Below are positions 1 through 64,000 of a DNA stretch of 64,000 bases, piece by piece (positions within the stretch are counted from its first letter, which is position 1; every line of letters begins with the position of its first letter). The translations under genes were made by a program, and so were the position numbers. The notes under the pieces were generated by a model, which saw only the letters and a list, made by a program, of their open reading frames with translations, ran no database searches and was not told where the DNA came from. The DNA comes from Halosimplex pelagicum (GTDB taxonomy: Archaea; Halobacteriota; Halobacteria; Halobacteriales; Haloarculaceae), in NCBI RefSeq assembly GCF_013415905.1, contig NZ_CP058909.1:3410001-3474000 (forward strand). Reading direction: 5' to 3'.

Positions 1-60
1 TCGGCCCACCGAGATAGACCCTGATTACACGTTTCTCACGAGAAACGCGAACCCTGACCG

Positions 61-2766
61 TCAGCCCACAATCAGGATCGCCGACTCGGTCTCGATCATC
101 TCACCGTCGCCGGAGTACGTCCGCGCTTCTTCGATCTCGTACATCTCCGACTCTAGCTCGACGCCCGCGACCTCCAGCTTGCCGTCGACTTCCTCGAACT
201 CACCGCTCTCGATGGCGGCGTCGATGTCGCCGACCTGGCTGCCGTACTCGGGGCCGACCAGCGAGTAGTCCAGGTCGACGCCGGTGACCTCGGTGGTGAC
301 CTCGGGGGCCTCGTCGAGCGTCTCCAGATCCGCGACGTGCATCGCCTCGGCGACGGCGTCCTCGAAGCCGGCGATCCCGCCGTAGACCTGCACGCGGTCG
401 AGGTCGGCGTTGAGCGCCAGCCCGCTGTCGGTCTTGTAGCGCCGGAGCGCGGCGATGACCTCCATCGCCGTCTCGCCCGCTTTCAGGTCCGCCTCGTAGC
501 CGCGCGTCTCCGGCCAGTCGACGGTGTGGACCGAATCCAGTTCCTCGCCACCCTCGGCGTAGAGGCGCTGCCACAGTTCCTCGGTGACGTGCGGGAGGAA
601 CGGGGCGAACAGTTTCAGGAACGTCCGGTGAGCGGTCAGGAGCGCGTACTCGGTCGAGCGAGCGTCCGCGCCGCCGTCGGCGTCGTCGAGTCGCTGCTTC
701 GCGATCTCCAGGTAGTCGTCGCAGAAGGAGTTCCAGAAAAAGGAGCGCAGTTCGTTGCGGGCCTTCGAGTACTCGTGTTCCTCGAACTGCTCGGTGAGCG
801 AGGCGACGGCGTCGTCCAGCTCGGCGAGCATCCAGCGGTCGACCGCGGCCAGATCCTCCTCGTCGGGCTCATCGACGGCGTCGGGCTCGGGGGTCAGCTG
901 GTCGATCAGCCGCGAGGCGTTCCAGAGCTTCTGGAGCAGGCGCTCGCCGGCTTCGAGGTCGCCCTCCTTGTAGGGGAAGTCGTCGCCGACGGAGGCGCTG
1001 GCCGACCAGAAGCGGATGGCGTCGACGGGGTACTCCTCCATGACCTCCGCGGGCAGGACGACGTTGCCCCGCGAGGAGGACATCTTCTCGCGGTTCTCGT
1101 CTAAGACGTGCCCGTTGATCATGACGCTCTCGAAGGGCACCTCGCCGGTGTGCTCGTAGCACTTGACGACCGTGTGGAACAGCCAGAAGGAGATGATGTC
1201 GTGACCCTGCGGCCGCAGGTCGAACTGGTAGAGTTCCGGCCGCTCCATCGTGAACTCTTCTTCCTGCTCGTCCCAGTCCCAGCCCGCGTTGATCAGGGGA
1301 GTCAGCGACGAGGTGGCCCAGGTGTCGAAGACGTCCTCCTCGGGGCGGAGGTCGCTGCCGCCGCACTCCGGACAGCTATCGACCGGCGGGTCGTCGGCCA
1401 GGGGGTCGACGGGCAGATCCTCCTTCTCGGCCACGACCGTCTCGCCGCAGTCGTCGCAGTACCAGACGGGGATCGGGATGCCAGAGTCGCGCTGGCGGGA
1501 GATACACCAGTCCCACTCCAGGCCCTCGATCCAGTGCTGGTAGCGGGTGAACATCTTTTCGGGGTACCAGTCCATCTCCTCGCCGGCGGCGAGGTAGTCG
1601 TCGGTGCGGTCGAGCATCTCGACGTACCACTGCTCGGTGACGAGGTACTCGACCTCGGTGTCGCAGCGCTCGTGGACCTGCACGGTGTGGTCGTGGTCGC
1701 GGCTCTCGACGAGCGCGCCCGCGTCGTCCAGGTCCTCGATGATTGCTTCGCGGGCCTCCTCGGTGGTCATGCCCTCGTAGTCGCCCGCCAGATCGGTCAT
1801 CGTGCCCGACTCGTCGATGGCGATGCGCAGGGGCAGGTCGTGAGCCTGGTACCACTCGATGTCGGTCTGGTCGCCGAACGTACAGCACATGACGATGCCG
1901 CTGCCGGTCTCCAGGTCGACCCGCTCGTCCTCGATGATCGGGACCTCCTGGCCGAAGATGGGGACCCGGGCGGTGCCGCCGACGAGGTCGGCGTTCTCGT
2001 CGTCGTCGGGGTGGACGAACACGGAGACACACGCGGGGAGAAGCTCCGGCCGCGTGGTCGAGATGGTGAAGGTGTCGTCGTCGTCGGCCTCGCCCGAACC
2101 GGTCTCGATCAGGTCGAAGTCGATATCGTTGAACTTGGTGTGTTTGTCCAGATCCTCCTGTTCGACCTGAGAGATGGCCGTCTCGCAGTCGGGACACCAG
2201 ATGGTCGGGGCGCGCTGGCGGTACTCCCGGCCCTGTTCGTAGAGGTCGATAAAGGAGAGCTGGGAGATGCGCTGGACGCGCGGCTCGATGGTCTTGTAGG
2301 TGTTCGTCCAGTCGATGGACATCGCCAGCGACTGCATCTGGTCGGTGAACTCGGACTCGTACTCCTGGCAGACCTCGCGGCACTTCTCCTGGAACTCCCG
2401 GCGGGTGTAGTCCTGGTGGCGGATGCCGAGTTCCTGCTCGGTGAGCCGCTCGGAGGCGATGCCGTTGTCGTCGTAGCCGAACGGGAAGAACGTGTTCCCG
2501 CGGGCCATCCGGTGGTACCGGGCGGCGAAGTCCTGCAGGGTGTGGGCGTAGAGGTGGCCCATGTGCAGGCTGCCCGAGACGGTCGGCGGCGGCGTGTCGA
2601 TTGAGTAGACGAGGTTCGGGTCGACCTCCCCGTCGGGGTCGTACTCGTAGGTCCCCTCGTCGACCCAGCGGTCCTGCCACTGCGGCTCGACCGCCTCGGG
2701 GTCGTACTCGCCAGGGAGTGCGTCGTCGTCGGGCGCGTCCCCGTCGCCGGCGTCGTCGGTGCTCAT
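61..2766 (-). CDS. valS: Valine--tRNA ligase
   Basis: Class I aminoacyl-tRNA synthetase that charges tRNA-Val in the cytoplasm. The 901-residue protein has the HIGH-type motif HMGH at about residues 68-71 and the KMSKS-type motif KMSSS at about 561-565. Cysteine pairs (WCPDC near 190, CDDC and CPEC near 440-480) look like zinc-binding knuckles. Length is normal for the archaeal family. The N-terminal 25 residues are acidic, as is usual in halophiles. No TATA box sits at the leaderless distance, so the message probably has a leader; a 32-codon ORF upstream ends in an ATGA overlap with this start. The gene stands alone on its strand. Confidence 0.97.
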   Translation of the reverse strand: MSTDDAGDGDAPDDDALPGEYDPEAVEPQWQDRWVDEGTYEYDPDGEVDPNLVYSIDTPPPTVSGSLHMGHLYAHTLQDFAARYHRMARGNTFFPFGYDDNGIASERLTEQELGIRHQDYTRREFQEKCREVCQEYESEFTDQMQSLAMSIDWTNTYKTIEPRVQRISQLSFIDLYEQGREYRQRAPTIWCPDCETAISQVEQEDLDKHTKFNDIDFDLIETGSGEADDDDTFTISTTRPELLPACVSVFVHPDDDENADLVGGTARVPIFGQEVPIIEDERVDLETGSGIVMCCTFGDQTDIEWYQAHDLPLRIAIDESGTMTDLAGDYEGMTTEEAREAIIEDLDDAGALVESRDHDHTVQVHERCDTEVEYLVTEQWYVEMLDRTDDYLAAGEEMDWYPEKMFTRYQHWIEGLEWDWCISRQRDSGIPIPVWYCDDCGETVVAEKEDLPVDPLADDPPVDSCPECGGSDLRPEEDVFDTWATSSLTPLINAGWDWDEQEEEFTMERPELYQFDLRPQGHDIISFWLFHTVVKCYEHTGEVPFESVMINGHVLDENREKMSSSRGNVVLPAEVMEEYPVDAIRFWSASASVGDDFPYKEGDLEAGERLLQKLWNASRLIDQLTPEPDAVDEPDEEDLAAVDRWMLAELDDAVASLTEQFEEHEYSKARNELRSFFWNSFCDDYLEIAKQRLDDADGGADARSTEYALLTAHRTFLKLFAPFLPHVTEELWQRLYAEGGEELDSVHTVDWPETRGYEADLKAGETAMEVIAALRRYKTDSGLALNADLDRVQVYGGIAGFEDAVAEAMHVADLETLDEAPEVTTEVTGVDLDYSLVGPEYGSQVGDIDAAIESGEFEEVDGKLEVAGVELESEMYEIEEARTYSGDGEMIETESAILIVG

Positions 2767-3116
2767 CGCGACTCACTCCCGGCGGTCGGTCGCGGTCGGG
2801 GCGCGAGCGCGGCGGGTATCGGTCGATGCGTGTCGTCGGTCGGTGTCGTGGTGTCGTACATCGGTCTGTCTGTCAGCTGGTCGTCGAGCGGTGCGAACGC
2901 GGTCAGAATGGAAAGGTGTCGGGGCTAGGGGGCCCCTACAGGTACGGCGACGGCTACGGACGGCCGGGGCTCGCTCGCGGTGCGGGCGACGACTCCGTCG
3001 AACGGCCCTGTCATCGGTAGAGGGTGGACGAGGCGCCAACATAACGCTTACGTCATCGCGATACGCCGCAGCGCCGTCGCGATACGCACGGCCACCTCCG
3101 CGCGCGGCGTGGCGCG
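2767..3116. other. Intergenic region between valS and ferredoxin gene
   Basis: About 350 bases without a convincing conserved gene. On the minus strand it must hold the valS promoter; a TATA-like GTTATG occurs near 3041-3046, which would give a leader of about 250 bases. The complement of 2926-2940 contains GTAGGGGCCCCCTAG, a GC-rich palindrome. An 11-base direct repeat (TCGCGATACGC) lies at 3056-3066 and 3077-3087. A 32-codon ORF (2763-2861, minus) overlaps the valS start by ATGA. None of these is established as functional. Confidence 0.4.
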
Positions 3117-3458
3117 CTACTCCTCGTCGGTCACAGGTGCGCTGTCCGTGTGTTGGCCCCAGAAGCCGGGGAACTTCCGCGCCGCGAGGTCGCCCTCGAC
3201 GCGGGTCTGGCAGGTGAGTCGCAGTCCCGCGCCGGCGTCGTGGGGCGGGAAGTCGAGTCGCCAGCGCTCCCGGGCCGTCGGCGCGCTCGTCGGCCCGTCG
3301 ACCGCGACCGCGCAGGTGCCGCAGGTGCCGTGGCCGCCGCAGTTGACCCGCTTCGAGGTGCCGTTGTGCGGCACGAGGCCGGCGTCCAGAAGCACGTCCC
3401 GGAGGACCGCGCCGCGCTCGCAGTCGACCTCGCGGTCGCCGTAGCGGACCGTGGGCAT
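3117..3458 (-). CDS. 2Fe-2S ferredoxin-like protein
   Basis: Small plant-type (beta-grasp) iron-sulfur protein of 113 residues, probably a soluble electron carrier. The cluster-binding pattern is visible as NCGGHGTCGTC around residues 39-49 with the last cysteine in TCQT near 82. The protein is shorter than halophilic ferredoxins of the Halobacterium type and lacks their N-terminal insertion, so it is more like the short 2Fe-2S proteins. It lies 24 bases downstream of the exonuclease gene on the same strand and may be co-transcribed with it. The redox partner cannot be inferred. Confidence 0.85.
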   Translation of the reverse strand: MPTVRYGDREVDCERGAVLRDVLLDAGLVPHNGTSKRVNCGGHGTCGTCAVAVDGPTSAPTARERWRLDFPPHDAGAGLRLTCQTRVEGDLAARKFPGFWGQHTDSAPVTDEE

Positions 3459-3482
3459 ACCGGGGGTAGGACCCAGTCCGAC

Positions 3483-4205
3483 TTACCGGTTCGGACCGCC
3501 GCCGAAGGGTCGCGCGTCGGCCAGATCGAACAGGTGGACGATGTCCTCCCGGCCGTAGTGGTCGAGCAGTTCGCGGAGCGACCGGAAGGTGAGCGTCTCG
3601 GTCGCCCCGGCCTCGGCGAGTTTCAGGTACCGTTCGCCGAACACGGGAACGTCCTTGTTGATCACCTTCTCGAACCCCTCGTACTTCGGCGGTCGCAGTT
3701 CGTCCAGGGCGATGCCGTGGTCGTAGTCGGCCCACGCGGTGTCGGCGGTCTCGATACCGACTTCGGCACACGCCTCTTCGAGACGGGTGTACTCCCCGAA
3801 CGCGTCCCACGCGGCCGGCTGGATGTCGTCGTGAGTCAACTCCTCCTCCAGCAGCGCGCTGATCCGCTGGGACGGTCCCGTTCGTCCGGGATGCTCGCCC
3901 GTCGCGGCCTCGGCGCGCCCGACGAGATGCACGAAGTCGAAGCCCTCGCCGCCGTAGGTGAGACAGGTGTCGCCGGGCCGCTCGGCGATCCACCCGCAGG
4001 TCCGCTCGACGAGGTCGAGTTCCCCGTCGGGACCGTCGGCCTCCCGGTAGAGCATCTCGGTCTCCCGCTCGCCGTCCGGGCCTTCGTACCCGAGCGCGAC
4101 CGCGAGCAGTTCGAAGTGCGCCGAGTCGCGGAAATCGGGCGGCCGCTCGTAGTGGTCGAGCGACGGGCTGACCGTCTCGATGTCGAGTGCGAATCTGCCA
4201 GACAC
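3483..4205 (-). CDS. Predicted 3'-5' exonuclease, DEDD / PolB-exonuclease-like
   Basis: RNase H-fold protein of about 240 residues. The DEDD residues are visible: ALDIET right after the start (ExoI), YGGEGFD near residue 95 (ExoII) and YGREDIVHL near residue 220 (ExoIII). This matches the stand-alone relatives of the DNA polymerase B proofreading domain, so a DNA- or RNA-trimming role is likely, substrate unknown. The GTG at 4205 is preferred because it puts ExoI at residues 7-9 and has a TATA-like GCTTTTGG about 27 bases upstream. An upstream in-frame GTG at 4262 would add 19 residues. The ferredoxin gene follows 24 bases downstream. Confidence 0.75.
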   Translation of the reverse strand: MSGRFALDIETVSPSLDHYERPPDFRDSAHFELLAVALGYEGPDGERETEMLYREADGPDGELDLVERTCGWIAERPGDTCLTYGGEGFDFVHLVGRAEAATGEHPGRTGPSQRISALLEEELTHDDIQPAAWDAFGEYTRLEEACAEVGIETADTAWADYDHGIALDELRPPKYEGFEKVINKDVPVFGERYLKLAEAGATETLTFRSLRELLDHYGREDIVHLFDLADARPFGGGPNR

Positions 4206-4301
4206 GTGCGGGATAGACTCGCCCGGTCGCCAAAAGCGTACGAGATTCTCCCGGGGACTCACGTCGGCGCTCCAGCGCCGCCGCCGCGCCGGCCGAATCG
4301 G

Positions 4302-5258
4302 CTACGCCGAGTCGACGAACGACTCGTACGCGTCCTCGACACGCCCCTCGTCGGGCGTTCCCGAGTGAACCCACAGCCCCCAGGTCCACGACCGGGATTC
4401 GCCCTCTTCCAGCGTCTCGACGGTGCCCCACGTCGGGTTCGCGGCGAGGAAGCCGAACGGCTCGTCCATGACGAACCAGTTGACCGGGTCGCCGCCGTTG
4501 TCGGGGTGGTCGAACATGGCGACCCCGGCCGACCAGGGATCGCCGACCGCGGCTGCGCCGGGCCGCCCGTCCAGCGGCCCCGAGTAATCGCACCAGCGAG
4601 CGGCGGGGCCGCTCGCGGCCCGCGGCGGCGACGTTTCCCCGGGGTCCCGCCCGTCGGGCAGCAGCACGCGTCCCTCGCGCAGACTCCTCGCGAACCGCAG
4701 GCTCAGACCGCTGTAGTGGCCGTGCAGCGTCTCGCTGGAGAGGTGTCGGCGCTGGCCGAGCGCGGTCACCTCCTGCTCCCAGGTCAGGAGATACCCGTCC
4801 TTGCCCTCGTCGTCGGCGCCCGGGTCGCCCGCGCCGGGCTCCCTGATTCGGATCGTCCGGCGGTCGCCGAGCAGGTCCTCGCCGGCGTCGGTCCGCCAGG
4901 TGGCCTCCTGTTCGATCACGGCGCTGGCGCCGCCACCGTCGCCGTTCTCCGTCCGAACGTCGTACTCGCCGGCCTCCGCGTAGCCGTGGGGGTTCCCGGC
5001 GGCGGCGTTGGGCTCGGACTCCCAGCAGTTGATCCCGTCGACGAGCTTCTGGCAGAAGAACAGGCCGAAGTGCCAGGGGTGGTCGTGGGGCGACGACACC
5101 ACCAGGTTCTCGCCGGGTTTCGTGTCGGCGCCGGGCGGCAGCGCGAGCGTGTCGAAGCCGGGTTTGCTCCCCGCCGGCTCGGCGTCGTAGCGGGCCAGCA
5201 GCGTGTCGTCGACCGAGACCGACACGGCGCCGTCCTCGACGGCGGTCTCCAGCGTCAT
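4302..5258 (-). CDS. DUF6807 (PmoA-like) family protein
   Basis: Protein of 318 residues with the DHPWHFGLFF...VDGINCWE signature near residues 55-80 and a late RCL-type region, as in the DUF6807 family, which is associated with sugar utilisation clusters. The start ATG at 5258 overlaps the stop of the upstream oxidoreductase by four bases (ATGA), so the two are translated together. The enzymatic role is not known; proximity to a Gfo/Idh/MocA dehydrogenase suggests carbohydrate modification or catabolism. No signal peptide is visible, so it should be cytoplasmic. The open frame extends much further upstream, but that part is the shadow of the neighbouring genes. Confidence 0.8.
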   Translation of the reverse strand: MTLETAVEDGAVSVSVDDTLLARYDAEPAGSKPGFDTLALPPGADTKPGENLVVSSPHDHPWHFGLFFCQKLVDGINCWESEPNAAAGNPHGYAEAGEYDVRTENGDGGGASAVIEQEATWRTDAGEDLLGDRRTIRIREPGAGDPGADDEGKDGYLLTWEQEVTALGQRRHLSSETLHGHYSGLSLRFARSLREGRVLLPDGRDPGETSPPRAASGPAARWCDYSGPLDGRPGAAAVGDPWSAGVAMFDHPDNGGDPVNWFVMDEPFGFLAANPTWGTVETLEEGESRSWTWGLWVHSGTPDEGRVEDAYESFVDSA

Positions 5259-6337
5259 CGTGCGGCCTCCCGTGCGTCGGCCAGCACCTCGTCGGTCGTC
5301 ACGCGCTCGCCGTCCCGCGCCGCGCTCCGGTAGATCGCCCGAATGGCGGCCATCGTTCCGAGGTTGTCGCGACCGCTGGTCAGCGGCTCCGCGCCGCTCT
5401 CGACGCAGTCGACGAAGTGGAGGATCTCGTTGACGAACGCGTTCGCGGTGGGCAGATCCGTCCCGTCGCCCGCGACCTCGTCGAAGTCCTTGCGGCGGTC
5501 GGGGTCGTCCCGCGCGTTGATCCGCGGCGTCGGCGACCCGACGTAGCCCTCCTGTTGTTGCCCGTCGGGCAGCGTATGCACGACCCCGTCGTCGCCGAGC
5601 AGCCGGAACGACTCGGTGTAGGGCATCGCCGGCGCCGACAGCGCGACCGAGAAGTCGGCGATCGCGCCGGACTCGAACTCGAGCATCCCCGTGGCGTAGT
5701 CCTCGGCGTCCTCGAAGGCGTCGTCGACCGTCCGGGTCCACGCCGCCGCCCGTTCCACGTCGCCGAGGTAGTACCGCAGCAGGTCGAGCTTGTGGACGCT
5801 GTAGCCGATGACGCCGCCGCCGCCCGCTTTCTCCCCGTCGTAGAGCCAGTGCCCCTCCGGAAAGAGGTCGCCCTGGTTGACCAGCGCGTCGCAGCGGGCG
5901 TGGCGGATCTGCCCCAGCTCGCCCGCGTCGACGCGCTCCTTCAGCGCGCGGTAGGGCGGGTGGTAGCGCTGCATCTGCCCGACCAGCAGCGTCAGGTCGC
6001 GCTCGTCGGCCGACTCGACGAGTTCGACGCAGTCGCTCAGTGAAGGGGCCAGCGGTTTCTCGATCAGGACGTGTTTCCCGGCCTCCAGCGCGGCCTTCGC
6101 CACCGGGTAGTGGACGTGGTGGGGCAGCGCGATATCCACCGCGTCGATATCGGCCTCCGCCAGGAAGGTCTCGTGGTCGGTCCAGTAGTCGACGCCGAAG
6201 TCCTCGGCCACCGCTTCGGCTTTCTCGGCGTCCACGTCGCAGACGCCCGCCAGCGTCGCCTCGTCGGAGTGGTCCTCGTAGGCCGGCAGGTGTAACTCCG
6301 AGATCCCGCCGGCGCCGATGAGTCCGATCCTCGTCAT
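5255..6337 (-). CDS. Gfo/Idh/MocA family oxidoreductase
   Basis: NAD(P)-dependent sugar or inositol dehydrogenase-like protein of 360 residues. The Rossmann motif GLIGAGGISELH is at residues 5-16, the family motif EKPLAPS near 95, and the catalytic-region GGGGVIGYSVHKLDLLRYY near 175-195 with the conserved histidine. The start at 6337 is supported by a TATA-like GGGTAAAGG about 27 bases upstream on the minus strand, which implies a leaderless message shared with the downstream DUF6807 gene through a four-base overlap. The substrate cannot be read from sequence; a sugar or sugar acid is likely. Confidence 0.9.
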   Translation of the reverse strand: MTRIGLIGAGGISELHLPAYEDHSDEATLAGVCDVDAEKAEAVAEDFGVDYWTDHETFLAEADIDAVDIALPHHVHYPVAKAALEAGKHVLIEKPLAPSLSDCVELVESADERDLTLLVGQMQRYHPPYRALKERVDAGELGQIRHARCDALVNQGDLFPEGHWLYDGEKAGGGGVIGYSVHKLDLLRYYLGDVERAAAWTRTVDDAFEDAEDYATGMLEFESGAIADFSVALSAPAMPYTESFRLLGDDGVVHTLPDGQQQEGYVGSPTPRINARDDPDRRKDFDEVAGDGTDLPTANAFVNEILHFVDCVESGAEPLTSGRDNLGTMAAIRAIYRSAARDGERVTTDEVLADAREAAR

Positions 6338-6444
6338 GGGTCCGTCTCCGACGCGGGCGGCCTTTACCCTTGCCGCGCCGGCCGATCTCGCTTGGAGTCG
6401 GAGTCCCGGAGACTCGAACCGTCGCCGGTCGTGACAGCGAAACA

Positions 6445-6451
6445 CTAAATA
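6445..6451 (+). promoter_or_regulatory. TATA-like box of the M48 protease gene
   Basis: CTAAATA ends 23 bases before the ATG at 6475, the usual haloarchaeal leaderless spacing. It decides the start in favour of 6475 over an upstream in-frame ATG at 6370. Confidence 0.6.
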
Positions 6452-6474
6452 CGGGGCCGCCGGACTCCCGGACC

Positions 6475-8223
6475 ATGCAGTCCAGGCTGGTGGCAGTGGG
6501 GGCGGTCGCGCTGGTGTGTTCGGCCGCGTTGCTCGCGGTGGGGGTCGCCGCGGTCGACGCACAGGAGTCGGGCGGCGACGTGACGGTCCCCGACGCGGAC
6601 GCGGTCATCGTGGATATCAGTCCGGACGGCCCGGACACGGTGACGGTGTTCCTGCCGACGCGGACGACCGACGATCCGGTCCTGACGGTCGAGGAGATGG
6701 CCGCCAGGGCGCCGGTTCCCGCCCGTGTCGTCTCGGTCCGAGAGGTCGACGCCAGGGTCACGCGGTACGTCGACGGGAACCTCGTCGACGGTGGCGAGCT
6801 ATACCGGCTCGAGATCCTGACCGACCTCGACGAGCGAACGGGGCCGCTGAGCGGGACGGTGTCCGGGGATACGCTGGCTGCGCTGGCACCGACGGACACG
6901 CCGGCGTTCGTCGTCGACGTGCCGGCCGGGACGGCGGTCGACCGCGGCTCGGTCCGGTCGCGGTCGTTTTCGAGCACGCGATACGAGTGGCGGCCGTCCG
7001 GCGGGTCGCTCGACGGCCCGATCACCTACCGCTTCCCGACGAGCACCGTCGGCCTGCTGGCGGCGCTCCTGCTCGCGTCGCTGCTGGGGTCGTACGGCGC
7101 GGTCAGATACCGGGCCCGCTCCGTCGCCGACGGTCCCGAGCCGCTGACCGAACGAGTCCACGCCGTTCGAGGGACGAAGGCCAACGCGCTCCTAGTCGGT
7201 CCGGCCGCGGCGGTCGCGGTCGCGCTGTGGCTCGGGAGCGTCTCGCTCGTCTCGCTGGTCGCGGGGTGGATGCCGTCGGGGACGCCTTCGGGGGCCTGGT
7301 GGACGGTGACGCGCTGGACCGTCGCGCTGGCTCCGTTCGCCTGCAGCGCCTGGCTCGGGGCGACCTTCGGCGCCGAACCGGTCGTTCGGGACCTTATCGA
7401 CGCGCCGTTCGACCCGTTAGTGGTCCTCGGTGACTGGGCGAAGTCGGCGTTCTACCGGGTCGCCCGCTACTGGGTCGCCGGTGCGGTCCTGCTGACGCTC
7501 GCACCGCACATCCTCGAGACGCCGCTGGTCGGCGGCGTGGCCGTCACGCTACTGGTCGTGCTCGACTGGCTGGTCACACCGGTCGCGATCAGGGTGTTCA
7601 ACGACACCGCGCCGATACCCGGGGAGTTCGGGCGCGAGGTGACCGAATTCTGCGACCGACAGGGCGTGTCCGTCCGCGGAGTCCGTCGACTGGACACGGG
7701 CGACGCCCGTCACGCCAACGGCATCGCCACCGGGATGGTCGGCTACCACTGGGTGTTCCTGACCGACGACCTCCTCGACGAACTCGACCCCGACCAGATC
7801 CGGGCGATCGTGGCCCACGAACTCGGCCACCTCGACCGCCGCCATCTCCTCAAGCAGGCCGCGTTCACCCTGGGATTCTGGTCGCTCGCCTTCGTGGCGT
7901 TCGTCCACGTCTACACGGAGCTGTGGCTGTTCGTAGTCGCGGTCTGGGTGTACACGCAGCTGGGGCTCGGGTGGATCGGACAGGGCCAGGAGTACCAGGC
8001 CGACGACTACGCCGCCGAGGCGACGAGCCCCGACGCCCTCGCTGGGGCGCTCGACCGGCTCGCGACGGTCAACTTCGCGCTTCGGGACACGGGAGTCGCT
8101 CACAACTACGCCGCGAGACACCCGTCGATCGAGGACCGGATCGCCCGGCTGCGGGACGATTCGGAGCCGGACGAAGCGACGGACGAGCCCGACGCCGCCG
8201 GCCGGCCGACCGCTGCCGAGTGA
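6475..8223 (+). CDS. M48 family membrane metalloprotease (HtpX/Ste24-like)
   Basis: Zinc protease anchored in the membrane, 582 residues. A signal-like hydrophobic segment covers residues 5-28 and is followed by an extracytoplasmic region to about residue 190. Several membrane segments follow (near 193-213, 240-263, 280-300, 335-370). The catalytic HELGH is at H448-H452 and the third ligand is in EYQADDYAAE (E506); another hydrophobic pair lies between these motifs. A C-terminal ARHPSIEDRIARL is typical of M48. The large N-terminal outside domain before the peptidase is longer than in bacterial HtpX. Likely role: membrane protein quality control. The gene is divergent from the Gfo/Idh/MocA operon. 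Confidence 0.88.
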   Translation: MQSRLVAVGAVALVCSAALLAVGVAAVDAQESGGDVTVPDADAVIVDISPDGPDTVTVFLPTRTTDDPVLTVEEMAARAPVPARVVSVREVDARVTRYVDGNLVDGGELYRLEILTDLDERTGPLSGTVSGDTLAALAPTDTPAFVVDVPAGTAVDRGSVRSRSFSSTRYEWRPSGGSLDGPITYRFPTSTVGLLAALLLASLLGSYGAVRYRARSVADGPEPLTERVHAVRGTKANALLVGPAAAVAVALWLGSVSLVSLVAGWMPSGTPSGAWWTVTRWTVALAPFACSAWLGATFGAEPVVRDLIDAPFDPLVVLGDWAKSAFYRVARYWVAGAVLLTLAPHILETPLVGGVAVTLLVVLDWLVTPVAIRVFNDTAPIPGEFGREVTEFCDRQGVSVRGVRRLDTGDARHANGIATGMVGYHWVFLTDDLLDELDPDQIRAIVAHELGHLDRRHLLKQAAFTLGFWSLAFVAFVHVYTELWLFVVAVWVYTQLGLGWIGQGQEYQADDYAAEATSPDALAGALDRLATVNFALRDTGVAHNYAARHPSIEDRIARLRDDSEPDEATDEPDAAGRPTAAE

Positions 8224-8275
8224 TCCGGGCGTCCGCCACCGAGACACCCGGCCGTCGACGACAACGCTCCGGTCA

Positions 8276-9178
8276 TCAGTCGTCCGAATGCGCCCGGACC
8301 CACAGCTCGCCGATGCGCGACAGGCGCGTGCGATACGATTTCCCCTGTTCCTCCTGTTCGATGTAGCCCTTCCCGCCGGGACCGAGCCGGTCGACGTTGT
8401 AGATGACCTTCGAGCGGAAGCTATCGGTGTACTCCTCGCCGAGTTCGCGCGCGAGCTCCTGTGCGAGTTCCGACACCGACTCGAACTCGCCGTGCTCGCC
8501 GAGGGTGAAGAGGATGAGCTCCTCGAACGGTTTGACGTTGGAGAACGACGCGACGGGGAGTTCGAGGATATGCTTGCCGTCGAACTCCTTGGCGCCGATG
8601 GTGGTCCCGCGCTCGTCGAACTCCGCGAGCAGTTCCTCCGCGGCGGCCAGCCGCTCGTCGACGCGCTCGGCGAGTTCGGGGTCGTCGACGGCTCCTTCGA
8701 GGTCCGAGAGCAGGTCGATGCCGCGGTGGAGCTCCTCGGCGAGTTCCGTTTCGAGGTACTTCTCGGGGACGGTGTAGTAGGTGTGGATGCGCTGGCGGTC
8801 CTCCTCGCGCTCGACCATGATGGAGTGGGCGGCGGTGGCGAAGGCGAAGGAGACCGTGCGCGGCATCGCGGAGATGTTGACCCAGACGTTGGCGTCGGCC
8901 TCGCGGTCGAGTTCGGCGTTGATGAGTTCGAACGCCTGCTCGAAGGCCTCGTCGTAGTCGTAGACGTCCTCGACGACGAAGCGCTCGGTCGTGGCCCCGA
9001 GGAGGTTGCGGTAGTCCTTCTCCAGCTTGGCGGCGAGATTGCGGGAGTACTCGACGTTGGCCTCGCTGCCGACCGCGCCCTCCAGCAGGACGACGCGGTC
9101 CACGTCGAGCCTGTCGCGCACCAGCGGCGCGATCAGCCGGTCGTAGTCGAACCCGACCGGGACGATGTGTGTCTGCAT
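8276..9178 (-). CDS. HFX_2341-type regulator (DUF6293), CARF-like N-domain plus winged helix
   Basis: Predicted cytoplasmic transcription regulator of 300 residues. The N-terminal half (residues 1-150) has alternating strands and helices with the pattern THIVPVGFDYDRL, VVLLEG and VWVNISAMPRTVSFA, like a Rossmann-type CARF ligand-binding domain. The C-terminal third (about 205-298, starting at ASFSNVKPFEELILFTL) looks like a winged helix. A coiled region joins them. TATA box GTATAAAG (complement) at 9202-9209 fits a leaderless start at 9178. The symporter gene lies immediately upstream in the same orientation, 57 bases away. Ligand and targets are unknown; family recognition is from recall of haloarchaeal annotations. 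Confidence 0.75.
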   Translation of the reverse strand: MQTHIVPVGFDYDRLIAPLVRDRLDVDRVVLLEGAVGSEANVEYSRNLAAKLEKDYRNLLGATTERFVVEDVYDYDEAFEQAFELINAELDREADANVWVNISAMPRTVSFAFATAAHSIMVEREEDRQRIHTYYTVPEKYLETELAEELHRGIDLLSDLEGAVDDPELAERVDERLAAAEELLAEFDERGTTIGAKEFDGKHILELPVASFSNVKPFEELILFTLGEHGEFESVSELAQELARELGEEYTDSFRSKVIYNVDRLGPGGKGYIEQEEQGKSYRTRLSRIGELWVRAHSDD

Positions 9179-9201
9179 ACGCGGTAGGTGGCCCCCGCGG
9201 C

Positions 9202-9209
9202 GTATAAAG
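9202..9209 (-). promoter_or_regulatory. TATA box of the CARF-like regulator gene
   Basis: The plus strand reads GTATAAAG, the complement CTTTATAC, about 27 bases before the ATG at 9178. It indicates that the regulator has its own leaderless promoter even though the symporter lies just upstream on the same strand. Confidence 0.6.
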
Positions 9210-9235
9210 TCCGTAGACTCTCCGGGCCGCTCCGG

Positions 9236-10741
9236 TCAGTCCGCGCCCGTCGCGTACACCGACGCGTCCGCCTCGGGACTCGCGGTCGTCACCAGTGAGA
9301 CGCCGACGGTCAAGACGAACCCGAGGAGCATACACGGGACGGAGATGCTCCAGCCGAACAGCGCGTCGGGGACGCCGAGCGGGACAGTCCCCACGACGGG
9401 GAGCGACACCGGGACCACCGGAAGCAGCGCGCCCGCCGCGTAGACGAGCTGGCTGCCGCCGATCCCGACGTACATCCCCCACCGCGTCGTCCGTCCCCAG
9501 TACAGCGCCACGGCGACCGGGAGCGCCAACTGCGCGAAGCCGCCGAACGCGGTGTCGCCGATCTGCAACAGCGACGCCGGCTGGAACAGGCTGGCGACGA
9601 ACGACAGGGTGGCGAAGACGGCGACGCCGACGCGGCCGAGGAACGCCTCGCGCGCTTCGGAGGCCTCCGCGACGAGCGGGCGGTAGATGTCGCGGGTGAA
9701 GTAGGACGAGCCCGACAGCAGCATCGAGTCGCTGGAGGACATCATCGCGGCCATCGCGCCCGCGACGACGAGCGCCGCGAACCACGCGGGGGTGTACTCC
9801 GCGAGCAGGAGGGGAAGGACGTTCTCGTTGGCGCCGGCCTGGATACCGAGGCCCCGCGCCCACGACCCCATCATGAACGCCGGGACGAACAGGAGGACGA
9901 CGAGAACGGGCCATAGCGGGAGCGTGCGCTTGATGACGGCCTTCGACTCCGCGACGAAGAATCGCTGGTTGACCTGCGGGAACATCGTGACGCCGAAGGC
10001 GATGGAGATGGCCGTCGAGAGGACGTACTCGGGCGTGTAGGTGCCGCCGCCGAGCGCGAGGAAGTTGCCGTCCACGCCGCCGAGTGTCGCGGTCGCGGAG
10101 CCGACGCCGCCGACGGCGCTGGCGACCCAGGCGAACGCCGCCCAGACGATCACGAGCATGAACGCGCCCTGGAGCGTGTCCGTCCAGGCGACGCCTCGCA
10201 TCCCCGAGAGCGCGACGTAGCCGATCATGAACAGCGTGATCCCGCCCGCGCCGGCCCAGTAGGGGACCGCGCCGCCGGTCAGCGCCTCGATGGCCGTGCC
10301 GGCGCCCTGCTGCTGGAGCATCACGTAGGGGAACAGCCAGAAGATGCTGACGCCGGCGACCAGCAGGCGCAGGCGGAGCGACCCGAAGCGGTCGCCCAGC
10401 ATCTCCCCGAGGGTGAGGTAGCCGTTGGCCTTCCCGACGAGCCACTGCTTGTAGCCGAGGACGTACCACAGGACCCCGAAGATGACGCCGTCCATCAGGC
10501 CCATGACGAGGATCCACTCCGGGCCGGCGCCGTAGCTGATGTTCGGCCCGGCGAAGAACGTAAACGCCGAGAGGAGCGTCGCGAACGTCGTGAAGAGGAG
10601 GACGACGGTCCCCAGAGTGCGGCTGGCGAGGTAGTAGTCCTCGGCGGTCCGCTCGGTCAGGCGATAGGCGACGACGCCGATGGCCAGCGCGACGAGCATG
10701 TAGCCGACGATGATCCCGACCTGCAGGGCGGTGTCAGCCAT
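9236..10741 (-). CDS. Sodium:solute symporter family protein (SSS)
   Basis: Multi-pass membrane transporter of 501 residues in the sodium/solute symporter family (proline, pantothenate and sugar carriers). About 13 hydrophobic segments can be counted. SSS features include YYLASRTLGTVVLLFTTFATLLSAFTF near residues 36-62, the GYLTLGEMLGDRFGS segment near 105-120 and AGAMAAMMSSSDSMLLSGSSYFTRD near 325-350. It overlaps the small DUF3311 gene by eight bases, an arrangement common for this transporter type. Substrate is unknown; an organic solute driven by the sodium gradient is expected. Confidence 0.93.
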   Translation of the reverse strand: MADTALQVGIIVGYMLVALAIGVVAYRLTERTAEDYYLASRTLGTVVLLFTTFATLLSAFTFFAGPNISYGAGPEWILVMGLMDGVIFGVLWYVLGYKQWLVGKANGYLTLGEMLGDRFGSLRLRLLVAGVSIFWLFPYVMLQQQGAGTAIEALTGGAVPYWAGAGGITLFMIGYVALSGMRGVAWTDTLQGAFMLVIVWAAFAWVASAVGGVGSATATLGGVDGNFLALGGGTYTPEYVLSTAISIAFGVTMFPQVNQRFFVAESKAVIKRTLPLWPVLVVLLFVPAFMMGSWARGLGIQAGANENVLPLLLAEYTPAWFAALVVAGAMAAMMSSSDSMLLSGSSYFTRDIYRPLVAEASEAREAFLGRVGVAVFATLSFVASLFQPASLLQIGDTAFGGFAQLALPVAVALYWGRTTRWGMYVGIGGSQLVYAAGALLPVVPVSLPVVGTVPLGVPDALFGWSISVPCMLLGFVLTVGVSLVTTASPEADASVYATGAD

Positions 10742-10955
10742 CGCGGCTCACCCCCTCGACGCCGAGGCCCCACGCGCGTCGGGTGAACACCCAGAAGACG
10801 ACCGCTGTCAGGCAGAGCCAGCCGACGTGGTACCACACCCAGACGGGCAGCCCCGCGACGACGCCGTCGGCGCCCCACATGAACCACGGGACCGACAGCG
10901 CCGCCAGCGCGACCGCTATCGCCGCCCAGCCGACCAGCCGCGTGTACTCGTTCAT
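10734..10955 (-). CDS. DUF3311 small membrane protein
   Basis: Protein of 73 residues with two hydrophobic segments (about 8-28 and 38-58) separated by a short loop with VPWFMWGADGVVAGLPVWVWYH, as in DUF3311. These proteins are encoded directly before sodium:solute symporters and probably act as a small accessory subunit. Start 10955 has a TATA-like GGTTAAGG about 27 bases upstream. The stop overlaps the symporter start by eight bases. A perfect 9-7-9 inverted repeat lies upstream at 11013-11037. Confidence 0.8.
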   Translation of the reverse strand: MNEYTRLVGWAAIAVALAALSVPWFMWGADGVVAGLPVWVWYHVGWLCLTAVVFWVFTRRAWGLGVEGVSRDG

Positions 10956-11012
10956 ACGCGACCGTTCGGCTACACGCCCCTTAACCTTTCGTCGATCGCC
11001 TACGGAGACACA

Positions 11013-11037
11013 CATCGAAGAAAATTTCTCTTCGATG
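11013..11037. promoter_or_regulatory. Candidate operator, 25-base 9-7-9 inverted repeat
   Basis: Perfect arms CATCGAAGA and TCTTCGATG surround the AT-rich centre AAATTTC. It lies about 27 bases upstream of the putative TATA box (10978-10986) for the DUF3311-symporter operon and about 160 bases before dnaG. Position and symmetry suit a dimeric DNA-binding regulator; the CARF-like regulator encoded next to the symporter is one candidate, but that is inference. Confidence 0.45.
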
Positions 11038-11173
11038 CGTGCGGGAGCGACCGCGCCGGTTCGAGTTCCGGAGATATCCGAGGCATCGGCAGATATTACA
11101 GTCGTCGAGTGACAAGTTACGGGTTGTTCCATGAGGTCGTTCATGGACCGCGGTTCACCATCACCCACAGCAC

Positions 11174-11188
11174 GCCCCGAACCGGGGC
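11174..11188 (+). promoter_or_regulatory. GC hairpin in the dnaG leader
   Basis: GCCCCG and CGGGGC flank a three-base loop and end nine bases before the dnaG ATG, where a ribosome binding site would be expected. Possible translational control element; six base pairs in GC-rich DNA can also occur by chance. Confidence 0.25.
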
Positions 11189-11197
11189 AGTTCACCA

Positions 11198-12601
11198 ATG
11201 TACGATTCAGCCAAGTATCTGATCCACGCGGACATCAGGACCAGCGGGGTGGTCGAGCGGAGTGACGTGGTCGGCGCGGTCTTCGGGCAGACCGAAGGCC
11301 TCCTCGGCGACGAACTCGACCTGCGAGACCTCCAGGAGTCGGGGAAGCTCGGCCGCATCGACGTGGAGGTCGACTCCGAGCGCGGGAGCTCCTTCGGCGA
11401 GGTCACCATCGCCAGCGGGCTCGACCGCGTCGAGACGGCGATCCTCGCGGCCGCGCTGGAGAGCATCGAGCGCGTCGGCCCGTCGACGGCCGACGTCGAG
11501 ATTCGCGACATCGAGGACGTGCGCTCGGCCAAGCGCCGGCGCGTCGTCGAGCGCGCCAAGGAGCTGCTCGCGGAGTTCGACGCGACCGCGATGTCCAGCG
11601 AGGACCTCGTCGACGAGGTCCGCCGGAGCGCTCGCGTCGAGGACATCTCCGAGTTCGCCGGCCTGCCCGCGGGCCCCCGCGTCGCCGACAGCGACGCGAT
11701 CATCGTCGTCGAGGGCCGCGCCGACGTGCTCCAGCTGCTCAAGTACGGCATCAAGAACGCCATCGCGGTCGAGGGAACGGATGTGCCCGACGCCGTCGCC
11801 GAACTCACCGACGACCGGACCGTCACCGCGTTCCTCGACGGCGACCGCGGCGGGGACCTCATCCTGAAGGAGCTGTCGCAGGTCGGCGACGTTGACTACG
11901 TCGCGCTCGCGCCCACCGGCCAGTCCGTCGAGGACCTCTCGCGGAGCGCCGTCATGGACGCGCTGCGCGACAAGGTGCCCTTCGAGACGGTCTCGGCCGC
12001 CGATGCCGAGGCCAGCGACGCTCACGGCCTCGCCGCCACCGACGGGAGCACCAGACCGTCGCCGCCCGACGACGACTCGGCGACCGCCGACCCCGAGGCG
12101 CCCGTCGAACCCGGACGGCCCGCCGAACCGCCCGACCCCAGCGGCGACGCCCCGGCCGCGGAGTCGTCGGCCGACCCAGCCGACGCGGCGACCGACTCCG
12201 ACCCGGATACGACCGATTCCGACCCGGACGCGGTCGAATCGGACGAACCCGAACCTGACGAACCCGAACCTGACCCGGAGACCGCGGAGACGGGGGACCG
12301 TCCGGCCGACCCGGAGACGCTCGCCGGCCAGGTCCGTGCGGTCGTGGGCGAGTCGACCGGGACCGTCAGACTCCTCGACGGGAACTACGAGGCGGTCGCC
12401 GGCGGACCGGCAGCGGAGGCGTTCGACCTCCTGGAAGCCGCGGAGACGGTCCCCGAGACGGTCGTGCTCGACGGGGTGGTATCCCAGCGCGTCCTCGACG
12501 TGGCCGCCCAGCGGGGCGTCGACCTCGTCGTCGCCCGCGAGGAGGGCGAGTACGTCAAACAACCCGTCTCGCCGCGCGTGCTCACGGCCGACGAGGTCTG
12601 A
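11198..12601 (+). CDS. dnaG: DNA primase DnaG (archaeal type)
   Basis: Archaeal DnaG of 467 residues with a TOPRIM domain: IIVVEGRADVLQLLKYG at 168-184 with the acidic E172, and AFLDGDRGGD at 211-220 with the DxD pair D214/D216. The N-terminal part (1-160) matches the archaeal DnaG family, which has no zinc-finger domain. In archaea DnaG is associated with the exosome and RNA processing as well as with priming. Residues about 265-375 form a long low-complexity acidic Asp/Pro/Glu linker, longer than in non-halophilic orthologs, before a conserved C-terminal domain. The start has no TATA at -27, so a leader of 60-80 bases is likely; a GC hairpin lies nine bases before the start. Confidence 0.93.
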   Translation: MYDSAKYLIHADIRTSGVVERSDVVGAVFGQTEGLLGDELDLRDLQESGKLGRIDVEVDSERGSSFGEVTIASGLDRVETAILAAALESIERVGPSTADVEIRDIEDVRSAKRRRVVERAKELLAEFDATAMSSEDLVDEVRRSARVEDISEFAGLPAGPRVADSDAIIVVEGRADVLQLLKYGIKNAIAVEGTDVPDAVAELTDDRTVTAFLDGDRGGDLILKELSQVGDVDYVALAPTGQSVEDLSRSAVMDALRDKVPFETVSAADAEASDAHGLAATDGSTRPSPPDDDSATADPEAPVEPGRPAEPPDPSGDAPAAESSADPADAATDSDPDTTDSDPDAVESDEPEPDEPEPDPETAETGDRPADPETLAGQVRAVVGESTGTVRLLDGNYEAVAGGPAAEAFDLLEAAETVPETVVLDGVVSQRVLDVAAQRGVDLVVAREEGEYVKQPVSPRVLTADEV

Positions 12602-12613
12602 GCGACCCCCTTC

Positions 12614-13087
12614 TCACTCGCCCAGTTCGCGCGCGAGCAGGAACCCGTCCCCCCGCTCGTAGCGGTCCGGGAGCCGCTCGCGCCGCTCGAACCCGCGCTC
12701 GCGGTAGAACGCGCGCGCCGCCTCGTCCACCTCGCGGACGGTCACGCGGAGTTCCCCGACGCCGGACTCGTGGAGCCGGTCGACCAGCGCGTCCAGTAAC
12801 GCCGAGCCGTGGCCCTCGCCCTGGTGGTCGGGCGCGACCGCGAGTTCGGCGAGGTAGCCCGCGTCGTCGTCCCCGTCGGTGACCGCGAGCGCGTAGCCGA
12901 CGGGGGTCGCTCCAGCGCCGGACCCGGCGTCGGGGCTCGCGGGCGTCGCGACCAGCAGTAGCGGCGGGCCGTCGGCGGCGACGGCCAGCAGTTCCTCCCA
13001 GGGTTCGGCGAGGGCGGCGGCCTGGATGGCGCGCAGCGCAGGCAGATCGGTCGACCGACCCTCGCGGACGCGGGTCTCGTCGGTCAT
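12614..13087 (-). CDS. GNAT family N-acetyltransferase (RimI-like)
   Basis: Acetyl-CoA-dependent acetyltransferase of 157 residues. The GNAT core is visible: strand ELAVAPDHQGEGHGSALLDAL around residues 87-107 contains the acetyl-CoA pyrophosphate-binding pattern (Q/R-x-x-G-x-G), and AARAFYRERGFERRERL near 125-141 is motif B. It could be a RimI-type protein N-terminal acetyltransferase, but specificity is not certain. The start at 13087 overlaps the stop of the upstream DUF92 gene by four bases. It is convergent with dnaG, only 12 bases away. Confidence 0.85.
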   Translation of the reverse strand: MTDETRVREGRSTDLPALRAIQAAALAEPWEELLAVAADGPPLLLVATPASPDAGSGAGATPVGYALAVTDGDDDAGYLAELAVAPDHQGEGHGSALLDALVDRLHESGVGELRVTVREVDEAARAFYRERGFERRERLPDRYERGDGFLLARELGE

Positions 13088-14433
13088 AGGACGGCGATCG
13101 GGACCGCCACGGCGGCGACGCCGGCGGCCGCGATCCCGGCGGCCAGCGTCGCGAAGAAGTTGACGCCCTCGTTCTCCAGGAAGACGCCTTCGACGGTGGC
13201 ACCCAGCAGGCTGTCGACGGTCATACCGACGACGCCGCCGAAGACGACGATGCCGGCGCCCAGCGCGTCCACGCGGCCGAACGCGCCGAGCGCGATGGCG
13301 GCGATGAGACAGGCGCCGGCGAGTCCCGCCACCTCGCCCTGCCAGGTGACGGCGCCGTCGGTCCCCGGTTCGACGCGCTCGAAGGTGGTGATCAGCCGCG
13401 GGTCGTCGAAGACGCCGCCGATCTCGCTGGAGAGCGTGTCGCTCATCGCGGCGGCGATCGACCCGGCGAACGCGAAGAGGAACAGCTCCGGGTCGAGACC
13501 CGTCAGCGTCGGGCTCGCCGACCACCCGAGAACGGCGAGCAGGCCGACGAGCGAGTTGGCGAGGACGTTCCCGCTGCCGCGGGCGCCCTCGTTCTCCTCG
13601 GCGATGCCGCGCCGTTCTTTCTCCTCGTAGCGGAACTTCGTCGAGAGGCCGCCGACGCCGAAGAAGGTCACCAGCAGGACGAACCACCCGAAGTCGCCGA
13701 GGACGATCGTCTGCAGACAGAGGAAGACGCCGGTGATCATCCCCGGGAGCGACGCCGTCTCCAGCGCGTAGGCGAGGTAGCCGAAGAGGAACGCCAGCGC
13801 CAGCGCGGCCGCGACGACGGGGGGTTCGATCGACAGCGGCAGGTCGGCGAACAGCCACAGCAACAGGCCGATCGAGACCATCACCAGCGGGTCGTCGCGC
13901 TCGAACAGCACGGCGCGCAACAGCGCGCCCAGCAGGGCGCCGCTGGCGGAGAGGAACGCCACGAGCGGCCACTCGACGGTGGTTCCGATCAGGCGGGCGG
14001 CGGCGTACTGGCCGACGCTGCCGGCGAGGAAGCCCGCGAGGACGAACCCGGCGGTCGCGACGAACGGCTCGTCGCGCACCGTCCGGACGAGGTGGCCGCC
14101 GAGGTTCCCCCACGCGAGCAGGAGGACGGTTCCGACGAAGACCGTCGGCGGGAGAGCGAACCGCACGGACAGAAGCGCCAGCGCCGCGGCGGCCAGCGCG
14201 AAGCCGGCGAGTCCGTACAGCCGGCCGTCGCGGCGGTCGCCCGGCCGGGCGAACAGTTCGAAGACCGCCCCCTCGTCGACGACGTACAGCGCGAGGGCGG
14301 CGACGAGGAGGAAGGGGCCGGGCGCGGCGACGGTCGCGAGCGCCCGACTCGTTCGGCTGGCGATCGGTGGGACGGCGAGCGCCAGCGTCCCGACGAGGGC
14401 GAACGCGCCCGCGCGCCGGACTGTCGTTGTCAC
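13084..14433 (-). CDS. DUF92 family membrane protein (polyprenol/phytyl-phosphate kinase-like)
   Basis: Integral membrane protein of 449 residues with roughly 11-12 hydrophobic segments. The C-terminal half carries the DUF92 signature: TFFGVGGLSTKFRYEEKERRGIAEENEGARGSG in pieces around 255-290, then AAMSDTLSSEIG and GTDGAVTWQGE near 330-370. Plant relatives act as phytyl-phosphate kinases, so a CTP-dependent isoprenoid (phosphate) kinase role is plausible. GTG start at 14433. It overlaps the downstream acetyltransferase by four bases and is divergent from the cis-prenyltransferase-like gene, which also points to isoprenoid alcohol metabolism. Confidence 0.82.
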   Translation of the reverse strand: MTTTVRRAGAFALVGTLALAVPPIASRTSRALATVAAPGPFLLVAALALYVVDEGAVFELFARPGDRRDGRLYGLAGFALAAAALALLSVRFALPPTVFVGTVLLLAWGNLGGHLVRTVRDEPFVATAGFVLAGFLAGSVGQYAAARLIGTTVEWPLVAFLSASGALLGALLRAVLFERDDPLVMVSIGLLLWLFADLPLSIEPPVVAAALALAFLFGYLAYALETASLPGMITGVFLCLQTIVLGDFGWFVLLVTFFGVGGLSTKFRYEEKERRGIAEENEGARGSGNVLANSLVGLLAVLGWSASPTLTGLDPELFLFAFAGSIAAAMSDTLSSEIGGVFDDPRLITTFERVEPGTDGAVTWQGEVAGLAGACLIAAIALGAFGRVDALGAGIVVFGGVVGMTVDSLLGATVEGVFLENEGVNFFATLAAGIAAAGVAAVAVPIAVL

Positions 14434-14611
14434 GCTATGTCCGGTATCCCCGGTGAGCTACTTACCGTTTCCGAACCACTTCGCCCGGTGGCGGCGGCGT
14501 GACACGTTCTCTCCCTCGCCGGCCCGGCGCCGGTCCGCGGCCGCCGGTCGAGTCGCGGCCGACGCGGTCGCCGAGCGTGAGGTTTAGGTCCTGTCCGAGA
14601 AAAGCGGGGAC

Positions 14612-15220
14612 GTGGGACTGTACGACCGCTATCTCGGCCTCCGACTGCGCTCCAGCGACGCCGACCTCCCCGGGACGGTCGCGGTCATCGTCACCGAACG
14701 GGACCTGCTCGAAGCCGGCGCCTACGAGACGCTGGAGGCCTGCTTCGAGTGGGCCTTCGAGTTCGGCGCCGAGCGCGTCGTCGTCTACGTCAGCGTCCTC
14801 GACACCGAGGTCGTCGACACCATCCGCCGGGAGCTCGACGACGTGGACGCCCCCCGCGAACTCGCCGTCCGCGGGCCGGAGGACGACGAGCAGGCCGACG
14901 CGCCGATTCAGGTCGGAATCGGCCTCGGGGGCAAACACGAGTTCGCTTCCGCGGTTCGGGGCCTCGCCGAGGAAGTCGACGCCGGCGAGCTGGCCCCCGA
15001 AGACATCGACGAGGCGGCTATCGAAGGCGAACTCGTCTTCCCGGTCCAGCCGGATCTGGTCGTCAAGACCGGCGCCGAGCGGCTCTCCGATTTCATGATC
15101 TGGCAGTCCGTCTACTCCGAGCTGTACTTCACCGACGTGAACTGGCGGGACTTCCGCCGGCGGGACTACCTGCGCGCGCTCCGGGACTATCAGAATCGAC
15201 AGCGGCGATTCGGCCGGTAG
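14612..15220 (+). CDS. Cis-prenyltransferase-like (UppS family) protein lacking the catalytic DGN motif
   Basis: Short UppS-family protein of 202 residues, against about 250-300 for catalytic enzymes. The C-terminal signature is clear: GLGGKHEFASAVR at 105-116, then PDLVVKTGAERLSDFMIWQ at 147-165 and SELYFTDVNWRDF at 169-181, ending in the RFG of an RxG-type tail. The N-terminal pyrophosphate-binding motif (HxxxIMDGNxR in catalytic members) is replaced by VAVIVTERD at 23-31, so the catalytic aspartate is missing. It may be an NgBR/Nus1-like partner of a second cis-prenyltransferase. Starts with GTG, which excludes the missing motif from a simple upstream extension unless another start is used. 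Confidence 0.8.
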   Translation: MGLYDRYLGLRLRSSDADLPGTVAVIVTERDLLEAGAYETLEACFEWAFEFGAERVVVYVSVLDTEVVDTIRRELDDVDAPRELAVRGPEDDEQADAPIQVGIGLGGKHEFASAVRGLAEEVDAGELAPEDIDEAAIEGELVFPVQPDLVVKTGAERLSDFMIWQSVYSELYFTDVNWRDFRRRDYLRALRDYQNRQRRFGR

Positions 15221-15249
15221 GCCCCTCGCACGCTCGTCCGCGACTCTCC

Positions 15250-16428
15250 TCAGAACCCGAACACCGGGACGAACCGGAAGGTGAGGTACGCGCCGGCGGT
15301 GGCGATGGCCGGCACGACGTTCTGCATCAGGACGACGCGAGCGGTCGTCGCGGGGTTGAACAGGTCGCCGGGCTCGGGGATGTCTTCGGAGTTCTCCTCG
15401 CCGATGGGGGGCAACTCCTCGCCGGGTTCGTCGGCGGCCAGCGCGTCGACGGTGACCGGCGGGGTCTCCTCCGCGGAGACGGCCTCGGGGACGGTCACCG
15501 GACGGGTCGCCCGGCCCCAGCCGAGTCCGATGATGCTCACCGTCGCGATGATGACGAAACTCGCGGGGATCCCCAGCGCCGAGAGGAAGACGACCAGCGC
15601 GGAGCTGACCGTCGCGACGACGATCGCGGCCGTCAGCGGGAGCTCCGTGATGTCGCTGCCCATCGTCTCCAGGGTCCGCCGCGCGATGGTGAACGCGCCG
15701 ATGGTGACGGCGATCCCGCCCAGTATGATCGCGGGGTCCATCCGCAGTTCGCCGCTCCCGACCAGCGGGGCGACGGCGTTGGCGATGTTCGACGTGCCGG
15801 AGCTGAAGGCCATCAGACAGCCGATCGCGACGACCGTGACCGTCCCGACCAGCTCGCGGCGGTTCGTCGTCCGGTGGACACTCACCGAGGGGACGAGCCC
15901 GGAGCGGTCCACGTCCAGCAGCGGGCCCTCGCTGCGCTCCATGGCCACCAGCCGGTTGAGCCGGGCGTAGAAGTACCGGCCGATGATCAGCGACACCCAG
16001 AAGCCGATGATCGGCGAGACGACCCACCAGGTGACGATCTCGCCCATGACGGCCATGTCGAGCACGCCGCCGGCCAGCGCCAGCCCGGCGATCGCGCCGA
16101 CCGCGGTCATCGAGGTCGAGGCCGGGACGCCGAAGACGTTCCCGACCAGCAGCGCGACCCCGATGAAAAACAGGACAGCGATCGACGTCTCGAGCGTGAA
16201 CACGCCGGGGTCGGTGACCAGCTCCGTCCCGAGCTTCGTCACGACGTTGCGGCCGATCGTCCAGGCCCCGACGAAGAAGAACACGCCCATCAGCGCCGCG
16301 GCCGCCGTCTTCGAGATCGCGTCGGCGCCTACGGCCGGCCCGAACGCCGGACCGGTCGTCGACCCGCCGATGTTGTAGGCGACGAACATCGAGACGAGCA
16401 CGCCGACGACGAGGAGTGGGTCGACCAT
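15250..16428 (-). CDS. pit: PiT family inorganic phosphate transporter
   Basis: Integral membrane phosphate permease of 392 residues. The two PiT signature blocks are seen: VAYNIGGSTTGPAFGPAVG near residues 16-35 and its inverted counterpart SSGTSNIANAVAPLVGSGEL near 210-230, each with the GxxNDxA-like pattern degenerate to NIGGS and SNIANA. About ten membrane segments, with a hydrophilic loop near 305-365 containing Glu/Pro-rich sequence. The start codon overlaps the stop of the upstream repeat protein by one base (TGATG), so the two are translationally coupled. Likely a low-affinity, cation-coupled phosphate importer. Confidence 0.92.
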   Translation of the reverse strand: MVDPLLVVGVLVSMFVAYNIGGSTTGPAFGPAVGADAISKTAAAALMGVFFFVGAWTIGRNVVTKLGTELVTDPGVFTLETSIAVLFFIGVALLVGNVFGVPASTSMTAVGAIAGLALAGGVLDMAVMGEIVTWWVVSPIIGFWVSLIIGRYFYARLNRLVAMERSEGPLLDVDRSGLVPSVSVHRTTNRRELVGTVTVVAIGCLMAFSSGTSNIANAVAPLVGSGELRMDPAIILGGIAVTIGAFTIARRTLETMGSDITELPLTAAIVVATVSSALVVFLSALGIPASFVIIATVSIIGLGWGRATRPVTVPEAVSAEETPPVTVDALAADEPGEELPPIGEENSEDIPEPGDLFNPATTARVVLMQNVVPAIATAGAYLTFRFVPVFGF

Positions 16429-17261
16429 CAGCTCCCCTCGTCGTCGGTCTCGTCGCCGTCGGTTTCGTCGGTTCCGGTCCCGTCGGCGTCGGTCTCGCCG
16501 TCCTCCAGCTGTTCTTCCAGCGTCTCCTCGACGGTATCTTCGACCGTCTCCTCGACGGTGTCTTCGACCGTCTTCTCGACCGTCTCCTCGACGGTATCTT
16601 CGACAGTTTCGCCGACTTTCTCTTCGACCGTCTCGCCGACCGTCTCCTCGACCGTCTCTTCGACGGACTCCTCGACGGTTTTCTCGACGGTTTCACCGAC
16701 CTTCTCCTCGACGGACTCCTCGACGGTTTCGCTGACCGTCTCTTCGACGGTCTCCTCGACGGTTTCGCTGACCGTCTCTTCGACGGTTTCACCCACTTTC
16801 TCCTCGACGGTTTTCTCGACGGTCTCGCCGACTTTCGCCTCCACGGTTTCGTCGACGGTCTCTTCGACGGTCTCGCCGACGGTCTTTTCGACGGTTTCGC
16901 CGACAGTCTTCTCGACGGTCTCCTCGACGGTTTCGCCGACGGTCTTTTCGACGGATTCGTCGACGGCGCTACCGACGGTTTCGTCCACCGTCTCTTCGAC
17001 GGTTTCCTCGACGGTTTCGCCGACTTTCGCCTCCACGGTTTCGTCGACGGTCTCCTCGACCGTCTCCTTGACCGCGGTGGTCATCCAGTCGGGGTCGAAG
17101 CGGGCCATCTTCCAGACCACGTGGATCAGATACGAGATGAGGACGCCGAAGCCGAACGCCAGGCCGATGGCGTTGTCGGCGACGACGATGAGTCCCACGG
17201 ACACCGCGATCAACAGCCCGTAGGTCAGGTCGACCAGGGAGTCGACGCGGCTCGGGTTCAT
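16428..17261 (-). CDS. Two-TM membrane protein with about 47 ETVx tetrapeptide repeats
   Basis: Protein of 277 residues with an unusual architecture. Residues 1-62 hold two membrane segments (about 12-28 and 31-50). Residues 64-252 are an almost uninterrupted array of four-residue units of the form E-T-V-x (variants KTVE, EKVG, DSVE), putting valine at every fourth position with acidic residues between. The last 25 residues are Asp/Glu/Gly/Thr-rich. The strict period of four, not 3.5, argues against a normal coiled coil. It overlaps the phosphate transporter by one base, so a role in transporter assembly or regulation is inferred. No known family was recognised. Confidence 0.8.
   Translation of the reverse strand: MNPSRVDSLVDLTYGLLIAVSVGLIVVADNAIGLAFGFGVLISYLIHVVWKMARFDPDWMTTAVKETVEETVDETVEAKVGETVEETVEETVDETVGSAVDESVEKTVGETVEETVEKTVGETVEKTVGETVEETVDETVEAKVGETVEKTVEEKVGETVEETVSETVEETVEETVSETVEESVEEKVGETVEKTVEESVEETVEETVGETVEEKVGETVEDTVEETVEKTVEDTVEETVEDTVEETLEEQLEDGETDADGTGTDETDGDETDDEGS
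16510..17072 (-). repeat. 12-base coding tandem repeat (ETVx array)
   Basis: The DNA encoding the ETVx units is an array of degenerate 12-base repeats, about 47 in succession. On the plus strand they read as variants of TCGACGGTCTCC, GTCGACGGTTTC and CCGACGGTCTTT. Synonymous variation between copies indicates that the peptide rather than the DNA is under selection. Such arrays are prone to copy-number change. Confidence 0.85.
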
Positions 17262-17488
17262 ATTTCACCCCCTCTGACCCCGGCGCGGTCGGTCGGACGG
17301 TCGGTTCGCTGGCCGTCGGAGGAGAGCGGAAACACGTATAGACGTACACGGGGACCCTCGACTCATGAAGTTTGGCAACGACGGGCGGGTTCGGGGGCCG
17401 TGCGAGCGCGCCTCCGGATCGCTCGCCGGGGTTCCGCGGCCGACCGTCGGCGCGAGCGGGGCGAACGTCTCGAACAGCGGTGGTCGCG

Positions 17489-18364
17489 TCAGTGGAAGGT
17501 GGCGCCCTCGCCGATCTCCGTCTGGTAGACGCGGGCGTCGACGCCTCTCTCGTCGAAGGCGTCGACCATAGCGGAAGCGATGGCGCGCCGGTCGGTCTCG
17601 TAGCAGGCGGCGATGACGCTCGGCCCGGCGCCGCTGATGGTGACGCCGGTGGCGCCGGCGTCGAAGGCGGCCTGCCGGACCTCGCTGTAGCCGTCGATGA
17701 GCTCGGCGCGGGCGGGGGTGACGACCGAGTCCTCCATGCCGCGGCCGACGAGTTCGGGGTCCGAGCGGTGCATACCCGTCGTCAGGGTCGCGGCGTTGCC
17801 GACGGTCTCGACCATGTCGGCGACGCGGGCGCCGTCGGGGACGACCTCGCGCGCGTCGCGGGTCGAGACGACGATGTCCGGGAGACAGGTCACGAGCGAG
17901 ATGTCGGCGTCGACCTTCGCGATGCCGTCGGGGGTGGCGATCGTGAACCCGCCGAGGATCGCGGGGGCGACGTTGTCGTCGTGGGCGTCGCCGGAGACGA
18001 CGGCCTCGCCTTCCGCGGCGATGGGCACGAGTTCCTTCCGGGTGAGCCCGCGGTCGTAGAGCTCGTTGAGCGCGACCGCGGCGGCCGCGGCGGAGGCGGC
18101 CGAGGAACCCAGGCCCGAGGCGGGGCGGACGCCCTTGTCGATCTCGATGTGCGCGGGGGCGTCGAGCGCCTCCGCGACGGCGCCGACGGTGTTGTCCGCG
18201 GGGTCCTCGGGGATGAACTGGCTCCCGGCTCCGGTCACGTCGATGGTGGTCTCGGGGGCCCGCCGGACCCGGACCACGTCGGCCGGTCTGTCCAGCGCCA
18301 CGCCGAACACGTCGAAGCCACTCCCCAGGTTCGCGCTCGTCGCCGGCGCCCGCACCGTCACCAT
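17489..18364 (-). CDS. thrB: Homoserine kinase
   Basis: GHMP-family kinase of 291 residues that phosphorylates L-homoserine in threonine synthesis. It shows APATSANLGSGFDVFG at residues 5-20, the ATP-binding GHMP motif RPASGLGSSAASAAAAA near 90-107, and the C-terminal TGVTISGAGPSVIA near 240-255. The start at 18364 gives the usual N-terminus MVTVRAPAT; the longer open frame upstream is not conserved in type. The gene is divergent from a histidine kinase gene. Neighbours do not include other threonine genes. Confidence 0.95.
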   Translation of the reverse strand: MVTVRAPATSANLGSGFDVFGVALDRPADVVRVRRAPETTIDVTGAGSQFIPEDPADNTVGAVAEALDAPAHIEIDKGVRPASGLGSSAASAAAAAVALNELYDRGLTRKELVPIAAEGEAVVSGDAHDDNVAPAILGGFTIATPDGIAKVDADISLVTCLPDIVVSTRDAREVVPDGARVADMVETVGNAATLTTGMHRSDPELVGRGMEDSVVTPARAELIDGYSEVRQAAFDAGATGVTISGAGPSVIAACYETDRRAIASAMVDAFDERGVDARVYQTEIGEGATFH

Positions 18365-18545
18365 ATCCAGCGATTTCCGCGAGTGCGGGCAAAAAGGTAG
18401 CGGAGTACGGGGACGGAGCCGAGGAGCGTGCCGGAGCCGGGCGAGCGCGTCGCGCCGGGACCCGACCCTGGCGTTGTCTCGGACGATAATGCGACACAAC
18501 GCATAATACGAACAAGTTGAAACTACGGGTTCGTGAACGCGTCAG

Positions 18546-20792
18546 ATGGCTGGTGAGGCGCTCGTCTCGGTGGTCGCCGCGACGGCGGTCGGGGGCGTCG
18601 TCGAACTCGCGCTCGCGGCGGTGGCCTACCGCAACCGGGAGCGGCCGGGCGCGCGGGCGTTCGGCTGGCTGTCGCTCGCGGCCGGCGGCTGGGCGCTCCT
18701 GCAGGTCGCGGTCCTGCTGGCGCCGTCGGCGGAGATAGCGAGGGGCGCGCACCTCCTCGCCGGCGCGGTCGCCTCGCAGATCCCGATGCTGTGGCTGGTG
18801 TTCGCCGTCGTCTACGCCGGCCACCGCGAGTGGCTGACGCCGGGCCGGCTGGTCGCGCTGTGGACGCCGCTGACGGCCTATTCGCTCGTCCGGCTGACCG
18901 CTCCGGTCCACGGGGTCGCGCTCGCTCCGGTCCGGATCGTCACCGAGAACGGGGTCACCGCGCCCGCATCGGCCGAGTCACTCCCGTTCGCAGCGTACTC
19001 GCTGGTCGCCTACGCCCTGGTACTCGCCGGCTACCTCCTCCTCGTCGCGTTCCTGCTGGACTCGCGGAACGTCTACCGGGCCGAGACGGGCGCGCTAGTC
19101 CTCGGGGGGCTGTTCCCGACCGCGGGGACCGTCGTGGTCTCCGTCGCGGGGGGTGTCCACCCCGGGATCTCGGTCGGACCGGCGATGTTCGCCGTCCACG
19201 GGGTCGTCGCGGGACTCGTCCTCTTCCGCTACGACTTCCAGGGGGTCGCGCCCGTCGCGACGGACCTGCTCGCCGAGGAGCTCGAGGACCCGGTGGTGAT
19301 CCTCGGCGACGACGACGTAGTGATCGACCACAACCCGGCCGCCGAGCGCCTCGTCGACGACGGCGACCTCTCGGGGCGCCACGCCGACGCGGTCGCCGAC
19401 GGGTTCGCCGAGCGGCTGGCCGACGGCGCGCAGGTCACCGTCGACGCGCCCGGCTACGACCGGGAGATGTCGTCGTTCTCGATCGGGGTGACCACCGTCG
19501 AGGACCAGTACGGGGTCGCGAAGGGCCGGCTCGTCCACCTGCGGGACGTGTCCGACCAGCAGCGCCGGCTCGACCAGCTGACGGCGATGCAGGCGGCCAC
19601 CCAGCGGTTCATCGGCGCGCGGACCGCGGCCGAGGTCGCCGACATCGCGGTCCGGTTCGCCAGCGACGTCCACGACCAGCCCTACGCGGCGCTGTTCCGG
19701 TACGACGAGGCGACGGACGCGCTCGTCTCCGAGGCGGTCACCGACCGGCTGGCGGCGGAACTCCGCGTCGGGCCCGACGAGTCGATCCGGGTTCCGCGGG
19801 AGTCGGGACCGCTCTGGACGACCTTCGAGGACGGCGAACTCGCGGCCTTCGAGGGGGAGCGCGACCTCGTGATCGGGCCCTACGCGTTCGGGTCGGCGTC
19901 CGCGCTGTTCCTGCCGCTGGGCGACCACGGCGTCCTCGTCATCGGGACCGACGAGGGCGAGGGGTACACCGAGACGGACGAACAGCTGGGAGGGATCCTC
20001 GCGCGAACGACCGAGACGGCGTTGACGCGCATCGAGTACGAGGAGGAACTGCGTGCCAGCCGGATCGCCGTCGAGCGACGCAACAAACAGATCGAGTTCT
20101 TCAACGGCGTCCTCCGGCACAACATCCGCAACGCCATGCTGGTCATCGACGGCCACGCCCAGCACCTCCAGACGCGCGTCGGCGACGGCGACGCCGAGAA
20201 ACTCGGGACGATCCGGACGTGGTGTTCGGACCTGACGGACATGACCGAGAAGATCCGCGCGGTCAACGACACCGTGACCGCCAGCGAGGACAAGCGGCTC
20301 GAACGGGTCGACCTCTCGACGGTCCTCCGCGAGGAGGTCGACGCGCTCTCGGGGCGCTACGACGTGGCCGTCGAGTCCGACGTGGCCGACGGCCTGACCG
20401 TCGCCGCCAACGACCTCGTGGCCGACGTGGTGGAGGGGGTCCTCTCGAACGCGGTCGAACACAACGACAGCTCCCGACCGCGGGTCCGGGTCACGACCGA
20501 GCCGATGGGCGAGTGGGTCCAGGTCCGGATCGCCGACGACGGCCCGGGGCTCTCCGAGGAGATGCAGACGCAGGTCTTCCAGCGGGAGATGGCGACCAGC
20601 CAGACCGCCCACGGGTTCGGGCTCTACTTCGTCTCGGTGATGATGGACCTGTACAACGGCAACGTCTGGTTCGAGGACGGCGAGGGGCTGCGTCCCGCCG
20701 GCGGGGAGGTCGACCGCGAGTCCCGCGGCACCGTCGTCGTGCTGGAGTTCCAGCTCGCCGAGGAGTCTCCCGAGCTGTCCGCCGGGGAGTGA
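18546..20792 (+). CDS. Histidine kinase with 7TM, PAS, GAF, HisKA-like and HATPase domains
   Basis: Membrane sensor kinase of 748 residues. The N-terminal 220 residues contain about seven hydrophobic segments of the histidine-kinase 7TM type. A PAS-like segment (PVVILGDDDVVIDHNPAAERL) is near 250-340, a GAF-like domain near 350-495, and the phospho-acceptor box FFNGVLRHNIRNAMLVIDGH with H525. The ATPase domain shows NAVEHND near 640, DDGPGL near 672 and GFGLYFVSVM near 695. No receiver domain and no adjacent response regulator, as is common in haloarchaea, so its output is probably through an unlinked partner. The stimulus is unknown. Confidence 0.88.
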   Translation: MAGEALVSVVAATAVGGVVELALAAVAYRNRERPGARAFGWLSLAAGGWALLQVAVLLAPSAEIARGAHLLAGAVASQIPMLWLVFAVVYAGHREWLTPGRLVALWTPLTAYSLVRLTAPVHGVALAPVRIVTENGVTAPASAESLPFAAYSLVAYALVLAGYLLLVAFLLDSRNVYRAETGALVLGGLFPTAGTVVVSVAGGVHPGISVGPAMFAVHGVVAGLVLFRYDFQGVAPVATDLLAEELEDPVVILGDDDVVIDHNPAAERLVDDGDLSGRHADAVADGFAERLADGAQVTVDAPGYDREMSSFSIGVTTVEDQYGVAKGRLVHLRDVSDQQRRLDQLTAMQAATQRFIGARTAAEVADIAVRFASDVHDQPYAALFRYDEATDALVSEAVTDRLAAELRVGPDESIRVPRESGPLWTTFEDGELAAFEGERDLVIGPYAFGSASALFLPLGDHGVLVIGTDEGEGYTETDEQLGGILARTTETALTRIEYEEELRASRIAVERRNKQIEFFNGVLRHNIRNAMLVIDGHAQHLQTRVGDGDAEKLGTIRTWCSDLTDMTEKIRAVNDTVTASEDKRLERVDLSTVLREEVDALSGRYDVAVESDVADGLTVAANDLVADVVEGVLSNAVEHNDSSRPRVRVTTEPMGEWVQVRIADDGPGLSEEMQTQVFQREMATSQTAHGFGLYFVSVMMDLYNGNVWFEDGEGLRPAGGEVDRESRGTVVVLEFQLAEESPELSAGE

Positions 20793-20873
20793 CCCCTCGA
20801 CGAGCGAGCGGCCGCCGAGTCGACGGGGTCGACCGAGCGAAAGGGCTTTTCCGATCACGGCGGAACGGGACGT

Positions 20874-22244
20874 ATGATCGGAGTCGTCGGCGGCGGCGTC
20901 GCCGGCCTCGCGGCCGCGTATCGCCTCCAGCAACGCGGTCGCGAGGTCCAGGTGTTCGAGGCGAGCGACGACGTGGGCGGGCTGGCCGCCGTCTACGAGA
21001 CCGCGGGCGACCCCATCGAGAAGTTCTACCACCACCTCTCGGCCTCCGAGGGGACCATCGTCGAGCTGATCGACGAGCTGGGCCTCGGCGACGACCTGGA
21101 GTGGCGCTACAAGACCGATTCGTACTACGTCGACGGGGTCGTCCACCCCATGGAGAAGGCCTGGGAGATCCTCGCCTACCCGCACCTCTCTATCTACGAC
21201 AAGTTCCGCCTCGCGATGCTCGTCAAGGAGATCGACGTGCGCGGCGGCTGGCCGAAGTTCGACACCTACGACGACATCACCGACTTCGAGGACGTGCCCA
21301 TCAAGGAGTTCCTGCTCGACCACACCACCCGCCACGTCTACGAGTCCTTCTGGGAGCCGCTGCTGGACGCCAAGTTCGGCTCGCGCAAGGAGGACGTGTC
21401 GGCGGCGTGGCTGCTCGGTCGCGTGAAGTTCCGCGGCGAGCGCGACGTGATCCGCGGCGAGCAGCTGGGCTATCTGGAGGGCGGGTTCGGCGTCCTGCTG
21501 GACGAACTCTACGGCGCCGTCGGCGAGGAGAACGTCACGACCGGCGCGCGCGTGACCGAGATCGGGACGGGCGCCGGCGCGGCGGCCGACGGCGGTGCGG
21601 CGGTCGCGGGCGCGACATCGACGGCCGGCACCGACTCGACGGTCGAGTCGATCACCGTCGAGCGCGACGGGGCGACCGAGACCCACGAGGTCGACGCCGT
21701 CGTCGTCGCGGCGATGCCGAACGTCCTCGAAGACCTGACGGGCTACCCCTGCGAGATCGACTTCCAGGGCACGGTCTGTTCGGTCTGGAGCATGGAGGAG
21801 TCGCTGTCGGACACCTACTGGCTGAACATCAAGGACGAGGCGCCGTTCGGCGTGTTCATCGAGCACACGAACTTCGTGCCGCCGGAACGGTACGGCGGCG
21901 AACACCTCTACTACACGGCCAGCTACATCCAGAGCCCCGAGGAGGACCTCTGGGAGATGTCGAACGAGGAGGTCGAGGACCACTGGGCCGAGGGGATCGG
22001 CGACATGTTCCCCGGCTTCGACCGCGACGGCGTCAACTGGGTGCAGACGGCGCGCAACCCGCGGACGGCCCCCATCTACGAGCGGGGGTATCTCGACATG
22101 GTCGTGCCGTACGACCTCGGTGCGGAGGTCGCCGAGGGGGTCTACTACGCGGGGATGGCCTCCCGCGCGCAGTACCCCGAACGGTCGCTCAACGGCGGCA
22201 TCGAGGCGGGCTACGCCTGCGCGGATCTGATCACCGAACAGTGA
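20874..22244 (+). CDS. NAD(P)/FAD-dependent oxidoreductase (protoporphyrinogen oxidase / amine oxidase-like)
   Basis: Flavoprotein of 456 residues. The FAD-binding GxGxxG is in IGVVGGGVAGLAAAYRL at residues 2-18, followed by EVQVFEASDDVGGL at 23-36, the second dinucleotide-binding element of the amine-oxidase and PPOX superfamily. A C-terminal FAD segment YAGMASRAQYPERSLNGGIEAG is near 425-446. A low-complexity Gly/Ala/Thr stretch near 230-250 interrupts the middle. TATA-like GGCTTTTCC about 27 bases before the start suggests a leaderless message. Members near sugar genes act in glycan or polysaccharide pathways, but here no such neighbour is present, so substrate remains open. Confidence 0.85.
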   Translation: MIGVVGGGVAGLAAAYRLQQRGREVQVFEASDDVGGLAAVYETAGDPIEKFYHHLSASEGTIVELIDELGLGDDLEWRYKTDSYYVDGVVHPMEKAWEILAYPHLSIYDKFRLAMLVKEIDVRGGWPKFDTYDDITDFEDVPIKEFLLDHTTRHVYESFWEPLLDAKFGSRKEDVSAAWLLGRVKFRGERDVIRGEQLGYLEGGFGVLLDELYGAVGEENVTTGARVTEIGTGAGAAADGGAAVAGATSTAGTDSTVESITVERDGATETHEVDAVVVAAMPNVLEDLTGYPCEIDFQGTVCSVWSMEESLSDTYWLNIKDEAPFGVFIEHTNFVPPERYGGEHLYYTASYIQSPEEDLWEMSNEEVEDHWAEGIGDMFPGFDRDGVNWVQTARNPRTAPIYERGYLDMVVPYDLGAEVAEGVYYAGMASRAQYPERSLNGGIEAGYACADLITEQ

Positions 22245-22272
22245 CGACGCGCCGGTGACCGTCGACCGGCGG

Positions 22273-23469
22273 CTACGCGGTCGTCAGTGAGACGCCGGCG
22301 GCCCACATCTCGGGGCCCCCGAGCCGGCCCACGGAGTCGACCTGCCCTGCGACGAACAGCCGGTCGCCGGCGACGGCCGCGACCGTGAGATCCTCGTACT
22401 CGAAGTCCCGGTCCCAGCGTCGTCGGCCGAGTCGGTCGGTACCGTGGAGACCGCTGGCGGCCGCGACCGCGAACCCGTCGCCGGTATCGACGAGGTCTCT
22501 CGGTTCGACCCCTTCGAAGGCGCGTCGCCAGACGGGGAAGCCGCGGTCGTCGACGGTCGACAGCACCGCCTCCTGCCTGTCGTGGTCGTAGATCCGGCCG
22601 AGGAGGACGGCGCCGTCCGGGCGAGCGAGGACGCCGATGCACTCCTCGGCGTAGCCGCCGAGCGTCCGCCGCCACTGTTCGCGCCCCGACTCGTCGGTCG
22701 CGAGGACGAACGGGAGCGTCCCCTCGACCGCGTGCGGGTCGGACTCCCCGACGAGGAGGTACCCGCCGTCGTGACGGGCGGCGACGTCCATGACCCTGAA
22801 ACCGTGGGTGTCGTACGTGCGGAGCCACTCCCGGTCGCCGTCCGAGTCGGTCCCGAGGACCCAGGTGACCCGGCCCTCGTCTTCGCCCATGCCGCCGCCG
22901 AGGACGACGCCGCCGCCCGGCCGCCGACCGGCCGCGGTCGAGTTGGGTTCGAGCGCGTCGTCCAGCTCGACGTACCGGTCCCATCGACGTTCGCCGTCGG
23001 ACCCGAGCGACAGGAGCCACGGCCGCTCCTCATCGCTCGCGCGGACGACGGCGACGTACCCGTCGTCGGCGCGGACGAGCTCGCCGCTGTACCACTCAGG
23101 CGCGTCGAGACGGCGGTCCCACTGCCGACTCCCGTCGGGCAGGAACCGGACCAGTCGCAGCCCGTAGTCGGTCTCCCGCGGACTGATCAGCAGCGCGACG
23201 CCGTCGCCGTGTGCGGATACCGCACCGACCGGCCGGTCGTCCGTCGTCCCGAACGTCTCCGACCAGACCACGCGCGGCGACCCGCCGGCGGTCGTCGCCA
23301 TCGTCCCGCGCTCGCCGCCGCCGCGCCCGTCGGTATCGCCCGGACCGGAGTCGTCGGCGGCGTCTCTGTCGCCGGTCGACTCGGAGCGCGCGAGGGCGGC
23401 GGCCGTCCCGACGCTCGCGACGCCGGCGAGCGAGCCGAGGAACCGTCGGCGAAACTGTTCGGAGGGCAT
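22273..23469 (-). CDS. Tat-exported beta-propeller protein
   Basis: Predicted secreted protein of 398 residues. A twin-arginine signal is visible at the N-terminus (RRRFLGSLAGVASVG) followed by an Asp/Gly-rich linker to about residue 65. The body shows repeated blade-like units with W-R-R/D, GG, and LxS/T patterns (for instance RQWDRRLD, ERRWDRYVE, REWLRTYDT, EQWRRTLGG, PVWRRAFEG, RRWDRDFEY), about six copies spaced 40-50 residues apart. This fits a six- or seven-bladed propeller of the PQQ/delta-60 type. No lipobox is seen. The start at 23469 places the Tat motif close to the N-terminus. Divergent from the surface glycoprotein gene with a 76-base gap. Function unknown. Confidence 0.75.
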   Translation of the reverse strand: MPSEQFRRRFLGSLAGVASVGTAAALARSESTGDRDAADDSGPGDTDGRGGGERGTMATTAGGSPRVVWSETFGTTDDRPVGAVSAHGDGVALLISPRETDYGLRLVRFLPDGSRQWDRRLDAPEWYSGELVRADDGYVAVVRASDEERPWLLSLGSDGERRWDRYVELDDALEPNSTAAGRRPGGGVVLGGGMGEDEGRVTWVLGTDSDGDREWLRTYDTHGFRVMDVAARHDGGYLLVGESDPHAVEGTLPFVLATDESGREQWRRTLGGYAEECIGVLARPDGAVLLGRIYDHDRQEAVLSTVDDRGFPVWRRAFEGVEPRDLVDTGDGFAVAAASGLHGTDRLGRRRWDRDFEYEDLTVAAVAGDRLFVAGQVDSVGRLGGPEMWAAGVSLTTA

Positions 23470-23545
23470 CGTCGGCGGATCGCCCGCGCTGGACAAAACC
23501 GTTCCGACAGAAGACATTTATCCCGGCCGGCCGGGCGCTCGAACG

Positions 23546-25261
23546 ATGCCCTCCACGAAGGCGACCGGGTTCTCGATAGCGGTGTTCGTCGCGGCGGCGA
23601 TGGCCGTCGCCGCCGTCCCCGCAGGCGGCGAGGCAACACCGGTGCCGGCACCGCCGTCCGACGGAGCGGCCGACCGGGCGGTGGCCCAGAGCGACGACCC
23701 GAACCTGACGCTCCGGACTGGCGCGCGCGTCGAGTTCGAGGCGCTGGACTCGACTACCGCCGTCCGCCGCCAGGTTGCAGCCGGACGCCTCCCCGCGGAG
23801 GCGAACTTCACGGTCGGCGACCCGTTCGTCGTGGAGATCGCGCACGCCGGCCTGGCCGACCGACTCGGCGACGGGAACGCGACCGCGGCGTTTCTCGACG
23901 TGTTCGGGACGCCGGCGGCGAACCTGACCTTCGAGGACGTCAGCCACGGCCCCATGCGGAACCCGAAGTGGATCGACCCGTATCCGAACGCGACGCGCGC
24001 GTTCGTCGACGCCGGCAACGACACGACGTACGTCGTCGTGGACACGGACCGCGTCGAGGTCACGTACGCGTACTCGTCGGGTCCGCAGGTCGACCGGAAC
24101 GTCTCGCAGCCGAATCCGGAGTATCCGCCCGAACTCGTCAGATACGACGAGTTCCGCGCGAACGTGACGCTGGCCGGCGGGTCGAACCTGACGGCGGGCG
24201 ACGAGCGCGTCGTCGCGACGCGGGATCTCGGCGTCCGGATCCGGTCCGCCGAGATCCGGTACGACGACGAGCAGCGAGAGCGGGTCTACGTCGACTCGGC
24301 GCCGAATCAGACGCTCCGTGGCGTGACGAACGTCCGGCCCGGGCTGGACGTCACCGTCGTCCTCCGGAGCGACCTCACCTCGTCGGACACGGACGAGTGG
24401 GTCGCCCGCCGGGCGACGGCCACCGTCGCGGCGGACGGGACGTTCTCGGCGGCGTTCGACCTGAGCGGCGTCTCGAACGGAACCGTCCTGAACGCGACAG
24501 TCCGCTTCGACGACCGCAACATTCTGGACAGAGAAGGCCACGACCCGCCCGAGTCGACGACCGTCGTCGTGACGGCTCCGACCGGGAACGTCGAGGTCAG
24601 AGACACGGAACGAAACGCCTCTGGGAGTTACGGCGCCGTCACGGTCGACGCCACGCTCTCGCGGGGCGGGTTCGTCGTCCTCCACAGAGGGAGTCCGACC
24701 GGCCCGGTCGCGGGCGTCTCGGGGTATCTGTCGTCCGGTAGCCACGAGGCGGTCCCGGTGTACGTCGGGTATCCGACCGAGAGCGCGGACCCGCTCGTCG
24801 CCGTCGTCCACCGCGACCGGAATCAGAACCGCTGGTTCGACAACGTCTCCGTCGACCGACCGTACGCCACGTCGGGGGACGCCGTCGCCGAGACGGGCTT
24901 CGCGCCGCCCTCCCCGGGGACACCGAGAGAGCCCGCGTCGCGGGCGACGACCACGCCGACGCCGACACCTCCGGAGACGACCACGCCGACGACCGGCGCC
25001 CCGGGTGGAACGACCGAATCAGCGACCGCCGACGGGGCCGACACGAGGACCGCCGGCTCGACGACGACTGAAACCGATGGTTCGGCGGCGACGGCGACCG
25101 GGCCGACGGCGACGGAGACGACCGGGTCGGGGCCGGCGACGCCCGCGGCCGAACCGGAGCCGTCGCCGGGGACGACCACGACCGGGACCGGTCCCGGGTT
25201 CGGCTCCCTCGCGGCGCTGGTCGCGCTAGTCGCGGTCGGAACCACTCGCCGAGACGGATAG
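23546..25261 (+). CDS. Surface protein with BGTF-like and DUF7282-like domains and PGF-CTERM anchor
   Basis: Predicted secreted cell-surface glycoprotein of 571 residues. A signal peptide covers residues 1-45. The body (50-355) resembles the haloarchaeal BGTF surface domain and carries many N-glycosylation sequons (NFT, NAT, NLT, NVS, NGT). A segment near 365-445 (TLSRGGFVVLHRG... PVAGVSGYLSSGSHEAVPV) matches DUF7282. A long Thr/Pro/Ala/Glu-rich linker follows, then the tripartite C-terminal PGF motif, one hydrophobic helix and a short basic end (GTTRRDG). This is the archaeosortase substrate signature, so the protein is likely processed and lipid-anchored. TATA-like CATTTATC lies about 27 bases before the start. 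Confidence 0.82.
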   Translation: MPSTKATGFSIAVFVAAAMAVAAVPAGGEATPVPAPPSDGAADRAVAQSDDPNLTLRTGARVEFEALDSTTAVRRQVAAGRLPAEANFTVGDPFVVEIAHAGLADRLGDGNATAAFLDVFGTPAANLTFEDVSHGPMRNPKWIDPYPNATRAFVDAGNDTTYVVVDTDRVEVTYAYSSGPQVDRNVSQPNPEYPPELVRYDEFRANVTLAGGSNLTAGDERVVATRDLGVRIRSAEIRYDDEQRERVYVDSAPNQTLRGVTNVRPGLDVTVVLRSDLTSSDTDEWVARRATATVAADGTFSAAFDLSGVSNGTVLNATVRFDDRNILDREGHDPPESTTVVVTAPTGNVEVRDTERNASGSYGAVTVDATLSRGGFVVLHRGSPTGPVAGVSGYLSSGSHEAVPVYVGYPTESADPLVAVVHRDRNQNRWFDNVSVDRPYATSGDAVAETGFAPPSPGTPREPASRATTTPTPTPPETTTPTTGAPGGTTESATADGADTRTAGSTTTETDGSAATATGPTATETTGSGPATPAAEPEPSPGTTTTGTGPGFGSLAALVALVAVGTTRRDG

Positions 25262-25279
25262 CGCGTTACGCCGGTATCG

Positions 25280-25873
25280 TTACGCCTCGGCGTCCTGGCC
25301 GTCGACGCCCGGCGCCTCCTCCACGTCCACGTCCTCGGGTTCGTCCTGCCCGCCGACCACGAGTTCGCCGTCGGGGGTCTCGACGTACACGTCGTCTGCG
25401 AACCCGCCCTCGGCGTAGGGGTGTTCGGGGTCGTCGAGCTTCTCGGGGGTGGAGGGAGCCTCGGCGACGCCGTTCTCGGGGGCGAACTCGCCGAGCGGGT
25501 CGTCGATCGTGATGCCGTAGCGCTCGAAGAAGTCGCGGTAGCGGTCGTAGTGGTCGCCGAGTTCGTCGCTCGGGAACTCCATCATCTCGGTCCAGCCGTG
25601 GTTGTAGAAGTCGAAGTTGGCCTGGACGTGGGTGATCTCCCTGGCTTCGGCTTCGGGGAAGCCGTCCTCGAGCGCGGCGACGTAGGTGTCCATGGTCGCG
25701 TCGAAGAAGTCGTCGAGGTGGTCCCGTCGCTCCTCGCGGCGCCCGGCGTCGGCCTTCTCGGCGAAGATGTCCGTGTGCATCCCGACGAGCCGGTCGTTGA
25801 CCTTCTCTCCGACGACCGGGAGCGTCAGCGCCTGCTTGGCGGCGAAGTGGCGGACGTTCTGGCGTATCTTCAT
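25280..25873 (-). CDS. Haloarchaeal protein of DUF6149 type
   Basis: Soluble acidic protein of 197 residues; family assignment (DUF6149) is from recall and the function is unknown. The N-terminal 120 residues are predicted helical and contain EEERRDHLDDFFDATMDTYVAAL-like helix sequence and the aromatic HVQANFDFYNHGWTEMMEFP segment near 82-101. The C-terminal 60 residues are a disordered acidic tail. A TATA-like GAATACGG (complement) is at the leaderless distance from the ATG at 25873. Convergent with the surface protein gene, 18 bases apart. Confidence 0.65.
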   Translation of the reverse strand: MKIRQNVRHFAAKQALTLPVVGEKVNDRLVGMHTDIFAEKADAGRREERRDHLDDFFDATMDTYVAALEDGFPEAEAREITHVQANFDFYNHGWTEMMEFPSDELGDHYDRYRDFFERYGITIDDPLGEFAPENGVAEAPSTPEKLDDPEHPYAEGGFADDVYVETPDGELVVGGQDEPEDVDVEEAPGVDGQDAEA

Positions 25874-26069
25874 CGTTGCCAGACGCTTTGGACCCTACCG
25901 TATTCAACGTCTCGGGTGCGCACCGACCGACGACGCGCCCGAACGCCGACCGGATCGGCGATCCGCTACCGGTTTCGGTTCCCGTGACCGTTCGACATGC
26001 CGGGACGATCAGAATTTCCGTTCGAGGGAATGTGTTTGCCAATCAACCGCATGGAGAGATAGCAACCCA

Positions 26070-26077
26070 CATTAACC
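26070..26077 (+). promoter_or_regulatory. TATA-like box of the FAD oxidoreductase gene
   Basis: CATTAACC about 26 bases before the ATG at 26099 supports a leaderless transcript and the chosen start. Confidence 0.55.
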
Positions 26078-26098
26078 ACGGTTACGAACACCCTGGGC

Positions 26099-27379
26099 AT
26101 GAGCGCATCCCACGTCATCATCGGTGATGGCATCGCGGGGAGTTCGGCAGCGGAGACGATTCGCGAGGAGGACCCCGACGCGGACATCACCGTCATCACC
26201 GATGAGGGTGAGGCGCTGTACAACCGCATCCTGATCAAGGAGTTCGCCAAGGGCAAACTGCCCGAGGCGCCCATCTCGATCCACGAGCCCGAGTGGTACG
26301 AGGAGCGGGACATCGACCTCCAGCTCAACACGCACGTCACGACGATCGACACGGAGGCCAACGAGATCCACACTCACGAGGGCACCGTCTACGAGTACGA
26401 CAAGCTACTCGTGGCGACGGGCGGGACGCCCGCCAGCCTGGCGAGTTTCGGCATCGACAACGCCGACGCCGACGGGATCGACCACTTCTGGACGTTCCAG
26501 GACGCCCGCTCGATCAAGGAGAACGTCGAGGCGGCCGACCAGGGCATCATCGTCGGCGCCGGCCTGCTCGGCATCGACCTGGCGGCCATCTGCGGCGCCC
26601 AGGATCTGGAGGCCAACTACCTGATGCGCGGCGAGTGCTGGTGGCGCTACGCGCTCGACGAGGAGGGCGCGGAGATCCTCCACGACGCCATGCGCGAGCG
26701 CGGGGTCACCCCCGTCTTCGACTCGGGCGTCTCCGAGTTCGAGACCGACGACGACGGGCAGGTCGAGGCGGCCATCGACCCCAACGGCGAGCGCTTCGAG
26801 GGCGACTGGGCCGGCGTCGCCATCGGCCTGAGCTTCAACACCGAGTTCCTCCAGGACACGCCCGTCGAGACCAACGACGACGGCGTCGTCACCGACGAGT
26901 ACATGCGCACCAACGTCGACGACGTGTACGCCGCGGGCGACCTGACCTGGTTCTACGACACCATCCTCGGCGAGATGGGTCAGAACGGCTCGTGGGGCTC
27001 GGCGAAGGAACAGGGTTCGATCGCCGGCCAGAACATGGTCGAGGATATCGAAGCGGGCGGCGAGACCGACGACCCCGAGGAGTTCCGCTGGGTCTCCTCG
27101 TACTCGATCACCCACTTCGACTTCCCGTTCCTCTCGTTCGGCCACCCGACCATCGGCGACGACGACGCCGCCCGCAAGTACAGCGACACCGAGTGGCGCC
27201 GCCTCGCGTTCAACGACGGCAAGATCGTCGGCGGCGTCCTCATCGGCGACCTCTCCCAGCAGTCCAAGTTCAAGAAGCTCATGCGCGAGGAGCGCGAGGT
27301 CGCCCAGCACAAGGACCTCCTGCTCGAGGAAGACGTCGACATGGACAAGCTCGAAGAGGCCGCGCCCAAGCCCGAGTAA
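26099..27379 (+). CDS. NAD(P)/FAD-dependent oxidoreductase, pyridine nucleotide-disulfide fold
   Basis: Flavoprotein of 426 residues with two Rossmann folds: HVIIGDGIAGSSAAETI at 5-21 for FAD and GIIVGAGLLGIDLAAICG near 144-161 for NAD(P). The motifs LLVATGGTP near 103 and VYAAGDLTW near 277 complete the FAD fold. No redox CxxC is present, so it is not a thioredoxin- or lipoamide-type reductase. It resembles the FAD subunit of nitrite reductase (NirB-like) and ferredoxin-NAD reductases. The acidic C-terminal end KLEEAAPKPE and normal length suggest a complete gene. Substrate unknown. A T-rich stop region follows near 27407. Confidence 0.85.
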   Translation: MSASHVIIGDGIAGSSAAETIREEDPDADITVITDEGEALYNRILIKEFAKGKLPEAPISIHEPEWYEERDIDLQLNTHVTTIDTEANEIHTHEGTVYEYDKLLVATGGTPASLASFGIDNADADGIDHFWTFQDARSIKENVEAADQGIIVGAGLLGIDLAAICGAQDLEANYLMRGECWWRYALDEEGAEILHDAMRERGVTPVFDSGVSEFETDDDGQVEAAIDPNGERFEGDWAGVAIGLSFNTEFLQDTPVETNDDGVVTDEYMRTNVDDVYAAGDLTWFYDTILGEMGQNGSWGSAKEQGSIAGQNMVEDIEAGGETDDPEEFRWVSSYSITHFDFPFLSFGHPTIGDDDAARKYSDTEWRRLAFNDGKIVGGVLIGDLSQQSKFKKLMREEREVAQHKDLLLEEDVDMDKLEEAAPKPE

Positions 27380-27404
27380 CGCCGACCCGCCTCTCGACGC
27401 TTTT

Positions 27405-27416
27405 TCCGCGACCGAA
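27405..27416 (+). terminator. Possible T-rich terminator after the FAD oxidoreductase
   Basis: GACGCTTTTTCC on the plus strand, about 25 bases after the stop. Archaeal termination needs only a T-run, so this is a reasonable candidate, not proven. Confidence 0.35.
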
Positions 27417-27556
27417 CGACCACCGCCGCGAGCGCTCCGCGAACTCGGTTTTCTCGCTGCCGACTCGTCTCTCGCCGTCGATTCCGACCACCGAATCGTA
27501 CTGTCTCGCTAACTGACATGGAATAGCTTAAGTAAGAGAGCGAACCAGTCCGGGAC

Positions 27557-28378
27557 ATGACAGTATCGGTGGGTGATACGCTGGAGGACGCGGTCGAACG
27601 CATGGTGACGGTTCCGGGGCTGTTCGTGCTGGTCCTGTTCCTGGCGTTCAGGCTGGCGAACCCGGCGGTGTATCGGACGTTCTTCGCCCGGGGGGCGGAG
27701 TTCGCGCTGCGGGAGACGGGCGGCTACACGCTTCGGGACGTGGAGATGGAACTGATCGAGCGGGGGTACGCGGACCTGCTACCGCTGCTGGACGTCGTCA
27801 GACAGAGCGGGATGGACGTGTCGTTCCCGGTCGCGGTGGCGCTGCTGGCGGCGCTGCCGTTCATTGCGGAGCTGTTGCACGTCGTCGGCGTGCGGGCGTT
27901 CGCGGCGCGGGACCCCAACAGCGTCCCGGTCTCGGATATCACGTCGGGGCTGGTCGGGGCGTACGTGAAGTCGCTGATCGCCAACGCCATCGCGCTGGTG
28001 TTGATCGTTCTGGCCACCCCGTTCTTCCTGATCCCGGGGATCGCACTGACGATCCTGTTTTTCTTCGTCCGCCACCGGATCGTCCTGGCGGGCGACGGGA
28101 TCTTCGAGGCGATCTCCGAGAGCTACGCGCTGGTCGTGGAGAACGCGGTCCCGATGGTCGTGCTCGGCGTCGTCTTCTGGCTGACGTGGGCGGTCGTGAC
28201 CTTCGTCGTCCCGATGGTCCCGCTCGGCGACCTGAGCGGGGCGGCCGGTCGGGTCGCCGGGACGGTCGTCGTCGTGTTCGGGATCTCGATGCTGACGAGC
28301 GCGTACCTGCAGGCGGTCGGCGGCGGCGGCGACGCCGCGGCGACGCCGGCGGGCCAGAGCGACGCGCTCGGGGCCTGA
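27557..28378 (+). CDS. Haloarchaeal multi-pass membrane protein (DUF7847-like)
   Basis: Integral membrane protein of 273 residues with about six hydrophobic segments (near 20-38, 93-115, 140-160, 165-185, 200-225 and 238-258). The segment FFLIPGIALTILFFFVRHRIVLAGDGIFEAISESY is similar in layout to LLILPGLYLALRFTLFVPAVVLGGHGPLSALSYSY in the protein encoded at 45224-45850, so the two are distant paralogs. The family name is from recall; function unknown. A TATA-like GCTTAAGTA near 27526 supports the start. Confidence 0.7.
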   Translation: MTVSVGDTLEDAVERMVTVPGLFVLVLFLAFRLANPAVYRTFFARGAEFALRETGGYTLRDVEMELIERGYADLLPLLDVVRQSGMDVSFPVAVALLAALPFIAELLHVVGVRAFAARDPNSVPVSDITSGLVGAYVKSLIANAIALVLIVLATPFFLIPGIALTILFFFVRHRIVLAGDGIFEAISESYALVVENAVPMVVLGVVFWLTWAVVTFVVPMVPLGDLSGAAGRVAGTVVVVFGISMLTSAYLQAVGGGGDAAATPAGQSDALGA

Positions 28379-28416
28379 TCGAAGCCGTTTTCCCCGGGCC
28401 AGTACCCCTATCGAGT

Positions 28417-28833
28417 ATGGACAGCGGCGGCAGCAGCGACATGACCCTCGCCTTCGATCTGGACGCGCTGAAGGCCCTGGCCTACCCCGACCGGGTGTTC
28501 CAGGACGCGCGTAAGTGGAGCGAGTACGTCGGCGTCGTCTCCGAGCAGCCGACCTACGTGGTGACGAACTTCACGCGCAAACACCGCATTCGTCAGGACT
28601 TCTTCTCCGGGCCGCGCAGTCGGGCGGAGAGCCTCGAAAACGTCGCCCAGCAGTTCGGCACCGAGCGCCACGTCTTCGTCGGGTCCGACGACGAGGACGC
28701 CGAACTGGCCGAGGAGGTCGGCTGGGAGTACCTCCCCGTCACCGACGCGGCGGAGGCCGCCGAGTGGGAACTGGGCGAACCGGAGACGCCCGAGGAGGAC
28801 GCGGGCGACGACGAGCGCGACGACTGGCCCTGA
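28417..28833 (+). CDS. Uncharacterised haloarchaeal protein (DUF7124-like)
   Basis: Soluble acidic protein of 138 residues. The conserved part is 9-100: AFDLDALKALAYPDRVFQDARKWSEYVGVVSEQPTYV in fragments, followed by QFGTERHVFVGSDDEDAELAEEVGWEYLPV near 78-107; a disordered acidic tail follows. It may have a compact alpha/beta fold. A second in-frame ATG at 28441 removes eight residues and cannot be excluded as the start. Co-directional with the upstream membrane protein. Family assignment is from recall; function unknown. Confidence 0.6.
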   Translation: MDSGGSSDMTLAFDLDALKALAYPDRVFQDARKWSEYVGVVSEQPTYVVTNFTRKHRIRQDFFSGPRSRAESLENVAQQFGTERHVFVGSDDEDAELAEEVGWEYLPVTDAAEAAEWELGEPETPEEDAGDDERDDWP

Positions 28834-28899
28834 CCGTTTCGCGGCGCCCGCTCGCCCGGTACCGCGCCTTTTAACCGGCTGTCGGCGGTAGAACGGGTA

Positions 28900-29433
28900 A
28901 TGGCAGAGCCGCGCGTCCCCGGGAGCCAGGGGGCAGACATCGAGTTGCCCTGCGGGGAGACCGTCGCCGTCCACGACCTCGACATGGGGCTGCGGGAGTA
29001 CGACTGCGCCTGCGGCGACGCGCACGCGGTCGTGATGGACGTGCATCCGCTGGGTCGGTTCGTCCCCGAGTTCCTCGTGGAAGTGCTCACCGAGTCCATC
29101 GAGACCGCCGACGAGTTCCCCGAGTTCACGACCGCTCACGTCATGGGCATCGTGATGGAGGAGTTCCCCGAGGCCGTGGTCAGCGAGGACCTCTCCGAAC
29201 AGGGCGAGGTCGGCTACTCGATGCTGTGGCTGACGGACTTCGACGCCCGCCGGCTCCACGAGGTCGTCGTCGAACTCGTCGTCGAGTTGATGGACCACGC
29301 GGTCAGCCACGCCGACGACGAGGCGGCCACCGCGCAGTTCGAGGAGTGGCTCCACGAGTTCGACGTGAGCGAGTTCGTCGACCAGTACCGCGAGGAGCGC
29401 GAGTTCGAAACCGAACACGACTCCGCGGTCTGA
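28900..29433 (+). CDS. Haloarchaeal DUF5815-like protein
   Basis: Acidic protein of 177 residues. The N-terminal part has ELPCGE and YDCACGDAHAVVMDVHPLGRFVP near 16-55, whose cysteines and histidines could bind a metal; the rest is helical with FLVEVLTESIETADEFPEF and LHEVVVELVVELMDHAVSH segments. TATA-like TTTTAACC near 28869 fits a leaderless start at 28900. No signal peptide. DUF5815 is suggested from recall; function unknown. Confidence 0.6.
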   Translation: MAEPRVPGSQGADIELPCGETVAVHDLDMGLREYDCACGDAHAVVMDVHPLGRFVPEFLVEVLTESIETADEFPEFTTAHVMGIVMEEFPEAVVSEDLSEQGEVGYSMLWLTDFDARRLHEVVVELVVELMDHAVSHADDEAATAQFEEWLHEFDVSEFVDQYREEREFETEHDSAV

Positions 29434-29619
29434 GCGAGCCGAGCGCCGTCGAGTCCGCCGCCGTCGGCCGGACCGCCGGTCCCGCTGGCGGACTGGTCGT
29501 CCGATAGTACTGAACGCCCGTCCGAAACGTTCCGTTCGGTTGCACGTAGTGGCGCGGTACGTATGACAGCCGCCGACACACCCGTGACGGTGCCGTCCTG
29601 CGATTACCGGAGATCGGCC

Positions 29620-29640
29620 GTCTGACGGCTGTCTGACGGC
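29620..29640. promoter_or_regulatory. Tandem 10-base direct repeat upstream of the winged-helix gene
   Basis: GTCTGACGGC occurs at 29620-29629 and 29631-29640, an 11-base period (one helical turn), ending directly at the TATA-like GTTTAATG. The position overlapping the BRE region suggests a regulator binding site. Confidence 0.4.
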
Positions 29641-29672
29641 GTTTAATGATGGTGGAGGGTGTACCGTTGGGT

Positions 29673-29903
29673 ATGCGCGTACGGCAGCGCGACTTCGAAC
29701 GCATCCGCTCGGTGCTGGAGGAGGCCGACGCGGAGGAGCCCCTGACCGCCAGGGAGATCCTGAACCTCCTCGACGACCACGGCGAGGAGTTCGACAGCGC
29801 TCACCGCGTGGCGACCGTCCTCGGGCGTCACGCCCAGTCCGGGGAGGTCGAGGTCATCCGCGACCAGCCTTACCGCTACGAGTTCACCGACCGCAGCAAC
29901 TGA
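29673..29903 (+). CDS. Small winged-helix protein
   Basis: Protein of 76 residues reading MRVRQRDFERIRSVLEEA..., with LTAREILNLLDDHGEEFDSAHRVATVLGRHAQSGEVEVIRDQPYRYEF forming a complete winged-helix-like unit (helices 26-36 and 44-56, wing near 60-72). It may bind DNA as a regulator. The TATA-like TTTAAT at 29642-29647 is at the leaderless distance from this ATG, so the upstream in-frame ATG at 29646 is rejected. Two direct repeats directly before the TATA box are candidate autoregulatory sites. Confidence 0.65.
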   Translation: MRVRQRDFERIRSVLEEADAEEPLTAREILNLLDDHGEEFDSAHRVATVLGRHAQSGEVEVIRDQPYRYEFTDRSN

Positions 29904-30102
29904 GGCCGTACCTTCCGGGGAGGAGGCTGCGCCGCCGCCAGCTGCCGCCGTATCGTCGTCCATTTACGTCCCCTCGTCGTGACTCCGATAGACGCCCGAC
30001 CGCCGCCCGATGCGGCGACGGCCGGCCGATTCGGCCCGTCCGCCCCGACCCGGTCTCCGCGATCCGACGGCGAAGCGCGACGCGGACGGTCGGGTACGAT
30101 TT

Positions 30103-30119
30103 TCGAAACTGCGTTTCGA
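30103..30119. promoter_or_regulatory. Candidate operator of carB, 17-base 7-3-7 inverted repeat
   Basis: TCGAAACTGCGTTTCGA is a perfect inverted repeat with a three-base centre. It ends about 21 bases upstream of the carB TATA box. The layout equals the inverted repeat upstream of carA (37814-37830), although the sequence differs. Confidence 0.45.
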
Positions 30120-30140
30120 TTTCCGCATTCTTTCGCCGGG

Positions 30141-30148
30141 TTTATTAC
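30141..30148 (+). promoter_or_regulatory. TATA box of carB
   Basis: TTTATTAC lies 24-31 bases before the carB ATG at 30172, supporting a leaderless message and this start. Confidence 0.65.
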
Positions 30149-30171
30149 GACGAACGGACTCCCCCAGAGTA

Positions 30172-33459
<3,288 letters not shown>

Positions 33460-33477
33460 GCGGCGACCGCGGTCCGA

Positions 33478-33516
33478 CCTCTCCCACTTCTCCGCTTTCT
33501 TTCCCTCTCCCGTTTC
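33478..33516 (+). terminator. Pyrimidine-rich tract after carB, possible terminator
   Basis: An unbroken C/T-dominated stretch including CTTTCTTTCCCTCTCC lies just after the carB stop. Archaeal RNA polymerase terminates at T-rich tracts; the tract is mixed, so confidence is modest. Confidence 0.35.
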
Positions 33517-33539
33517 GACCGCTCCCAGCGGCGGTGATT

Positions 33540-33840
33540 TCGTGCTCAATGCAGGTGACGGCTGTTGCATTTGGGGGTAGCGGTGCGGCTGGCGCGTGCT
33601 GTCGCGACTCTCGTGTCGCGACAGCATCGCGCGAGGGATGAGAAGCGCAGCCTGCGAGCATCGCAAGAGGCTGGGGAGGTGTGAGGCCGTCTGCGGTTGC
33701 TGTGCGGTGCTGTATGGTCCTGGTGGACTGAAAGGGCGAGGTGCGCTCGCGTCCATCTTAGTCGCCTGAGCGGGCACTATCCGCGCGGGCCGTGCGGAGA
33801 GCGCGGATATCCCGGTCAGCGGCCGCGAGCGCGCCGAGGG
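33540..33840. repeat. Structured intergenic element, probable haloarchaeal dispersed repeat
   Basis: Non-coding stretch of about 300 bases with several hairpins. It has a perfect 12-base stem with a six-base loop at 33597-33626 (arms TGCTGTCGCGAC and GTCGCGACAGCA). A short GCGAG/CTCGC hairpin lies at about 33736-33750. A nine-base stem at 33778-33809 (TATCCGCGC and GCGCGGATA) has a 14-base loop. Strings such as GCGAGGGATGAG, GGCTGGGGAGG and GGACTGAAAGGGCGAGG resemble intergenic repeats I recall from other haloarchaeal genomes, but that is not verified here. It could be a mobile-element remnant or a structured RNA. Confidence 0.5.
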
Positions 33841-33991
33841 CTTTCAACGCTTGCCGTCGAGTGCGGTTACTCTCGCACGACTTCGTTTCACGATACGATG
33901 AACAGAAACAACCGATACACGAGCACTCCGAACCGAGCGTCATCGAACTCCCGACCGGACACCTTTCCGTTCGGACCACCAACCGGTTCGC
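33841..33991. other. Gene-poor spacer before the small membrane protein
   Basis: About 150 bases with lower GC than the surroundings, including CGTTTCACGATACGATGAAC. No convincing ORF, tRNA or repeat is seen. It may contain the promoter for the small gene starting at 33992. Confidence 0.3.
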
Positions 33992-34138
33992 ATGGCCTTC
34001 CGAACCACGCTCGGCTGGTCGTTGATCTCATCGGGTATCGTCACGCTCCTGCTCGGCGTCCTCCCCGGCGGCGACCTGATGTGGGGGCTCATCCTCCTCG
34101 TGGTCGGCGTCGCGACGCTGCTGTACCGGCAGACCTGA
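33992..34138 (+). CDS. Small two-TM membrane protein
   Basis: ORF of 48 residues that begins MAFRTTLGWSL and ends LLYRQT. Two hydrophobic segments (about 7-24 and 29-44) are separated by a PGGDLMWG turn. The type, MAF... with two short helices, is common among very small haloarchaeal membrane proteins. The codon bias is GC3-rich like the neighbours. It is convergent with the SMR gene, with stop codons 23 bases apart. Function unknown; too short for homology-based assignment. Confidence 0.55.
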   Translation: MAFRTTLGWSLISSGIVTLLLGVLPGGDLMWGLILLVVGVATLLYRQT

Positions 34139-34161
34139 CACGCGCGGCCCGACAGCCCGCT

Positions 34162-34488
34162 TCAGGACGCGCCGCTCGCGGTGAGGTTCAGCCCGACGAT
34201 ACCGACGACGATGAGGCCGACGAACGCGACGCGGGCGGGGCTCAGCGGTTCGTCGAAGAGGACGATCCCCAGCGCTGCAGTGCCCACCGCGCCGATCCCG
34301 GTCCAGACGGCGTAGGCGGTGCCGACCGGCAGGTGCTCGACGGCCTTCGCCAGGAGGACGACGCTGATCAGCATCGCGACGCCGGTCGCCGCGGTCGGGA
34401 CCGGCCGGCTGAGCCCCTCGGAGTACTCCAGACCGATCGCCCAGGCGATCTCGAACAGGCCGGCGACGAAGAGGAGATACCACGCCAT
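34162..34488 (-). CDS. SMR family efflux protein, guanidinium exporter (SugE/Gdx)-like
   Basis: Four-helix small multidrug resistance protein of 108 residues, probably working as a dual-topology dimer driven by protons. The essential glutamate is E13 in AGLFEIAWAIGLEYS. The Gdx/SugE-like pattern WAIGLEYSEG and GTAYAVWTGIGAVGTA near 58-73 favours the guanidinium-exporter branch rather than the EmrE/Qac branch. A GC-rich hairpin ends two bases before the start, which could restrain translation. It is divergent from the CBS gene. Substrate assignment is inference from subfamily motifs. Confidence 0.88.
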   Translation of the reverse strand: MAWYLLFVAGLFEIAWAIGLEYSEGLSRPVPTAATGVAMLISVVLLAKAVEHLPVGTAYAVWTGIGAVGTAALGIVLFDEPLSPARVAFVGLIVVGIVGLNLTASGAS

Positions 34489-34490
34489 AG

Positions 34491-34510
34491 GGCCCCCCTT
34501 TCGGGAGGGC
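34491..34510 (-). promoter_or_regulatory. Hairpin immediately upstream of the SMR start codon
   Basis: On the minus strand GCCCTCC, a five-base CGAAA loop, then GGGGGGC, with one G-T pair. The stem ends about two bases before the ATG. It would occlude initiation unless melted; no known guanidine riboswitch motif was recognised. Confidence 0.35.
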
Positions 34511-34629
34511 GCGCCTGTGACTTGCGGTTCGGTCCGTCCGGCGGACGGGTCGGGCGGGGCGGGTCGCGACGCCGTCGCACTCTGCCGAGACCGCCGGTGT
34601 TTATGGGTCGGATGCGCGTAGACACTCCC

Positions 34630-35034
34630 ATGGAAGACATCTTCGTCGCGCGGCTGATGAGTTCGGACCTGCAGACGGTCGGCCCCGACACGCTCGTCGA
34701 GGACGCCGCCGAGCAGATGCGGGACAACGGCGTGGGGTCGCTGGTCGTCGTCGACGAGGACAACCAGCTGCTGGGCATCCTCACGACGACGGACTTCGTC
34801 GACATCGTCGCCAAGTCCAAGCCGAAGGCCCAGACGACCGTCGAGCGCTACATGACGACGGACGTGATCACGACGTCGGCCCAGACCTCGATCGTCGACG
34901 CGGCCGACCTGATGATCGAACACGGGATCCACCACCTCCCCGTGGTCGACGACGAGGAGGGCGTCATCGGCATCGTCTCGACGACCGACCTGACGGGCTA
35001 CATCTCCAGCGTCCAGACGCCGTCGCCGGCCTGA
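34630..35034 (+). CDS. CBS-pair domain protein
   Basis: Stand-alone tandem CBS protein of 134 residues. CBS1 runs about 8-65 (LMSSDLQTVGPDTLVEDAAEQM, then GSLVVVDEDNQLLGILTTTDF); CBS2 runs about 72-128 (YMTTDVITTSAQTSIVDAADLM, GIHHLPVVDDEEGVIGIVSTTDL). Such Bateman modules bind adenine nucleotides and act as energy sensors. The start at 34630 has a TATA-like GTTTATGG at about -30; an upstream ATG at 34612 in the same frame is rejected for that reason. Target unknown. Confidence 0.9.
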   Translation: MEDIFVARLMSSDLQTVGPDTLVEDAAEQMRDNGVGSLVVVDEDNQLLGILTTTDFVDIVAKSKPKAQTTVERYMTTDVITTSAQTSIVDAADLMIEHGIHHLPVVDDEEGVIGIVSTTDLTGYISSVQTPSPA

Positions 35035-35260
35035 ACGCCGCCCCTTTTCTCCCCGGGCGCTCCGTCCGCCACCCTCGACGACCGGACAGCGAGCCGTCGG
35101 GTCGCGAGCGGCGCGCCCGCGCGGCGACCGGTCGCAGTGCGGTGGCCTCGAACTCGCAACCCGACTGCGCTATCGGGGGAGCAACCGCACGGCTACCGGC
35201 GCGTAGCCGACCGAAAGTTGGCAACTACACTTGTCCCGGGCGCTCCGTATCTCACAGTGT

Positions 35261-35575
35261 ATGGGACAGGAGCCGTTCGACGAGGCTGACGAGGCGGGAG
35301 GCGACTCCCCGGGGATCGTGCGGGCACAGATCGAACCGCGGTCGGAGACGGCCGAGAACGAGTTTCTCGAACTGGTCGCGCGACTCGAAGGGGTCGACGC
35401 GACGGAGTTGCCGTCGCTGTATCGCGAGGTCGACCACAGCGTCGAGAACCTCTTCAAGCGGCCGCCGTCGCCCGAGGCGCAGATGGAGGTCGCCTTCTCC
35501 TACGCGGGGTACAGGGTCACGATCGACCAGCTGGGCAACGTCAGGCTGGTCCGGGTCGGCGACACGGTCACGTAG
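35261..35575 (+). CDS. HalOD1 output-domain protein
   Basis: Acidic protein of 104 residues matching the halobacterial output domain 1 (HalOD1), which is found alone or attached to response regulators in haloarchaea. The conserved core is FLELVARLEGVDATELPSLY near 40-60 and MEVAFSYAGYRVTIDQLGNVRLV near 77-99. The first 30 residues are a disordered acidic leader. An in-frame upstream ATG exists at 35231; the codon at 35261 is chosen because the downstream part matches the usual length. The signalling partner is not known. Confidence 0.75.
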   Translation: MGQEPFDEADEAGGDSPGIVRAQIEPRSETAENEFLELVARLEGVDATELPSLYREVDHSVENLFKRPPSPEAQMEVAFSYAGYRVTIDQLGNVRLVRVGDTVT

Positions 35576-35658
35576 CCCGCGAGCGGTCGGGACCCGAACG
35601 GTCGGACCCGGCACGGGAACCGGTCAACGTATTTCCCGGTCGGCCTTCAAGGGGTCAC

Positions 35659-35823
35659 ATGGCCTTCCCCAGCTACTCCGAGTACTGGAACGAGATCGAG
35701 CCGAGTCTCCTCATTCTGGTCGGATTCGTGCTGTTCGTCTTCCCCGAGCCGGCCACTTCCGTGCTCGGTGCGGGGCTGCTGTTGCTCGGCGCGTCGTGGT
35801 GGTTCTACGAGTGGGAACGGTAA
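35659..35823 (+). CDS. Small membrane protein, 54 residues
   Basis: ORF that begins MAFPSYSEYWNEIEPSLL and ends WWFYEWER. Two hydrophobic segments (about 18-32 and 34-47) around a PEPATSVLG turn, with aromatic and charged ends. The sequence has the haloarchaeal codon pattern and a clear stop. Resembles other short haloarchaeal inner-membrane proteins; function unknown. An upstream TATA-like sequence (CGTATTTCCCGG) is near 35629. Confidence 0.5.
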   Translation: MAFPSYSEYWNEIEPSLLILVGFVLFVFPEPATSVLGAGLLLLGASWWFYEWER

Positions 35824-35978
35824 CTGCCTCGCCGGCTCGGCGCGCTCCGCCACCCCACCGAGACGTATTAGGACGTACCCTGTCCACAAGGAATGGTAGG
35901 CGTATTCTGATAAGAACCGGCTGACAACGTTCAGGCGATGACCGCCGAGACGCGCGCGAGGCCGCCCGGAGGGTGTCG

Positions 35979-36683
35979 ATGAGCGACGGCAGTCCCCTCG
36001 ACAGGGCGATGACACTGGCGGAGATGGCGCCCCACGCGTCCGTGACCGTCGGCGTCCTCGCGGGACGCGAGGAGGCGTTCCCCGAGGGGCGACTGCACCA
36101 GCCCCCGGTCACGCGCCTCGACGGGACCGAGGCGCCGGCCTACGTCCTGACCAACGAGAAGCGCGGCGTCGGCTTGGGGACCAAGCGCAACACGACGAAG
36201 CCGGCCGGCGACCGCGGGACGGCGGTCGTGGTCACGGACCGCCGGACGCTCTGCCTGGTCGGCGGCGACGAGGAGGACAGCGTGGTCGAGGTCCCCCACG
36301 ATTCGGTCGTCGAAGCCTCGTACCACACGGGCCTGCTCGCCAACCGATTCGTCCTCCGGACGCCGCGCAAGCAGTACCACTGCTGGGCCAAGCGGTCGAC
36401 GAGCGAGTCGCTGCTCGCGGCGGCCGCGGAGTACGTCGAGGACCGCACGACGGAGACGCCCGACGAGATAGAAACCGACGACGGCGCCAACCAGCTGACC
36501 TATCGCGGCCAGCCGATCAGTCGCGAGAACCACCCCGGTGTCCCCGACGAGCCGCCGGCGGACTCGGATCCGGAGACGGCGGGCGACAGTGAGCCGTCGG
36601 GCAGTGACGGTGAGGGAGACGAGTCGGGAAGCGACTCGCGGATACAGTATCGCGGAAAACCGATCGACCGCTCCGAAAACTGA
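35979..36683 (+). CDS. PH-like domain protein with two YRGxPI motifs at the C-terminus
   Basis: Soluble protein of 234 residues. Residues 40-150 resemble a bacterial/archaeal PH-like domain (TAVVVTDRRTLCLVGG near 78, VVEVPHDSVVEASYHTGLLANRFVL near 96-120). The C-terminal 80 residues are acidic and disordered and contain two copies of a short motif, LTYRGQPISRENH near 166 and IQYRGKPIDRSEN at the very end; this resembles DUF4278 (YRGxxY). A GTG two codons upstream is in frame, but ATG 35979 is preferred. Membrane or lipid sensing is possible but not established. Confidence 0.65.
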   Translation: MSDGSPLDRAMTLAEMAPHASVTVGVLAGREEAFPEGRLHQPPVTRLDGTEAPAYVLTNEKRGVGLGTKRNTTKPAGDRGTAVVVTDRRTLCLVGGDEEDSVVEVPHDSVVEASYHTGLLANRFVLRTPRKQYHCWAKRSTSESLLAAAAEYVEDRTTETPDEIETDDGANQLTYRGQPISRENHPGVPDEPPADSDPETAGDSEPSGSDGEGDESGSDSRIQYRGKPIDRSEN

Positions 36684-36698
36684 GCGGACGGTCCCGTC

Positions 36699-37763
36699 TC
36701 AGTTCGTCGTCGTGGCGGTCTCGTCGGCCATCGCCAGCACGTCGTCGAAGAAGCTCTTCGAGTCGTTGGGGCCGGGGTTGGCCTCGGGGTGGTACTGGCG
36801 GGTGATGATGTCGAGTTCGTCGTTCTCCAGGCCCTCCGGGGTGTCGTCGTTGACGTTGATCTGGGTGACTTCGAGGTTGTCACCGGGGTCGGCGACGGTG
36901 TAGCCGTGGTTCTGGGTGGTCATGACCACGCGGTCGGTCCGGAGGTCCCGAACCGGCTGGTTGACGCCGCGGTGGCCGAACTCCATCTTCTCGGTCTCGC
37001 CGCCCAGGGCGTTGGCGACGACCTGCTGGCCGAGACAGATGCCGGCGATGGGCTTCTCGCCGACGAAGTCGTCGACGAGTTCGTTGGCCTGGTCGAAGTT
37101 CTCCGGGTCGCCCGGGCCGTTGGAGATGAACAGCACGTCGGGGTCCAGCTCGGCGACCTCCGCCTCGGTCGTGTCGTGGGGCATCAGGTGGACCGTCGCG
37201 TCGCGCTCGACGAGCGACGTGATGATCGAACCCTTCGCGCCGCAGTCGATGAGCGCCACGTCGGGCCCGTCGCCGCCCTCGTTGTAGACGACGGTCTCGG
37301 GCGTGGTGACCTGGTCGCCGATCTCCGTGTGGTCGCTCATGTGCTCGCACTGTTCGAGCTCGTCCAGCGCGTCCTGCTCGGTCACGTCCTCGCCCGCGGC
37401 GATGCCGCACTTCATCGCGCCGGAGTCGCGGATCTCCGTCACGAGGTCGCGGGTGTCGAGCTTGTCGACGGCCGGGACGCCCTCCTCCTCGAGCCACTCG
37501 ACCACGTCCTCGGTCAGGTCGCGGGCGACGACGCCGCGCGGGTGGACGCGATCCGACTCGAAGCGCTCCTCTCGAACCCCGTAGTTGCCGATCAGCGGAT
37601 AGGAGAACGTGAGGATCTGCTCCTCGTAGGAGGGGTCGGTGAGACTCTCCTCGTATCCGGTGTAGGCTGTCGTGAAGACCAGTTCCCCGCGAGTCGTGCC
37701 CGGCGAGCGCGCGCGCGCCTCGACGACGCGTCCGCCCTCCAGTGCCACGTAGGCGTCCGTCAT
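36699..37763 (-). CDS. carA: Carbamoyl-phosphate synthase small subunit
   Basis: Glutamine amidotransferase subunit, 354 residues, that supplies ammonia to CarB. N-terminal CPSase small domain (1-150) with GELVFTTAYTGYEESLTDPSY near 27-45. The class I glutaminase domain shows the nucleophile cysteine in AGICLGQQ near 245 and the catalytic HPEANPGPNDS near 325. Divergent from the Lrp-type regulator with a 103-base intergenic region that carries a 17-base inverted repeat. TATA box (complement GGCTTATGC) at 37789-37797 indicates a leaderless message. Confidence 0.97.
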   Translation of the reverse strand: MTDAYVALEGGRVVEARARSPGTTRGELVFTTAYTGYEESLTDPSYEEQILTFSYPLIGNYGVREERFESDRVHPRGVVARDLTEDVVEWLEEEGVPAVDKLDTRDLVTEIRDSGAMKCGIAAGEDVTEQDALDELEQCEHMSDHTEIGDQVTTPETVVYNEGGDGPDVALIDCGAKGSIITSLVERDATVHLMPHDTTEAEVAELDPDVLFISNGPGDPENFDQANELVDDFVGEKPIAGICLGQQVVANALGGETEKMEFGHRGVNQPVRDLRTDRVVMTTQNHGYTVADPGDNLEVTQINVNDDTPEGLENDELDIITRQYHPEANPGPNDSKSFFDDVLAMADETATTTN

Positions 37764-37788
37764 TACGAGATGCGTATACCACCTCCGT

Positions 37789-37797
37789 GCATAAGCC
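37789..37797 (-). promoter_or_regulatory. TATA box of carA
   Basis: The plus strand GCATAAGCC is, as GGCTTATGC on the minus strand, at the leaderless spacing from ATG 37763. Confidence 0.6.
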
Positions 37798-37813
37798 TTG
37801 CTTTCGAAGCCAG

Positions 37814-37830
37814 GTTACGAAATTCGTAAC
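37814..37830. promoter_or_regulatory. Candidate operator between carA and lrp, 17-base 7-3-7 inverted repeat
   Basis: GTTACGAAATTCGTAAC is a perfect inverted repeat in the divergent carA/lrp intergenic region, about 18 bases beyond the carA TATA box. Lrp-type regulators bind such dyads and often control their own and the divergent gene. A similar-layout dyad lies upstream of carB. Confidence 0.55.
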
Positions 37831-37866
37831 GGTCAAGTGGGGTGGTGCGGAAGGTGGAGATATTCG

Positions 37867-38280
37867 ATGGACGACCTCGACCGGGAGATCCTGAACATCC
37901 TCCGCAGGGACGCGCGAACGCCGTACACGGAGATCGCCGACGACGTGGGGACCTCCGAGGGGACGGTCCGCAACCGCGTGGAGTCGCTGGTCGACGACGG
38001 CGTCATCGAGCGCTTCACCGTGGCGACGCGGACGGGGAACGTCAAGGCGATGATCGAGGTCGGGGTCGACGTGAGCGTCGACACCCACGACATCAGCGAC
38101 CGCGTCGCCGACTGGACCGAGGTCGACTTCGTCTGGCAGGTCTCCGGCGAGGAGGACATCGTCTTCGTCGTCGACGCCCAGGACACCGAGCGGGTCAACG
38201 AGATCATCACCCAGACCCGCGAACTGGACGAGGTCGTGAGCACGAAGACGCGGCTGATCCTCGACGAGCGCGTCGGGTGA
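37867..38280 (+). CDS. Lrp/AsnC family transcription regulator
   Basis: Protein of 137 residues with an N-terminal HTH (LDREILNILRRDARTPYTEIADDVGTSEGTVRNRVESL in parts, 3-42) and a C-terminal RAM/ligand domain (about 70-135). It is divergent from carA, so regulation of pyrimidine or amino acid genes is likely. The ATG 37867 is preceded by GGTGGAG, a Shine-Dalgarno-like sequence about seven bases away, which indicates a leadered message. An upstream in-frame ATG at 37798 lies within the carA control region and is rejected. Effector unknown. Confidence 0.9.
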   Translation: MDDLDREILNILRRDARTPYTEIADDVGTSEGTVRNRVESLVDDGVIERFTVATRTGNVKAMIEVGVDVSVDTHDISDRVADWTEVDFVWQVSGEEDIVFVVDAQDTERVNEIITQTRELDEVVSTKTRLILDERVG

Positions 38281-38359
38281 GCGGCGCGGGCCGAACCGGG
38301 GAGGGGCGCAACCGACGCGAGTCGAAGACTGTTTGAACCCGCTCTACCACGTGACTCCC

Positions 38360-38962
38360 ATGAGTACGGACGACGAGGGGGCTCCCGGAGACGGCGGTGC
38401 GCCGTCGGCCGACGGAGCCGACGACTACCACGAGAACGCCGAGCAGTCGGTGATCGCCGTCGACGAGAACGACGAGGAACAGGGCCTGATCAACCGCCTC
38501 GACGCCCACACCGGCGACGGCACCCGGCACCGCGCGTTCACCTCGCTGCTGTTCGACGAGGACGACCGCATCCTGCTCGCCCAGCGCAGCCCGAAAAAGC
38601 GCCTGTGGGACACCTACTGGGACGGCACCGTCGCCTCCCACCCGATAAAGGGCCAGACGCAGGTCGAGGCGACCCGCCAGCGCCTCGAGGAGGAACTCGG
38701 CGTCACGCCCGACCAGTACGACAACCTCCGGGTGACCGACCGCTTCGAGTACAAGCGCTACTACATGGACGAGGGCGTCGAACACGAGGTCTGCGCGGTG
38801 CTGAAGGCCACGCTGCTCGACACGAGCCTCGACCCCGACCCCGAGGAGGTCGGCGGCTACATGTGGGTCCCCTACGAGCGCCTGTACGAGCACCCGCGGT
38901 GGTACCGGCAACTGCGCCTCTGCCCCTGGTTCGAGATCGCGATGCGCCGGGACTTCGAGTAA
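38360..38962 (+). CDS. idi: Isopentenyl-diphosphate delta-isomerase, type 1 (Nudix), without the usual catalytic cysteine
   Basis: Type 1 IPP isomerase of 200 residues, interconverting IPP and DMAPP for archaeal lipids. The Nudix fold begins near 58 (RAFTSLLFDEDDRILLAQRS) with WDTYWDGTVASHP at 83-95, RLEEELGV at 108-115 and VEHEVCAV at 140-147. Type 1 enzymes use a cysteine in the C-(G/S)-H-P segment; here the residue before SHP is alanine (A92). The catalytic glutamate (E143 in VEHEVCAV) is kept. N-terminal 25 residues are an acidic extension. TATA-like GTTTGAACC lies 22-30 bases upstream. Confidence 0.9.
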   Translation: MSTDDEGAPGDGGAPSADGADDYHENAEQSVIAVDENDEEQGLINRLDAHTGDGTRHRAFTSLLFDEDDRILLAQRSPKKRLWDTYWDGTVASHPIKGQTQVEATRQRLEEELGVTPDQYDNLRVTDRFEYKRYYMDEGVEHEVCAVLKATLLDTSLDPDPEEVGGYMWVPYERLYEHPRWYRQLRLCPWFEIAMRRDFE

Positions 38963-39084
38963 CGCGACCGACGGGCGCCCGCCCCTTCTCACGACGACCG
39001 AAACGACGCACAGCGGCCGGACCGCCGCTCGCGATTCCGTCGGTCCGGTCGACGGACGATCGGTTGCCGGAGTCCGGCAGGCGG

Positions 39085-40833
39085 TCAGTCGTGGGCCTCG
39101 ATCCCGGTTCGGTGGCGGTCGCTCTCGTCGGCGGTGTCGTCGGCCGCGGCGTCGGCAGCGTCCTCGGGCAGCGGGAGCCTGAGCGCGACGGTGCAGCCGT
39201 CGCCGTCGGCGAACTCGACGGAGCCGCCGCACTCGCGGACGACCCAGTTGACGAGCCAGAGGCCGACGCCGCTGCCGTGTTCGAGCGCCGTCTCGCGGCC
39301 CGCCTCGATCACGGTCCGCTCCTGGTCTTCGATCCCCGGACCGTCGTCGGCGACGCGGATCTCGACGAAGCCGTCCGCGCGGTGGCTCACCCGAACCGCG
39401 ACGGTGGGCTCGTCGCCGGCGTGCTCGGCGGCGTTCTCCAGCAGCTCCTCGAAGGCCCGCTCCAGACAGGGGCCGCCGACCACGGTCAACCCGTCGGGGA
39501 GGTCGACGGTGACGGTCACGCCGTCGTGTTCGGACTCGACGCCGTCGGCGAGGCTGTCGACGCGCTCGGCGACGGCGAACTCGCGGTCGCACGCCTCGTC
39601 GACCATCCGGGAGACGTGGCCGATCTTCTCGCTGCGGGCGACGACGCCGTCGACGGTCTCCTCGATGCGGTCGAGCCGACGGCGCACGTCGTCGGACCCC
39701 TCCACGTCCTGCCGGAGCAGCTCGGCGTTGCCGGCGACGACGTTCAAGTCGTTGCGGAGGTTGTGCCGGAGGACGCGGTTGAGCACGTCGAGGCGCTGCT
39801 CGTGCTGGCGGCGGTCGGTCACGTCGCGGAAACTGACGACGCGGCCGGCGACTCCGCCGTAACTGCGGTAGAGCCGCGAGACGCGCACGTCGTAGTAGCG
39901 CCGCCCGTCGGCCCCGTCGAGTTCGAGGTCGGGCTGGCCGGCCGACCCCGACTCGATCGCCGACGCGAGACGCGGCGCGGCGGTCCCGATGGGGGTCCCG
40001 ACGACCGCCTGCGGGTCGACGTCGAGGAGCCGGGCGGCGGCGGGGTTCACGTCGACGACCCGGTCCTCGTCGTCGAGGATGACGATCCGGTCGTCCATCT
40101 CGTCGATGACGGCCTCGCGACCGAGCTGTCGGGTCGCCGGCGTGATCGACAGCAGGCGACCGCGGAACAGGGCGGCGGTCATGACGAGGCCGCCGAAGAC
40201 GAAGCCGATACCGCCCAGGTCGTACTGTCGGGGGACGAGGTCGAACAGCGAGCTGGCCCACAGCGACGCGGCGACGAACATCGCGGCCAGCAGCGCCGTC
40301 CCCTGGCTACGGAAGAAGTCCGTCGTCCGGAAGTTCAGCCGGACGAGTTCGAGCCCCCCGACGGCGATGAGCAGGTAGGAGTAGCCGACGTGGGCCCACA
40401 TCCCGAGGCCGAACTCCTCGGTCAGGTACGCGCCCGCGGCGGCCGTCTCGATCCACCGGTCGGCCCAGACGAGGCCGTGGGCGTCGTTCGTCCAGACGAG
40501 CGCGGCGAAGGCGAGGGGTTCGACGGCCAACAGCGCCAGCCGTCGGCGGCCGAGCGACCGGTCGCTCTCGGTGTAGGCCAGGACCGTCGCCAGCCAGGCG
40601 GCCGGGAGGACCACCGAGACGGTCGCGGCGGCGCTCGACCACTGGAGCTTCCCGGCCAGTCCCGGCGACGCCAGCGCCATCCCCTGGGCGAGCGCGAACA
40701 GGCTCGCCCCGGCGACGAACGCCGACAGCGGCTTCGCGCCCGGCGTGTCGCGGAACACCCACACGAACGCGGCGACGCCGCTCCCGACGATCGCTGCGAG
40801 CAGGACGAAGGGCGTGAACGGCGGCGTCGCCAT
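39085..40833 (-). CDS. Membrane histidine kinase with 7TM-type sensor, PAS and HATPase domains
   Basis: Sensor kinase of 582 residues. About seven hydrophobic segments cover residues 5-215. A PAS domain follows near 235-345 (DRIVILDDEDRVVDVNPAAARLL), then the histidine box LNRVLRHNLRNDLNVV with H357, and the HATPase domain with ENAAEHAG near 455, DDGPGIED near 490 and GSGVGLWLVNW near 510. C-terminal tail is acidic. No response regulator nearby. Start 40833 fits a TATA-like ACTTATTT (complement at 40862-40869). The gene resembles the kinase at 18546 in layout but lacks the GAF domain. Signal unknown. Confidence 0.87.
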   Translation of the reverse strand: MATPPFTPFVLLAAIVGSGVAAFVWVFRDTPGAKPLSAFVAGASLFALAQGMALASPGLAGKLQWSSAAATVSVVLPAAWLATVLAYTESDRSLGRRRLALLAVEPLAFAALVWTNDAHGLVWADRWIETAAAGAYLTEEFGLGMWAHVGYSYLLIAVGGLELVRLNFRTTDFFRSQGTALLAAMFVAASLWASSLFDLVPRQYDLGGIGFVFGGLVMTAALFRGRLLSITPATRQLGREAVIDEMDDRIVILDDEDRVVDVNPAAARLLDVDPQAVVGTPIGTAAPRLASAIESGSAGQPDLELDGADGRRYYDVRVSRLYRSYGGVAGRVVSFRDVTDRRQHEQRLDVLNRVLRHNLRNDLNVVAGNAELLRQDVEGSDDVRRRLDRIEETVDGVVARSEKIGHVSRMVDEACDREFAVAERVDSLADGVESEHDGVTVTVDLPDGLTVVGGPCLERAFEELLENAAEHAGDEPTVAVRVSHRADGFVEIRVADDGPGIEDQERTVIEAGRETALEHGSGVGLWLVNWVVRECGGSVEFADGDGCTVALRLPLPEDAADAAADDTADESDRHRTGIEAHD

Positions 40834-40936
40834 CGATACGAGAGCGTTTCGCCGTCCCCGAAATAAGTGTATGTGGCCCGATATCAGAATTGGATCGGAG
40901 CGGCCGCGGGACGGCTCCGGTCGGTGAGCCGTCGCG

Positions 40937-41024
40937 GGGCCGCCGGACCAGGGGGAGAGGGTCACCGGACCAGGGACGCGGGGTCGCCGGATCAGGGACG
41001 TGGGCTCGCCGCGTCAGGGTCGCC
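40937..41024. repeat. Four tandem copies of a 22-base repeat
   Basis: Units at 40937-40958, 40959-40980, 40981-41002 and 41003-41024 follow the approximate pattern GGGTCGCCGGACCAGGGACG plus two bases. Copies 2 and 3 are nearly identical; copies 1 and 4 are more divergent. The array lies between the histidine kinase promoter and the stop of the small membrane protein gene, the last copy overlapping that stop codon. The period is close to two DNA helical turns. Confidence 0.75.
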
Positions 41025-41343
41025 GGTTCGCGAGCGCCGTCCAGACGCCGAGGGCGCCGAGGAAGACGGCGGGGACGAACGGCAGGACGAGGTAGGCGTC
41101 GCGATACCCCAGCGGGAGCGCTTCGAGTAGCCCCTGCGCCTGGGGGATCCCGATGATCGTCCAGGGGATCACGACGAGCGCGACCACCAGCGCGGCGACG
41201 AGCCCCCACCCGCGGAGCCCGAACTCGCGCGATTCGGGGTCCGGCACGTCGTAGCCTCCCGGATCGACCGGCGGGACGTCCGCGTCCGCGCCGGTTTCGC
41301 CCTCGCGGTCGGGGTCGCCGTCCGGCGCGGGCGTCTCAGTCAT
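41014..41343 (-). CDS. Small membrane protein with acidic N-terminus
   Basis: Protein of 109 residues. The first 42 residues are acidic and disordered; two membrane segments follow (about 47-67 and 83-104) joined by PQAQGLLEALPLGYRDAYL. Its start overlaps the stop of the upstream dehydrogenase by eight bases, so it is co-translated. The 3' end lies in a 22-base tandem repeat. No family recognised; resembles other two-helix haloarchaeal proteins. Confidence 0.6.
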   Translation of the reverse strand: MTETPAPDGDPDREGETGADADVPPVDPGGYDVPDPESREFGLRGWGLVAALVVALVVIPWTIIGIPQAQGLLEALPLGYRDAYLVLPFVPAVFLGALGVWTALANRRP

Positions 41344-42382
41344 CGACCTCGCTGTCGGGGACGACCACCACTTTCCCGAACCCCTCCCGGTCCTCCAGCA
41401 GTTCGTGGGCGCGGGCCGTCTCGCTCATCGGCAGGCGCTCGCGGACTCGCACCTCGAAGGTCCCGTCCCACACCTTCGCGAGAACGTCGTCGACCTCGCC
41501 GGGCGTGGCCATCGTCGAGCCGATAACCGAGAGCTGGTTCCAGAACACCCGGTTGACGTTCGTCTGGGGGCGGCCGCCGGCCGTCGCGCCGCAGGTGACC
41601 AGGCGGCCGCCCTTCGCGAGGCTCTTCAGCGAGTCGTCCCACGTCTCGCCGGCGACGTGGTCGACCACCACGTCGACGCCGCGCCCGTCGGTCAGTTCCC
41701 TGATCTGTGCGGCGAAGTCGTCCTCGGTGTAGTCGATGGCGTGGTCGGCGCCGACCTCGCGGGCGTAGTCGAGTTTCTCCTCGCTGCTCGCGGTGGCGAA
41801 CACCTCGGCGCCGGCGAAGTCGGCGATCTGGACGGCCGCGTGGCCGACGCCGCCCGAGGCGCCGAGCACGAGCACGGACTCGCCGGGGTCGACGTCGGCG
41901 CGGGTGACGAGCATCCGCCACGCCGTCTGGAAGACCAGCGGCGCCGCGGCGGCGGTCGCCCAGTCGACGCCCTCCGGGACGGCCACGAGGTTGTCCTCGG
42001 GGACCGCGGCGAGTTCGCCGTGGACGCCGGCGACGTGCTCGCCGATGATGTGGAAGTCGGCGCACATCGACTCCTCGCCGTCGCGGCAGAACTCGCACTC
42101 GCCGCAGCTGACGCCCGCCGTGACCGCCACGCGGTCGCCCGGTTCGAAGCGCGTCACGTCCTCGCCGACCGACTCGACGACGCCCGCGGCGTCGCAGCCC
42201 GGGACGTGGGGCATCTCTAGATCGATCCCGGGGAGCCCCTTCCGGGTCCACACGTCGAGGTGGTTCAGCGCGCCCGCCTTCACGTCCACGAGCACGTCCG
42301 CGCGACCCACCTCGGGGTCGGGCCGCTCGGCGTACTCGACGACGTCGCGGTCGCCGTGGTCCGCGTACTGGACTGCGTACAT
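41336..42382 (-). CDS. MDR-superfamily dehydrogenase (zinc-type alcohol dehydrogenase-like)
   Basis: Medium-chain dehydrogenase/reductase of 348 residues. The GroES-like N-domain covers 1-150 and the Rossmann domain 150-300 (VLVLGASGGVGHAAVQIA near 165). The structural zinc site is present as four cysteines in SCGECEFCRDGEESMC near 91-106. Usual catalytic zinc ligands look altered: the cysteine position reads ALNHLD and the GHE motif reads GCDAAG near 68. This may make it a quinone-oxidoreductase-like member instead of a classical alcohol dehydrogenase. Overlaps the downstream small membrane gene by eight bases. Confidence 0.85.
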   Translation of the reverse strand: MYAVQYADHGDRDVVEYAERPDPEVGRADVLVDVKAGALNHLDVWTRKGLPGIDLEMPHVPGCDAAGVVESVGEDVTRFEPGDRVAVTAGVSCGECEFCRDGEESMCADFHIIGEHVAGVHGELAAVPEDNLVAVPEGVDWATAAAAPLVFQTAWRMLVTRADVDPGESVLVLGASGGVGHAAVQIADFAGAEVFATASSEEKLDYAREVGADHAIDYTEDDFAAQIRELTDGRGVDVVVDHVAGETWDDSLKSLAKGGRLVTCGATAGGRPQTNVNRVFWNQLSVIGSTMATPGEVDDVLAKVWDGTFEVRVRERLPMSETARAHELLEDREGFGKVVVVPDSEVDD

Positions 42383-42492
42383 ACTCCTACCCACTCGTGC
42401 GGTGTGCAAAACGGTGACGAACCGGCGGGCCCGTCGACCGACCTACGATCCGCGCACACCGATTCTCAGTTCGGATAACTCGGGGGTAAGGT

Positions 42493-42499
42493 CATTATG
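42493..42499 (+). promoter_or_regulatory. TATA-like box of the solute-binding protein gene
   Basis: CATTATG lies 23-29 bases before the ATG at 42522 and supports a start that lacks any signal peptide. Confidence 0.5.
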
Positions 42500-42521
42500 G
42501 GGATCGGACGGATGGCGACGT

Positions 42522-43703
42522 ATGGCAACCGCCGTCGGCGGACAGCGCGAGATAGAGATCCACCACCACTTCGTGTGGGGGAGCGAGGAGGAGGCGATGG
42601 ACGCGGTGCTCTCGGCGTACACCGACCGGAACCCGAACGTGTCGGTCGCCGAGGAACAGACGGCGATCAACGCGCTCCGCCTGATGATCAAGAGCCGGAT
42701 CCTGCGCGAGGACCCGCCGGACGTGTGGGACGAGTGGCCGGGTGCGAACCTCCGGCCCACCGTCGAGGCCGGCGCGACGGCGGATATCACCGACCTGTGG
42801 GAGCGGACGGACATGGGGCGGGCGTACTTCGACGGGATGGTCGACGTGGCCCGCTTCGACGGCGAGTTCCACGCCGTCCCGCTTGACATGCACCGCATCA
42901 GCAACCTCTACTACAACGTCGAGCTGTTCGAGACGGCCGGCGTGGACCCGGCGCGGCTCTCCGGTCCCGACGAACTCGCGGAGGCGCTCCCGGCGCTCGC
43001 CGAGGAGGCCGAACAGCCGATCGCCGTCTTCGGGCGCAACCCCTTCGGGCTCCTCCAGCTGTGGGAGACGCTCTTTCTCGCCCACGAGGGGCCCGACGGC
43101 TACGAGGAGGCGGCCGACGGTCGACCGTCACCCCACCGAGCGGGTATCCGCGCGGGGTTCGACACGCTCGAAAGGTACCTCGCCGCCGGGCCGGACAACC
43201 CGGAGTTCATGGACTCCAGCGACCTCGAGTTCGCCTTCTCGGACGGCGAAGCGGCCTGTATGAACAACGGGTCGTGGTCGACGGGACACATGGCCGGGAG
43301 CGACATGGAGTTCGGTCGCGACTGGGACTGCGTCCCGTTCCCCGGCACCGACGGCACGCACATCGTCAACACGAACGCGATCGTCCCGGCGGCCCACACC
43401 GAGGGCGACGAGGCGGTCACCGAGTTCGTGGAGTACATGGGTTCCGCCGACACCATCGAGCGGTTCAACACGGTCAGCGGGTCCGTCCCGCCGCGCAGCG
43501 ACGTGTCTACCGCGGACCTGCACCCGATGAGTCGCGAGCTCCACGATGCGTTCGGCGGCCGCGCGACGCAGCTCCCGTCGATGTGTCACGGCCTGGCCGT
43601 CCGGCCCGAACAGGTGGTCCAGCTCAAGGACGCCGTCGCCACCTTCCTCCAGGACCGCGACGCCGACGCCGCCGCCGACGCCGTGGTCGCGGCGCTCTCC
43701 TGA
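42522..43703 (+). CDS. Solute-binding protein (SBP family 1/8-like) without signal peptide
   Basis: Protein of 393 residues with the periplasmic sugar-binding fold: IEIHHHFVWGSEEEAMDAVLSAY at 10-32, FHAVPLDMHRISNLYYNVELFETAGVDP near 116-145, FSDGEAACMNNGSWSTGHMAG near 240-260 and late helical repeats. Such proteins normally carry a lipobox or Tat signal, but this one begins MATAVGGQREIEI and no upstream frame adds one; the TATA box supports the start. No permease or ATPase genes are adjacent. It may be a cytoplasmic sensor or an exported protein with a lost signal. Function inferred only from fold. Confidence 0.75.
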   Translation: MATAVGGQREIEIHHHFVWGSEEEAMDAVLSAYTDRNPNVSVAEEQTAINALRLMIKSRILREDPPDVWDEWPGANLRPTVEAGATADITDLWERTDMGRAYFDGMVDVARFDGEFHAVPLDMHRISNLYYNVELFETAGVDPARLSGPDELAEALPALAEEAEQPIAVFGRNPFGLLQLWETLFLAHEGPDGYEEAADGRPSPHRAGIRAGFDTLERYLAAGPDNPEFMDSSDLEFAFSDGEAACMNNGSWSTGHMAGSDMEFGRDWDCVPFPGTDGTHIVNTNAIVPAAHTEGDEAVTEFVEYMGSADTIERFNTVSGSVPPRSDVSTADLHPMSRELHDAFGGRATQLPSMCHGLAVRPEQVVQLKDAVATFLQDRDADAAADAVVAALS

Positions 43704-43835
43704 CCGCGGCGCGCTCTCTCGGCTTCGATCGCTGCCTCCCCTCGGTCGCGGCCGCCGATCTCCGCGGTCGCGGCCATCCGTTCCGGCCGCGGTCGGCATG
43801 CTGGCCTTTTTGGTTCGCTGTCGGGTAGCGATCCC

Positions 43836-45218
43836 ATGGTCGATTTCCAGTCCCGCGACACCAGCCGCGGGTACGGCGACGACGAGGACGAGGAGGCCGA
43901 CGCCGAGGGGGACGGGGCGGAAGCCGCCGAGGGGGAACCGACGGACGAACCGGTCGACGGGGAACCGGAAGCGGAGCCGACCGAGCCGGAGCCCGCGGAC
44001 GAACCGGCCGTCGAAACCGAGGGGGACGACGCGGGCGAGTCCGAGAGCGGGGACGCCATCGAGCCCGAGAGTGGGGGAGCCACCGAGTCCGACCCGGGGG
44101 CGTCCGGGGGCGAGAGCGATGCCGACGCGGCCGAATCGGGCGGGGACCCGCTCGCCGGTTCGTCCGGGGGCGCGAGCGGGGACCCGCTGGCCCCGGACAC
44201 CGGCGACGCCGGAGCGGCTTCCTCGGTGGGCGATACCGATACGGGTCCGTCGGCCGACGACGCGGATCCGTCGACCGACGACACCGATACGGACCTCTCG
44301 ACCGACGAATCCGGGGATCTACCGGCCGACGACACCGGTGATCCGCCGGTCGACGACACCGAACCCGAGACGACCGACGACCGCGGCGCCGGCTCGTCGC
44401 CGGACGACCCGCTGTCGCCGTCGAGCGGGTCCGAACAGCCCTCCGAGGCGGCGGACGGTCCCGACGACCACCCGTTCGCCGACGACGGGACCGACGCGGA
44501 GACCGCCGTCGAGGCCGACGCCGGCGGAGCGACCGAGCGCGCTCCGACCGAGACCGACCGTCACGAGGTCGAGAGCAGCGCTTCGGGCGCTCGCACGGAC
44601 GACCGCGCCGGTGCCCACACGGACGACCACGGCGATTCCGGGGGGCACTCCCACGGGACCGACGACCGCTCGCACGGCACGGATGATCACTCACACGACT
44701 CCGGCGGCCACTCGCACGACCACGCCCACGGCGCCGAGGTGGGCTTGCTCGGCGTCGCAGTGGTCACGGTCTCGTCCACACGCACGCGCGAAGACGACGC
44801 GAGCGGCGACGTGATCGAGGCGCTGATCGAGGCCGCCGACCACGAGGTCGTCACTCGCGAGATCCTGCGGGACGACCTCGACGGCGTCCAGACCGCGCTG
44901 TTGAACCTCACGGGCCGCGACGACGTGGACGTGGTCGTCACGACCGGCGGGACCGGCGTCACGCCCGACGACGTGACCGTCGAGGGCGCCCGTCCGCTGT
45001 TCGACCGCGAACTGCCCGGGTTCGGCGAGCTGTTCCGCATCCTCTCCTACGAGGAGATCGGCACCCGCGCGATGGTCTCCCGCGCCACCGCGGGGATGGT
45101 CGACGGCGTCCCCGTGTTCTGCCTCCCCGGCAGCGAGGCCGCAGCCCGGCTGGGCACCGAGGAACTCGTCGTCGAGGAGATGGCCCACCTCGTCTCGCTG
45201 GCCCGCCGCGACGACTGA
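43836..45218 (+). CDS. MoaB/MogA-type molybdopterin protein with long acidic, His-rich N-terminal arm
   Basis: Protein of 460 residues. The last about 160 residues are a full MoaB/MogA domain: VAVVTVSSTRTREDDASGD near 307-325, VVVTTGGTGVTPDDVTVEG near 368-386 and FCLPGSEAA near 428-436, the pattern of molybdopterin adenylation proteins. The first 300 residues are low complexity: repeats of Asp/Glu/Pro/Gly/Thr/Ser, then a His-rich run (SHGTDDRSHGTDDHSHDSGG) just before the enzyme. Normal MoaB is about 160-190 residues, so the arm is an unusual addition. The His-rich end could bind metal. TATA-like CCTTTTTGG lies about 27 bases before the start. Confidence 0.85.
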   Translation: MVDFQSRDTSRGYGDDEDEEADAEGDGAEAAEGEPTDEPVDGEPEAEPTEPEPADEPAVETEGDDAGESESGDAIEPESGGATESDPGASGGESDADAAESGGDPLAGSSGGASGDPLAPDTGDAGAASSVGDTDTGPSADDADPSTDDTDTDLSTDESGDLPADDTGDPPVDDTEPETTDDRGAGSSPDDPLSPSSGSEQPSEAADGPDDHPFADDGTDAETAVEADAGGATERAPTETDRHEVESSASGARTDDRAGAHTDDHGDSGGHSHGTDDRSHGTDDHSHDSGGHSHDHAHGAEVGLLGVAVVTVSSTRTREDDASGDVIEALIEAADHEVVTREILRDDLDGVQTALLNLTGRDDVDVVVTTGGTGVTPDDVTVEGARPLFDRELPGFGELFRILSYEEIGTRAMVSRATAGMVDGVPVFCLPGSEAAARLGTEELVVEEMAHLVSLARRDD

Positions 45219-45223
45219 TCGGG

Positions 45224-45850
45224 TCAGAACCGACGGTACATGACTACCTGCGTCGCGCTTCCGATAGCGGTGAACGGCGACAGGACGACGGCGACCGTCG
45301 CGAGCACCCTCAGATCCCGCTGGACCAGCGCCCGGCCGAACTCCTCGAACCCGTAGAAGAGCGCCAGAGCGGCGAACGCGCCGATCACCGGGACGGAAAA
45401 CACCAGCCCGACGCCGAGGACCGTGAGCAGGTGCCCCTCGGTGAGGTCGTAACTGTAGCTGAGGGCGCTCAGCGGACCGTGCCCGCCGAGAACCACGGCC
45501 GGGACGAACAGTGTGAACCGGAGCGCCAGGTACAGTCCGGGGAGTATCAACAGGAGGAACCCTATCCCGATAGCGACGACCGCGGCAACGTAGGCCGCGA
45601 CCAGCACGACGAGCCGGTACCCGAGTTCACCGACTCCCGGCCGGCCGTCACGGAACTCCCCGTCGACGACGTGGACGATCGTACCCGAGGTGAGCGTGTT
45701 CAGGACCGTCCCGACGAGCGGCACCTGTCCGACCACCGCGCCCACGACGGCGATCAAAAAACTGAGCGGTCGAGCCAACGCCGCCTCGACCGATTCCGAT
45801 ACGATGTGTCCCACACCCACGCGCCCCGCGATCGGGTCGTCGACCGACAT
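45224..45850 (-). CDS. Haloarchaeal membrane protein (DUF7847-like)
   Basis: Integral membrane protein of 208 residues with about five hydrophobic segments (near 28-55, 78-105, 108-130, 140-165 and 180-200). The LLLILPGLYLALRFTLFVPAVVLGGHGPLSALSYSYDL block has the same layout as the protein at 27557-28378, so the two appear to be distant paralogs. The start at 45850 fits a TATA-like GAAGTTTTCC (complement) upstream. Function unknown. Confidence 0.65.
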   Translation of the reverse strand: MSVDDPIAGRVGVGHIVSESVEAALARPLSFLIAVVGAVVGQVPLVGTVLNTLTSGTIVHVVDGEFRDGRPGVGELGYRLVVLVAAYVAAVVAIGIGFLLLILPGLYLALRFTLFVPAVVLGGHGPLSALSYSYDLTEGHLLTVLGVGLVFSVPVIGAFAALALFYGFEEFGRALVQRDLRVLATVAVVLSPFTAIGSATQVVMYRRF

Positions 45851-46198
45851 ACCTGCGGGCTCCCTCCCGGAAAACTTCAACCTAACGACTTGTAATTGGA
45901 GAAGGTGTACCCGCCGAAACGGTCGGACACACGACAGTTGTCGGAGCCGGACCGCCCGTCTGTGGCGAACGTATTCGGGTCGCTCCGGGCCACTCTCGCC
46001 GACAGCGTTTCTTCACTTCAATCTTTCGTCGTTTCACGTCGGTTAAGCCGAGTTGGCGGCGGGCTTCACTCGGACCGGAATCCGTCGGTTCGACGGAACG
46101 AACGGATCGAAAATCGGCTCCTCGGGCCGTTAAACGGCGTAAATCGGGGATAAGTTCGTTCCCCCATTAAGTACAACCCGTCGCATGTCCCGGATGCA
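45851..46198. other. Divergent intergenic region, no gene seen
   Basis: About 350 bases of lower GC than the flanking genes. It contains the minus-strand promoter of the membrane gene (near 45871) and the plus-strand TATA box of the propeller gene (46165-46172). A short dyad GCCGTTAAACGGC lies at 46127-46139. An 85-codon ORF (45896-46153) has no family features and is probably spurious. No tRNA or repeat was recognised. Confidence 0.4.
46165..46172 (+). promoter_or_regulatory. TATA box of the Tat-exported propeller gene
   Basis: CATTAAGT lies 27-34 bases before the ATG at 46199, consistent with a leaderless or near-leaderless transcript. Confidence 0.6.
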
Positions 46199-47158
46199 AT
46201 GTCCGAACGCACCTCCACTCGACGCAACGTGCTGAAGGCAGCGGGCGTAGCGATCGGCGCGGCGGCCGTTCCCACGGCTGCGGCCGCGTCCACCGAAGAG
46301 TCGGAATGGACCGCGGTGAAGTCCCCGGTCGGCGGAACCCTCTACGACGTCGAGGAGACGAGCGAGGGCGCGTACGCGGTGGGTGACGCGGGGGTCGTCC
46401 TCGAACGCACCGCGAAGGGCTGGCAGAAGATCCTCGACGGCGGGCCGAGCGGCAACGGCAACAACCTCTACGGCGCGGACGTGACCGACGACGGCGAGCG
46501 CCTGTGGTTCGTCGGCTCCTCGGGCGCCATCGGCGAGTACGACGTGACGACCGGCAACCTCGTCGACCACTCGGCGCCGATGGACGTGACCAACAACTTC
46601 AACGACGTGTCGGTCACGGGCGAGGCCGGTGAGGCCAACGTCTACGTCGCCGGCGACTCCGGGAAGATGTACTACAGTTTCGAGAACGGCGCCACTCAGA
46701 CCTGGGACTACGTCACGCCCGGCTCCGGGTCGGCCATCAACGCCGTCGACTTCTACGACGACCGGAAGGGCCACATCGTCGACGGCAACAAGTCCGTCTT
46801 CTACACCCAGGACGGCTCGACCTGGGACAAGATCGGGCTGGCCGACGCCAACGTCAACTTCTACGGCGTCGACTCCGACGGCGCGGACGACGTGTGGATC
46901 TCCGGCGGCGGCGGGATGGTCTTCCACTGGACCGGCTCCCGGTGGGTCCCGGCCGACACCGGCGACGCCGGCCTGCGCGACATCGAGGTCGAGGACGGCG
47001 TCGGCTACACCGTCGGCGGCGGCGGCGCGGTCTACGACCGGGAGGACGAGGCGTGGAAGCCCGACACCACCCCGACCGGGCAGAACCTGAAGGCCGTCTG
47101 CCGCGAGAGCGAGGTCGAGATCGCCGTCGGCGCCGGCGGTACCATCCTCGAACACTGA
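46199..47158 (+). CDS. Tat-exported BNR/Ycf48-like beta-propeller protein
   Basis: Secreted protein of 319 residues. Tat signal with TRRNVLKAAGVAIGAAAVPTAAAAS at residues 7-31. The mature part has about six to seven repeated units with pattern VxDAG..GxVLERTA / VGSSGAIGEYD / VAGDSGKMYYS / VDGNKSVFYTQDGSTWDKIG / ISGGGGMVFHWTGSRWVP / VGGGGAVYDRED, spaced 40-45 residues. This is the Ycf48/BNR propeller type. No lipobox or C-terminal anchor, so it is released or cell-wall associated. Function unknown; partners cannot be inferred. Confidence 0.75.
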   Translation: MSERTSTRRNVLKAAGVAIGAAAVPTAAAASTEESEWTAVKSPVGGTLYDVEETSEGAYAVGDAGVVLERTAKGWQKILDGGPSGNGNNLYGADVTDDGERLWFVGSSGAIGEYDVTTGNLVDHSAPMDVTNNFNDVSVTGEAGEANVYVAGDSGKMYYSFENGATQTWDYVTPGSGSAINAVDFYDDRKGHIVDGNKSVFYTQDGSTWDKIGLADANVNFYGVDSDGADDVWISGGGGMVFHWTGSRWVPADTGDAGLRDIEVEDGVGYTVGGGGAVYDREDEAWKPDTTPTGQNLKAVCRESEVEIAVGAGGTILEH

Positions 47159-47346
47159 GGACCCCGGTCGCTCCTCTGCCCTCCCTGACCCCTTCACTCC
47201 ACGACCCCTCTCGCTCCTCCCCCCTCACGCTCCGCTGTCCCCGCTTCCGTGCCGCCCTCCGGCTGTCAGGCCCTCGGTCCTCGCTTCGGTTCTTCACGGA
47301 CGCGAAGGGGAAACGATTAAGCGGGTCCTGACTGAACGTCCAATCA

Positions 47347-49515
47347 ATGACTTCGGACACGGTGGAGCGCTTGCTCTCGGACCTCACGCTGGCGGAGAAA
47401 GTGCGGCTGACCCACGGCGCGACAGACACCGACGGGACGGCGACGGGGTTCGTCCCCGGCGTCGAGCGGCTCGATATCCCGCCGGTCAGGTTCTCGGACG
47501 GGCCGCTGGGCGTCCGCACGGACGAGCCGGCGACGGCGTTCCCGGCCTCGACGGCGCTCTCGGCGTCGTTCGACCCCGAGCTTGCGCGGGAGTTCGGCCG
47601 GACGCTGGGTCGCGAGGCGCTGGCGCGGAACCAGGACGTGCTGCTCGGCCCCGGGCTGAACCTCGTCCGGGTCCCCCACTGCGGACGCAACTTCGAGTAC
47701 TACTCGGAGGACCCGGTCGCGACGGGGCGGTTCGCGGCCGCGGTCGTCGACGGCATCGAGTCGACCGGCGTGGTCGCGACGCCGAAACACTTCGTCGCGA
47801 ACAACCAGGAGACCGCCCGCGCCACGGTCAGCGCCGAGGTCGACGAGCGCGTCCTCCGCGAACTGTACCTGCCGGGCTTCCGCGACGCCGTCGACGCCGG
47901 CGCCGGCGCCGTGATGTCCTCGTACAACCGGGTGAACGGCACGTACATGAGCGAACACGGGGAGCTGCTGACCGAGGTACTCAAAGACGAGTGGGGCTTC
48001 GACGGCGTGGTCATGTCCGACTGGTTCGGTACCGAGAGCGTCGTCGGCACCGCCAACGGCGGGCTGGACCTGCAGATGCCCGGCATCTCCGCCGAGGAGC
48101 TGTTCGAGTCGATGGGCGCGCCCGGCGACGAGGGCGACGCCGAACGAGCGGGCGAGGAGGGCGGGGCGCCCGACGCAGCGTCCGACGACCCGACCGAGGG
48201 GTTCGACTACGCCGACGGGATGCCCGACCCGACGACGGGCGGGCTCTACCGCGAGGAGCTGGCCGACGCCGTCGAGGCGGGCGAGGTGCCCGAGTCGCGG
48301 CTCGACGACATGGTTCGCCGTCTGCTCACTCAGCTGGATCGCCACGGCCTGCTCGGCGGGGACCGGGACGCGACGGACTCCGAGGGCGCCGTCGACACGC
48401 CCGAACACCGCGACCTGGCCGAGCGGATCGCAACTCGGGGGACCATCCTGCTGGACAACGACGGCGTCCTCCCGCTGGCCGACGACGCCGACGTGGCCGT
48501 GGTCGGTCCGAACGTCGACGAGGCGATCCTCGGCGGCGGCGGCTCCTCGGAGGTGACGCCGGTCACCGAGACGAGCCCGGTCGAGGGGATCGAGGCCCGC
48601 GCGGAGGGGTCGGTCTCGGTCGCCCGGGGCCACCCGCGCGTCGAGGACATCTCGCTGTTCGACGCGTTCGAGCCCGACGACGGGGCGGACGAGGACGCGC
48701 CCGACGCGTCCGTCGACGACGCGGTCGCGGCGGCCGAGGACGCGGACGTGGCCCTCGTGTTCGTCCGCGACCAGGCGACGGAGGCCGCCGACCGCGAGAC
48801 GCTCGCGCTCCCCGGCGATCAGGACGAGCTGATCGAGGCGGTCGCGGCCGCGAACGACCGGACTGTCGTGGTCGCGAACACGAGCGGCCCCTTCGAGACG
48901 CCCTGGCGCGAGGACGTGGCGGCCGTCGTCGCGAGCTGGTACCCCGGCCAGTCCCACGGGTCGGCCGCCGCGGCCGTCCTCTACGGCGACAGCGACCCCG
49001 GCGGACGCCTGCCGGTCACGTTCGCCCCCGAAGAGGCGTACCCCACCGCCGACGAGCGGCGCTTCCCCGGCGTCGACGGCGAGGCCAGCTACGACGAGGG
49101 ACTGCTCGTCGGCTACCGGCACTTCGACGCGACCGACGCCGAGCCGACCTACCCGTTCGGCCACGGTCGCTCGTACGCGACCTTCGAGTACCGCGACGCC
49201 GAGGCGGTCGACGACGCCACCGTCGCGGTGACCGTCGAGAACACCGCCGACCGCTCCGGCCGGACGGTCGTCCAGGCGTACGTCGACTCGCCCGCGGCGC
49301 CCGACGACCTGGAGCGCCCGCCGCGAGAACTCGGCGGTTTCGCCTCGCTGGCGCTCGACGCCGGCGAGTCCCGCCGCGTCAGTATCGATCTCGACGAGCG
49401 CGCGTTCGGCCGCTACGACGCCGAGGCGGGCTGGACCGTCGACTCGGGCGACCACGTCGTCTCGATCGGCCCGTCGTCGCGGGACCGCCCGCTCGACGTG
49501 ACGATCGAGCGGTAA
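47347..49515 (+). CDS. Glycoside hydrolase family 3 beta-glucosidase-like
   Basis: GH3 enzyme of 722 residues. The TIM-barrel domain covers 1-330, with the nucleophile in VVMSDWFG (D225) and LLGPGLNLVRVPHCGRNFEYYSEDP in fragments near 99-123. An acid/Gly-rich insertion lies near 260-290. The alpha/beta sandwich domain is about 340-580, with RDQATEAADRETLALPGDQ near 474-492 carrying the likely acid/base glutamate. The fibronectin-like C-terminal domain is about 600-722. No signal peptide is visible, so cleavage of imported beta-linked glucose or xylose oligosaccharides in the cytoplasm is likely. A pyrimidine-rich segment precedes the gene. TATA-like GATTAAG is near 47315. Confidence 0.92.
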   Translation: MTSDTVERLLSDLTLAEKVRLTHGATDTDGTATGFVPGVERLDIPPVRFSDGPLGVRTDEPATAFPASTALSASFDPELAREFGRTLGREALARNQDVLLGPGLNLVRVPHCGRNFEYYSEDPVATGRFAAAVVDGIESTGVVATPKHFVANNQETARATVSAEVDERVLRELYLPGFRDAVDAGAGAVMSSYNRVNGTYMSEHGELLTEVLKDEWGFDGVVMSDWFGTESVVGTANGGLDLQMPGISAEELFESMGAPGDEGDAERAGEEGGAPDAASDDPTEGFDYADGMPDPTTGGLYREELADAVEAGEVPESRLDDMVRRLLTQLDRHGLLGGDRDATDSEGAVDTPEHRDLAERIATRGTILLDNDGVLPLADDADVAVVGPNVDEAILGGGGSSEVTPVTETSPVEGIEARAEGSVSVARGHPRVEDISLFDAFEPDDGADEDAPDASVDDAVAAAEDADVALVFVRDQATEAADRETLALPGDQDELIEAVAAANDRTVVVANTSGPFETPWREDVAAVVASWYPGQSHGSAAAAVLYGDSDPGGRLPVTFAPEEAYPTADERRFPGVDGEASYDEGLLVGYRHFDATDAEPTYPFGHGRSYATFEYRDAEAVDDATVAVTVENTADRSGRTVVQAYVDSPAAPDDLERPPRELGGFASLALDAGESRRVSIDLDERAFGRYDAEAGWTVDSGDHVVSIGPSSRDRPLDVTIER

Positions 49516-49587
49516 CGGCCGTTTCGACGGTCGGAAGCGGGTCGCTGTGTGGGCGACCGATCACGGATCGTCGCACCGCCCGGTCGC

Positions 49588-50253
49588 TCACAGGTCGCCG
49601 CGCCACTCCGCTTCGAACCGGTCGACGAAGGTCTCGACGAACGCGGCCCGCTCGGCGGCGAGTTCGCGGCCGGCGTCGGTCTCCATCGCCTCGGGCAGTC
49701 GCAGCAGTTTCTCGCGGGCGTGCTGGACGACGGTATTGTCGCGGTCGCCGCGGTCGTAGCTGTCCCGCACTTCGCGGTCGGGGTCGTGCATCCCCTGGCC
49801 GTGGTGGGCACCGAAGGTGAACGCCCGACCGACGCCGACCGCTCCGAGCGCGTCGAGGTTGTCGGCGTCCCGGAGGACGCGCTCCTCGGCGGTCGGGTCG
49901 TGGTCCAGATCCGTCCGCTCGGCGAAGTCGTACTCCTCGTGGTGGGCCACGCAGTGACAGACCGCCTCGCGCCCGTCGGCCGGGAAGTCGGCGGCGTCCA
50001 GAATCGCCCGAACTTCCGGGAGCGTCTCGCGCGGGTGGGTGAACCCCTCGCCGCGGAGGCGGTGGAGGTCGTGGACCAGCGCCGCGGCGCCGACGACGGC
50101 GAAGTCGGCGCTCTCGGCCGCTGCGAGCCGGCGGCCCAGACGATAGACGCGCCAGGCGTGGGCCATGTCGTGACCCGTGTCGTCCCCGTCGAAGTGCTCG
50201 CGGGCCTCGTCGGCCACCCGCTCGTGGACCGCCGGAACGTCGTCCGCTCGCAT
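49588..50253 (-). CDS. HD-domain phosphohydrolase
   Basis: Protein of 221 residues. The metal-binding HD motif is visible in GAAALVHDLHR near 55-65 with an upstream histidine in TGHDMAHAWRVYR near 26-38 and a distal DADNLDALGAVG near 129-140; this is the YedJ-like HD layout. Substrate is probably a nucleotide or other phosphate ester, unknown. The start at 50253 gives the typical N-terminus; the long open frame beyond it is a shadow. Convergent with the GH3 gene. Divergent from the metallo-beta-lactamase gene, 102 bases apart. Confidence 0.85.
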   Translation of the reverse strand: MRADDVPAVHERVADEAREHFDGDDTGHDMAHAWRVYRLGRRLAAAESADFAVVGAAALVHDLHRLRGEGFTHPRETLPEVRAILDAADFPADGREAVCHCVAHHEEYDFAERTDLDHDPTAEERVLRDADNLDALGAVGVGRAFTFGAHHGQGMHDPDREVRDSYDRGDRDNTVVQHAREKLLRLPEAMETDAGRELAAERAAFVETFVDRFEAEWRGDL

Positions 50254-50355
50254 GGGCGTGAACGGGCGGCCCCGGGCGAAAAACGTCCCGGTGGCGGGGC
50301 GTCGAACGAGCGGTCCGACCGCCGGTTTATCCCGCCGACGGCCGTACGCGGACGT

Positions 50356-51030
50356 ATGGTCACGAGACTCTCGGCGGAGGCGTGGTGGATCGAACTCGGC
50401 GGTGTCAACGCCTACCTCGTCGACGACGGGGGAGCGCTGACGCTCGTCGACGCCGGCATGCCCTGGCACGGCGGCCGCGTGCTCGACGCCGTCGTCGAGG
50501 CCGGGTTCGCGCTCGGCGACCTCGACCGGGTGCTGGTCACCCACTACGACCTGGACCACGTCGGCGGCCTCGCTCGCCTCGACGGGCTCGACCTCACGAT
50601 ATACGCCGGTCGAGGGGACGCCCCGCTGGTGGCGGGCCGCGGGACGCCGCCGTTCTCGATCCCGAAGGGCGCGTTCCAGCGGCTGGTCGGCCCGCTGATC
50701 ACGCCGCCCGAGACCGAGGTCGTCCCGCTGGCCGACGGCGACGAAGTCGGCTCGTTCACCGCCTACGAGACGCCCGGCCACACTCCGGGCCACGTCGCCT
50801 ACGTCAGCGAAGACCTCGGCGTCGCCATCCTGGGCGATCTGGTTCGGGAATCCGACGGCGACTTCGACCCCTCGCCGTGGATCATCTCGGCCGACACGGA
50901 CGAGGTCCGGCGGAGCATCCGCGACCTGAACGAGGAAGCACCCGCGTTCGAGGTCGCGGCGCCGGGCCACGGCGTGCCCTTCGAACGCGGCGGGCACGAC
51001 CGGCTGGTCGACCTCGCGGGACGGCTCTGA
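50356..51030 (+). CDS. Metallo-beta-lactamase fold hydrolase
   Basis: Protein of 224 residues with the MBL fold: LTLVDAGMPW near 28-37, VLVTHYDLDHVGGLARL near 60-76, YETPGHTPGHVAYV near 136-149 and AILGDLV near 155-161. The metal motif reads H-Y-D-L-D-H instead of the usual H-x-H-x-D-H, so the second histidine is an aspartate. The other ligands (D64-H65 type pair, H142, D158) appear present. TATA-like GTTTATCC lies 23-30 bases before the ATG. Substrate unknown; possibly a thioester or phosphodiester hydrolase. Confidence 0.88.
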   Translation: MVTRLSAEAWWIELGGVNAYLVDDGGALTLVDAGMPWHGGRVLDAVVEAGFALGDLDRVLVTHYDLDHVGGLARLDGLDLTIYAGRGDAPLVAGRGTPPFSIPKGAFQRLVGPLITPPETEVVPLADGDEVGSFTAYETPGHTPGHVAYVSEDLGVAILGDLVRESDGDFDPSPWIISADTDEVRRSIRDLNEEAPAFEVAAPGHGVPFERGGHDRLVDLAGRL

Positions 51031-51057
51031 GCCCGGCTCACCGGACGGGTCGACGGC

Positions 51058-51723
51058 TCAGATGTCCCCGGTGGACTCGCTACCGACGTTCTTCTCCGCG
51101 CCGCCCTCGTTGGAGGCGAGCCCCGGCGAGTGACGCGAGGTGCCGCCGGTGAAGTCCGCGTCTCCGCCCCCGCCGCCGCCGGGGAAGTTCCCGTTCTCGA
51201 AGTCGGCGGCGGTGACCCCGGACGGGCGGGCGTCCTCGGCTCGGGTGACCTCGGGCCGTTCGATCTCCACCTCGACGTGGAGCCGCTCGGCCAGGTCGGG
51301 GTCCGTCACGACGGCCGTGCGAGGGAGCGGCTCGTCGTCGGGCCAGCGCCGCCAGGCGACCCGCCGCCGCTGGAGCGCCGCGCGGGCCTCCGCCTCGTCG
51401 ACCGCCTCCACTCGGTCTCGGGGCGCCGGCACGCGGCCGCCGAGCGCGCGCTCGACCTCGTCGGTATCGGCGAGGTGGTAGAGCCTGACCGTCGGCTCCC
51501 CGGAGCGGACCAGGTCGTAACTCCCCGCGCCGAGCAATCGGTCGAGTCGCCCGTCGCGGCGGACGACGAGGTCGATCTCCCCGATGTCGACGGCCTTCGA
51601 CCCTCCGACGAGGCCGCGCAGTCCGCCCGGGTCGTACTCCAGCCGGTCGCGATGGACGCGCAGCTCTGATCCAAGCGCGGGAACGGCGCCGGCGAACCGT
51701 TCACTCGGGATCGGATCGGTCAT
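51058..51723 (-). CDS. PH-like domain protein, soluble paralog
   Basis: Protein of 221 residues. Residues 20-140 contain a PH-like fold with LRVHRDRLEYDPGGLRGLVGGSKAVDIGEIDLVVRR near 20-57, then GAGSYDLVRSGEPTVRLYHLAD near 65-88, closely similar to the gene just upstream. The C-terminal 80 residues include a glycine-rich run (NFPGGGGGGDADFTGG). Unlike its neighbour it has no membrane segment. TATA-like GCTTATAAC (complement, 51745-51754) indicates its own leaderless promoter. Function unknown. Confidence 0.65.
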   Translation of the reverse strand: MTDPIPSERFAGAVPALGSELRVHRDRLEYDPGGLRGLVGGSKAVDIGEIDLVVRRDGRLDRLLGAGSYDLVRSGEPTVRLYHLADTDEVERALGGRVPAPRDRVEAVDEAEARAALQRRRVAWRRWPDDEPLPRTAVVTDPDLAERLHVEVEIERPEVTRAEDARPSGVTAADFENGNFPGGGGGGDADFTGGTSRHSPGLASNEGGAEKNVGSESTGDI

Positions 51724-51744
51724 CGATCTAACTATTATGCGGGC

Positions 51745-51754
51745 GGTTATAAGC
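51745..51754 (-). promoter_or_regulatory. TATA box of the soluble PH-like paralog gene
   Basis: The plus strand GGTTATAAGC lies at the leaderless distance upstream of the ATG at 51723 on the minus strand. Confidence 0.55.
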
Positions 51755-51802
51755 TTCGTGGGACGGGTCGGCCGACGGCGCCCCCCTCCGATGTCACGGG
51801 CG

Positions 51803-52588
51803 CTACTCGGTAACGGCTTCGCCCACGGTTCCGCCGGTGAACTCCTCGGCGTCGCTGCCGTTTCCGTTGCGAGCGATCCCGTCGAGCGTAGCCGGCCGGT
51901 CCGCACCGGGCGAGGAGCGACGGGGTCGGTCGCCACCCTCGCCGTCGCGGGCGGGCGTCACGTTCCCCTCCCCGTCGAGTTTCTCGACGAGCGTTTCGTC
52001 GCCCACGACGGCCGAGCGGGGGAGCGGCTCGTCGCTCGGCCAGCCGCGCCAGAAGACGCGACTCCGCTGGAGCGCCTCGCGGACCGTCGCCTCGTCGACG
52101 GCGTCGATACGCTCGCGCGGGGTCGGCACGCGAGCGTCGAGCGCCCGCTCGAACTCCCCGGGGTCGCGCAGGTGGCCGAGGAAGCGGTTCGACTCGCCGG
52201 AGCGAACCAGTTCGTAGCTCGCCGTCCCGAGCCGCCGGTCGGTCCCGGTCTCGCGGCGGATCGCGAGGTCGATGTCCCCATAGTCGACGGCGGTCGCACC
52301 GGGCGAGAGTCCGCCCTCGACGGTGAGGGAGTCGCGGCCGAACCGGACGGTCCGGCGGGTCGCGGCGACTGCGATCAGCCCGAGGACGCAGACGAGCGCG
52401 GCAAGCGCGCCGCCGCCGACGGACGCTACCGCTGACGGCGCGGCGACGCCGTTGATCGCCAGCAGCGACCGGACGAGAGCACCGAGGAGGGCGCCGCCGG
52501 CCAGCGCGCCGAGCCCCTCGCGCCAGGCGGACAGGGCGGCCGCTATCGCCGATGCAGCGGTCGTCGGACCGGTCGACACATCGGTCAT
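51803..52588 (-). CDS. PH-like domain protein, membrane paralog
   Basis: Protein of 261 residues. Two membrane segments (about 27-46 and 58-77) precede a PH-like part (VRFGRDSLTVEGGLSPGATAVDYGDIDLAIRR near 80-112, then GTASYELVRSGESNRFLGHLRDP near 121-143). Its sequence from ELVRSGES through RERIDAVDEA.VREALQRSRV.WRGWP.DEPLPR matches the downstream gene, so the two are tandem duplicates. The C-terminal tail is disordered with Gly/Asn/Ser. The promoter carries a near-perfect 9-7-9 dyad (52606-52630). Function unknown. Confidence 0.7.
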   Translation of the reverse strand: MTDVSTGPTTAASAIAAALSAWREGLGALAGGALLGALVRSLLAINGVAAPSAVASVGGGALAALVCVLGLIAVAATRRTVRFGRDSLTVEGGLSPGATAVDYGDIDLAIRRETGTDRRLGTASYELVRSGESNRFLGHLRDPGEFERALDARVPTPRERIDAVDEATVREALQRSRVFWRGWPSDEPLPRSAVVGDETLVEKLDGEGNVTPARDGEGGDRPRRSSPGADRPATLDGIARNGNGSDAEEFTGGTVGEAVTE

Positions 52589-52605
52589 CGGTCGGGAACT
52601 TCTCC

Positions 52606-52630
52606 CGGGACGACCATTAGTGTTGTCCCG
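52606..52630. promoter_or_regulatory. Promoter dyad, 25-base 9-7-9 imperfect inverted repeat
   Basis: Arms CGGGACGAC and GTTGTCCCG (one mismatch) surround CATTAGT. The centre overlaps the TATA-like ACACTAATGG of the membrane PH-like gene, so a bound protein could block TFB/TBP access. Sequence differs from the 9-7-9 dyad at 11013-11037. Confidence 0.4.
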
Positions 52631-52672
52631 AGCCCGACACGGTCGGGCCCCGCTGGGGGAGCGTCCCGGCCG

Positions 52673-53011
52673 TTACTCCTCGGTGTCGGCCGCCTCGGTC
52701 AGTTCCTCAGCGACGGTGGCGGCGTCGAACAGCGCGGGGTCCATCGCGAGGACCTGCTGGCCGCTGACGAACTCCGGGAGCGAGTCCGGCGTGTAGGCGA
52801 CGACCCGGATATCGGGTTCGAGGTCCCTCGCGACGACGATCGAGGTGGCCTGGCCGGCGTCGGTGAGGACGAACACGTCGGCGTCGTGGACGCCGGCGTC
52901 TTCGAGCGCGGGCCGGTTGGCGACGCCGTCGACGATCCCGACGGTCGCCCCCCGGTCGCGCAACTCGTCGGCCAGCCCCTCGGTGTCGCTGCCTGCGAAA
53001 ACTGCCTTCAT
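52673..53011 (-). CDS. Haloarchaeal NAD-binding-like protein (DUF7126-like)
   Basis: Protein of 112 residues with a Rossmann-like pattern: MKAVFAGSDTEGLADELRDRGATVGIVDG at 1-29 in fragments, ADVFVLTDAGQATSIVVARDLEPDIRVVAYTPDSLPEFV near 43-81. I recall similar short proteins, sometimes labelled CTP synthetase, near guaA and pyrG in other haloarchaea. Here pyrG and guaA follow on the same strand after two inserted lipoprotein genes. The start at 53011 gives the shorter conserved N-terminus. Function unknown; a TrkA-N-like regulatory role is possible. Confidence 0.6.
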   Translation of the reverse strand: MKAVFAGSDTEGLADELRDRGATVGIVDGVANRPALEDAGVHDADVFVLTDAGQATSIVVARDLEPDIRVVAYTPDSLPEFVSGQQVLAMDPALFDAATVAEELTEAADTEE

Positions 53012-53088
53012 ACGAACACGCACGACACCCGGGGGCTTGTGTCTCACGTTTCTCGCACCGGAAGATCGGACGGGTCAGCGAATGAGAA

Positions 53089-53097
53089 ACATAAATG
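53089..53097 (+). promoter_or_regulatory. TATA box of the first PQQ lipoprotein gene
   Basis: ACATAAATG is at the leaderless spacing before the ATG at 53121. Confidence 0.55.
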
Positions 53098-53120
53098 ACA
53101 GTCGAGACGGACCGCCTACC

Positions 53121-54467
53121 ATGGACGCAACTCCCGGTCGTCGGTCCGTCCTCCGCGCGGCGGGTGCGGTCGGCGCGGCCGCATTCACAGGTTGTCCGGC
53201 GGATCTCGGCGGGTTCGGCGACTCCGGCCCCGCCGAGACGGACTGGCCGAGTCAGCGGTTCGGCCCGCGAAACACGGCCGTCCACCCGTCGGCGTCGGGC
53301 CCCGGCGGTGATCTCTCGGTCGCGTGGACGGCGGACTACCTAGCGGACCCCGTCGGCGAGTCCGACGGCGTGAGTATACAGGGGCCGCCGATAGTCCTCG
53401 ACGGGACCGTCGTCTCCTCGGCGTACATATTTGTCGACGGGGAGCAAATGACCGTCGTCTCTGCATTCGATCTCGAGAGCGGCGAGCGTCAGTGGGAACG
53501 CTCCTTCCCGTTCGGCGATCTGGAGGACTACCTCGAGGTCCCGCCTTCGGCGACCATCGGGTCCGACGGACGGCGCGTGCTCGTCGAGACGGCGACCGAC
53601 GAGCCAGCACTCACGGCGCTCTCACCGGCGGACGGCGAGACCGAGTGGTCCCGGCCGCTCGAACGGCCACTCGCGTCGCCGGTCACCGCCGCGGGCGGAT
53701 CGGTCGTCGCCGGCGAACAACTGTTCACGGTCCACGACACCGAGGACGGCACTCGACAGTCGCGGTACAGCTACGAGGGAGACGAGTTCGAGAAACTGGT
53801 CTGGACGAGCCAGTACCCGCCGACGGTGACCGAGGACACGATCTACGCCCCGGCGTACCGCGAACTCCACGCGATCGACCGTGAGAGCGGCGAGCGGCGG
53901 TGGACGGCGACCAACGACTTCTACTCGATCGCCAAGGCGAAATGGAGCGCGCCGTTCAACCCGCCCGTCGTCGCCGACGGGGTCGCGTACGCGACCGCCG
54001 GGTACATCGACAGCAGCGACACCGGTGGGATGGTCGCGCTCGACACCGAGGACGGGTCGGTGCTGTGGACGGCGCTCCCCGACGGTACCAGGCCCGAAGA
54101 CTTCGACGGTCGCGATTACAGGAGCGAGCAGACGGCGCTGTACGGCGTGCCGATACTCCTGGGCGGCACCCTCTACGCCCACGGCTACGAGCGCGGCGAG
54201 TGGGGCCTCTTCGCGGTCGACCCGGACGACGGGTCGGTCGAACGCCTCCGGGCGACCGGCGCAGACGTCGGCGCCGACGGGCTGCTGTACGGGCTGACGG
54301 ACGGGAAGGGGGCGACGGTCCAGGCCTTCGACCCCGCGTCGGACCGGGTCGCCGGGACCGCGACCGTCGATGGGTGGGACCCGGCCAGAGGCGGGTACCA
54401 CGCGGTGGCGGGCGAGTATCTGGTACTGACGACGACTGAGGGCGTCGCCGCGTTCGGGCCGAACTGA
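53121..54467 (+). CDS. Tat lipoprotein with PQQ-like beta-propeller (paralog 1)
   Basis: Exported lipoprotein of 448 residues. The N-terminus has a twin-arginine signal and lipobox (GRRSVLRAAGAVGAAAFTGC). The body contains PQQ-type repeats with W-x-x/A-D-x-E-S/D-G-x patterns: FDLESGERQWER, LSPADGETEWSR, IDRESGERRWTA, LDTEDGSVLWTA, VDPDDGSVERL. This is the outer-membrane-assembly-BamB/quinoprotein propeller type, without visible quinone-binding residues. It is followed after 74 bases by a close paralog with the same architecture. It may assist surface protein folding or bind ligands; specific role unknown. Confidence 0.82.
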   Translation: MDATPGRRSVLRAAGAVGAAAFTGCPADLGGFGDSGPAETDWPSQRFGPRNTAVHPSASGPGGDLSVAWTADYLADPVGESDGVSIQGPPIVLDGTVVSSAYIFVDGEQMTVVSAFDLESGERQWERSFPFGDLEDYLEVPPSATIGSDGRRVLVETATDEPALTALSPADGETEWSRPLERPLASPVTAAGGSVVAGEQLFTVHDTEDGTRQSRYSYEGDEFEKLVWTSQYPPTVTEDTIYAPAYRELHAIDRESGERRWTATNDFYSIAKAKWSAPFNPPVVADGVAYATAGYIDSSDTGGMVALDTEDGSVLWTALPDGTRPEDFDGRDYRSEQTALYGVPILLGGTLYAHGYERGEWGLFAVDPDDGSVERLRATGADVGADGLLYGLTDGKGATVQAFDPASDRVAGTATVDGWDPARGGYHAVAGEYLVLTTTEGVAAFGPN

Positions 54468-54541
54468 CGGCGGATCAGTCCGGCCTCGACCGATCAGTCG
54501 TTCAGGAAAAAGCACTTACCAGTCCGTTCGAAACCCCCGAC

Positions 54542-55876
54542 ATGGACAGGTCCCTCCGACGGCGTTCGCTCCTCCGCGCGCTGGGCGCGACGGGCGTTGC
54601 GGCCCTCGCCGGGTGTCCCGCGGGAATCGGCGAATCGGCCGGGTTCGAACCCGGCGAGACCGACTGGCCGAGCTATCGGTTCGGTCCGCGCAACACGGCC
54701 GTCCACCCCGCCGCGTCGGGCCCGGGCGGCGACCTCTCGGTGGCGTGGACGGCCCGTTACAGCGAGGCGTCGGACGAGTCCGCCGGGCTGAGCATTATGT
54801 CCTCGCCGGTCGTCCTCGACGGGACGGTCTTCGCCGCCGCCGACATCAACGACGACGCCGGCTGGCGGACGGTCGTCTCGGCGTTCGACCTCGCGACGGG
54901 CGAGCGACAGTGGGAGCGCTCGCTCCCGGTCTCCGACGCGGAGGGCGAGGGCGAGACGTCGCCGGCGCGGACGCTCGGGTCCGACGGCGAACGGCTCGTC
55001 GTCGGGACGTTCTCGGACGGTCCCGGGCTCGCGGCGCTCTCGCCGGCCGACGGCGAGACCGAGTGGGAGGAGTCGCTGGAGACGCCGTTCGAGTCCCCGA
55101 TAACGGCCGAGGGCGGCTCGCTGGCCGTCGGCGACCGGCTCCTGGCAAGCTACGACGCGGACGACGGGAGCCGCGAGTCCCAGTACGCGCCGGGGGAGGA
55201 CCCGCTCTGGCGCAACTACTACCCGCCGACGGTGACCGGGGACACGATATTCGCGACCGCTCACGACGAGATCCACGCCGTCGACCGCGAGAGCGGCGAG
55301 CGGCGCTGGACGGCGAGCAACGACTTCTACTCGGTCCTCTACCAGGAGCGGGGCGCCCCGTTCAACTCGCCGGTCGTCGTCGACGGCGTCGCCTACGCGG
55401 TCTGCGGTCGCTCCCTCAGTCGGGACACCGGCGGGATGGTCGCGCTCTCGACCGACGACGGATCGGAGCTGTGGACCGCGATCCCAGAGGGCGACGACCC
55501 CGCGACCTACGAGGGCGAGAACGACGAGTTCGAACAGGCCGCCTTCTACGGGATGCCGCTCGTCCTCGACGACACCGTCTACGTTCAGGGGATGGGACGC
55601 GGCGAGTGGGGCTTCTTCGCCGTCGACGCCGCCGACGGCTCGGTCGAAGGGCTGGATACCGACGGCGGACTCGTCGCAGCGGACGACCTCCTCTACGGGG
55701 TCACCGCTCAGGACGGGACGCTGACGGCCAGCGCGGTCGACCCGTCGGCCGACGAGGAACTCGGCTCGGCGACGGTCGACGAGTGGGAGAGCCCGCGAGT
55801 CGGTCCCCAGGCCGTCGCCGGCGAGTACTACCTCGCCGCAACGAGCGAAGGGCTGGCGGCGTTCGGACTGAACTGA
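54542..55876 (+). CDS. Tat lipoprotein with PQQ-like beta-propeller (paralog 2)
   Basis: Close paralog of the preceding gene, 444 residues, with the same twin-arginine signal and lipobox (RRRSLLRALGATGVAALAGC) and matching repeats (FDLATGERQWER, LSPADGETEWEE, VDRESGERRWTA, LSTDDGSELWTA). The shared blocks, for example ETDWPS.RFGPRNTAVHP and DFYSV..., show a tandem duplication. A TATA-like ACTTACC precedes the start at about -27, so each copy has its own promoter. It lies between the DUF7126-like gene and guaA, both on the other strand. Confidence 0.82.
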   Translation: MDRSLRRRSLLRALGATGVAALAGCPAGIGESAGFEPGETDWPSYRFGPRNTAVHPAASGPGGDLSVAWTARYSEASDESAGLSIMSSPVVLDGTVFAAADINDDAGWRTVVSAFDLATGERQWERSLPVSDAEGEGETSPARTLGSDGERLVVGTFSDGPGLAALSPADGETEWEESLETPFESPITAEGGSLAVGDRLLASYDADDGSRESQYAPGEDPLWRNYYPPTVTGDTIFATAHDEIHAVDRESGERRWTASNDFYSVLYQERGAPFNSPVVVDGVAYAVCGRSLSRDTGGMVALSTDDGSELWTAIPEGDDPATYEGENDEFEQAAFYGMPLVLDDTVYVQGMGRGEWGFFAVDAADGSVEGLDTDGGLVAADDLLYGVTAQDGTLTASAVDPSADEELGSATVDEWESPRVGPQAVAGEYYLAATSEGLAAFGLN

Positions 55877-55913
55877 GCGGAGAAAAGCTATCTGCGGAGC
55901 GACGGCCGCGCCG

Positions 55914-56831
55914 TTACTCGTACTCGATGGTCGCCGGCGGCTTGTGGGTCACGTCGTAGAGGACGCGGGCCACGTTGTCGTTCTCTCCGGTAATGCGGCT
56001 CTGGATGCGCTGGAGGGTGTCCCAGTCCACGTCCTGGGCGCGGGCGGTCATGCCGTCGCGGCTCTCGACGGAGCGGACGGCGACGACCCAGCCGTGGACG
56101 CGGTTGTCGCCCTTGACGCCGGTGGCCTTCCCGAGGACGGCGGCGAGGGCCTGCCACGGGTCGTGGTCTTCGAGTTCCTCCTCGACGACGTGGTTGGCCT
56201 CGCGGGCGACTTCGAGTTTCTCCTCGGTGACCTCGCCGATGATCCGCACCGCGAGGCCGGGACCGGGGAACGGCATCCGCTCGGAGATGATCTCCTCTAA
56301 GTCGAGTTCGCGGGCGACCTCGCGGACCTCGTCCTTGTAGAGGTCGCGCATCGGCTCGACGATGCCGTCGAAGTCGATGCGCTCGGGGAGCCCGCCGACG
56401 TTGTGGTGGGACTTGATGGTCCCCTCGCTCTCGATGCGGTCGGGGTAGATGGTCCCCTGGACGAGGTAGTCGGCGTCGACCTCGCGGGCGACTTCCTCGA
56501 ACTCCCGGATGAACTGCTCGCCGATGATGTGGCGCTTCTCCTCCGGGTCGGTGACGCCTTCGAGCGCGTCGACGAAGCGGTCCTGTGCCTCGATGATCCG
56601 CAGCGAGTCCATGTAGTCGAAGGTCTCGCGGATCTGGTCGGTCTCGCCCTTGCGCATGAGGCCGGTGTCGACGTAGACGGCGGTGAGCTGGTCGCCGATG
56701 GCCTCGTAGGCCAGCGCCGCGGCCGTCGAGGAGTCGACGCCGCCCGAGAGGCCGATGACGGCGTTGGCGTCGCCGATCTCCGTCGCGATCTCGTCGAGCT
56801 TCTCGTCGATAAAGGAGTCCACGTCGACCAT
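55914..56831 (-). CDS. guaA: GMP synthase subunit B (ATP pyrophosphatase)
   Basis: ATP-PPase subunit of the archaeal split GMP synthase, 305 residues, which aminates XMP to GMP. The PP-loop is [20 protein letters not shown] near 24-43, with [16 protein letters not shown] near 193-208 and a dimerisation domain to the end. The glutaminase subunit is not in this window. The start overlaps the stop of pyrG by one base (TGATG), so the two nucleotide-synthesis genes are co-translated. The gene symbol follows the convention for the synthase subunit B (guaAB). Confidence 0.95.
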
Positions 56832-58516
56832 CAGACCTCCACCTCCTCGGCCTCGTCGGCGGGTCCATCCGTCCGCTTCTCCTCGGTAGACTCACCCTGC
56901 AACTCCAGCGCGGCGTCGAGCAGGCCGACGAAGGGCGGGCTGGCGCGGCCGGGTCGCGAGCGGAACTCGGGGTGGAACTGCGTCCCGAGGAAGTACGGAT
57001 GCTCGGGCAGTTCGAGGATCTCCATCCGGCGGCCGGACTCGCCGGAGAACCGCAGTCCCGCCGCTTCGAGGTCGTCGATGTACTCGGGGTTGACCTCGTA
57101 GCGGTGGCGATGGCGCTCGGTACAGCTGTCGTCGTCGTAGATCCGGTGGGCGAGGGTGTCTTCCTCGATCTCGGTGACGTGGGCGCCCAGGCGCATCGTC
57201 CCGCCCATGTCGTCGACGCCCTCCTGTTCGGGCAGGATGTCGATGACCGGGTAGGGCGTCTCCTCGTCGAGTTCCGCGGAGTGGGCCCCCTCCAGTCCGA
57301 GGACGTTGCGGGCGTACTCGACGACCGCCAGCTGGAAGCCCAGACAGAGACCGAGGTAAGGGACGCCGTTCTCGCGGGCGTAGCGGATGGCCTCCATCTT
57401 GCCCTCGGTGCCACGCGAGCCGAAGCCGCCGGGGACGACGACGGCGTCCATGCCGTCGAGTTGCCCGTCCGTGCCGTCGGCGAGTTCCTCGGCGTGGATC
57501 CACTCGGTCTCGACGTTGACGTTGTGGGCGAGGCCGGCGTGTTTCAGCGACTCGTAGATGGAGAGGTAGGCGTCTTCGAGGCCGTACTTGCCGACCAGCG
57601 CGACGTTCACCGTGCCGCTCTGGTCCTGGGTGACCAGCTCGCGCCACTCGTTGTGGCGCTCCGCTTCGGGCAGGGCGTCGTCGGCCAGGTCGAGCCGTTC
57701 CATGACGTACTCGTCGAGGCCCTCGTCCTCGACCATCAGCGGCACCTGGTAGATGTCCGGCACGTCGGGGTTCGAGAAGACGGCTTCCGTGGGCACGTCG
57801 CAGAACAGCGCGATCTTCTCCTTGGTCTCGGGGTCGAGCCGGTCGTCGGCGCGGCCGACCAGGATGTCGGGCTGGAGGCCGATCGAGCGCAGCTCCTTGA
57901 CGCTGTGCTGGGTCGGCTTGGTCTTCTGCTCGCCGTTCTTCGAGTAGGGCACGAGGGTGACGTGGATGAACTGGATGTCCTCTTCGTCTTCCTCGTGGGC
58001 GAACTGCCGGAGCGCTTCGAGGTAGGGCATCCCCTCGATGTCCCCGACGGTGCCGCCGACCTCGATGATGCAGACGTCGCTGCCCTCGGCGACCTCGCGG
58101 ATGCGCCGCTTGATGTCGTCGGTGACGTGCGGGATGACCTGGACGGTCTTGCCCAGGTAGTCACCGGAGCGTTCCTTCTCGATGACGGACTGGTAGACCT
58201 TGCCCGTGGTGACGTTGTGCTTCGAGGTCATGTCGATGTCGAGGAACCGCTCGTAGTTCCCGAGATCGAGGTCGACCTCGCCGCCGTCCTTGAGGACGTA
58301 CACCTCCCCGTGCTGGAAGGGGTTCATCGTCCCGGCGTCGACGTTGAGATACGGGTCGACCTTGACCGCGGTCACGTCGAAGCCGGCGTTCGAGAGGAGT
58401 CGCCCGGTGCTGGCGGCCGTGATACCCTTGCCCAGCCCGGACATGACGCCCCCGGTGACGAAAACGAACTTGTTCCCCAGAGTTTCGTCGTACCCTGTTT
58501 CCGGTTCCGTCGGCAT
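56831..58516 (-). CDS. pyrG: CTP synthase
   Basis: CTP synthase of 561 residues, converting UTP to CTP with glutamine. The synthase domain shows [20 protein letters not shown] at 17-36 and [13 protein letters not shown] near 62-74; the glutaminase domain has the nucleophile in [16 protein letters not shown] near 392-407 and the HPEF motif near 529. Length is standard with a short acidic C-terminal tail. TATA-like GGTTTTCAG (complement) about 27 bases upstream of 58516 supports this start. It heads the pyrG-guaA operon with a one-base overlap. Confidence 0.97.
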
Positions 58517-58640
58517 ACCGACCGTGCGCGGTGTGACCTGAAAACCGTTTCGGGAGCCACTGCAAATCCGTGTGTTTGTCAACGTGTGACGGCCGCGGAC
58601 CGCCGATCCGGCGGTTCACCGACCCGTCGAACGACGCCGC

Positions 58641-59264
58641 TCAGACCCGCCCTTCGAGAAAGTCCGCGACGAGCCCCGCCGCCCGCTCGGCCTGGCCGAC
58701 GAAGTGGTGGTCGGCCGCCAGTTCCGTCACCGCGAACCCCCGCTCGCGCGCCCGCTCGACGATCGGATCGGTCTCGACTGTGTCGTCACGACTGCCGTAG
58801 ACGACCTGCCCGGGGCAGTCGATCCGTTCGACGGCCGCGACGGCGTCGACTGCGTCCGCCCCGTCGCCGATCCGCGGTGCGGGCGCGAGCGCCGAGACGG
58901 CCGCGAGCGACGCCCCGTCGTCGCCCGTCGCGTCGGCCGCCGCGGCGAGCGCGAGACAGCCGCCGAAACTGTAGCCGAACAGGGCTGCATCGTCGTAGCG
59001 TTCCCCGGCCCAGTCGAGCGCCGCGCGGGTGTCCCGGAGTTCGCCCCGCCCCTCGCCCCACTCGCCGTAGTCGAACCGCAGGCAGGCGATCCCGCGGTCG
59101 GTCAGCGCGTCGGCGACCGCGGTCAGCCGGCGGTCCGAGCGCGACCCGCCCAGCTGCGGATGGGGCGGGCAGGCGACGACGCAGGCGGTCGGGTCGGTGC
59201 CGTCCGGCTCCGCCAGCGACCCGCGCACGTCGCGTCCGCCCGGGACCACGACTGGCTCGCTCAC
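58641..59264 (-). CDS. Alpha/beta hydrolase (dienelactone hydrolase-like)
   Basis: Serine hydrolase of about 207 residues. The nucleophile elbow is ALFGYSFGGCLALAAAAD near 92-109 (GxSxG), with VVYGSRDDTVETDPI near 155 supplying the aspartate region and HHFVG near 185 the histidine. It begins SEPVVVPGGRDVRGSLAEPD, the usual form in haloarchaeal members. GTG 59264 is chosen because a TATA-like GAAAGCTTCG lies about 27 bases upstream; an in-frame GTG at 59285 would add seven residues. Probably an intracellular esterase; substrate unknown. Confidence 0.8.
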   Translation of the reverse strand: MSEPVVVPGGRDVRGSLAEPDGTDPTACVVACPPHPQLGGSRSDRRLTAVADALTDRGIACLRFDYGEWGEGRGELRDTRAALDWAGERYDDAALFGYSFGGCLALAAAADATGDDGASLAAVSALAPAPRIGDGADAVDAVAAVERIDCPGQVVYGSRDDTVETDPIVERARERGFAVTELAADHHFVGQAERAAGLVADFLEGRV

Positions 59265-59357
59265 GGTCGAACAGTGGTCGGTCACCCCCTCGAAGCTTTC
59301 GGCGGGCGGTCGGTGGACGCTCCGGTCGGCGGTCGCTCGATCCCGACCGACGGCCGC

Positions 59358-61307
59358 TCACTCGACGGGGTCGACGCCGGTGACCTCGAAGCGTGCGCCG
59401 CCCGTCTCGCCGTCGGTCACGTCGACGGACCAGCCGTGCGCCTCGGCGATCCGCTCGACGATGGCCAGGCCGAACCCGGTGTTGTCCGGCCGCGTCGAGA
59501 ACCCCGAGTCGAACACGTCGCCGCGCAGGTCCTCGGGGACCCCCGGCCCGTCGTCTTCGACGTAGAACCCCCCGTCGCAGTCGCCGACGCGGACGACGAG
59601 GTCGTCCCCGGCGCGTGCGTCGCCCTCTCCGCCGTCGCCGGAGCCGTGTTCCACCGAGTTGCCGAACAGGTTCTCCAGCAGTCGAGCGAGGCGCTCGGGG
59701 TCGGCGCGGACCGTCAGGTCGGTCTCGACGGCGAGCCGCTCGGCGTCGGTCTCGACGGTCCCCCAGGCGCGGCTGGCCGCCCGCGCGAGGTCGACCGGCT
59801 CCGGCTCGGAGATCGCTTCCCCGTGGCGAGACAGCTCGAGGAGGTTCTCGATCATCGCGTCCATCCGGTCGACGGCGTTCCGACAGCGCTCGAACTGTTC
59901 GGGGTCGCCGGTCGCCTCGGCCGCGTCGACCGCGCCGTTGAGCACCGTCAGCGGGTTCCGGAGGTCGTGGCTGACGACGCTCGTGAACTCCCCGAGGCGC
60001 TCGTTCTTCCGCTCGAGTTCGTCCCGCTGGCGTCGCAGTTCCGCCCGGCGGTCGGTCCGGTCGAGCGCGGCTTCGAGCGTCGTCGCCAGGATCTCGACGA
60101 GCACCTCGTCGGTCCCCGAGAAGGCGTGGGTCCGCTCGGCGGAGACGACGAACACGCCGTGGTCGCCCATCGGATAGAGGATCACGCTCCGCGAGGGGGT
60201 CGGTTCGTCGACTCGGTCGTCGTCGGGCACGTCGTCGATCCGGACCGGTTCGCCCGCCTCGAAGACGTCCCACACCAGCGCGGCCCGCGACCCCTCGGGA
60301 GCGTCACGCGGGTAGACCGGGACCTCGTCGAACGCCTCGTTGACCGCGTCGACGACCGCGGTCGGTTCGAGCCGTTCGCCGGCGTCGTCGACCAGGAAGA
60401 CGCCGCTCAGCCGGGCTTCGAGGACGGCGTCGGCGGCCTCGGTCGCCACCCGCGCGGTCTCCTCGGCCGTCTCGGTGTGCATCAGCGCGCTGGTCCGGCG
60501 TTGCAGCCGTTCGAGCTTCCGCTCGCGGTCCGCTCGCTCGGTCACGTCGCGCGTCACGCCCAGCACCGCGCGCTCGTCGGCGTCCCCGATGTCGTAGGGG
60601 AACACCTGGGGCTCGAAGACGTGGGGTTCTCCCTCGTCGTCGGCCACCTCGACCCCCGAGAGCCGTTTCGGTTCCCCCGTCGCGATGACCGACCGGAAGT
60701 CCTGGCGGAACTGCGCGGCCGCCCGGTCGTCCAGCACCTCGTCGACGGTCGAACCCTCGATCGCCTCGACGGTGGTGCCGTGGAACGCCGCGAGCGCCTC
60801 GTTGACCAGCCGGTAGGTGCCCGTCTCGTCGACGACGTAGACCAGGTGGGGCATCGAGTCGACGATCTTCCGGAGGCGGCGCTCGCTGTGTTCGACCCGT
60901 CGGCGCGAGCGGGCGTGTTCGACCGCGTTCGCGATCCGGTTCGCCAGGACGGTGTACTGGTCGGTCCCGGTCTCCTTCTGGAGGTAGTCGGTCACGCCGG
61001 CGGAGATCGCCTCGCTCGCCACCGCTTCGGACCCCTTCCCGGTGAAGAGGATGAAGGGGAGCTCCGGATACCGCTCTCGCACCCGTTCGAGAAACTCGAT
61101 CCCGTCGGGGCCGGGCATCTCGTAGTCGGAGACGACGCAGTCGAACGGGCGGCCGTCGAGGCGGTCCAGTCCCTCGGCGGCGTCGACGGCCGTCTCGACG
61201 GTGAACCGCTTGTCGGCCCGTTCCAGGAACGTGGCGGTCAGATCGGACACGTCCGGGTCGTCGTCGACGTGGAGGACCCGGATCCCGTCCCGCGACACCG
61301 CACTCAT
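59358..61307 (-). CDS. Hybrid histidine kinase: receiver, PAS, GAF, HisKA, HATPase
   Basis: Soluble signalling kinase of 649 residues. An N-terminal receiver covers 9-125 with the phospho-acceptor D61 (DCVVSDYEMPGPDG). A PAS domain follows near 145-255 (LRKIVDSMPHLVYVVDETGTYRLVNEAL), then a GAF domain near 275-415, and HisKA with H447 in FTSVVSHDLRNPLTV. The HATPase part has NLFGNSVEHG near 545, DDGPGVPEDL near 586 and NTGFGLAIVERIA near 607-619. No membrane segments. The N-terminal receiver suggests it sits inside a phosphorelay. The start fits a TATA-like CGTTATTGCC (complement, near 61333). Confidence 0.9.
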   Translation of the reverse strand: MSAVSRDGIRVLHVDDDPDVSDLTATFLERADKRFTVETAVDAAEGLDRLDGRPFDCVVSDYEMPGPDGIEFLERVRERYPELPFILFTGKGSEAVASEAISAGVTDYLQKETGTDQYTVLANRIANAVEHARSRRRVEHSERRLRKIVDSMPHLVYVVDETGTYRLVNEALAAFHGTTVEAIEGSTVDEVLDDRAAAQFRQDFRSVIATGEPKRLSGVEVADDEGEPHVFEPQVFPYDIGDADERAVLGVTRDVTERADRERKLERLQRRTSALMHTETAEETARVATEAADAVLEARLSGVFLVDDAGERLEPTAVVDAVNEAFDEVPVYPRDAPEGSRAALVWDVFEAGEPVRIDDVPDDDRVDEPTPSRSVILYPMGDHGVFVVSAERTHAFSGTDEVLVEILATTLEAALDRTDRRAELRRQRDELERKNERLGEFTSVVSHDLRNPLTVLNGAVDAAEATGDPEQFERCRNAVDRMDAMIENLLELSRHGEAISEPEPVDLARAASRAWGTVETDAERLAVETDLTVRADPERLARLLENLFGNSVEHGSGDGGEGDARAGDDLVVRVGDCDGGFYVEDDGPGVPEDLRGDVFDSGFSTRPDNTGFGLAIVERIAEAHGWSVDVTDGETGGARFEVTGVDPVE

Positions 61308-61508
61308 GGTTCCACACAACCGTCTCCCGGCAATAACGGTTGGGACGCGAGTATCGCGCCTGAGACCTTTCTCCCGGCTGTAGATGAATTATCATTTCTC
61401 GGATACTCCGTCCCGGGCGGCAGTTCGGCTCGCTGACCCCCCGGGGATAACTCCGCGGGTCCGACTCCGGGACACGAACCCGAAACGAGCCACTGTGTGG
61501 CTGAAAAA

Positions 61509-61518
61509 CAATTAAAGG
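61509..61518 (+). promoter_or_regulatory. TATA box of pspA
   Basis: CAATTAAAGG lies 22-31 bases before the ATG at 61540. Confidence 0.6.
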
Positions 61519-61539
61519 CTCGGGCACAAAGCGGGGGGT

Positions 61540-62454
61540 ATGGGAATCATCTCGCGCGCCTCGTACGTCGTCCGGTCGAAGATCAACGCGGTCCTCAACC
61601 GGGCGGAAGACCCCTCCGAGACGCTCGACTACTCCTACGAGCAGCTGCGCGACCAGCTCCAGGACGTGAAACAGGGCATCGCCGACCTGACCACCCAGAA
61701 GAAACGGCTGGAGATCCAGAAGCGCCGGCTCGAAGAGAACGTCGAGAAACACAACGAACAGGCCCGCGAGGCCGTCCAGCAGGACCGCGACGACCTGGCG
61801 CGCAAGGCCCTGGAGAAGAAAAAGCAGAAGATGAGCCAGATCGAGGGCCTGGAGAGCCAGATCGCCGAGCTCCAGAACCAGCAGGACCGGCTCGTCGAGC
61901 AGAAGAACACCCTCCAGAGCCGCATCGAGGAGTTCCGCACGAAAAAGGAGACGATGAAGGCCCGCTACGAGGCGGCCGAGGCCAGCACCAAGGTGTCGGA
62001 GGCGATGACCGGCGCCGGCGACGAGTTCGAGGACGTGGGCCGGGCCATCGAGCGCGCCGAGGAGCGCACCGAGGACATGGAGGCCCGCTCGCAGGCGATG
62101 GACGAACTACAGGAGAGCGGCGCGTTCGACGACGTGCTCTCGGACAAGGACCAGATCGACCGCGAGCTCGAACAGCTCAGCACCGACAGCTCCGTCGACG
62201 CGGAGCTCGACACGCTGAAAGGCGAGATGGGCAAGGGCACGACGGAGACGGAGAGCGAGTCCGAGAGCGCGAGCGGGTCGGGCAGCGGTTCCGGGAGCGG
62301 GTCGGCCGACACCGCGAGCGAGGACGCCGAGGTCGACATGGATGTCGACACCGACGTGGATACCGCCGACGTGGACGCCAACGGCGACGACGCGTTGGTC
62401 GACGACTCGGAGGTCGAGGCCGAACTGGAAGAGCTCAAGGAAGACGAGAAGTAG
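61540..62454 (+). CDS. pspA: PspA/IM30 (ESCRT-III-like) family protein
   Basis: Membrane-remodelling protein of 304 residues. The N-terminal amphipathic helix (MGIISRASYVVRSKINAVL) is followed by long coiled-coil helices to about residue 190 (VKQGIADLTTQKKRLEIQKRRLEENVEKHNEQ in parts), the Vipp1/IM30/PspA pattern. The tail from about 235 is disordered, with Gly/Ser repeats and Asp/Val-rich sequence (DMDVDTDVDTADVD) and a final ELEELKEDEK. Expected to coat or repair the cytoplasmic membrane under stress. No Psp operon partners are adjacent; the hybrid histidine kinase is divergent upstream, so regulation by it is possible but unproved. Confidence 0.88.
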   Translation: MGIISRASYVVRSKINAVLNRAEDPSETLDYSYEQLRDQLQDVKQGIADLTTQKKRLEIQKRRLEENVEKHNEQAREAVQQDRDDLARKALEKKKQKMSQIEGLESQIAELQNQQDRLVEQKNTLQSRIEEFRTKKETMKARYEAAEASTKVSEAMTGAGDEFEDVGRAIERAEERTEDMEARSQAMDELQESGAFDDVLSDKDQIDRELEQLSTDSSVDAELDTLKGEMGKGTTETESESESASGSGSGSGSGSADTASEDAEVDMDVDTDVDTADVDANGDDALVDDSEVEAELEELKEDEK

Positions 62455-62493
62455 CGCGGTCGGCCCGCGCGCCGGTCCCCGCAGGTCCCGTTC

Positions 62494-64000
62494 TCAGGGC
62501 GGCCACGTCGCCGCGATCGCGAGCGTCGTCACCACGGTCAGTAGCAACTGGAGGGGCGTGCCCACGCGGGCGTAGTCGGTGAACTTGTAGCCGCCGGGGC
62601 CGTACACCATCAGGTTCGTCTGGTAGCCGATGGGCGTGACGAACGCGTTCGCGGCGGCGAACGTGACCGCGATCAGGAAGGGGAACCCGTTCAGTCCGAG
62701 CTGCTGGGCGGTACTGACCGCGATCGGGATCATCAGGACGACCGTGGCGACCGGCGTGATGATCGCGGCGACGACGGCGGTGAGGAGGTAGAGCACCCCC
62801 AGCAGGACGAGCGGGGGGACGGCGTCACCGACGCCGACGAGCGCCCCCGCGATCGCGTCGGCGCCCCCGGTCGCCTGCATCGCGACGCCGAGCGGCAGGA
62901 GGCCCGCGAGGAGGAAGACGACGCTCCAGTTGACGGCGTCGTAGGCCTGGTTCGCGGTGATCGTTCCGGTGGCCACGAGCGCGAAGACGCCGCCGAGCGC
63001 GCCGATCGTGATCGGGACGAGATCGGTCGCGGCGAGCGTGATGACGGTCGCGAGCACGCCGATAGCGACGGGCGCGCGGGGACCGAGCCCCGGCCCCGTC
63101 GCGTCGGGGACGGTCGAGTCGGTTTCGCCGCCGGAGTCGACCGCCGTTTCGTCGCCCGGGGCGTCCGCTCGCTCGGTCCCGTCGCCGTCCGTCGGGTCCG
63201 CGCGTTCGGTGACGACGAGGTAGTCCGCCTCCTCGAAGTAGTCGACCGCGGTCGCCGTCGTCTGGAGCAACAGCGCGTCGCCGGACTGGAGTTCGGCCGC
63301 GTCGAGGTCCTCGCGCCTGAGGTCGTCGCCGCGCCGGAGCGCCAGGACGGTCGTGTCGAAGCGCTCGCGCAGCTGCAGGTCGCCGACCGTCCGGCCGACG
63401 ACGCGGGACTCGGGGTGGACGACGGCCTCGACCAGCGTCGCGCCGTGGGGCGCGGCGGCGAGGCGCTCCTCGGTGACGTCCTCGCGGGAGCGCTGGGCGA
63501 GCCCGTAGCGGTCCGCGAAGCCGTTGACGGCCTGGAGACTCCCGCGCACGGTGAGGCGGTCGCCGGCCGAGACCGTCTGGTCGCTCGCGCTGGCGACGTA
63601 GGCCTCGCCGTCGCGCTCGACCTGGAGCACGTCCACGTCGTCCGCGGGGTCGCCCTCCGTGTCGGCGTCGACCGCGGTCGCTCCGGTCGCGTCGGCCGGT
63701 TCCGCTCCCGATCCGGACGCCGCGTCGCCGGTCGCGTCGGCTTCGGTGGTCGCCTCCGTCTCGTCGATGCCGTCCAGCGCTCCGTCGTCGAGCGCGTCGG
63801 CGACGGTGCGGCCGACCAGTCGCGAGTCCTCGCGGACGACCAGCACGCTGAGGTGGCGGTCGAGGTCGAACTCGTCGGTGAAGTCCGCGCCCGCGGGGAC
63901 GCGCTCGGGAACGAGCCAGCGGCCGACGGTCATCAGGTACGCGAGGCCGACCGCGAGGACGACGACGCCGACCGGCGTGATCTCGAACATCGAGATGGGG
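62494..64000 (-). CDS. SLC13/TrkA-C type transporter, 5' end beyond the window
   Basis: C-terminal about 500 residues of a larger SLC13-family permease; the frame stays open to the right edge, so the N-terminal membrane part is missing. After one membrane segment come two TrkA-C (RCK_C) domains (visible as LVGRTVADAL and VVGRTVGDLQLRERF). The first is interrupted by an acidic Ala/Asp/Thr linker of about 40 residues. A second acidic linker precedes about six more membrane segments with WSVVFLLAGLLPLGVAMQATGG and NAFVTPIGYQTNLMVYGPGGYKFTDYAR. Likely a sodium-coupled anion transporter with nucleotide- or ion-sensing domains; substrate unknown. Confidence 0.88.
   Translation of the reverse strand, partial: PISMFEITPVGVVVLAVGLAYLMTVGRWLVPERVPAGADFTDEFDLDRHLSVLVVREDSRLVGRTVADALDDGALDGIDETEATTEADATGDAASGSGAEPADATGATAVDADTEGDPADDVDVLQVERDGEAYVASASDQTVSAGDRLTVRGSLQAVNGFADRYGLAQRSREDVTEERLAAAPHGATLVEAVVHPESRVVGRTVGDLQLRERFDTTVLALRRGDDLRREDLDAAELQSGDALLLQTTATAVDYFEEADYLVVTERADPTDGDGTERADAPGDETAVDSGGETDSTVPDATGPGLGPRAPVAIGVLATVITLAATDLVPITIGALGGVFALVATGTITANQAYDAVNWSVVFLLAGLLPLGVAMQATGGADAIAGALVGVGDAVPPLVLLGVLYLLTAVVAAIITPVATVVLMIPIAVSTAQQLGLNGFPFLIAVTFAAANAFVTPIGYQTNLMVYGPGGYKFTDYARVGTPLQLLLTVVTTLAIAATWPP

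Follow-up and report, generated by a model that had tools for sequence, protein, structure and literature searches.

The 202-residue protein encoded at 14612..15220 of the window, the 64,000-nt stretch of the Halosimplex pelagicum chromosome analyzed here, most likely belongs to a heteromeric cis-prenyltransferase that makes a glycosyl-carrier lipid, as its obligate non-catalytic subunit, with the catalytic paralog of the same genome (L001) as its partner; we put the probability of this reading at roughly 0.87. The evidence comprises fold homology, loss of the catalytic motif, complementarity of motifs between the two paralogs, their near-universal co-occurrence, their gene neighborhood and the single origin of the non-catalytic copies. 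We infer a physical complex, its activity and its product, as well as a role for the DUF92 protein encoded next door. The features of immediate concern are as follows.

13084..14433, minus strand: DUF92 integral membrane protein of 449 aa (PF01940, E=4.3e-58), divergent from the non-catalytic gene and 178 bp from it
14434..14611, no strand: divergent intergenic region of 178 bp between the DUF92 and non-catalytic genes, taken from their coordinates
14612..15220, plus strand: 202-aa predicted NgBR-like, non-catalytic subunit of a heteromeric cis-prenyltransferase; starts with GTG, coordinates including the stop codon
14675..14707, plus strand: TVAVIVTERDL at the position of the catalytic HVAIIMDGNxR motif, from an alignment of 45 relatives
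15197..15217, plus strand: C-terminal RQRRFGR with the RxG motif, which is found in relatives; role taken from human NgBR, whose tail extends into the active site of its partner (PMC7573591)

The original prediction had described a UppS relative of 202 residues with VAVIVTERD in place of the DGN motif and an RFG ending, and Pfam and the translation bear this out. The PF01255 match is confined to residues 96-201, the C-terminal half of the protein, and the NCBIfam models for UppS hit that half too, all below their cut-offs. The protein is a cis-prenyltransferase homolog, as judged from the Pfam match (E=4.6e-26) and from Foldseek matches to UppS and DHDDS chains. It nevertheless lacks DGNxR, and with it the catalytic Asp by which a homodimeric catalytic UppS is recognized, and it ends in QRRFGR, with RxG present. 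Among the 45 aligned relatives, the haloarchaeal consensus at the DGN-motif site is VAxVITERDLLExGAY, and the invariant residues cluster in the C-terminal half. A longer product with the DGN motif, translated from an upstream start, had been named in advance as evidence against a non-catalytic subunit, and it is excluded. An in-frame TAG lies at 14585, 27 bases (nine codons) 5' of the GTG start, and the eight codons between them include no ATG, GTG or TTG when read in frame; therefore, extending the protein upstream cannot restore DGN.

A second, catalytic uppS in the genome had also been anticipated, and there is exactly one. The H. pelagicum genome (5.2 Mb, one contig) holds exactly two PF01255 genes, one complete and one with the C-terminal half only. 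The complete gene lies beyond the window, 26 kb from the non-catalytic gene.

G000:C1:3397948-3398874, plus strand: catalytic cis-prenyltransferase copy L001, 308 aa, PF01255 domain at 3398035 (E=1.7e-70)

Its product carries HVAVIQDGNRRYA, in which DGNRR is intact, and its family domain ends in YEHREESWRK, without RxG at that place. The motifs are split within the genome, in that L001 has the catalytic motif without the RxG tail and the 202-residue protein has the RxG tail without the catalytic motif.

This split extends well beyond H. pelagicum. Nearly all of the 146 genomes examined from the order carry two PF01255 genes, and when the window protein was used as the query, nearly all of 117 genomes yielded a relative over its full length. 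In a sample of 158 genomes covering the phylum, 155 have the PF01255 family, and a profile search identified a clear non-catalytic copy in 151 of these 155, all with an E-value of 7e-33 or better. Two further genomes (family f26) have a diverged non-catalytic copy, a frame of 164-168 codons ending in RRFG, and no such copy was found in two family-bearing genomes that are 87 and 89% complete. DGNxR occurs in all 84 complete catalytic copies (the one catalytic copy counted without it at first is truncated by the end of its contig) versus none of 84 distinct non-catalytic sequences. The reverse holds for the C-terminal RxG, which is present in 83 of the 84 non-catalytic sequences, with KxG in the remaining one, and was not found at the equivalent place in catalytic copies, an RxG-like triplet occurring nearby in 4 of 85. 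All non-catalytic copies group together in the tree against all catalytic ones (95/100 support); the non-catalytic copies of the phylum have a single origin. They are strongly conserved, with an N-terminal half that is much diverged in a few families (f9, f26). One could regard the short gene as a decaying uppS duplicate, a pseudogene or a mis-called gene, considering its length and missing catalytic motif. However, relatives that are 57-78% identical over their full length occur in nearly all Halobacteriales genomes sampled, the copies share one origin across the phylum, the TERDL and RRFG segments are conserved and the fold model is confident. Conservation refutes decay, and we give this explanation practically no weight.

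Several genomes depart from the usual complement of genes. The non-catalytic subunits of family f9 (L062, L080 and L081, in G009, G025 and G037) are highly diverged and have lost the TERDLL segment while keeping an RR[FY]GR end. Three genomes of family f24 (G152, G161 and G170, 86-91% complete) have no PF01255 gene, which every other family sampled has; either contigs are missing or this lineage makes its carrier lipids another way. A third haloarchaeal PF01255 paralog (L185, G003:C1:478925-479599) reads IPDGHRRYA, with DGH replacing DGN, has the C-terminus LRRNEGR and is possibly a separate prenyltransferase. One genome (G040; C31, C39) has two catalytic genes, each near one of two non-catalytic genes, and another (G065) has three catalytic genes with one non-catalytic copy listed.

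Structural models agree with a division of labor between the paralogs. The AF2 model of the 202-residue protein (pLDDT 87, pTM 0.84) has the cis-prenyltransferase fold, and Foldseek placed Bacillus subtilis UppS first among its matches, followed by other UppS and DHDDS chains, with E-values to 4e-12. Between strands 55-61 and 84-87 the model has a single 12-residue helix; helices 78-82, 85-104 and 106-110 occupy this stretch in the catalytic model, whose helix 126-138 has no counterpart. Helices alpha2 and alpha3 form the walls of the hydrophobic tunnel in human DHDDS, and NgBR is without a substrate cavity (PMC7573591). Judged from its model, the 202-residue protein seems to have lost the tunnel much as NgBR has. 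The catalytic model, for its part, finds human DHDDS (6z1n_A) as its best match by E-value and superimposes on E. coli UppS with a TM-score of 0.91, normalized to UppS. The archaeal catalytic profile likewise has human DHDDS as its best PDB match.

Some binding-site residues do persist in the short protein. Its R157 and S159 align with R200 and S202, and a Lys occupies the R194 position; from the IPP-site residues R157 and S159, the non-catalytic copy may bind ligand weakly. These same residues could be taken to mean that the short protein is itself an active enzyme whose altered active site works without DGN, such as a prenyltransferase of the short-chain or irregular type, and Methanosarcina does have a third, irregular paralog of the MM_0014 type in the family (the three expected paralogs are present in G267, from the same family as Methanosarcina, and include one that closely matches the crystallized MM_0014 and its ortholog over the whole length). 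However, the MM_0014-type enzyme retains PDGNRRW, whereas DGNxR is missing from all 84 relatives of the short protein, and the latter's tunnel-helix segment is down to one helix, with the 126-138 helix gone. We consider independent activity very improbable.

Heteromeric enzymes of the kind that we propose have precedents among archaea. Methanosarcina mazei MM_0618 and MM_1083 constitute a heteromeric cis-prenyltransferase with C45-50 products for glycosyl carriers, according to a passage of PMC8131916 that cites Emi et al. 2019. Like the pair described here, these are two archaeal cis-prenyltransferase paralogs, and the organisms belong to the same phylum. The Methanosarcina copies in our tree, which come from other named loci of the genus and are not the M. 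mazei sequences, share the non-catalytic clade with the 202-residue protein and are about 37-38% identical to it. The two genes are apart in the Methanosarcina genomes read, whereas in haloarchaea they are usually convergent neighbors. In Archaeoglobus fulgidus, Af1219 and Af0707 were reportedly found to be a catalytic and a non-catalytic subunit, respectively, by Sompiyachoke et al. in 2022. One genome of our sample (G234), which is likely A. fulgidus, has its catalytic copy at 1.09 Mb and its non-catalytic copy at 0.64 Mb, fitting these gene numbers. A divergent DUF92 gene adjoins the non-catalytic copy there, as in the window, and this copy is 30% identical to the 202-residue protein over the alignment. 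By sequence, the H. pelagicum protein falls in one clade with the Methanosarcina and likely Archaeoglobus copies (95/100 support).

It might still be argued that the short protein is a regulatory pseudoenzyme that tunes the level or location of a catalytic enzyme working as a homodimer. Human DHDDS homodimers are partly active without NgBR (PMC7573591), and the archaeal catalytic copy might be too. However, RxG is missing from its place in the catalytic copies and is exactly the motif that the partner brings, near-universal co-occurrence points to an obligate partner, and the M. mazei pair is reported as a heteromeric enzyme in the PMC8131916 passage. A purely regulatory role is therefore improbable in our estimation, albeit somewhat less so than independent activity. 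The heteromeric prenyltransferase put forward in the original prediction is strongly supported by the presence of exactly one second, catalytic uppS, the split motifs, the near-universal pairing, the convergent neighbors and the M. mazei precedent from that passage.

The archaeal pair resembles the human DHDDS/NgBR complex (NUS1; PDB 6z1n, 6w2l; PMC7573591), in which NgBR likewise lacks DGN and has the C-terminal RxG, and DHDDS lacks RxG. The tail of NgBR crosses the dimer interface and helps build both substrate sites of DHDDS; yeast Nus1 is without a canonical RxG (PMC7573591). The archaeal non-catalytic profile aligns with human NgBR from end to end (E=8e-10 and 8e-11), whereas bacterial UppS matches to the haloarchaeal profile are mostly limited to its C-terminal part. 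At the site of the typical haloarchaeal HVALVITERD, NgBR reads HMGLVITEVE, so that VITE is common to both. The N-terminal half of NgBR scored 18.6 bits with the non-catalytic profile versus 7.8 with the catalytic one, the best shuffles reaching 5.3 and 5.8. However, DHDDS scored above NgBR with the non-catalytic N-half profile, at 26.8 bits. In the tree NgBR sits on a very long branch (6.6) and is unplaced, and an AU test left both groupings standing, NgBR plus archaeal clade (p=0.34) and NgBR plus DHDDS (p=0.33). Tentatively, then, the eukaryotic heteromer may have been inherited whole from archaea, DHDDS from the catalytic and NgBR/Nus1 from the non-catalytic subunit, but we hold this to be rather less likely than not. 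The signs in its favor are the end-to-end match of NgBR, the shared VITE with the N-half scores, and DHDDS as the best PDB match. The A. fulgidus study reportedly favored convergence.

The designation of the subunit as NgBR-like holds for the missing DGN and the RxG end. It does not extend to strict membership of the NgBR/Nus1 group, as NgBR is unplaced in the tree and the membrane anchor is lacking: NgBR has one at its N-terminus, whereas the 202-residue protein opens with a helix of 13 residues, three of them Arg, and inspection found no hydrophobic segment of membrane length in it.

By analogy with the human enzyme, we propose that the 202-residue protein would pair with L001 through the conserved cis-prenyltransferase dimer face. 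L001 would provide the catalytic Asp of DGNRR, the diphosphate-binding Arg and Ser residues and the tunnel helices, and the RRFG tail of its partner would cross the interface to complete the substrate sites of L001, as NgBR does for DHDDS. We infer this completion of the catalytic active site by the short subunit because the split of motifs equals that of the human complex. The complex would elongate an allylic diphosphate by cis addition of isopentenyl diphosphate, and the resulting polyprenyl diphosphate would be the precursor of glycosyl carriers of the dolichyl-phosphate type. The DUF92 protein probably has its place in this carrier pathway too, and may be a lipid kinase.

Gene order also connects the two paralogs. 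Of 115 loci from the order, 90 have the catalytic and non-catalytic genes as convergent neighbors within 3 kb of each other, and other families of the phylum contribute 12 loci with a convergent pair. In H. pelagicum the two have been separated. A relative (G098) has the order catalytic (+), non-catalytic (-), DUF92 (+), DnaG-like (-), permease (+), and H. pelagicum has catalytic (+) ... permease (-), DnaG-like (+), DUF92 (-), non-catalytic (+). An inversion relative to G098 in G000:C1:3397948-3425220 (positions 1-15220 of the window plus upstream sequence) parts the catalytic uppS from the non-catalytic gene, and because it moved the block off, no catalytic uppS was seen nearby when the window was first read. 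The two genes are ancestral neighbors. G109, the closest relative, has some 160 kb between them. Other genes around the locus are listed below.

11198-12601, plus strand: Toprim-domain (DnaG-like) protein with a long acidic Asp/Pro-rich linker
12614-13093, minus strand: GNAT acetyltransferase, adjoining the DUF92 gene
16428-17261, minus strand: 277-aa protein with about 60 hydrophobic N-terminal residues followed by about 180 residues of ETVEETVE-type repeats

In relatives G098 and G075, too, the DnaG-like gene adjoins that for DUF92. The gene for the 277-aa repeat protein has tandem units of 24, 36 and 84 bp at 16522-17074 and adjoins a gene for a PHO4-type phosphate transporter.

With only 1.5 kb of flank read per locus, DUF92 is the divergent neighbor of the non-catalytic gene in 28 of 30 haloarchaeal loci, G109 being one of the two without it. 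Elsewhere in the phylum, the same holds for 12 of 26 loci in other families, among them that of the likely A. fulgidus genome. From its position, the 178-bp region between the two genes is a possible shared promoter region. The synteny with DUF92 that the original prediction expected to be conserved is so, and it had already been published: a passage of Makarova et al. 2015 (PMC5898192) names arCOG01532 (uppS) as the only conserved context of arCOG02245 (DUF92) and suggests a kinase step in isoprenoid biosynthesis. This is the same neighborhood as that of the window. However, that passage calls the neighbor plain uppS, whereas here the immediate divergent neighbor of DUF92 is the non-catalytic paralog.

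The DUF92 gene is present as a single copy in the genome. Its product also matches TIGR00297, below the cut-off, and haloarchaeal DUF92 proteins have invariant residues in the DUF92 half, such as D332, E337 and D407. The plant relative VTE6 is a phytyl-phosphate kinase. From family and neighborhood, the H. pelagicum protein is a candidate prenol(-phosphate) kinase; the salvage kinase for dolichol-like carriers proposed earlier is plausible, and the protein may instead act elsewhere in the carrier cycle. We found no report of enzyme activity for an archaeal DUF92 protein in the literature searched. An N-terminal Sec59-like half has been described for Mbar_A3310 in a section of PMC5898192. An internal duplication of this kind was rejected for the haloarchaeal proteins, as profile comparison of their N- and C-terminal halves gave a probability of 0.2%. 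A search of the genome for a Sec59/CdsA-type PF01148 gene returned one match, below the cut-off.

Heteromeric enzymes in archaea and eukaryotes were already known, as was the DUF92-uppS context from 2015 (the PMC5898192 passage). What is new is the haloarchaeal assignment, the phylum-wide complementarity of motifs, the conserved convergent arrangement and the inversion in the H. pelagicum genome. A specialist would expect such a result, and it overturns nothing. It does advise caution with annotation, as a gene labeled uppS beside DUF92 is often the non-catalytic paralog. The haloarchaea, with their well-studied N-glycosylation and dolichyl phosphate, would join the organisms with a two-subunit cis-prenyltransferase, and the split-motif pair with its DUF92 neighbor is spread over the whole phylum. 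Mutations in the human enzyme, which has the same RxG design, cause disease, and the genetically tractable Haloferax volcanii would allow a test of how an RxG tail supplied by one subunit might complete its partner's active site.

Follow-up and report, generated by a model that had tools for sequence, protein, structure and literature searches.

The window, the 64,000-nucleotide stretch of Halosimplex pelagicum DNA analyzed here (G000:C1:3410001-3474000; genome size 5.20 Mb), carries a structured non-coding element whose upstream neighbor is carB (carbamoyl-phosphate synthase large subunit by NCBIfam), with its stop at 33459. After the element and a conserved frame of short length comes, on the opposite strand, an SMR/SugE-type transporter gene (34162-34488). 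The short frame between them (48 codons, MAFRTTLGWSL...LLYRQT, 33992-34138, plus strand) recurs beside carB in the sister genomes G001, G002, and G004, and an NCBIfam search with it returned no match. A preliminary description, made from the letters of the window, had placed an intergenic element without an open reading frame at 33540-33840 and had pointed to two hairpins and two distinctive strings. The 12-bp perfect hairpin is real (TGCTGTCGCGAC/GTCGCGACAGCA, 33597-33626), the hairpin at 33778-33809 is present and forms the tip of a longer stem-loop (33761-33823), and the strings are located at 33631-33642 (GCGAGGGATGAG) and 33725-33741 (GGACTGAAAGGGCGAGG). A home-made codon-usage caller likewise calls no gene in the element, and the long open frames that cross it are judged mechanical. 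Homology to other copies runs past the limits first proposed, from about 33542 to about 33940. As RNA, 33540-33850 folds with -167.9 kcal/mol (z = -3.83), and none of 100 dinucleotide shuffles folds as well. The features of this copy, in window coordinates, are the following:

33542-33555, plus strand: 5' boundary word GTGCTCAATGCAGG, common to part of the copies; G002 and G003 have a similar word at their carB site
33591-33688, plus strand: module A, made up of P1, P2, P3, and GGCTGGGGAGG, conserved across the class
33594-33632, plus strand: helix P1 (GCGYG / CRYGC) enclosing hairpin P2, which is the 12-bp hairpin 33597-33626
33637-33671, plus strand: hairpin P3, of the form GAG-N-A-N-CGCA ... 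GAG-N-A-N-CGCA, in which the N pairs covary
33669-33679, plus strand: conserved strand GGYTGGGGAGG, which closes module A
33689-33724, plus strand: variable G/T-rich linker between A and B
33725-33846, plus strand: module B, compared across 89 distinct copies
33761-33823, plus strand: inner stem-loop of module B, containing the hairpin 33778-33809
33859-33940, plus strand: 3' tail GAGTGCGGT..AACAGAAACAACC, common to part of the Halosimplex copies

The order in module A is P1 around P2, then GAGGGAY, P3, and GGYTGGGGAGG; in the carB-side copy, a two-base shift gives P1 an alternative pairing register in which it can stack on the 12-bp stem. Module B consists of an outer helix (TGAAAG/CTTTCA), GG/GG and CGAG/CGAG internal loops, an 11-bp helix, and the inner stem-loop. 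In Halosimplex, module A is mostly followed by the G/T-rich linker and B, while in other genera it often has other tails. Among the matches listed for Haloarcula, most cover B alone, some of them as inverted neighbors. Some copies (L017, L019, L106) carry tandem repeats of the 3' strand of B, with a period of about 57-63 bases.

Further hairpins accompany the modules. The hairpin repeat (G)AACCGGCGCC..GGCGCCGGATGCT often lies directly upstream of the 5' boundary (own copies L003, L004, L005, L012, L015, L018, L028, and others; also L099). Extra hairpins of the GGAGAGCTTGCTCTCC type precede module B in L061, L101, L115, and L125 and occur within the P2 loop of L138 and L236, the latter being the carB site of G002. 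Stems with GAGC..GCGA steps, readable as paired G.A mismatches alternating with G-C pairs, replace ordinary helices in P3 or in the inner stem of B (L043, L147, L192, and others). Facing pairs of module A with inverted tails between them are found in Natrinema and Halorussus (L127, L141, L179, L182).

The carB-side stretch is one of about 80 copies in its own genome. The module-A pattern is found 82 times there (39 on the plus and 43 on the minus strand; the reversed control gives 0), and the word GGACTGAAAG has 93 occurrences vs. 3 for its reversal. A blastn search with 500 bases gives at least 57 own-genome matches at E<=1e-3, with 40 of 221 candidates scored. The suggestion of a dispersed repeat is borne out by these searches, and the likeness to intergenic strings of other haloarchaea, to which the same description had pointed, extends to most of the class. 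Of 59 genomes, 36 match (own included), with 7 of 7 from the same genus. A module-A covariance model built from 58 sequences matches 245 of 391 genomes of the class (own included) and 54 of 86 genera; this search scored no more than 9 candidates in each genome, so that copy numbers saturate, and its fast filters may miss weak matches. In a phylum-wide draw, 30 of 294 genomes match and all 30 belong to the own genome, family, or order, the 264 misses not being split by order. A DNA pattern scan of named genomes gives at least 113 stretches, and the 80 titles among the matches listed are all of haloarchaea. Seven plasmid records match the A/B query and four match the Natrinema query. The exact module pattern has no occurrence in viral contigs, and blastn against phages gives no match. 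None of the Rfam 15 covariance models reaches its gathering score in the window or matches the element at E<=1 in 8 loci, and the literature searched (subscription journals mostly and supplements lying outside its scope) holds no account of it. The repeat is real, class-wide, and structurally constrained, and fits no known family tried.

The structural constraint is most evident when copies are compared pair by pair. In alignment A1, scored against a hand-written structure, 93.7% of cells are paired vs. 80.9% in shuffled alignments and 10-53% when the structure is slid, and 106 cells carry a double change vs. 32.8 in shuffles; the number of pairs changed on both sides, 9, shows no excess over shuffles (8.4). 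P1 contributes 348 cells to this alignment, all of them standard, with 47 G-U and 0 A-C, counted in the register that covariation supports. In this register P1 requires one G-U in 49 of 73 own copies; with P1 shifted by two, 38 of these could pair without it. P3 takes the form GAG-N1-A-N3-CGCA...GAG-N1'-A-N3'-CG in 76 of 225 module A copies examined. Its N1-N3' and N3-N1' positions are each paired in 75 of these 76 (one G-U each) and include all four Watson-Crick types; independent columns would give 30.7 and 30.4 of 76, a comparison that is not a probability, the copies being related. The G, A, and C positions of P3 that look unpaired are kept while the N pairs covary. In the 89 distinct copies of module B there are 3065 Watson-Crick, 111 G-U, 21 A-C, 138 other, and 47 gap cells; one pair is GC in 65 copies and CG in 20, and a GC/CG step is swapped for G.A/A.G in 13-14 copies. 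The plus strand folds better than the minus strand in 174 of 174 module A copies. Insofar as comparison of copies can do so, these results demonstrate selection for a fixed folded architecture of the plus strand. The folding data fix the strand, and the frequent G-U favors RNA as the probable folding molecule over single-stranded DNA. Base-pair covariation is strong and G-U is in excess on the plus strand, in keeping with the conserved RNA family that the preliminary description had envisaged.

The same counts bear on the idea that pairing is a by-product at the DNA level, in which template switching at quasi-palindromes perfects hairpins without selection. In its favor, some arms are perfect palindromes (TTCGCGAC..GTCGCGAA), and hairpins are exchanged whole. 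However, template switching is blind to strand, yet G-U exceeds A-C, and it leaves the kept G, A, and C positions of P3 unaccounted for. It is already hard to reconcile with the P1 counts and the P3 covariation and is considered highly improbable.

Evidence of constraint comes also from Haloarcula, where the family includes a low-copy case. Nine Haloarcula genomes carry A and B at one site. In L268 its neighbors are a cobalt-precorrin-5A hydrolase gene (cbiG) and a cbiF-like methyltransferase gene (243 bits, just below the curated cut-off of 259.65), and the two genes run antisense to the element. At this site the spacer to cbiG has, by eye, diverged, while the conserved strands of A and B are kept and their stems are changed in compensation. 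This pattern speaks for retention of the copy by selection, as judged from its sequence. Retention adjoining cbiG does not establish a role in cobalamin synthesis.

P1, which tolerates G-U and lacks A-C, the covariation, and the single conserved Haloarcula site would also be expected of a multicopy family of small RNAs, each transcribed independently. No promoter-like signal accompanies the copies: a TATA-like word stands upstream of 0 of 72 own copies and of a fraction of 0.11 of 110 others (0.07 in the reverse-strand control), in a test that is weak because it marks only 5 of 35 gene starts in the window. Upstream of module A, the sequences of most copies from other genera appear unrelated to one another, and no Rfam family matches, which also counts against independent small RNAs; this explanation is rated as rather unlikely.

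The placement of the copies is strictly intergenic by the home-made caller, with 0 of 73 own and 0 of 123 other copies inside genes. Relative to the upstream and downstream gene, the 73 own copies are oriented same/same in 23 cases, opposite/same in 19, same/opposite in 17, and opposite/opposite in 14. This near-random orientation to neighboring genes in the own genome rules out a host 3'-UTR or terminator, and a replication-strand pattern is ruled out by the lack of orientation runs along the chromosome. In other genera, among 111 copies with both neighbors called, divergent sites are fewer (14) than convergent (34) and co-directional ones (33 and 30).

Comparison between Halosimplex species separates the history of the sites from that of the sequences that occupy them. 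The description of the surroundings of the carB-side copy as a stable region holds only in part: this site is empty in two of five inspectable sister genomes (G001, G004), while G002 has a very different A+B copy, G003 has the 5' word only, and G005 has another gene. A wider sample comprised 74 loci from six other Halosimplex genomes (best matches, hence non-random), of which 7 without the module-A pattern were dropped, leaving 67. Eighteen of these share both flanks with an own copy, at a mean flank identity of 87.9%. All 18 pairs have the same orientation, P3 is identical in 1, and P2 in 0; module A is 0.751 identical to its counterpart vs. 0.719 to other own copies, a slight excess (p 0.09). 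Another 19 share one flank (87.5%), again all in the same orientation, with P3 and P2 identical in none and with module A identities of 0.701 vs. 0.715 (p 0.40). Under stricter criteria, the 67 divide into 16 with both flanks at one own copy (all 16 oriented alike), 14 with one flank (13 oriented alike and 1 oppositely), 29 with none, and 8 whose flanks fall at two different own copies. As far as flanks can tell, about half of the sister-species copies examined occupy the same site as an own copy, with its orientation kept, and the P2 and P3 arms, which are drawn from a small pool, nearly always differ at these shared sites. Between 29 and 30 of the 67 are without an own counterpart, and therefore gain and loss also occur; G006, for instance, lacks the copy present in the own genome at 589.7 kb.

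Copies whose two flanks lead to different places are informative. In L329, L334, L335, and L347, the upstream flank is that of one own copy and the downstream flank that of another, both correctly oriented, which is the arrangement expected after a crossover between copies. L357, L359, L380, and L393 have ambiguous two-copy flanks, the own copies lying close together there. An earlier pairing scored one of 11 pairs (L357/L362) as opposite; the own locus has two module A copies, the near one has the same orientation, and the other site is empty in G006. Separately, the flanks of L347 and L359 (both G006), set against own copies at 4.506 and 4.66 Mb, look close to reciprocal, as if the ends of an inversion or translocation fell within two element copies.

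Traces of exchange are also found within genomes. The own carB-side and mutS-side copies (the latter beside a gene that is MutS by NCBIfam) are 96.6% identical over 388 bp. In G002 the copies at the same two places have a 163-nt tract in common with 1 mismatch, an unusual inserted hairpin included, and are of a type that differs from the own pair; crossover and conversion are indistinguishable at the G002 mutS side because that copy is the junction L335. Among 72 own copies, the P2 and P3 types occur in 17 of 24 combinations. Recombination between copies explains best both the carB/mutS tracts and these combinations. A homogenization test on mean module-A identity finds no consistent excess within genomes over between genomes, and one P3 ending (AAGA or AAGC) is biased by species: of 31 own copies with a given P3 form, 28 have it, vs. 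6 of 38 sister copies. Because flanks and orientation are shared, module A is hardly closer to its counterpart than to other copies, and junction copies exist, the copies appear to stay in place and to trade hairpins by recombination. Excerpts of two reports describe efficient gene conversion between chromosome copies in the polyploid Haloferax volcanii (PMC8223754, PMC11276520).

The gains and losses raise a different possibility, namely a non-autonomous mobile element (PATE-, REP-, or MITE-like), mobilized by a transposase acting in trans that recognizes a structure in single-stranded DNA. The carB site, empty in G001 and G004 and occupied in the own genome and G002, the missing 589.7 kb copy of G006, and the sister copies without an own counterpart would all follow from such mobility; the plus-strand bias fits transposition of single-stranded DNA, and the PATEs of Haloquadratum are, in the part of their description available, comparably abundant, heterogeneous, and without inverted ends (PMC3119063). 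Against it, the orientation is constant in the 18 two-flank pairs, viral contigs give no exact-pattern match and phages no blastn match, and a Y1 transposase is found in 21 of 33 element-rich genomes and is absent from 12, which rules out Y1-dependent spread. Spread by reverse transcription, as a retroelement or group II intron derivative, is likewise ruled out, as reverse transcriptase (PF00078) is found in 0 of the 33. The element does not represent IS605 termini, since no module-A motif lies within 1.5 kb of any of 24 own-genome TnpA/TnpB hits; four GGGGCTTTC-type words found in these stretches are judged unrelated. The two largest module-A-free gaps of the own genome also speak against mobility of this kind in that they hold 18 of 22 TnpB hits, some of these hits being fragments of one gene. 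Mobility of this kind is judged a minority possibility.

The gaps themselves (G000:C1 1.03-1.50 and 2.01-2.70 Mb, 22% of the genome), free of module A and rich in TnpB, suggest acquired islands. The ends of the element are not exact: the empty site in G006 has no clear target duplication, with about 50 unrelated bases standing there, and by eye the own copies have no clear terminal inverted ends of the kind that mark MITEs.

Known repeat systems share some of these properties. PATEs, palindrome-associated transposable elements, are haloarchaeal (Haloquadratum walsbyi), comprise hundreds of short, heterogeneous, non-coding palindromic repeats, and encode no transposase, according to the portion of the source available (PMC3119063). 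The element here is similarly too short for a transposase, and no gene is called in it; the extra GGAGAGCTTGCTCTCC-type hairpins inserted into it resemble the SMR-A small repeats that the same portion describes as entering PATE palindromes (PMC3119063). However, PATE ends match IS605-type transposons in that account, whereas here none of the 24 TnpA/TnpB hits is flanked by module A, and many Halosimplex element sites are common to several species. The bacterial REP/BIME sequences and their RAYT partners, as excerpts of the reports present them (PMC2817692, PMC3733652), resemble the element in being intergenic, abundant, and based on hairpins, and its modules, too, occur as inverted neighbors. 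They differ in size and build, module A being about 100 nt long with several helices and a REP a palindrome of 20-40 bp (one that bears a GTAG or CGTC tag), and a Y1 partner is not obligatory here. BOX elements have a modular make-up, like the element here. Compared by description only, and from part of the source (PMC3049150), those of Streptococcus pneumoniae are also dispersed small intergenic repeats. Unlike them, the element here is conserved across an archaeal class.

The reading to which we give somewhat more than even credence is that the carB-side stretch belongs to a haloarchaea-wide, dispersed, modular non-coding family whose arms are exchanged in place and whose folded plus strand would dock a putative host factor. 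Its modules would be separable, with A followed by B in the carB-side copy. Ectopic recombination, by gene conversion and occasional crossover, would exchange arms between copies, presumably helped by the conversion-prone, polyploid haloarchaeal chromosome, so that each copy could be renewed without having to move. Less certain is the nature of the folded strand, which is likelier to be RNA from passing transcription than single-stranded DNA, and at which a factor conserved in haloarchaea, whose target would be the chromosome or RNA at large, may dock; regulation of the adjacent gene by the strand is considered improbable. A more far-reaching proposal, offered tentatively, is that the copies constitute class-wide exchangeable hairpin cassettes, that is, fixed intergenic docking sites at which a conserved haloarchaeal factor binds the folded strand, with the arms actively exchanged between sites through recombination promoted by the fold.

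The usual view of abundant structured repeats is that they are mobile DNA in decay. In this family, both site and orientation are in many cases inherited, with the occupying sequence exchanged and folding preserved. For polyploid archaea, the copies provide a natural record of how distant loci recombine, and the proposed docking predicts a binding factor common to most haloarchaea. As the cbiF-cbiG copy is present in several Haloarcula species, in which module A is rare, the function of the element would be testable there by a single deletion.
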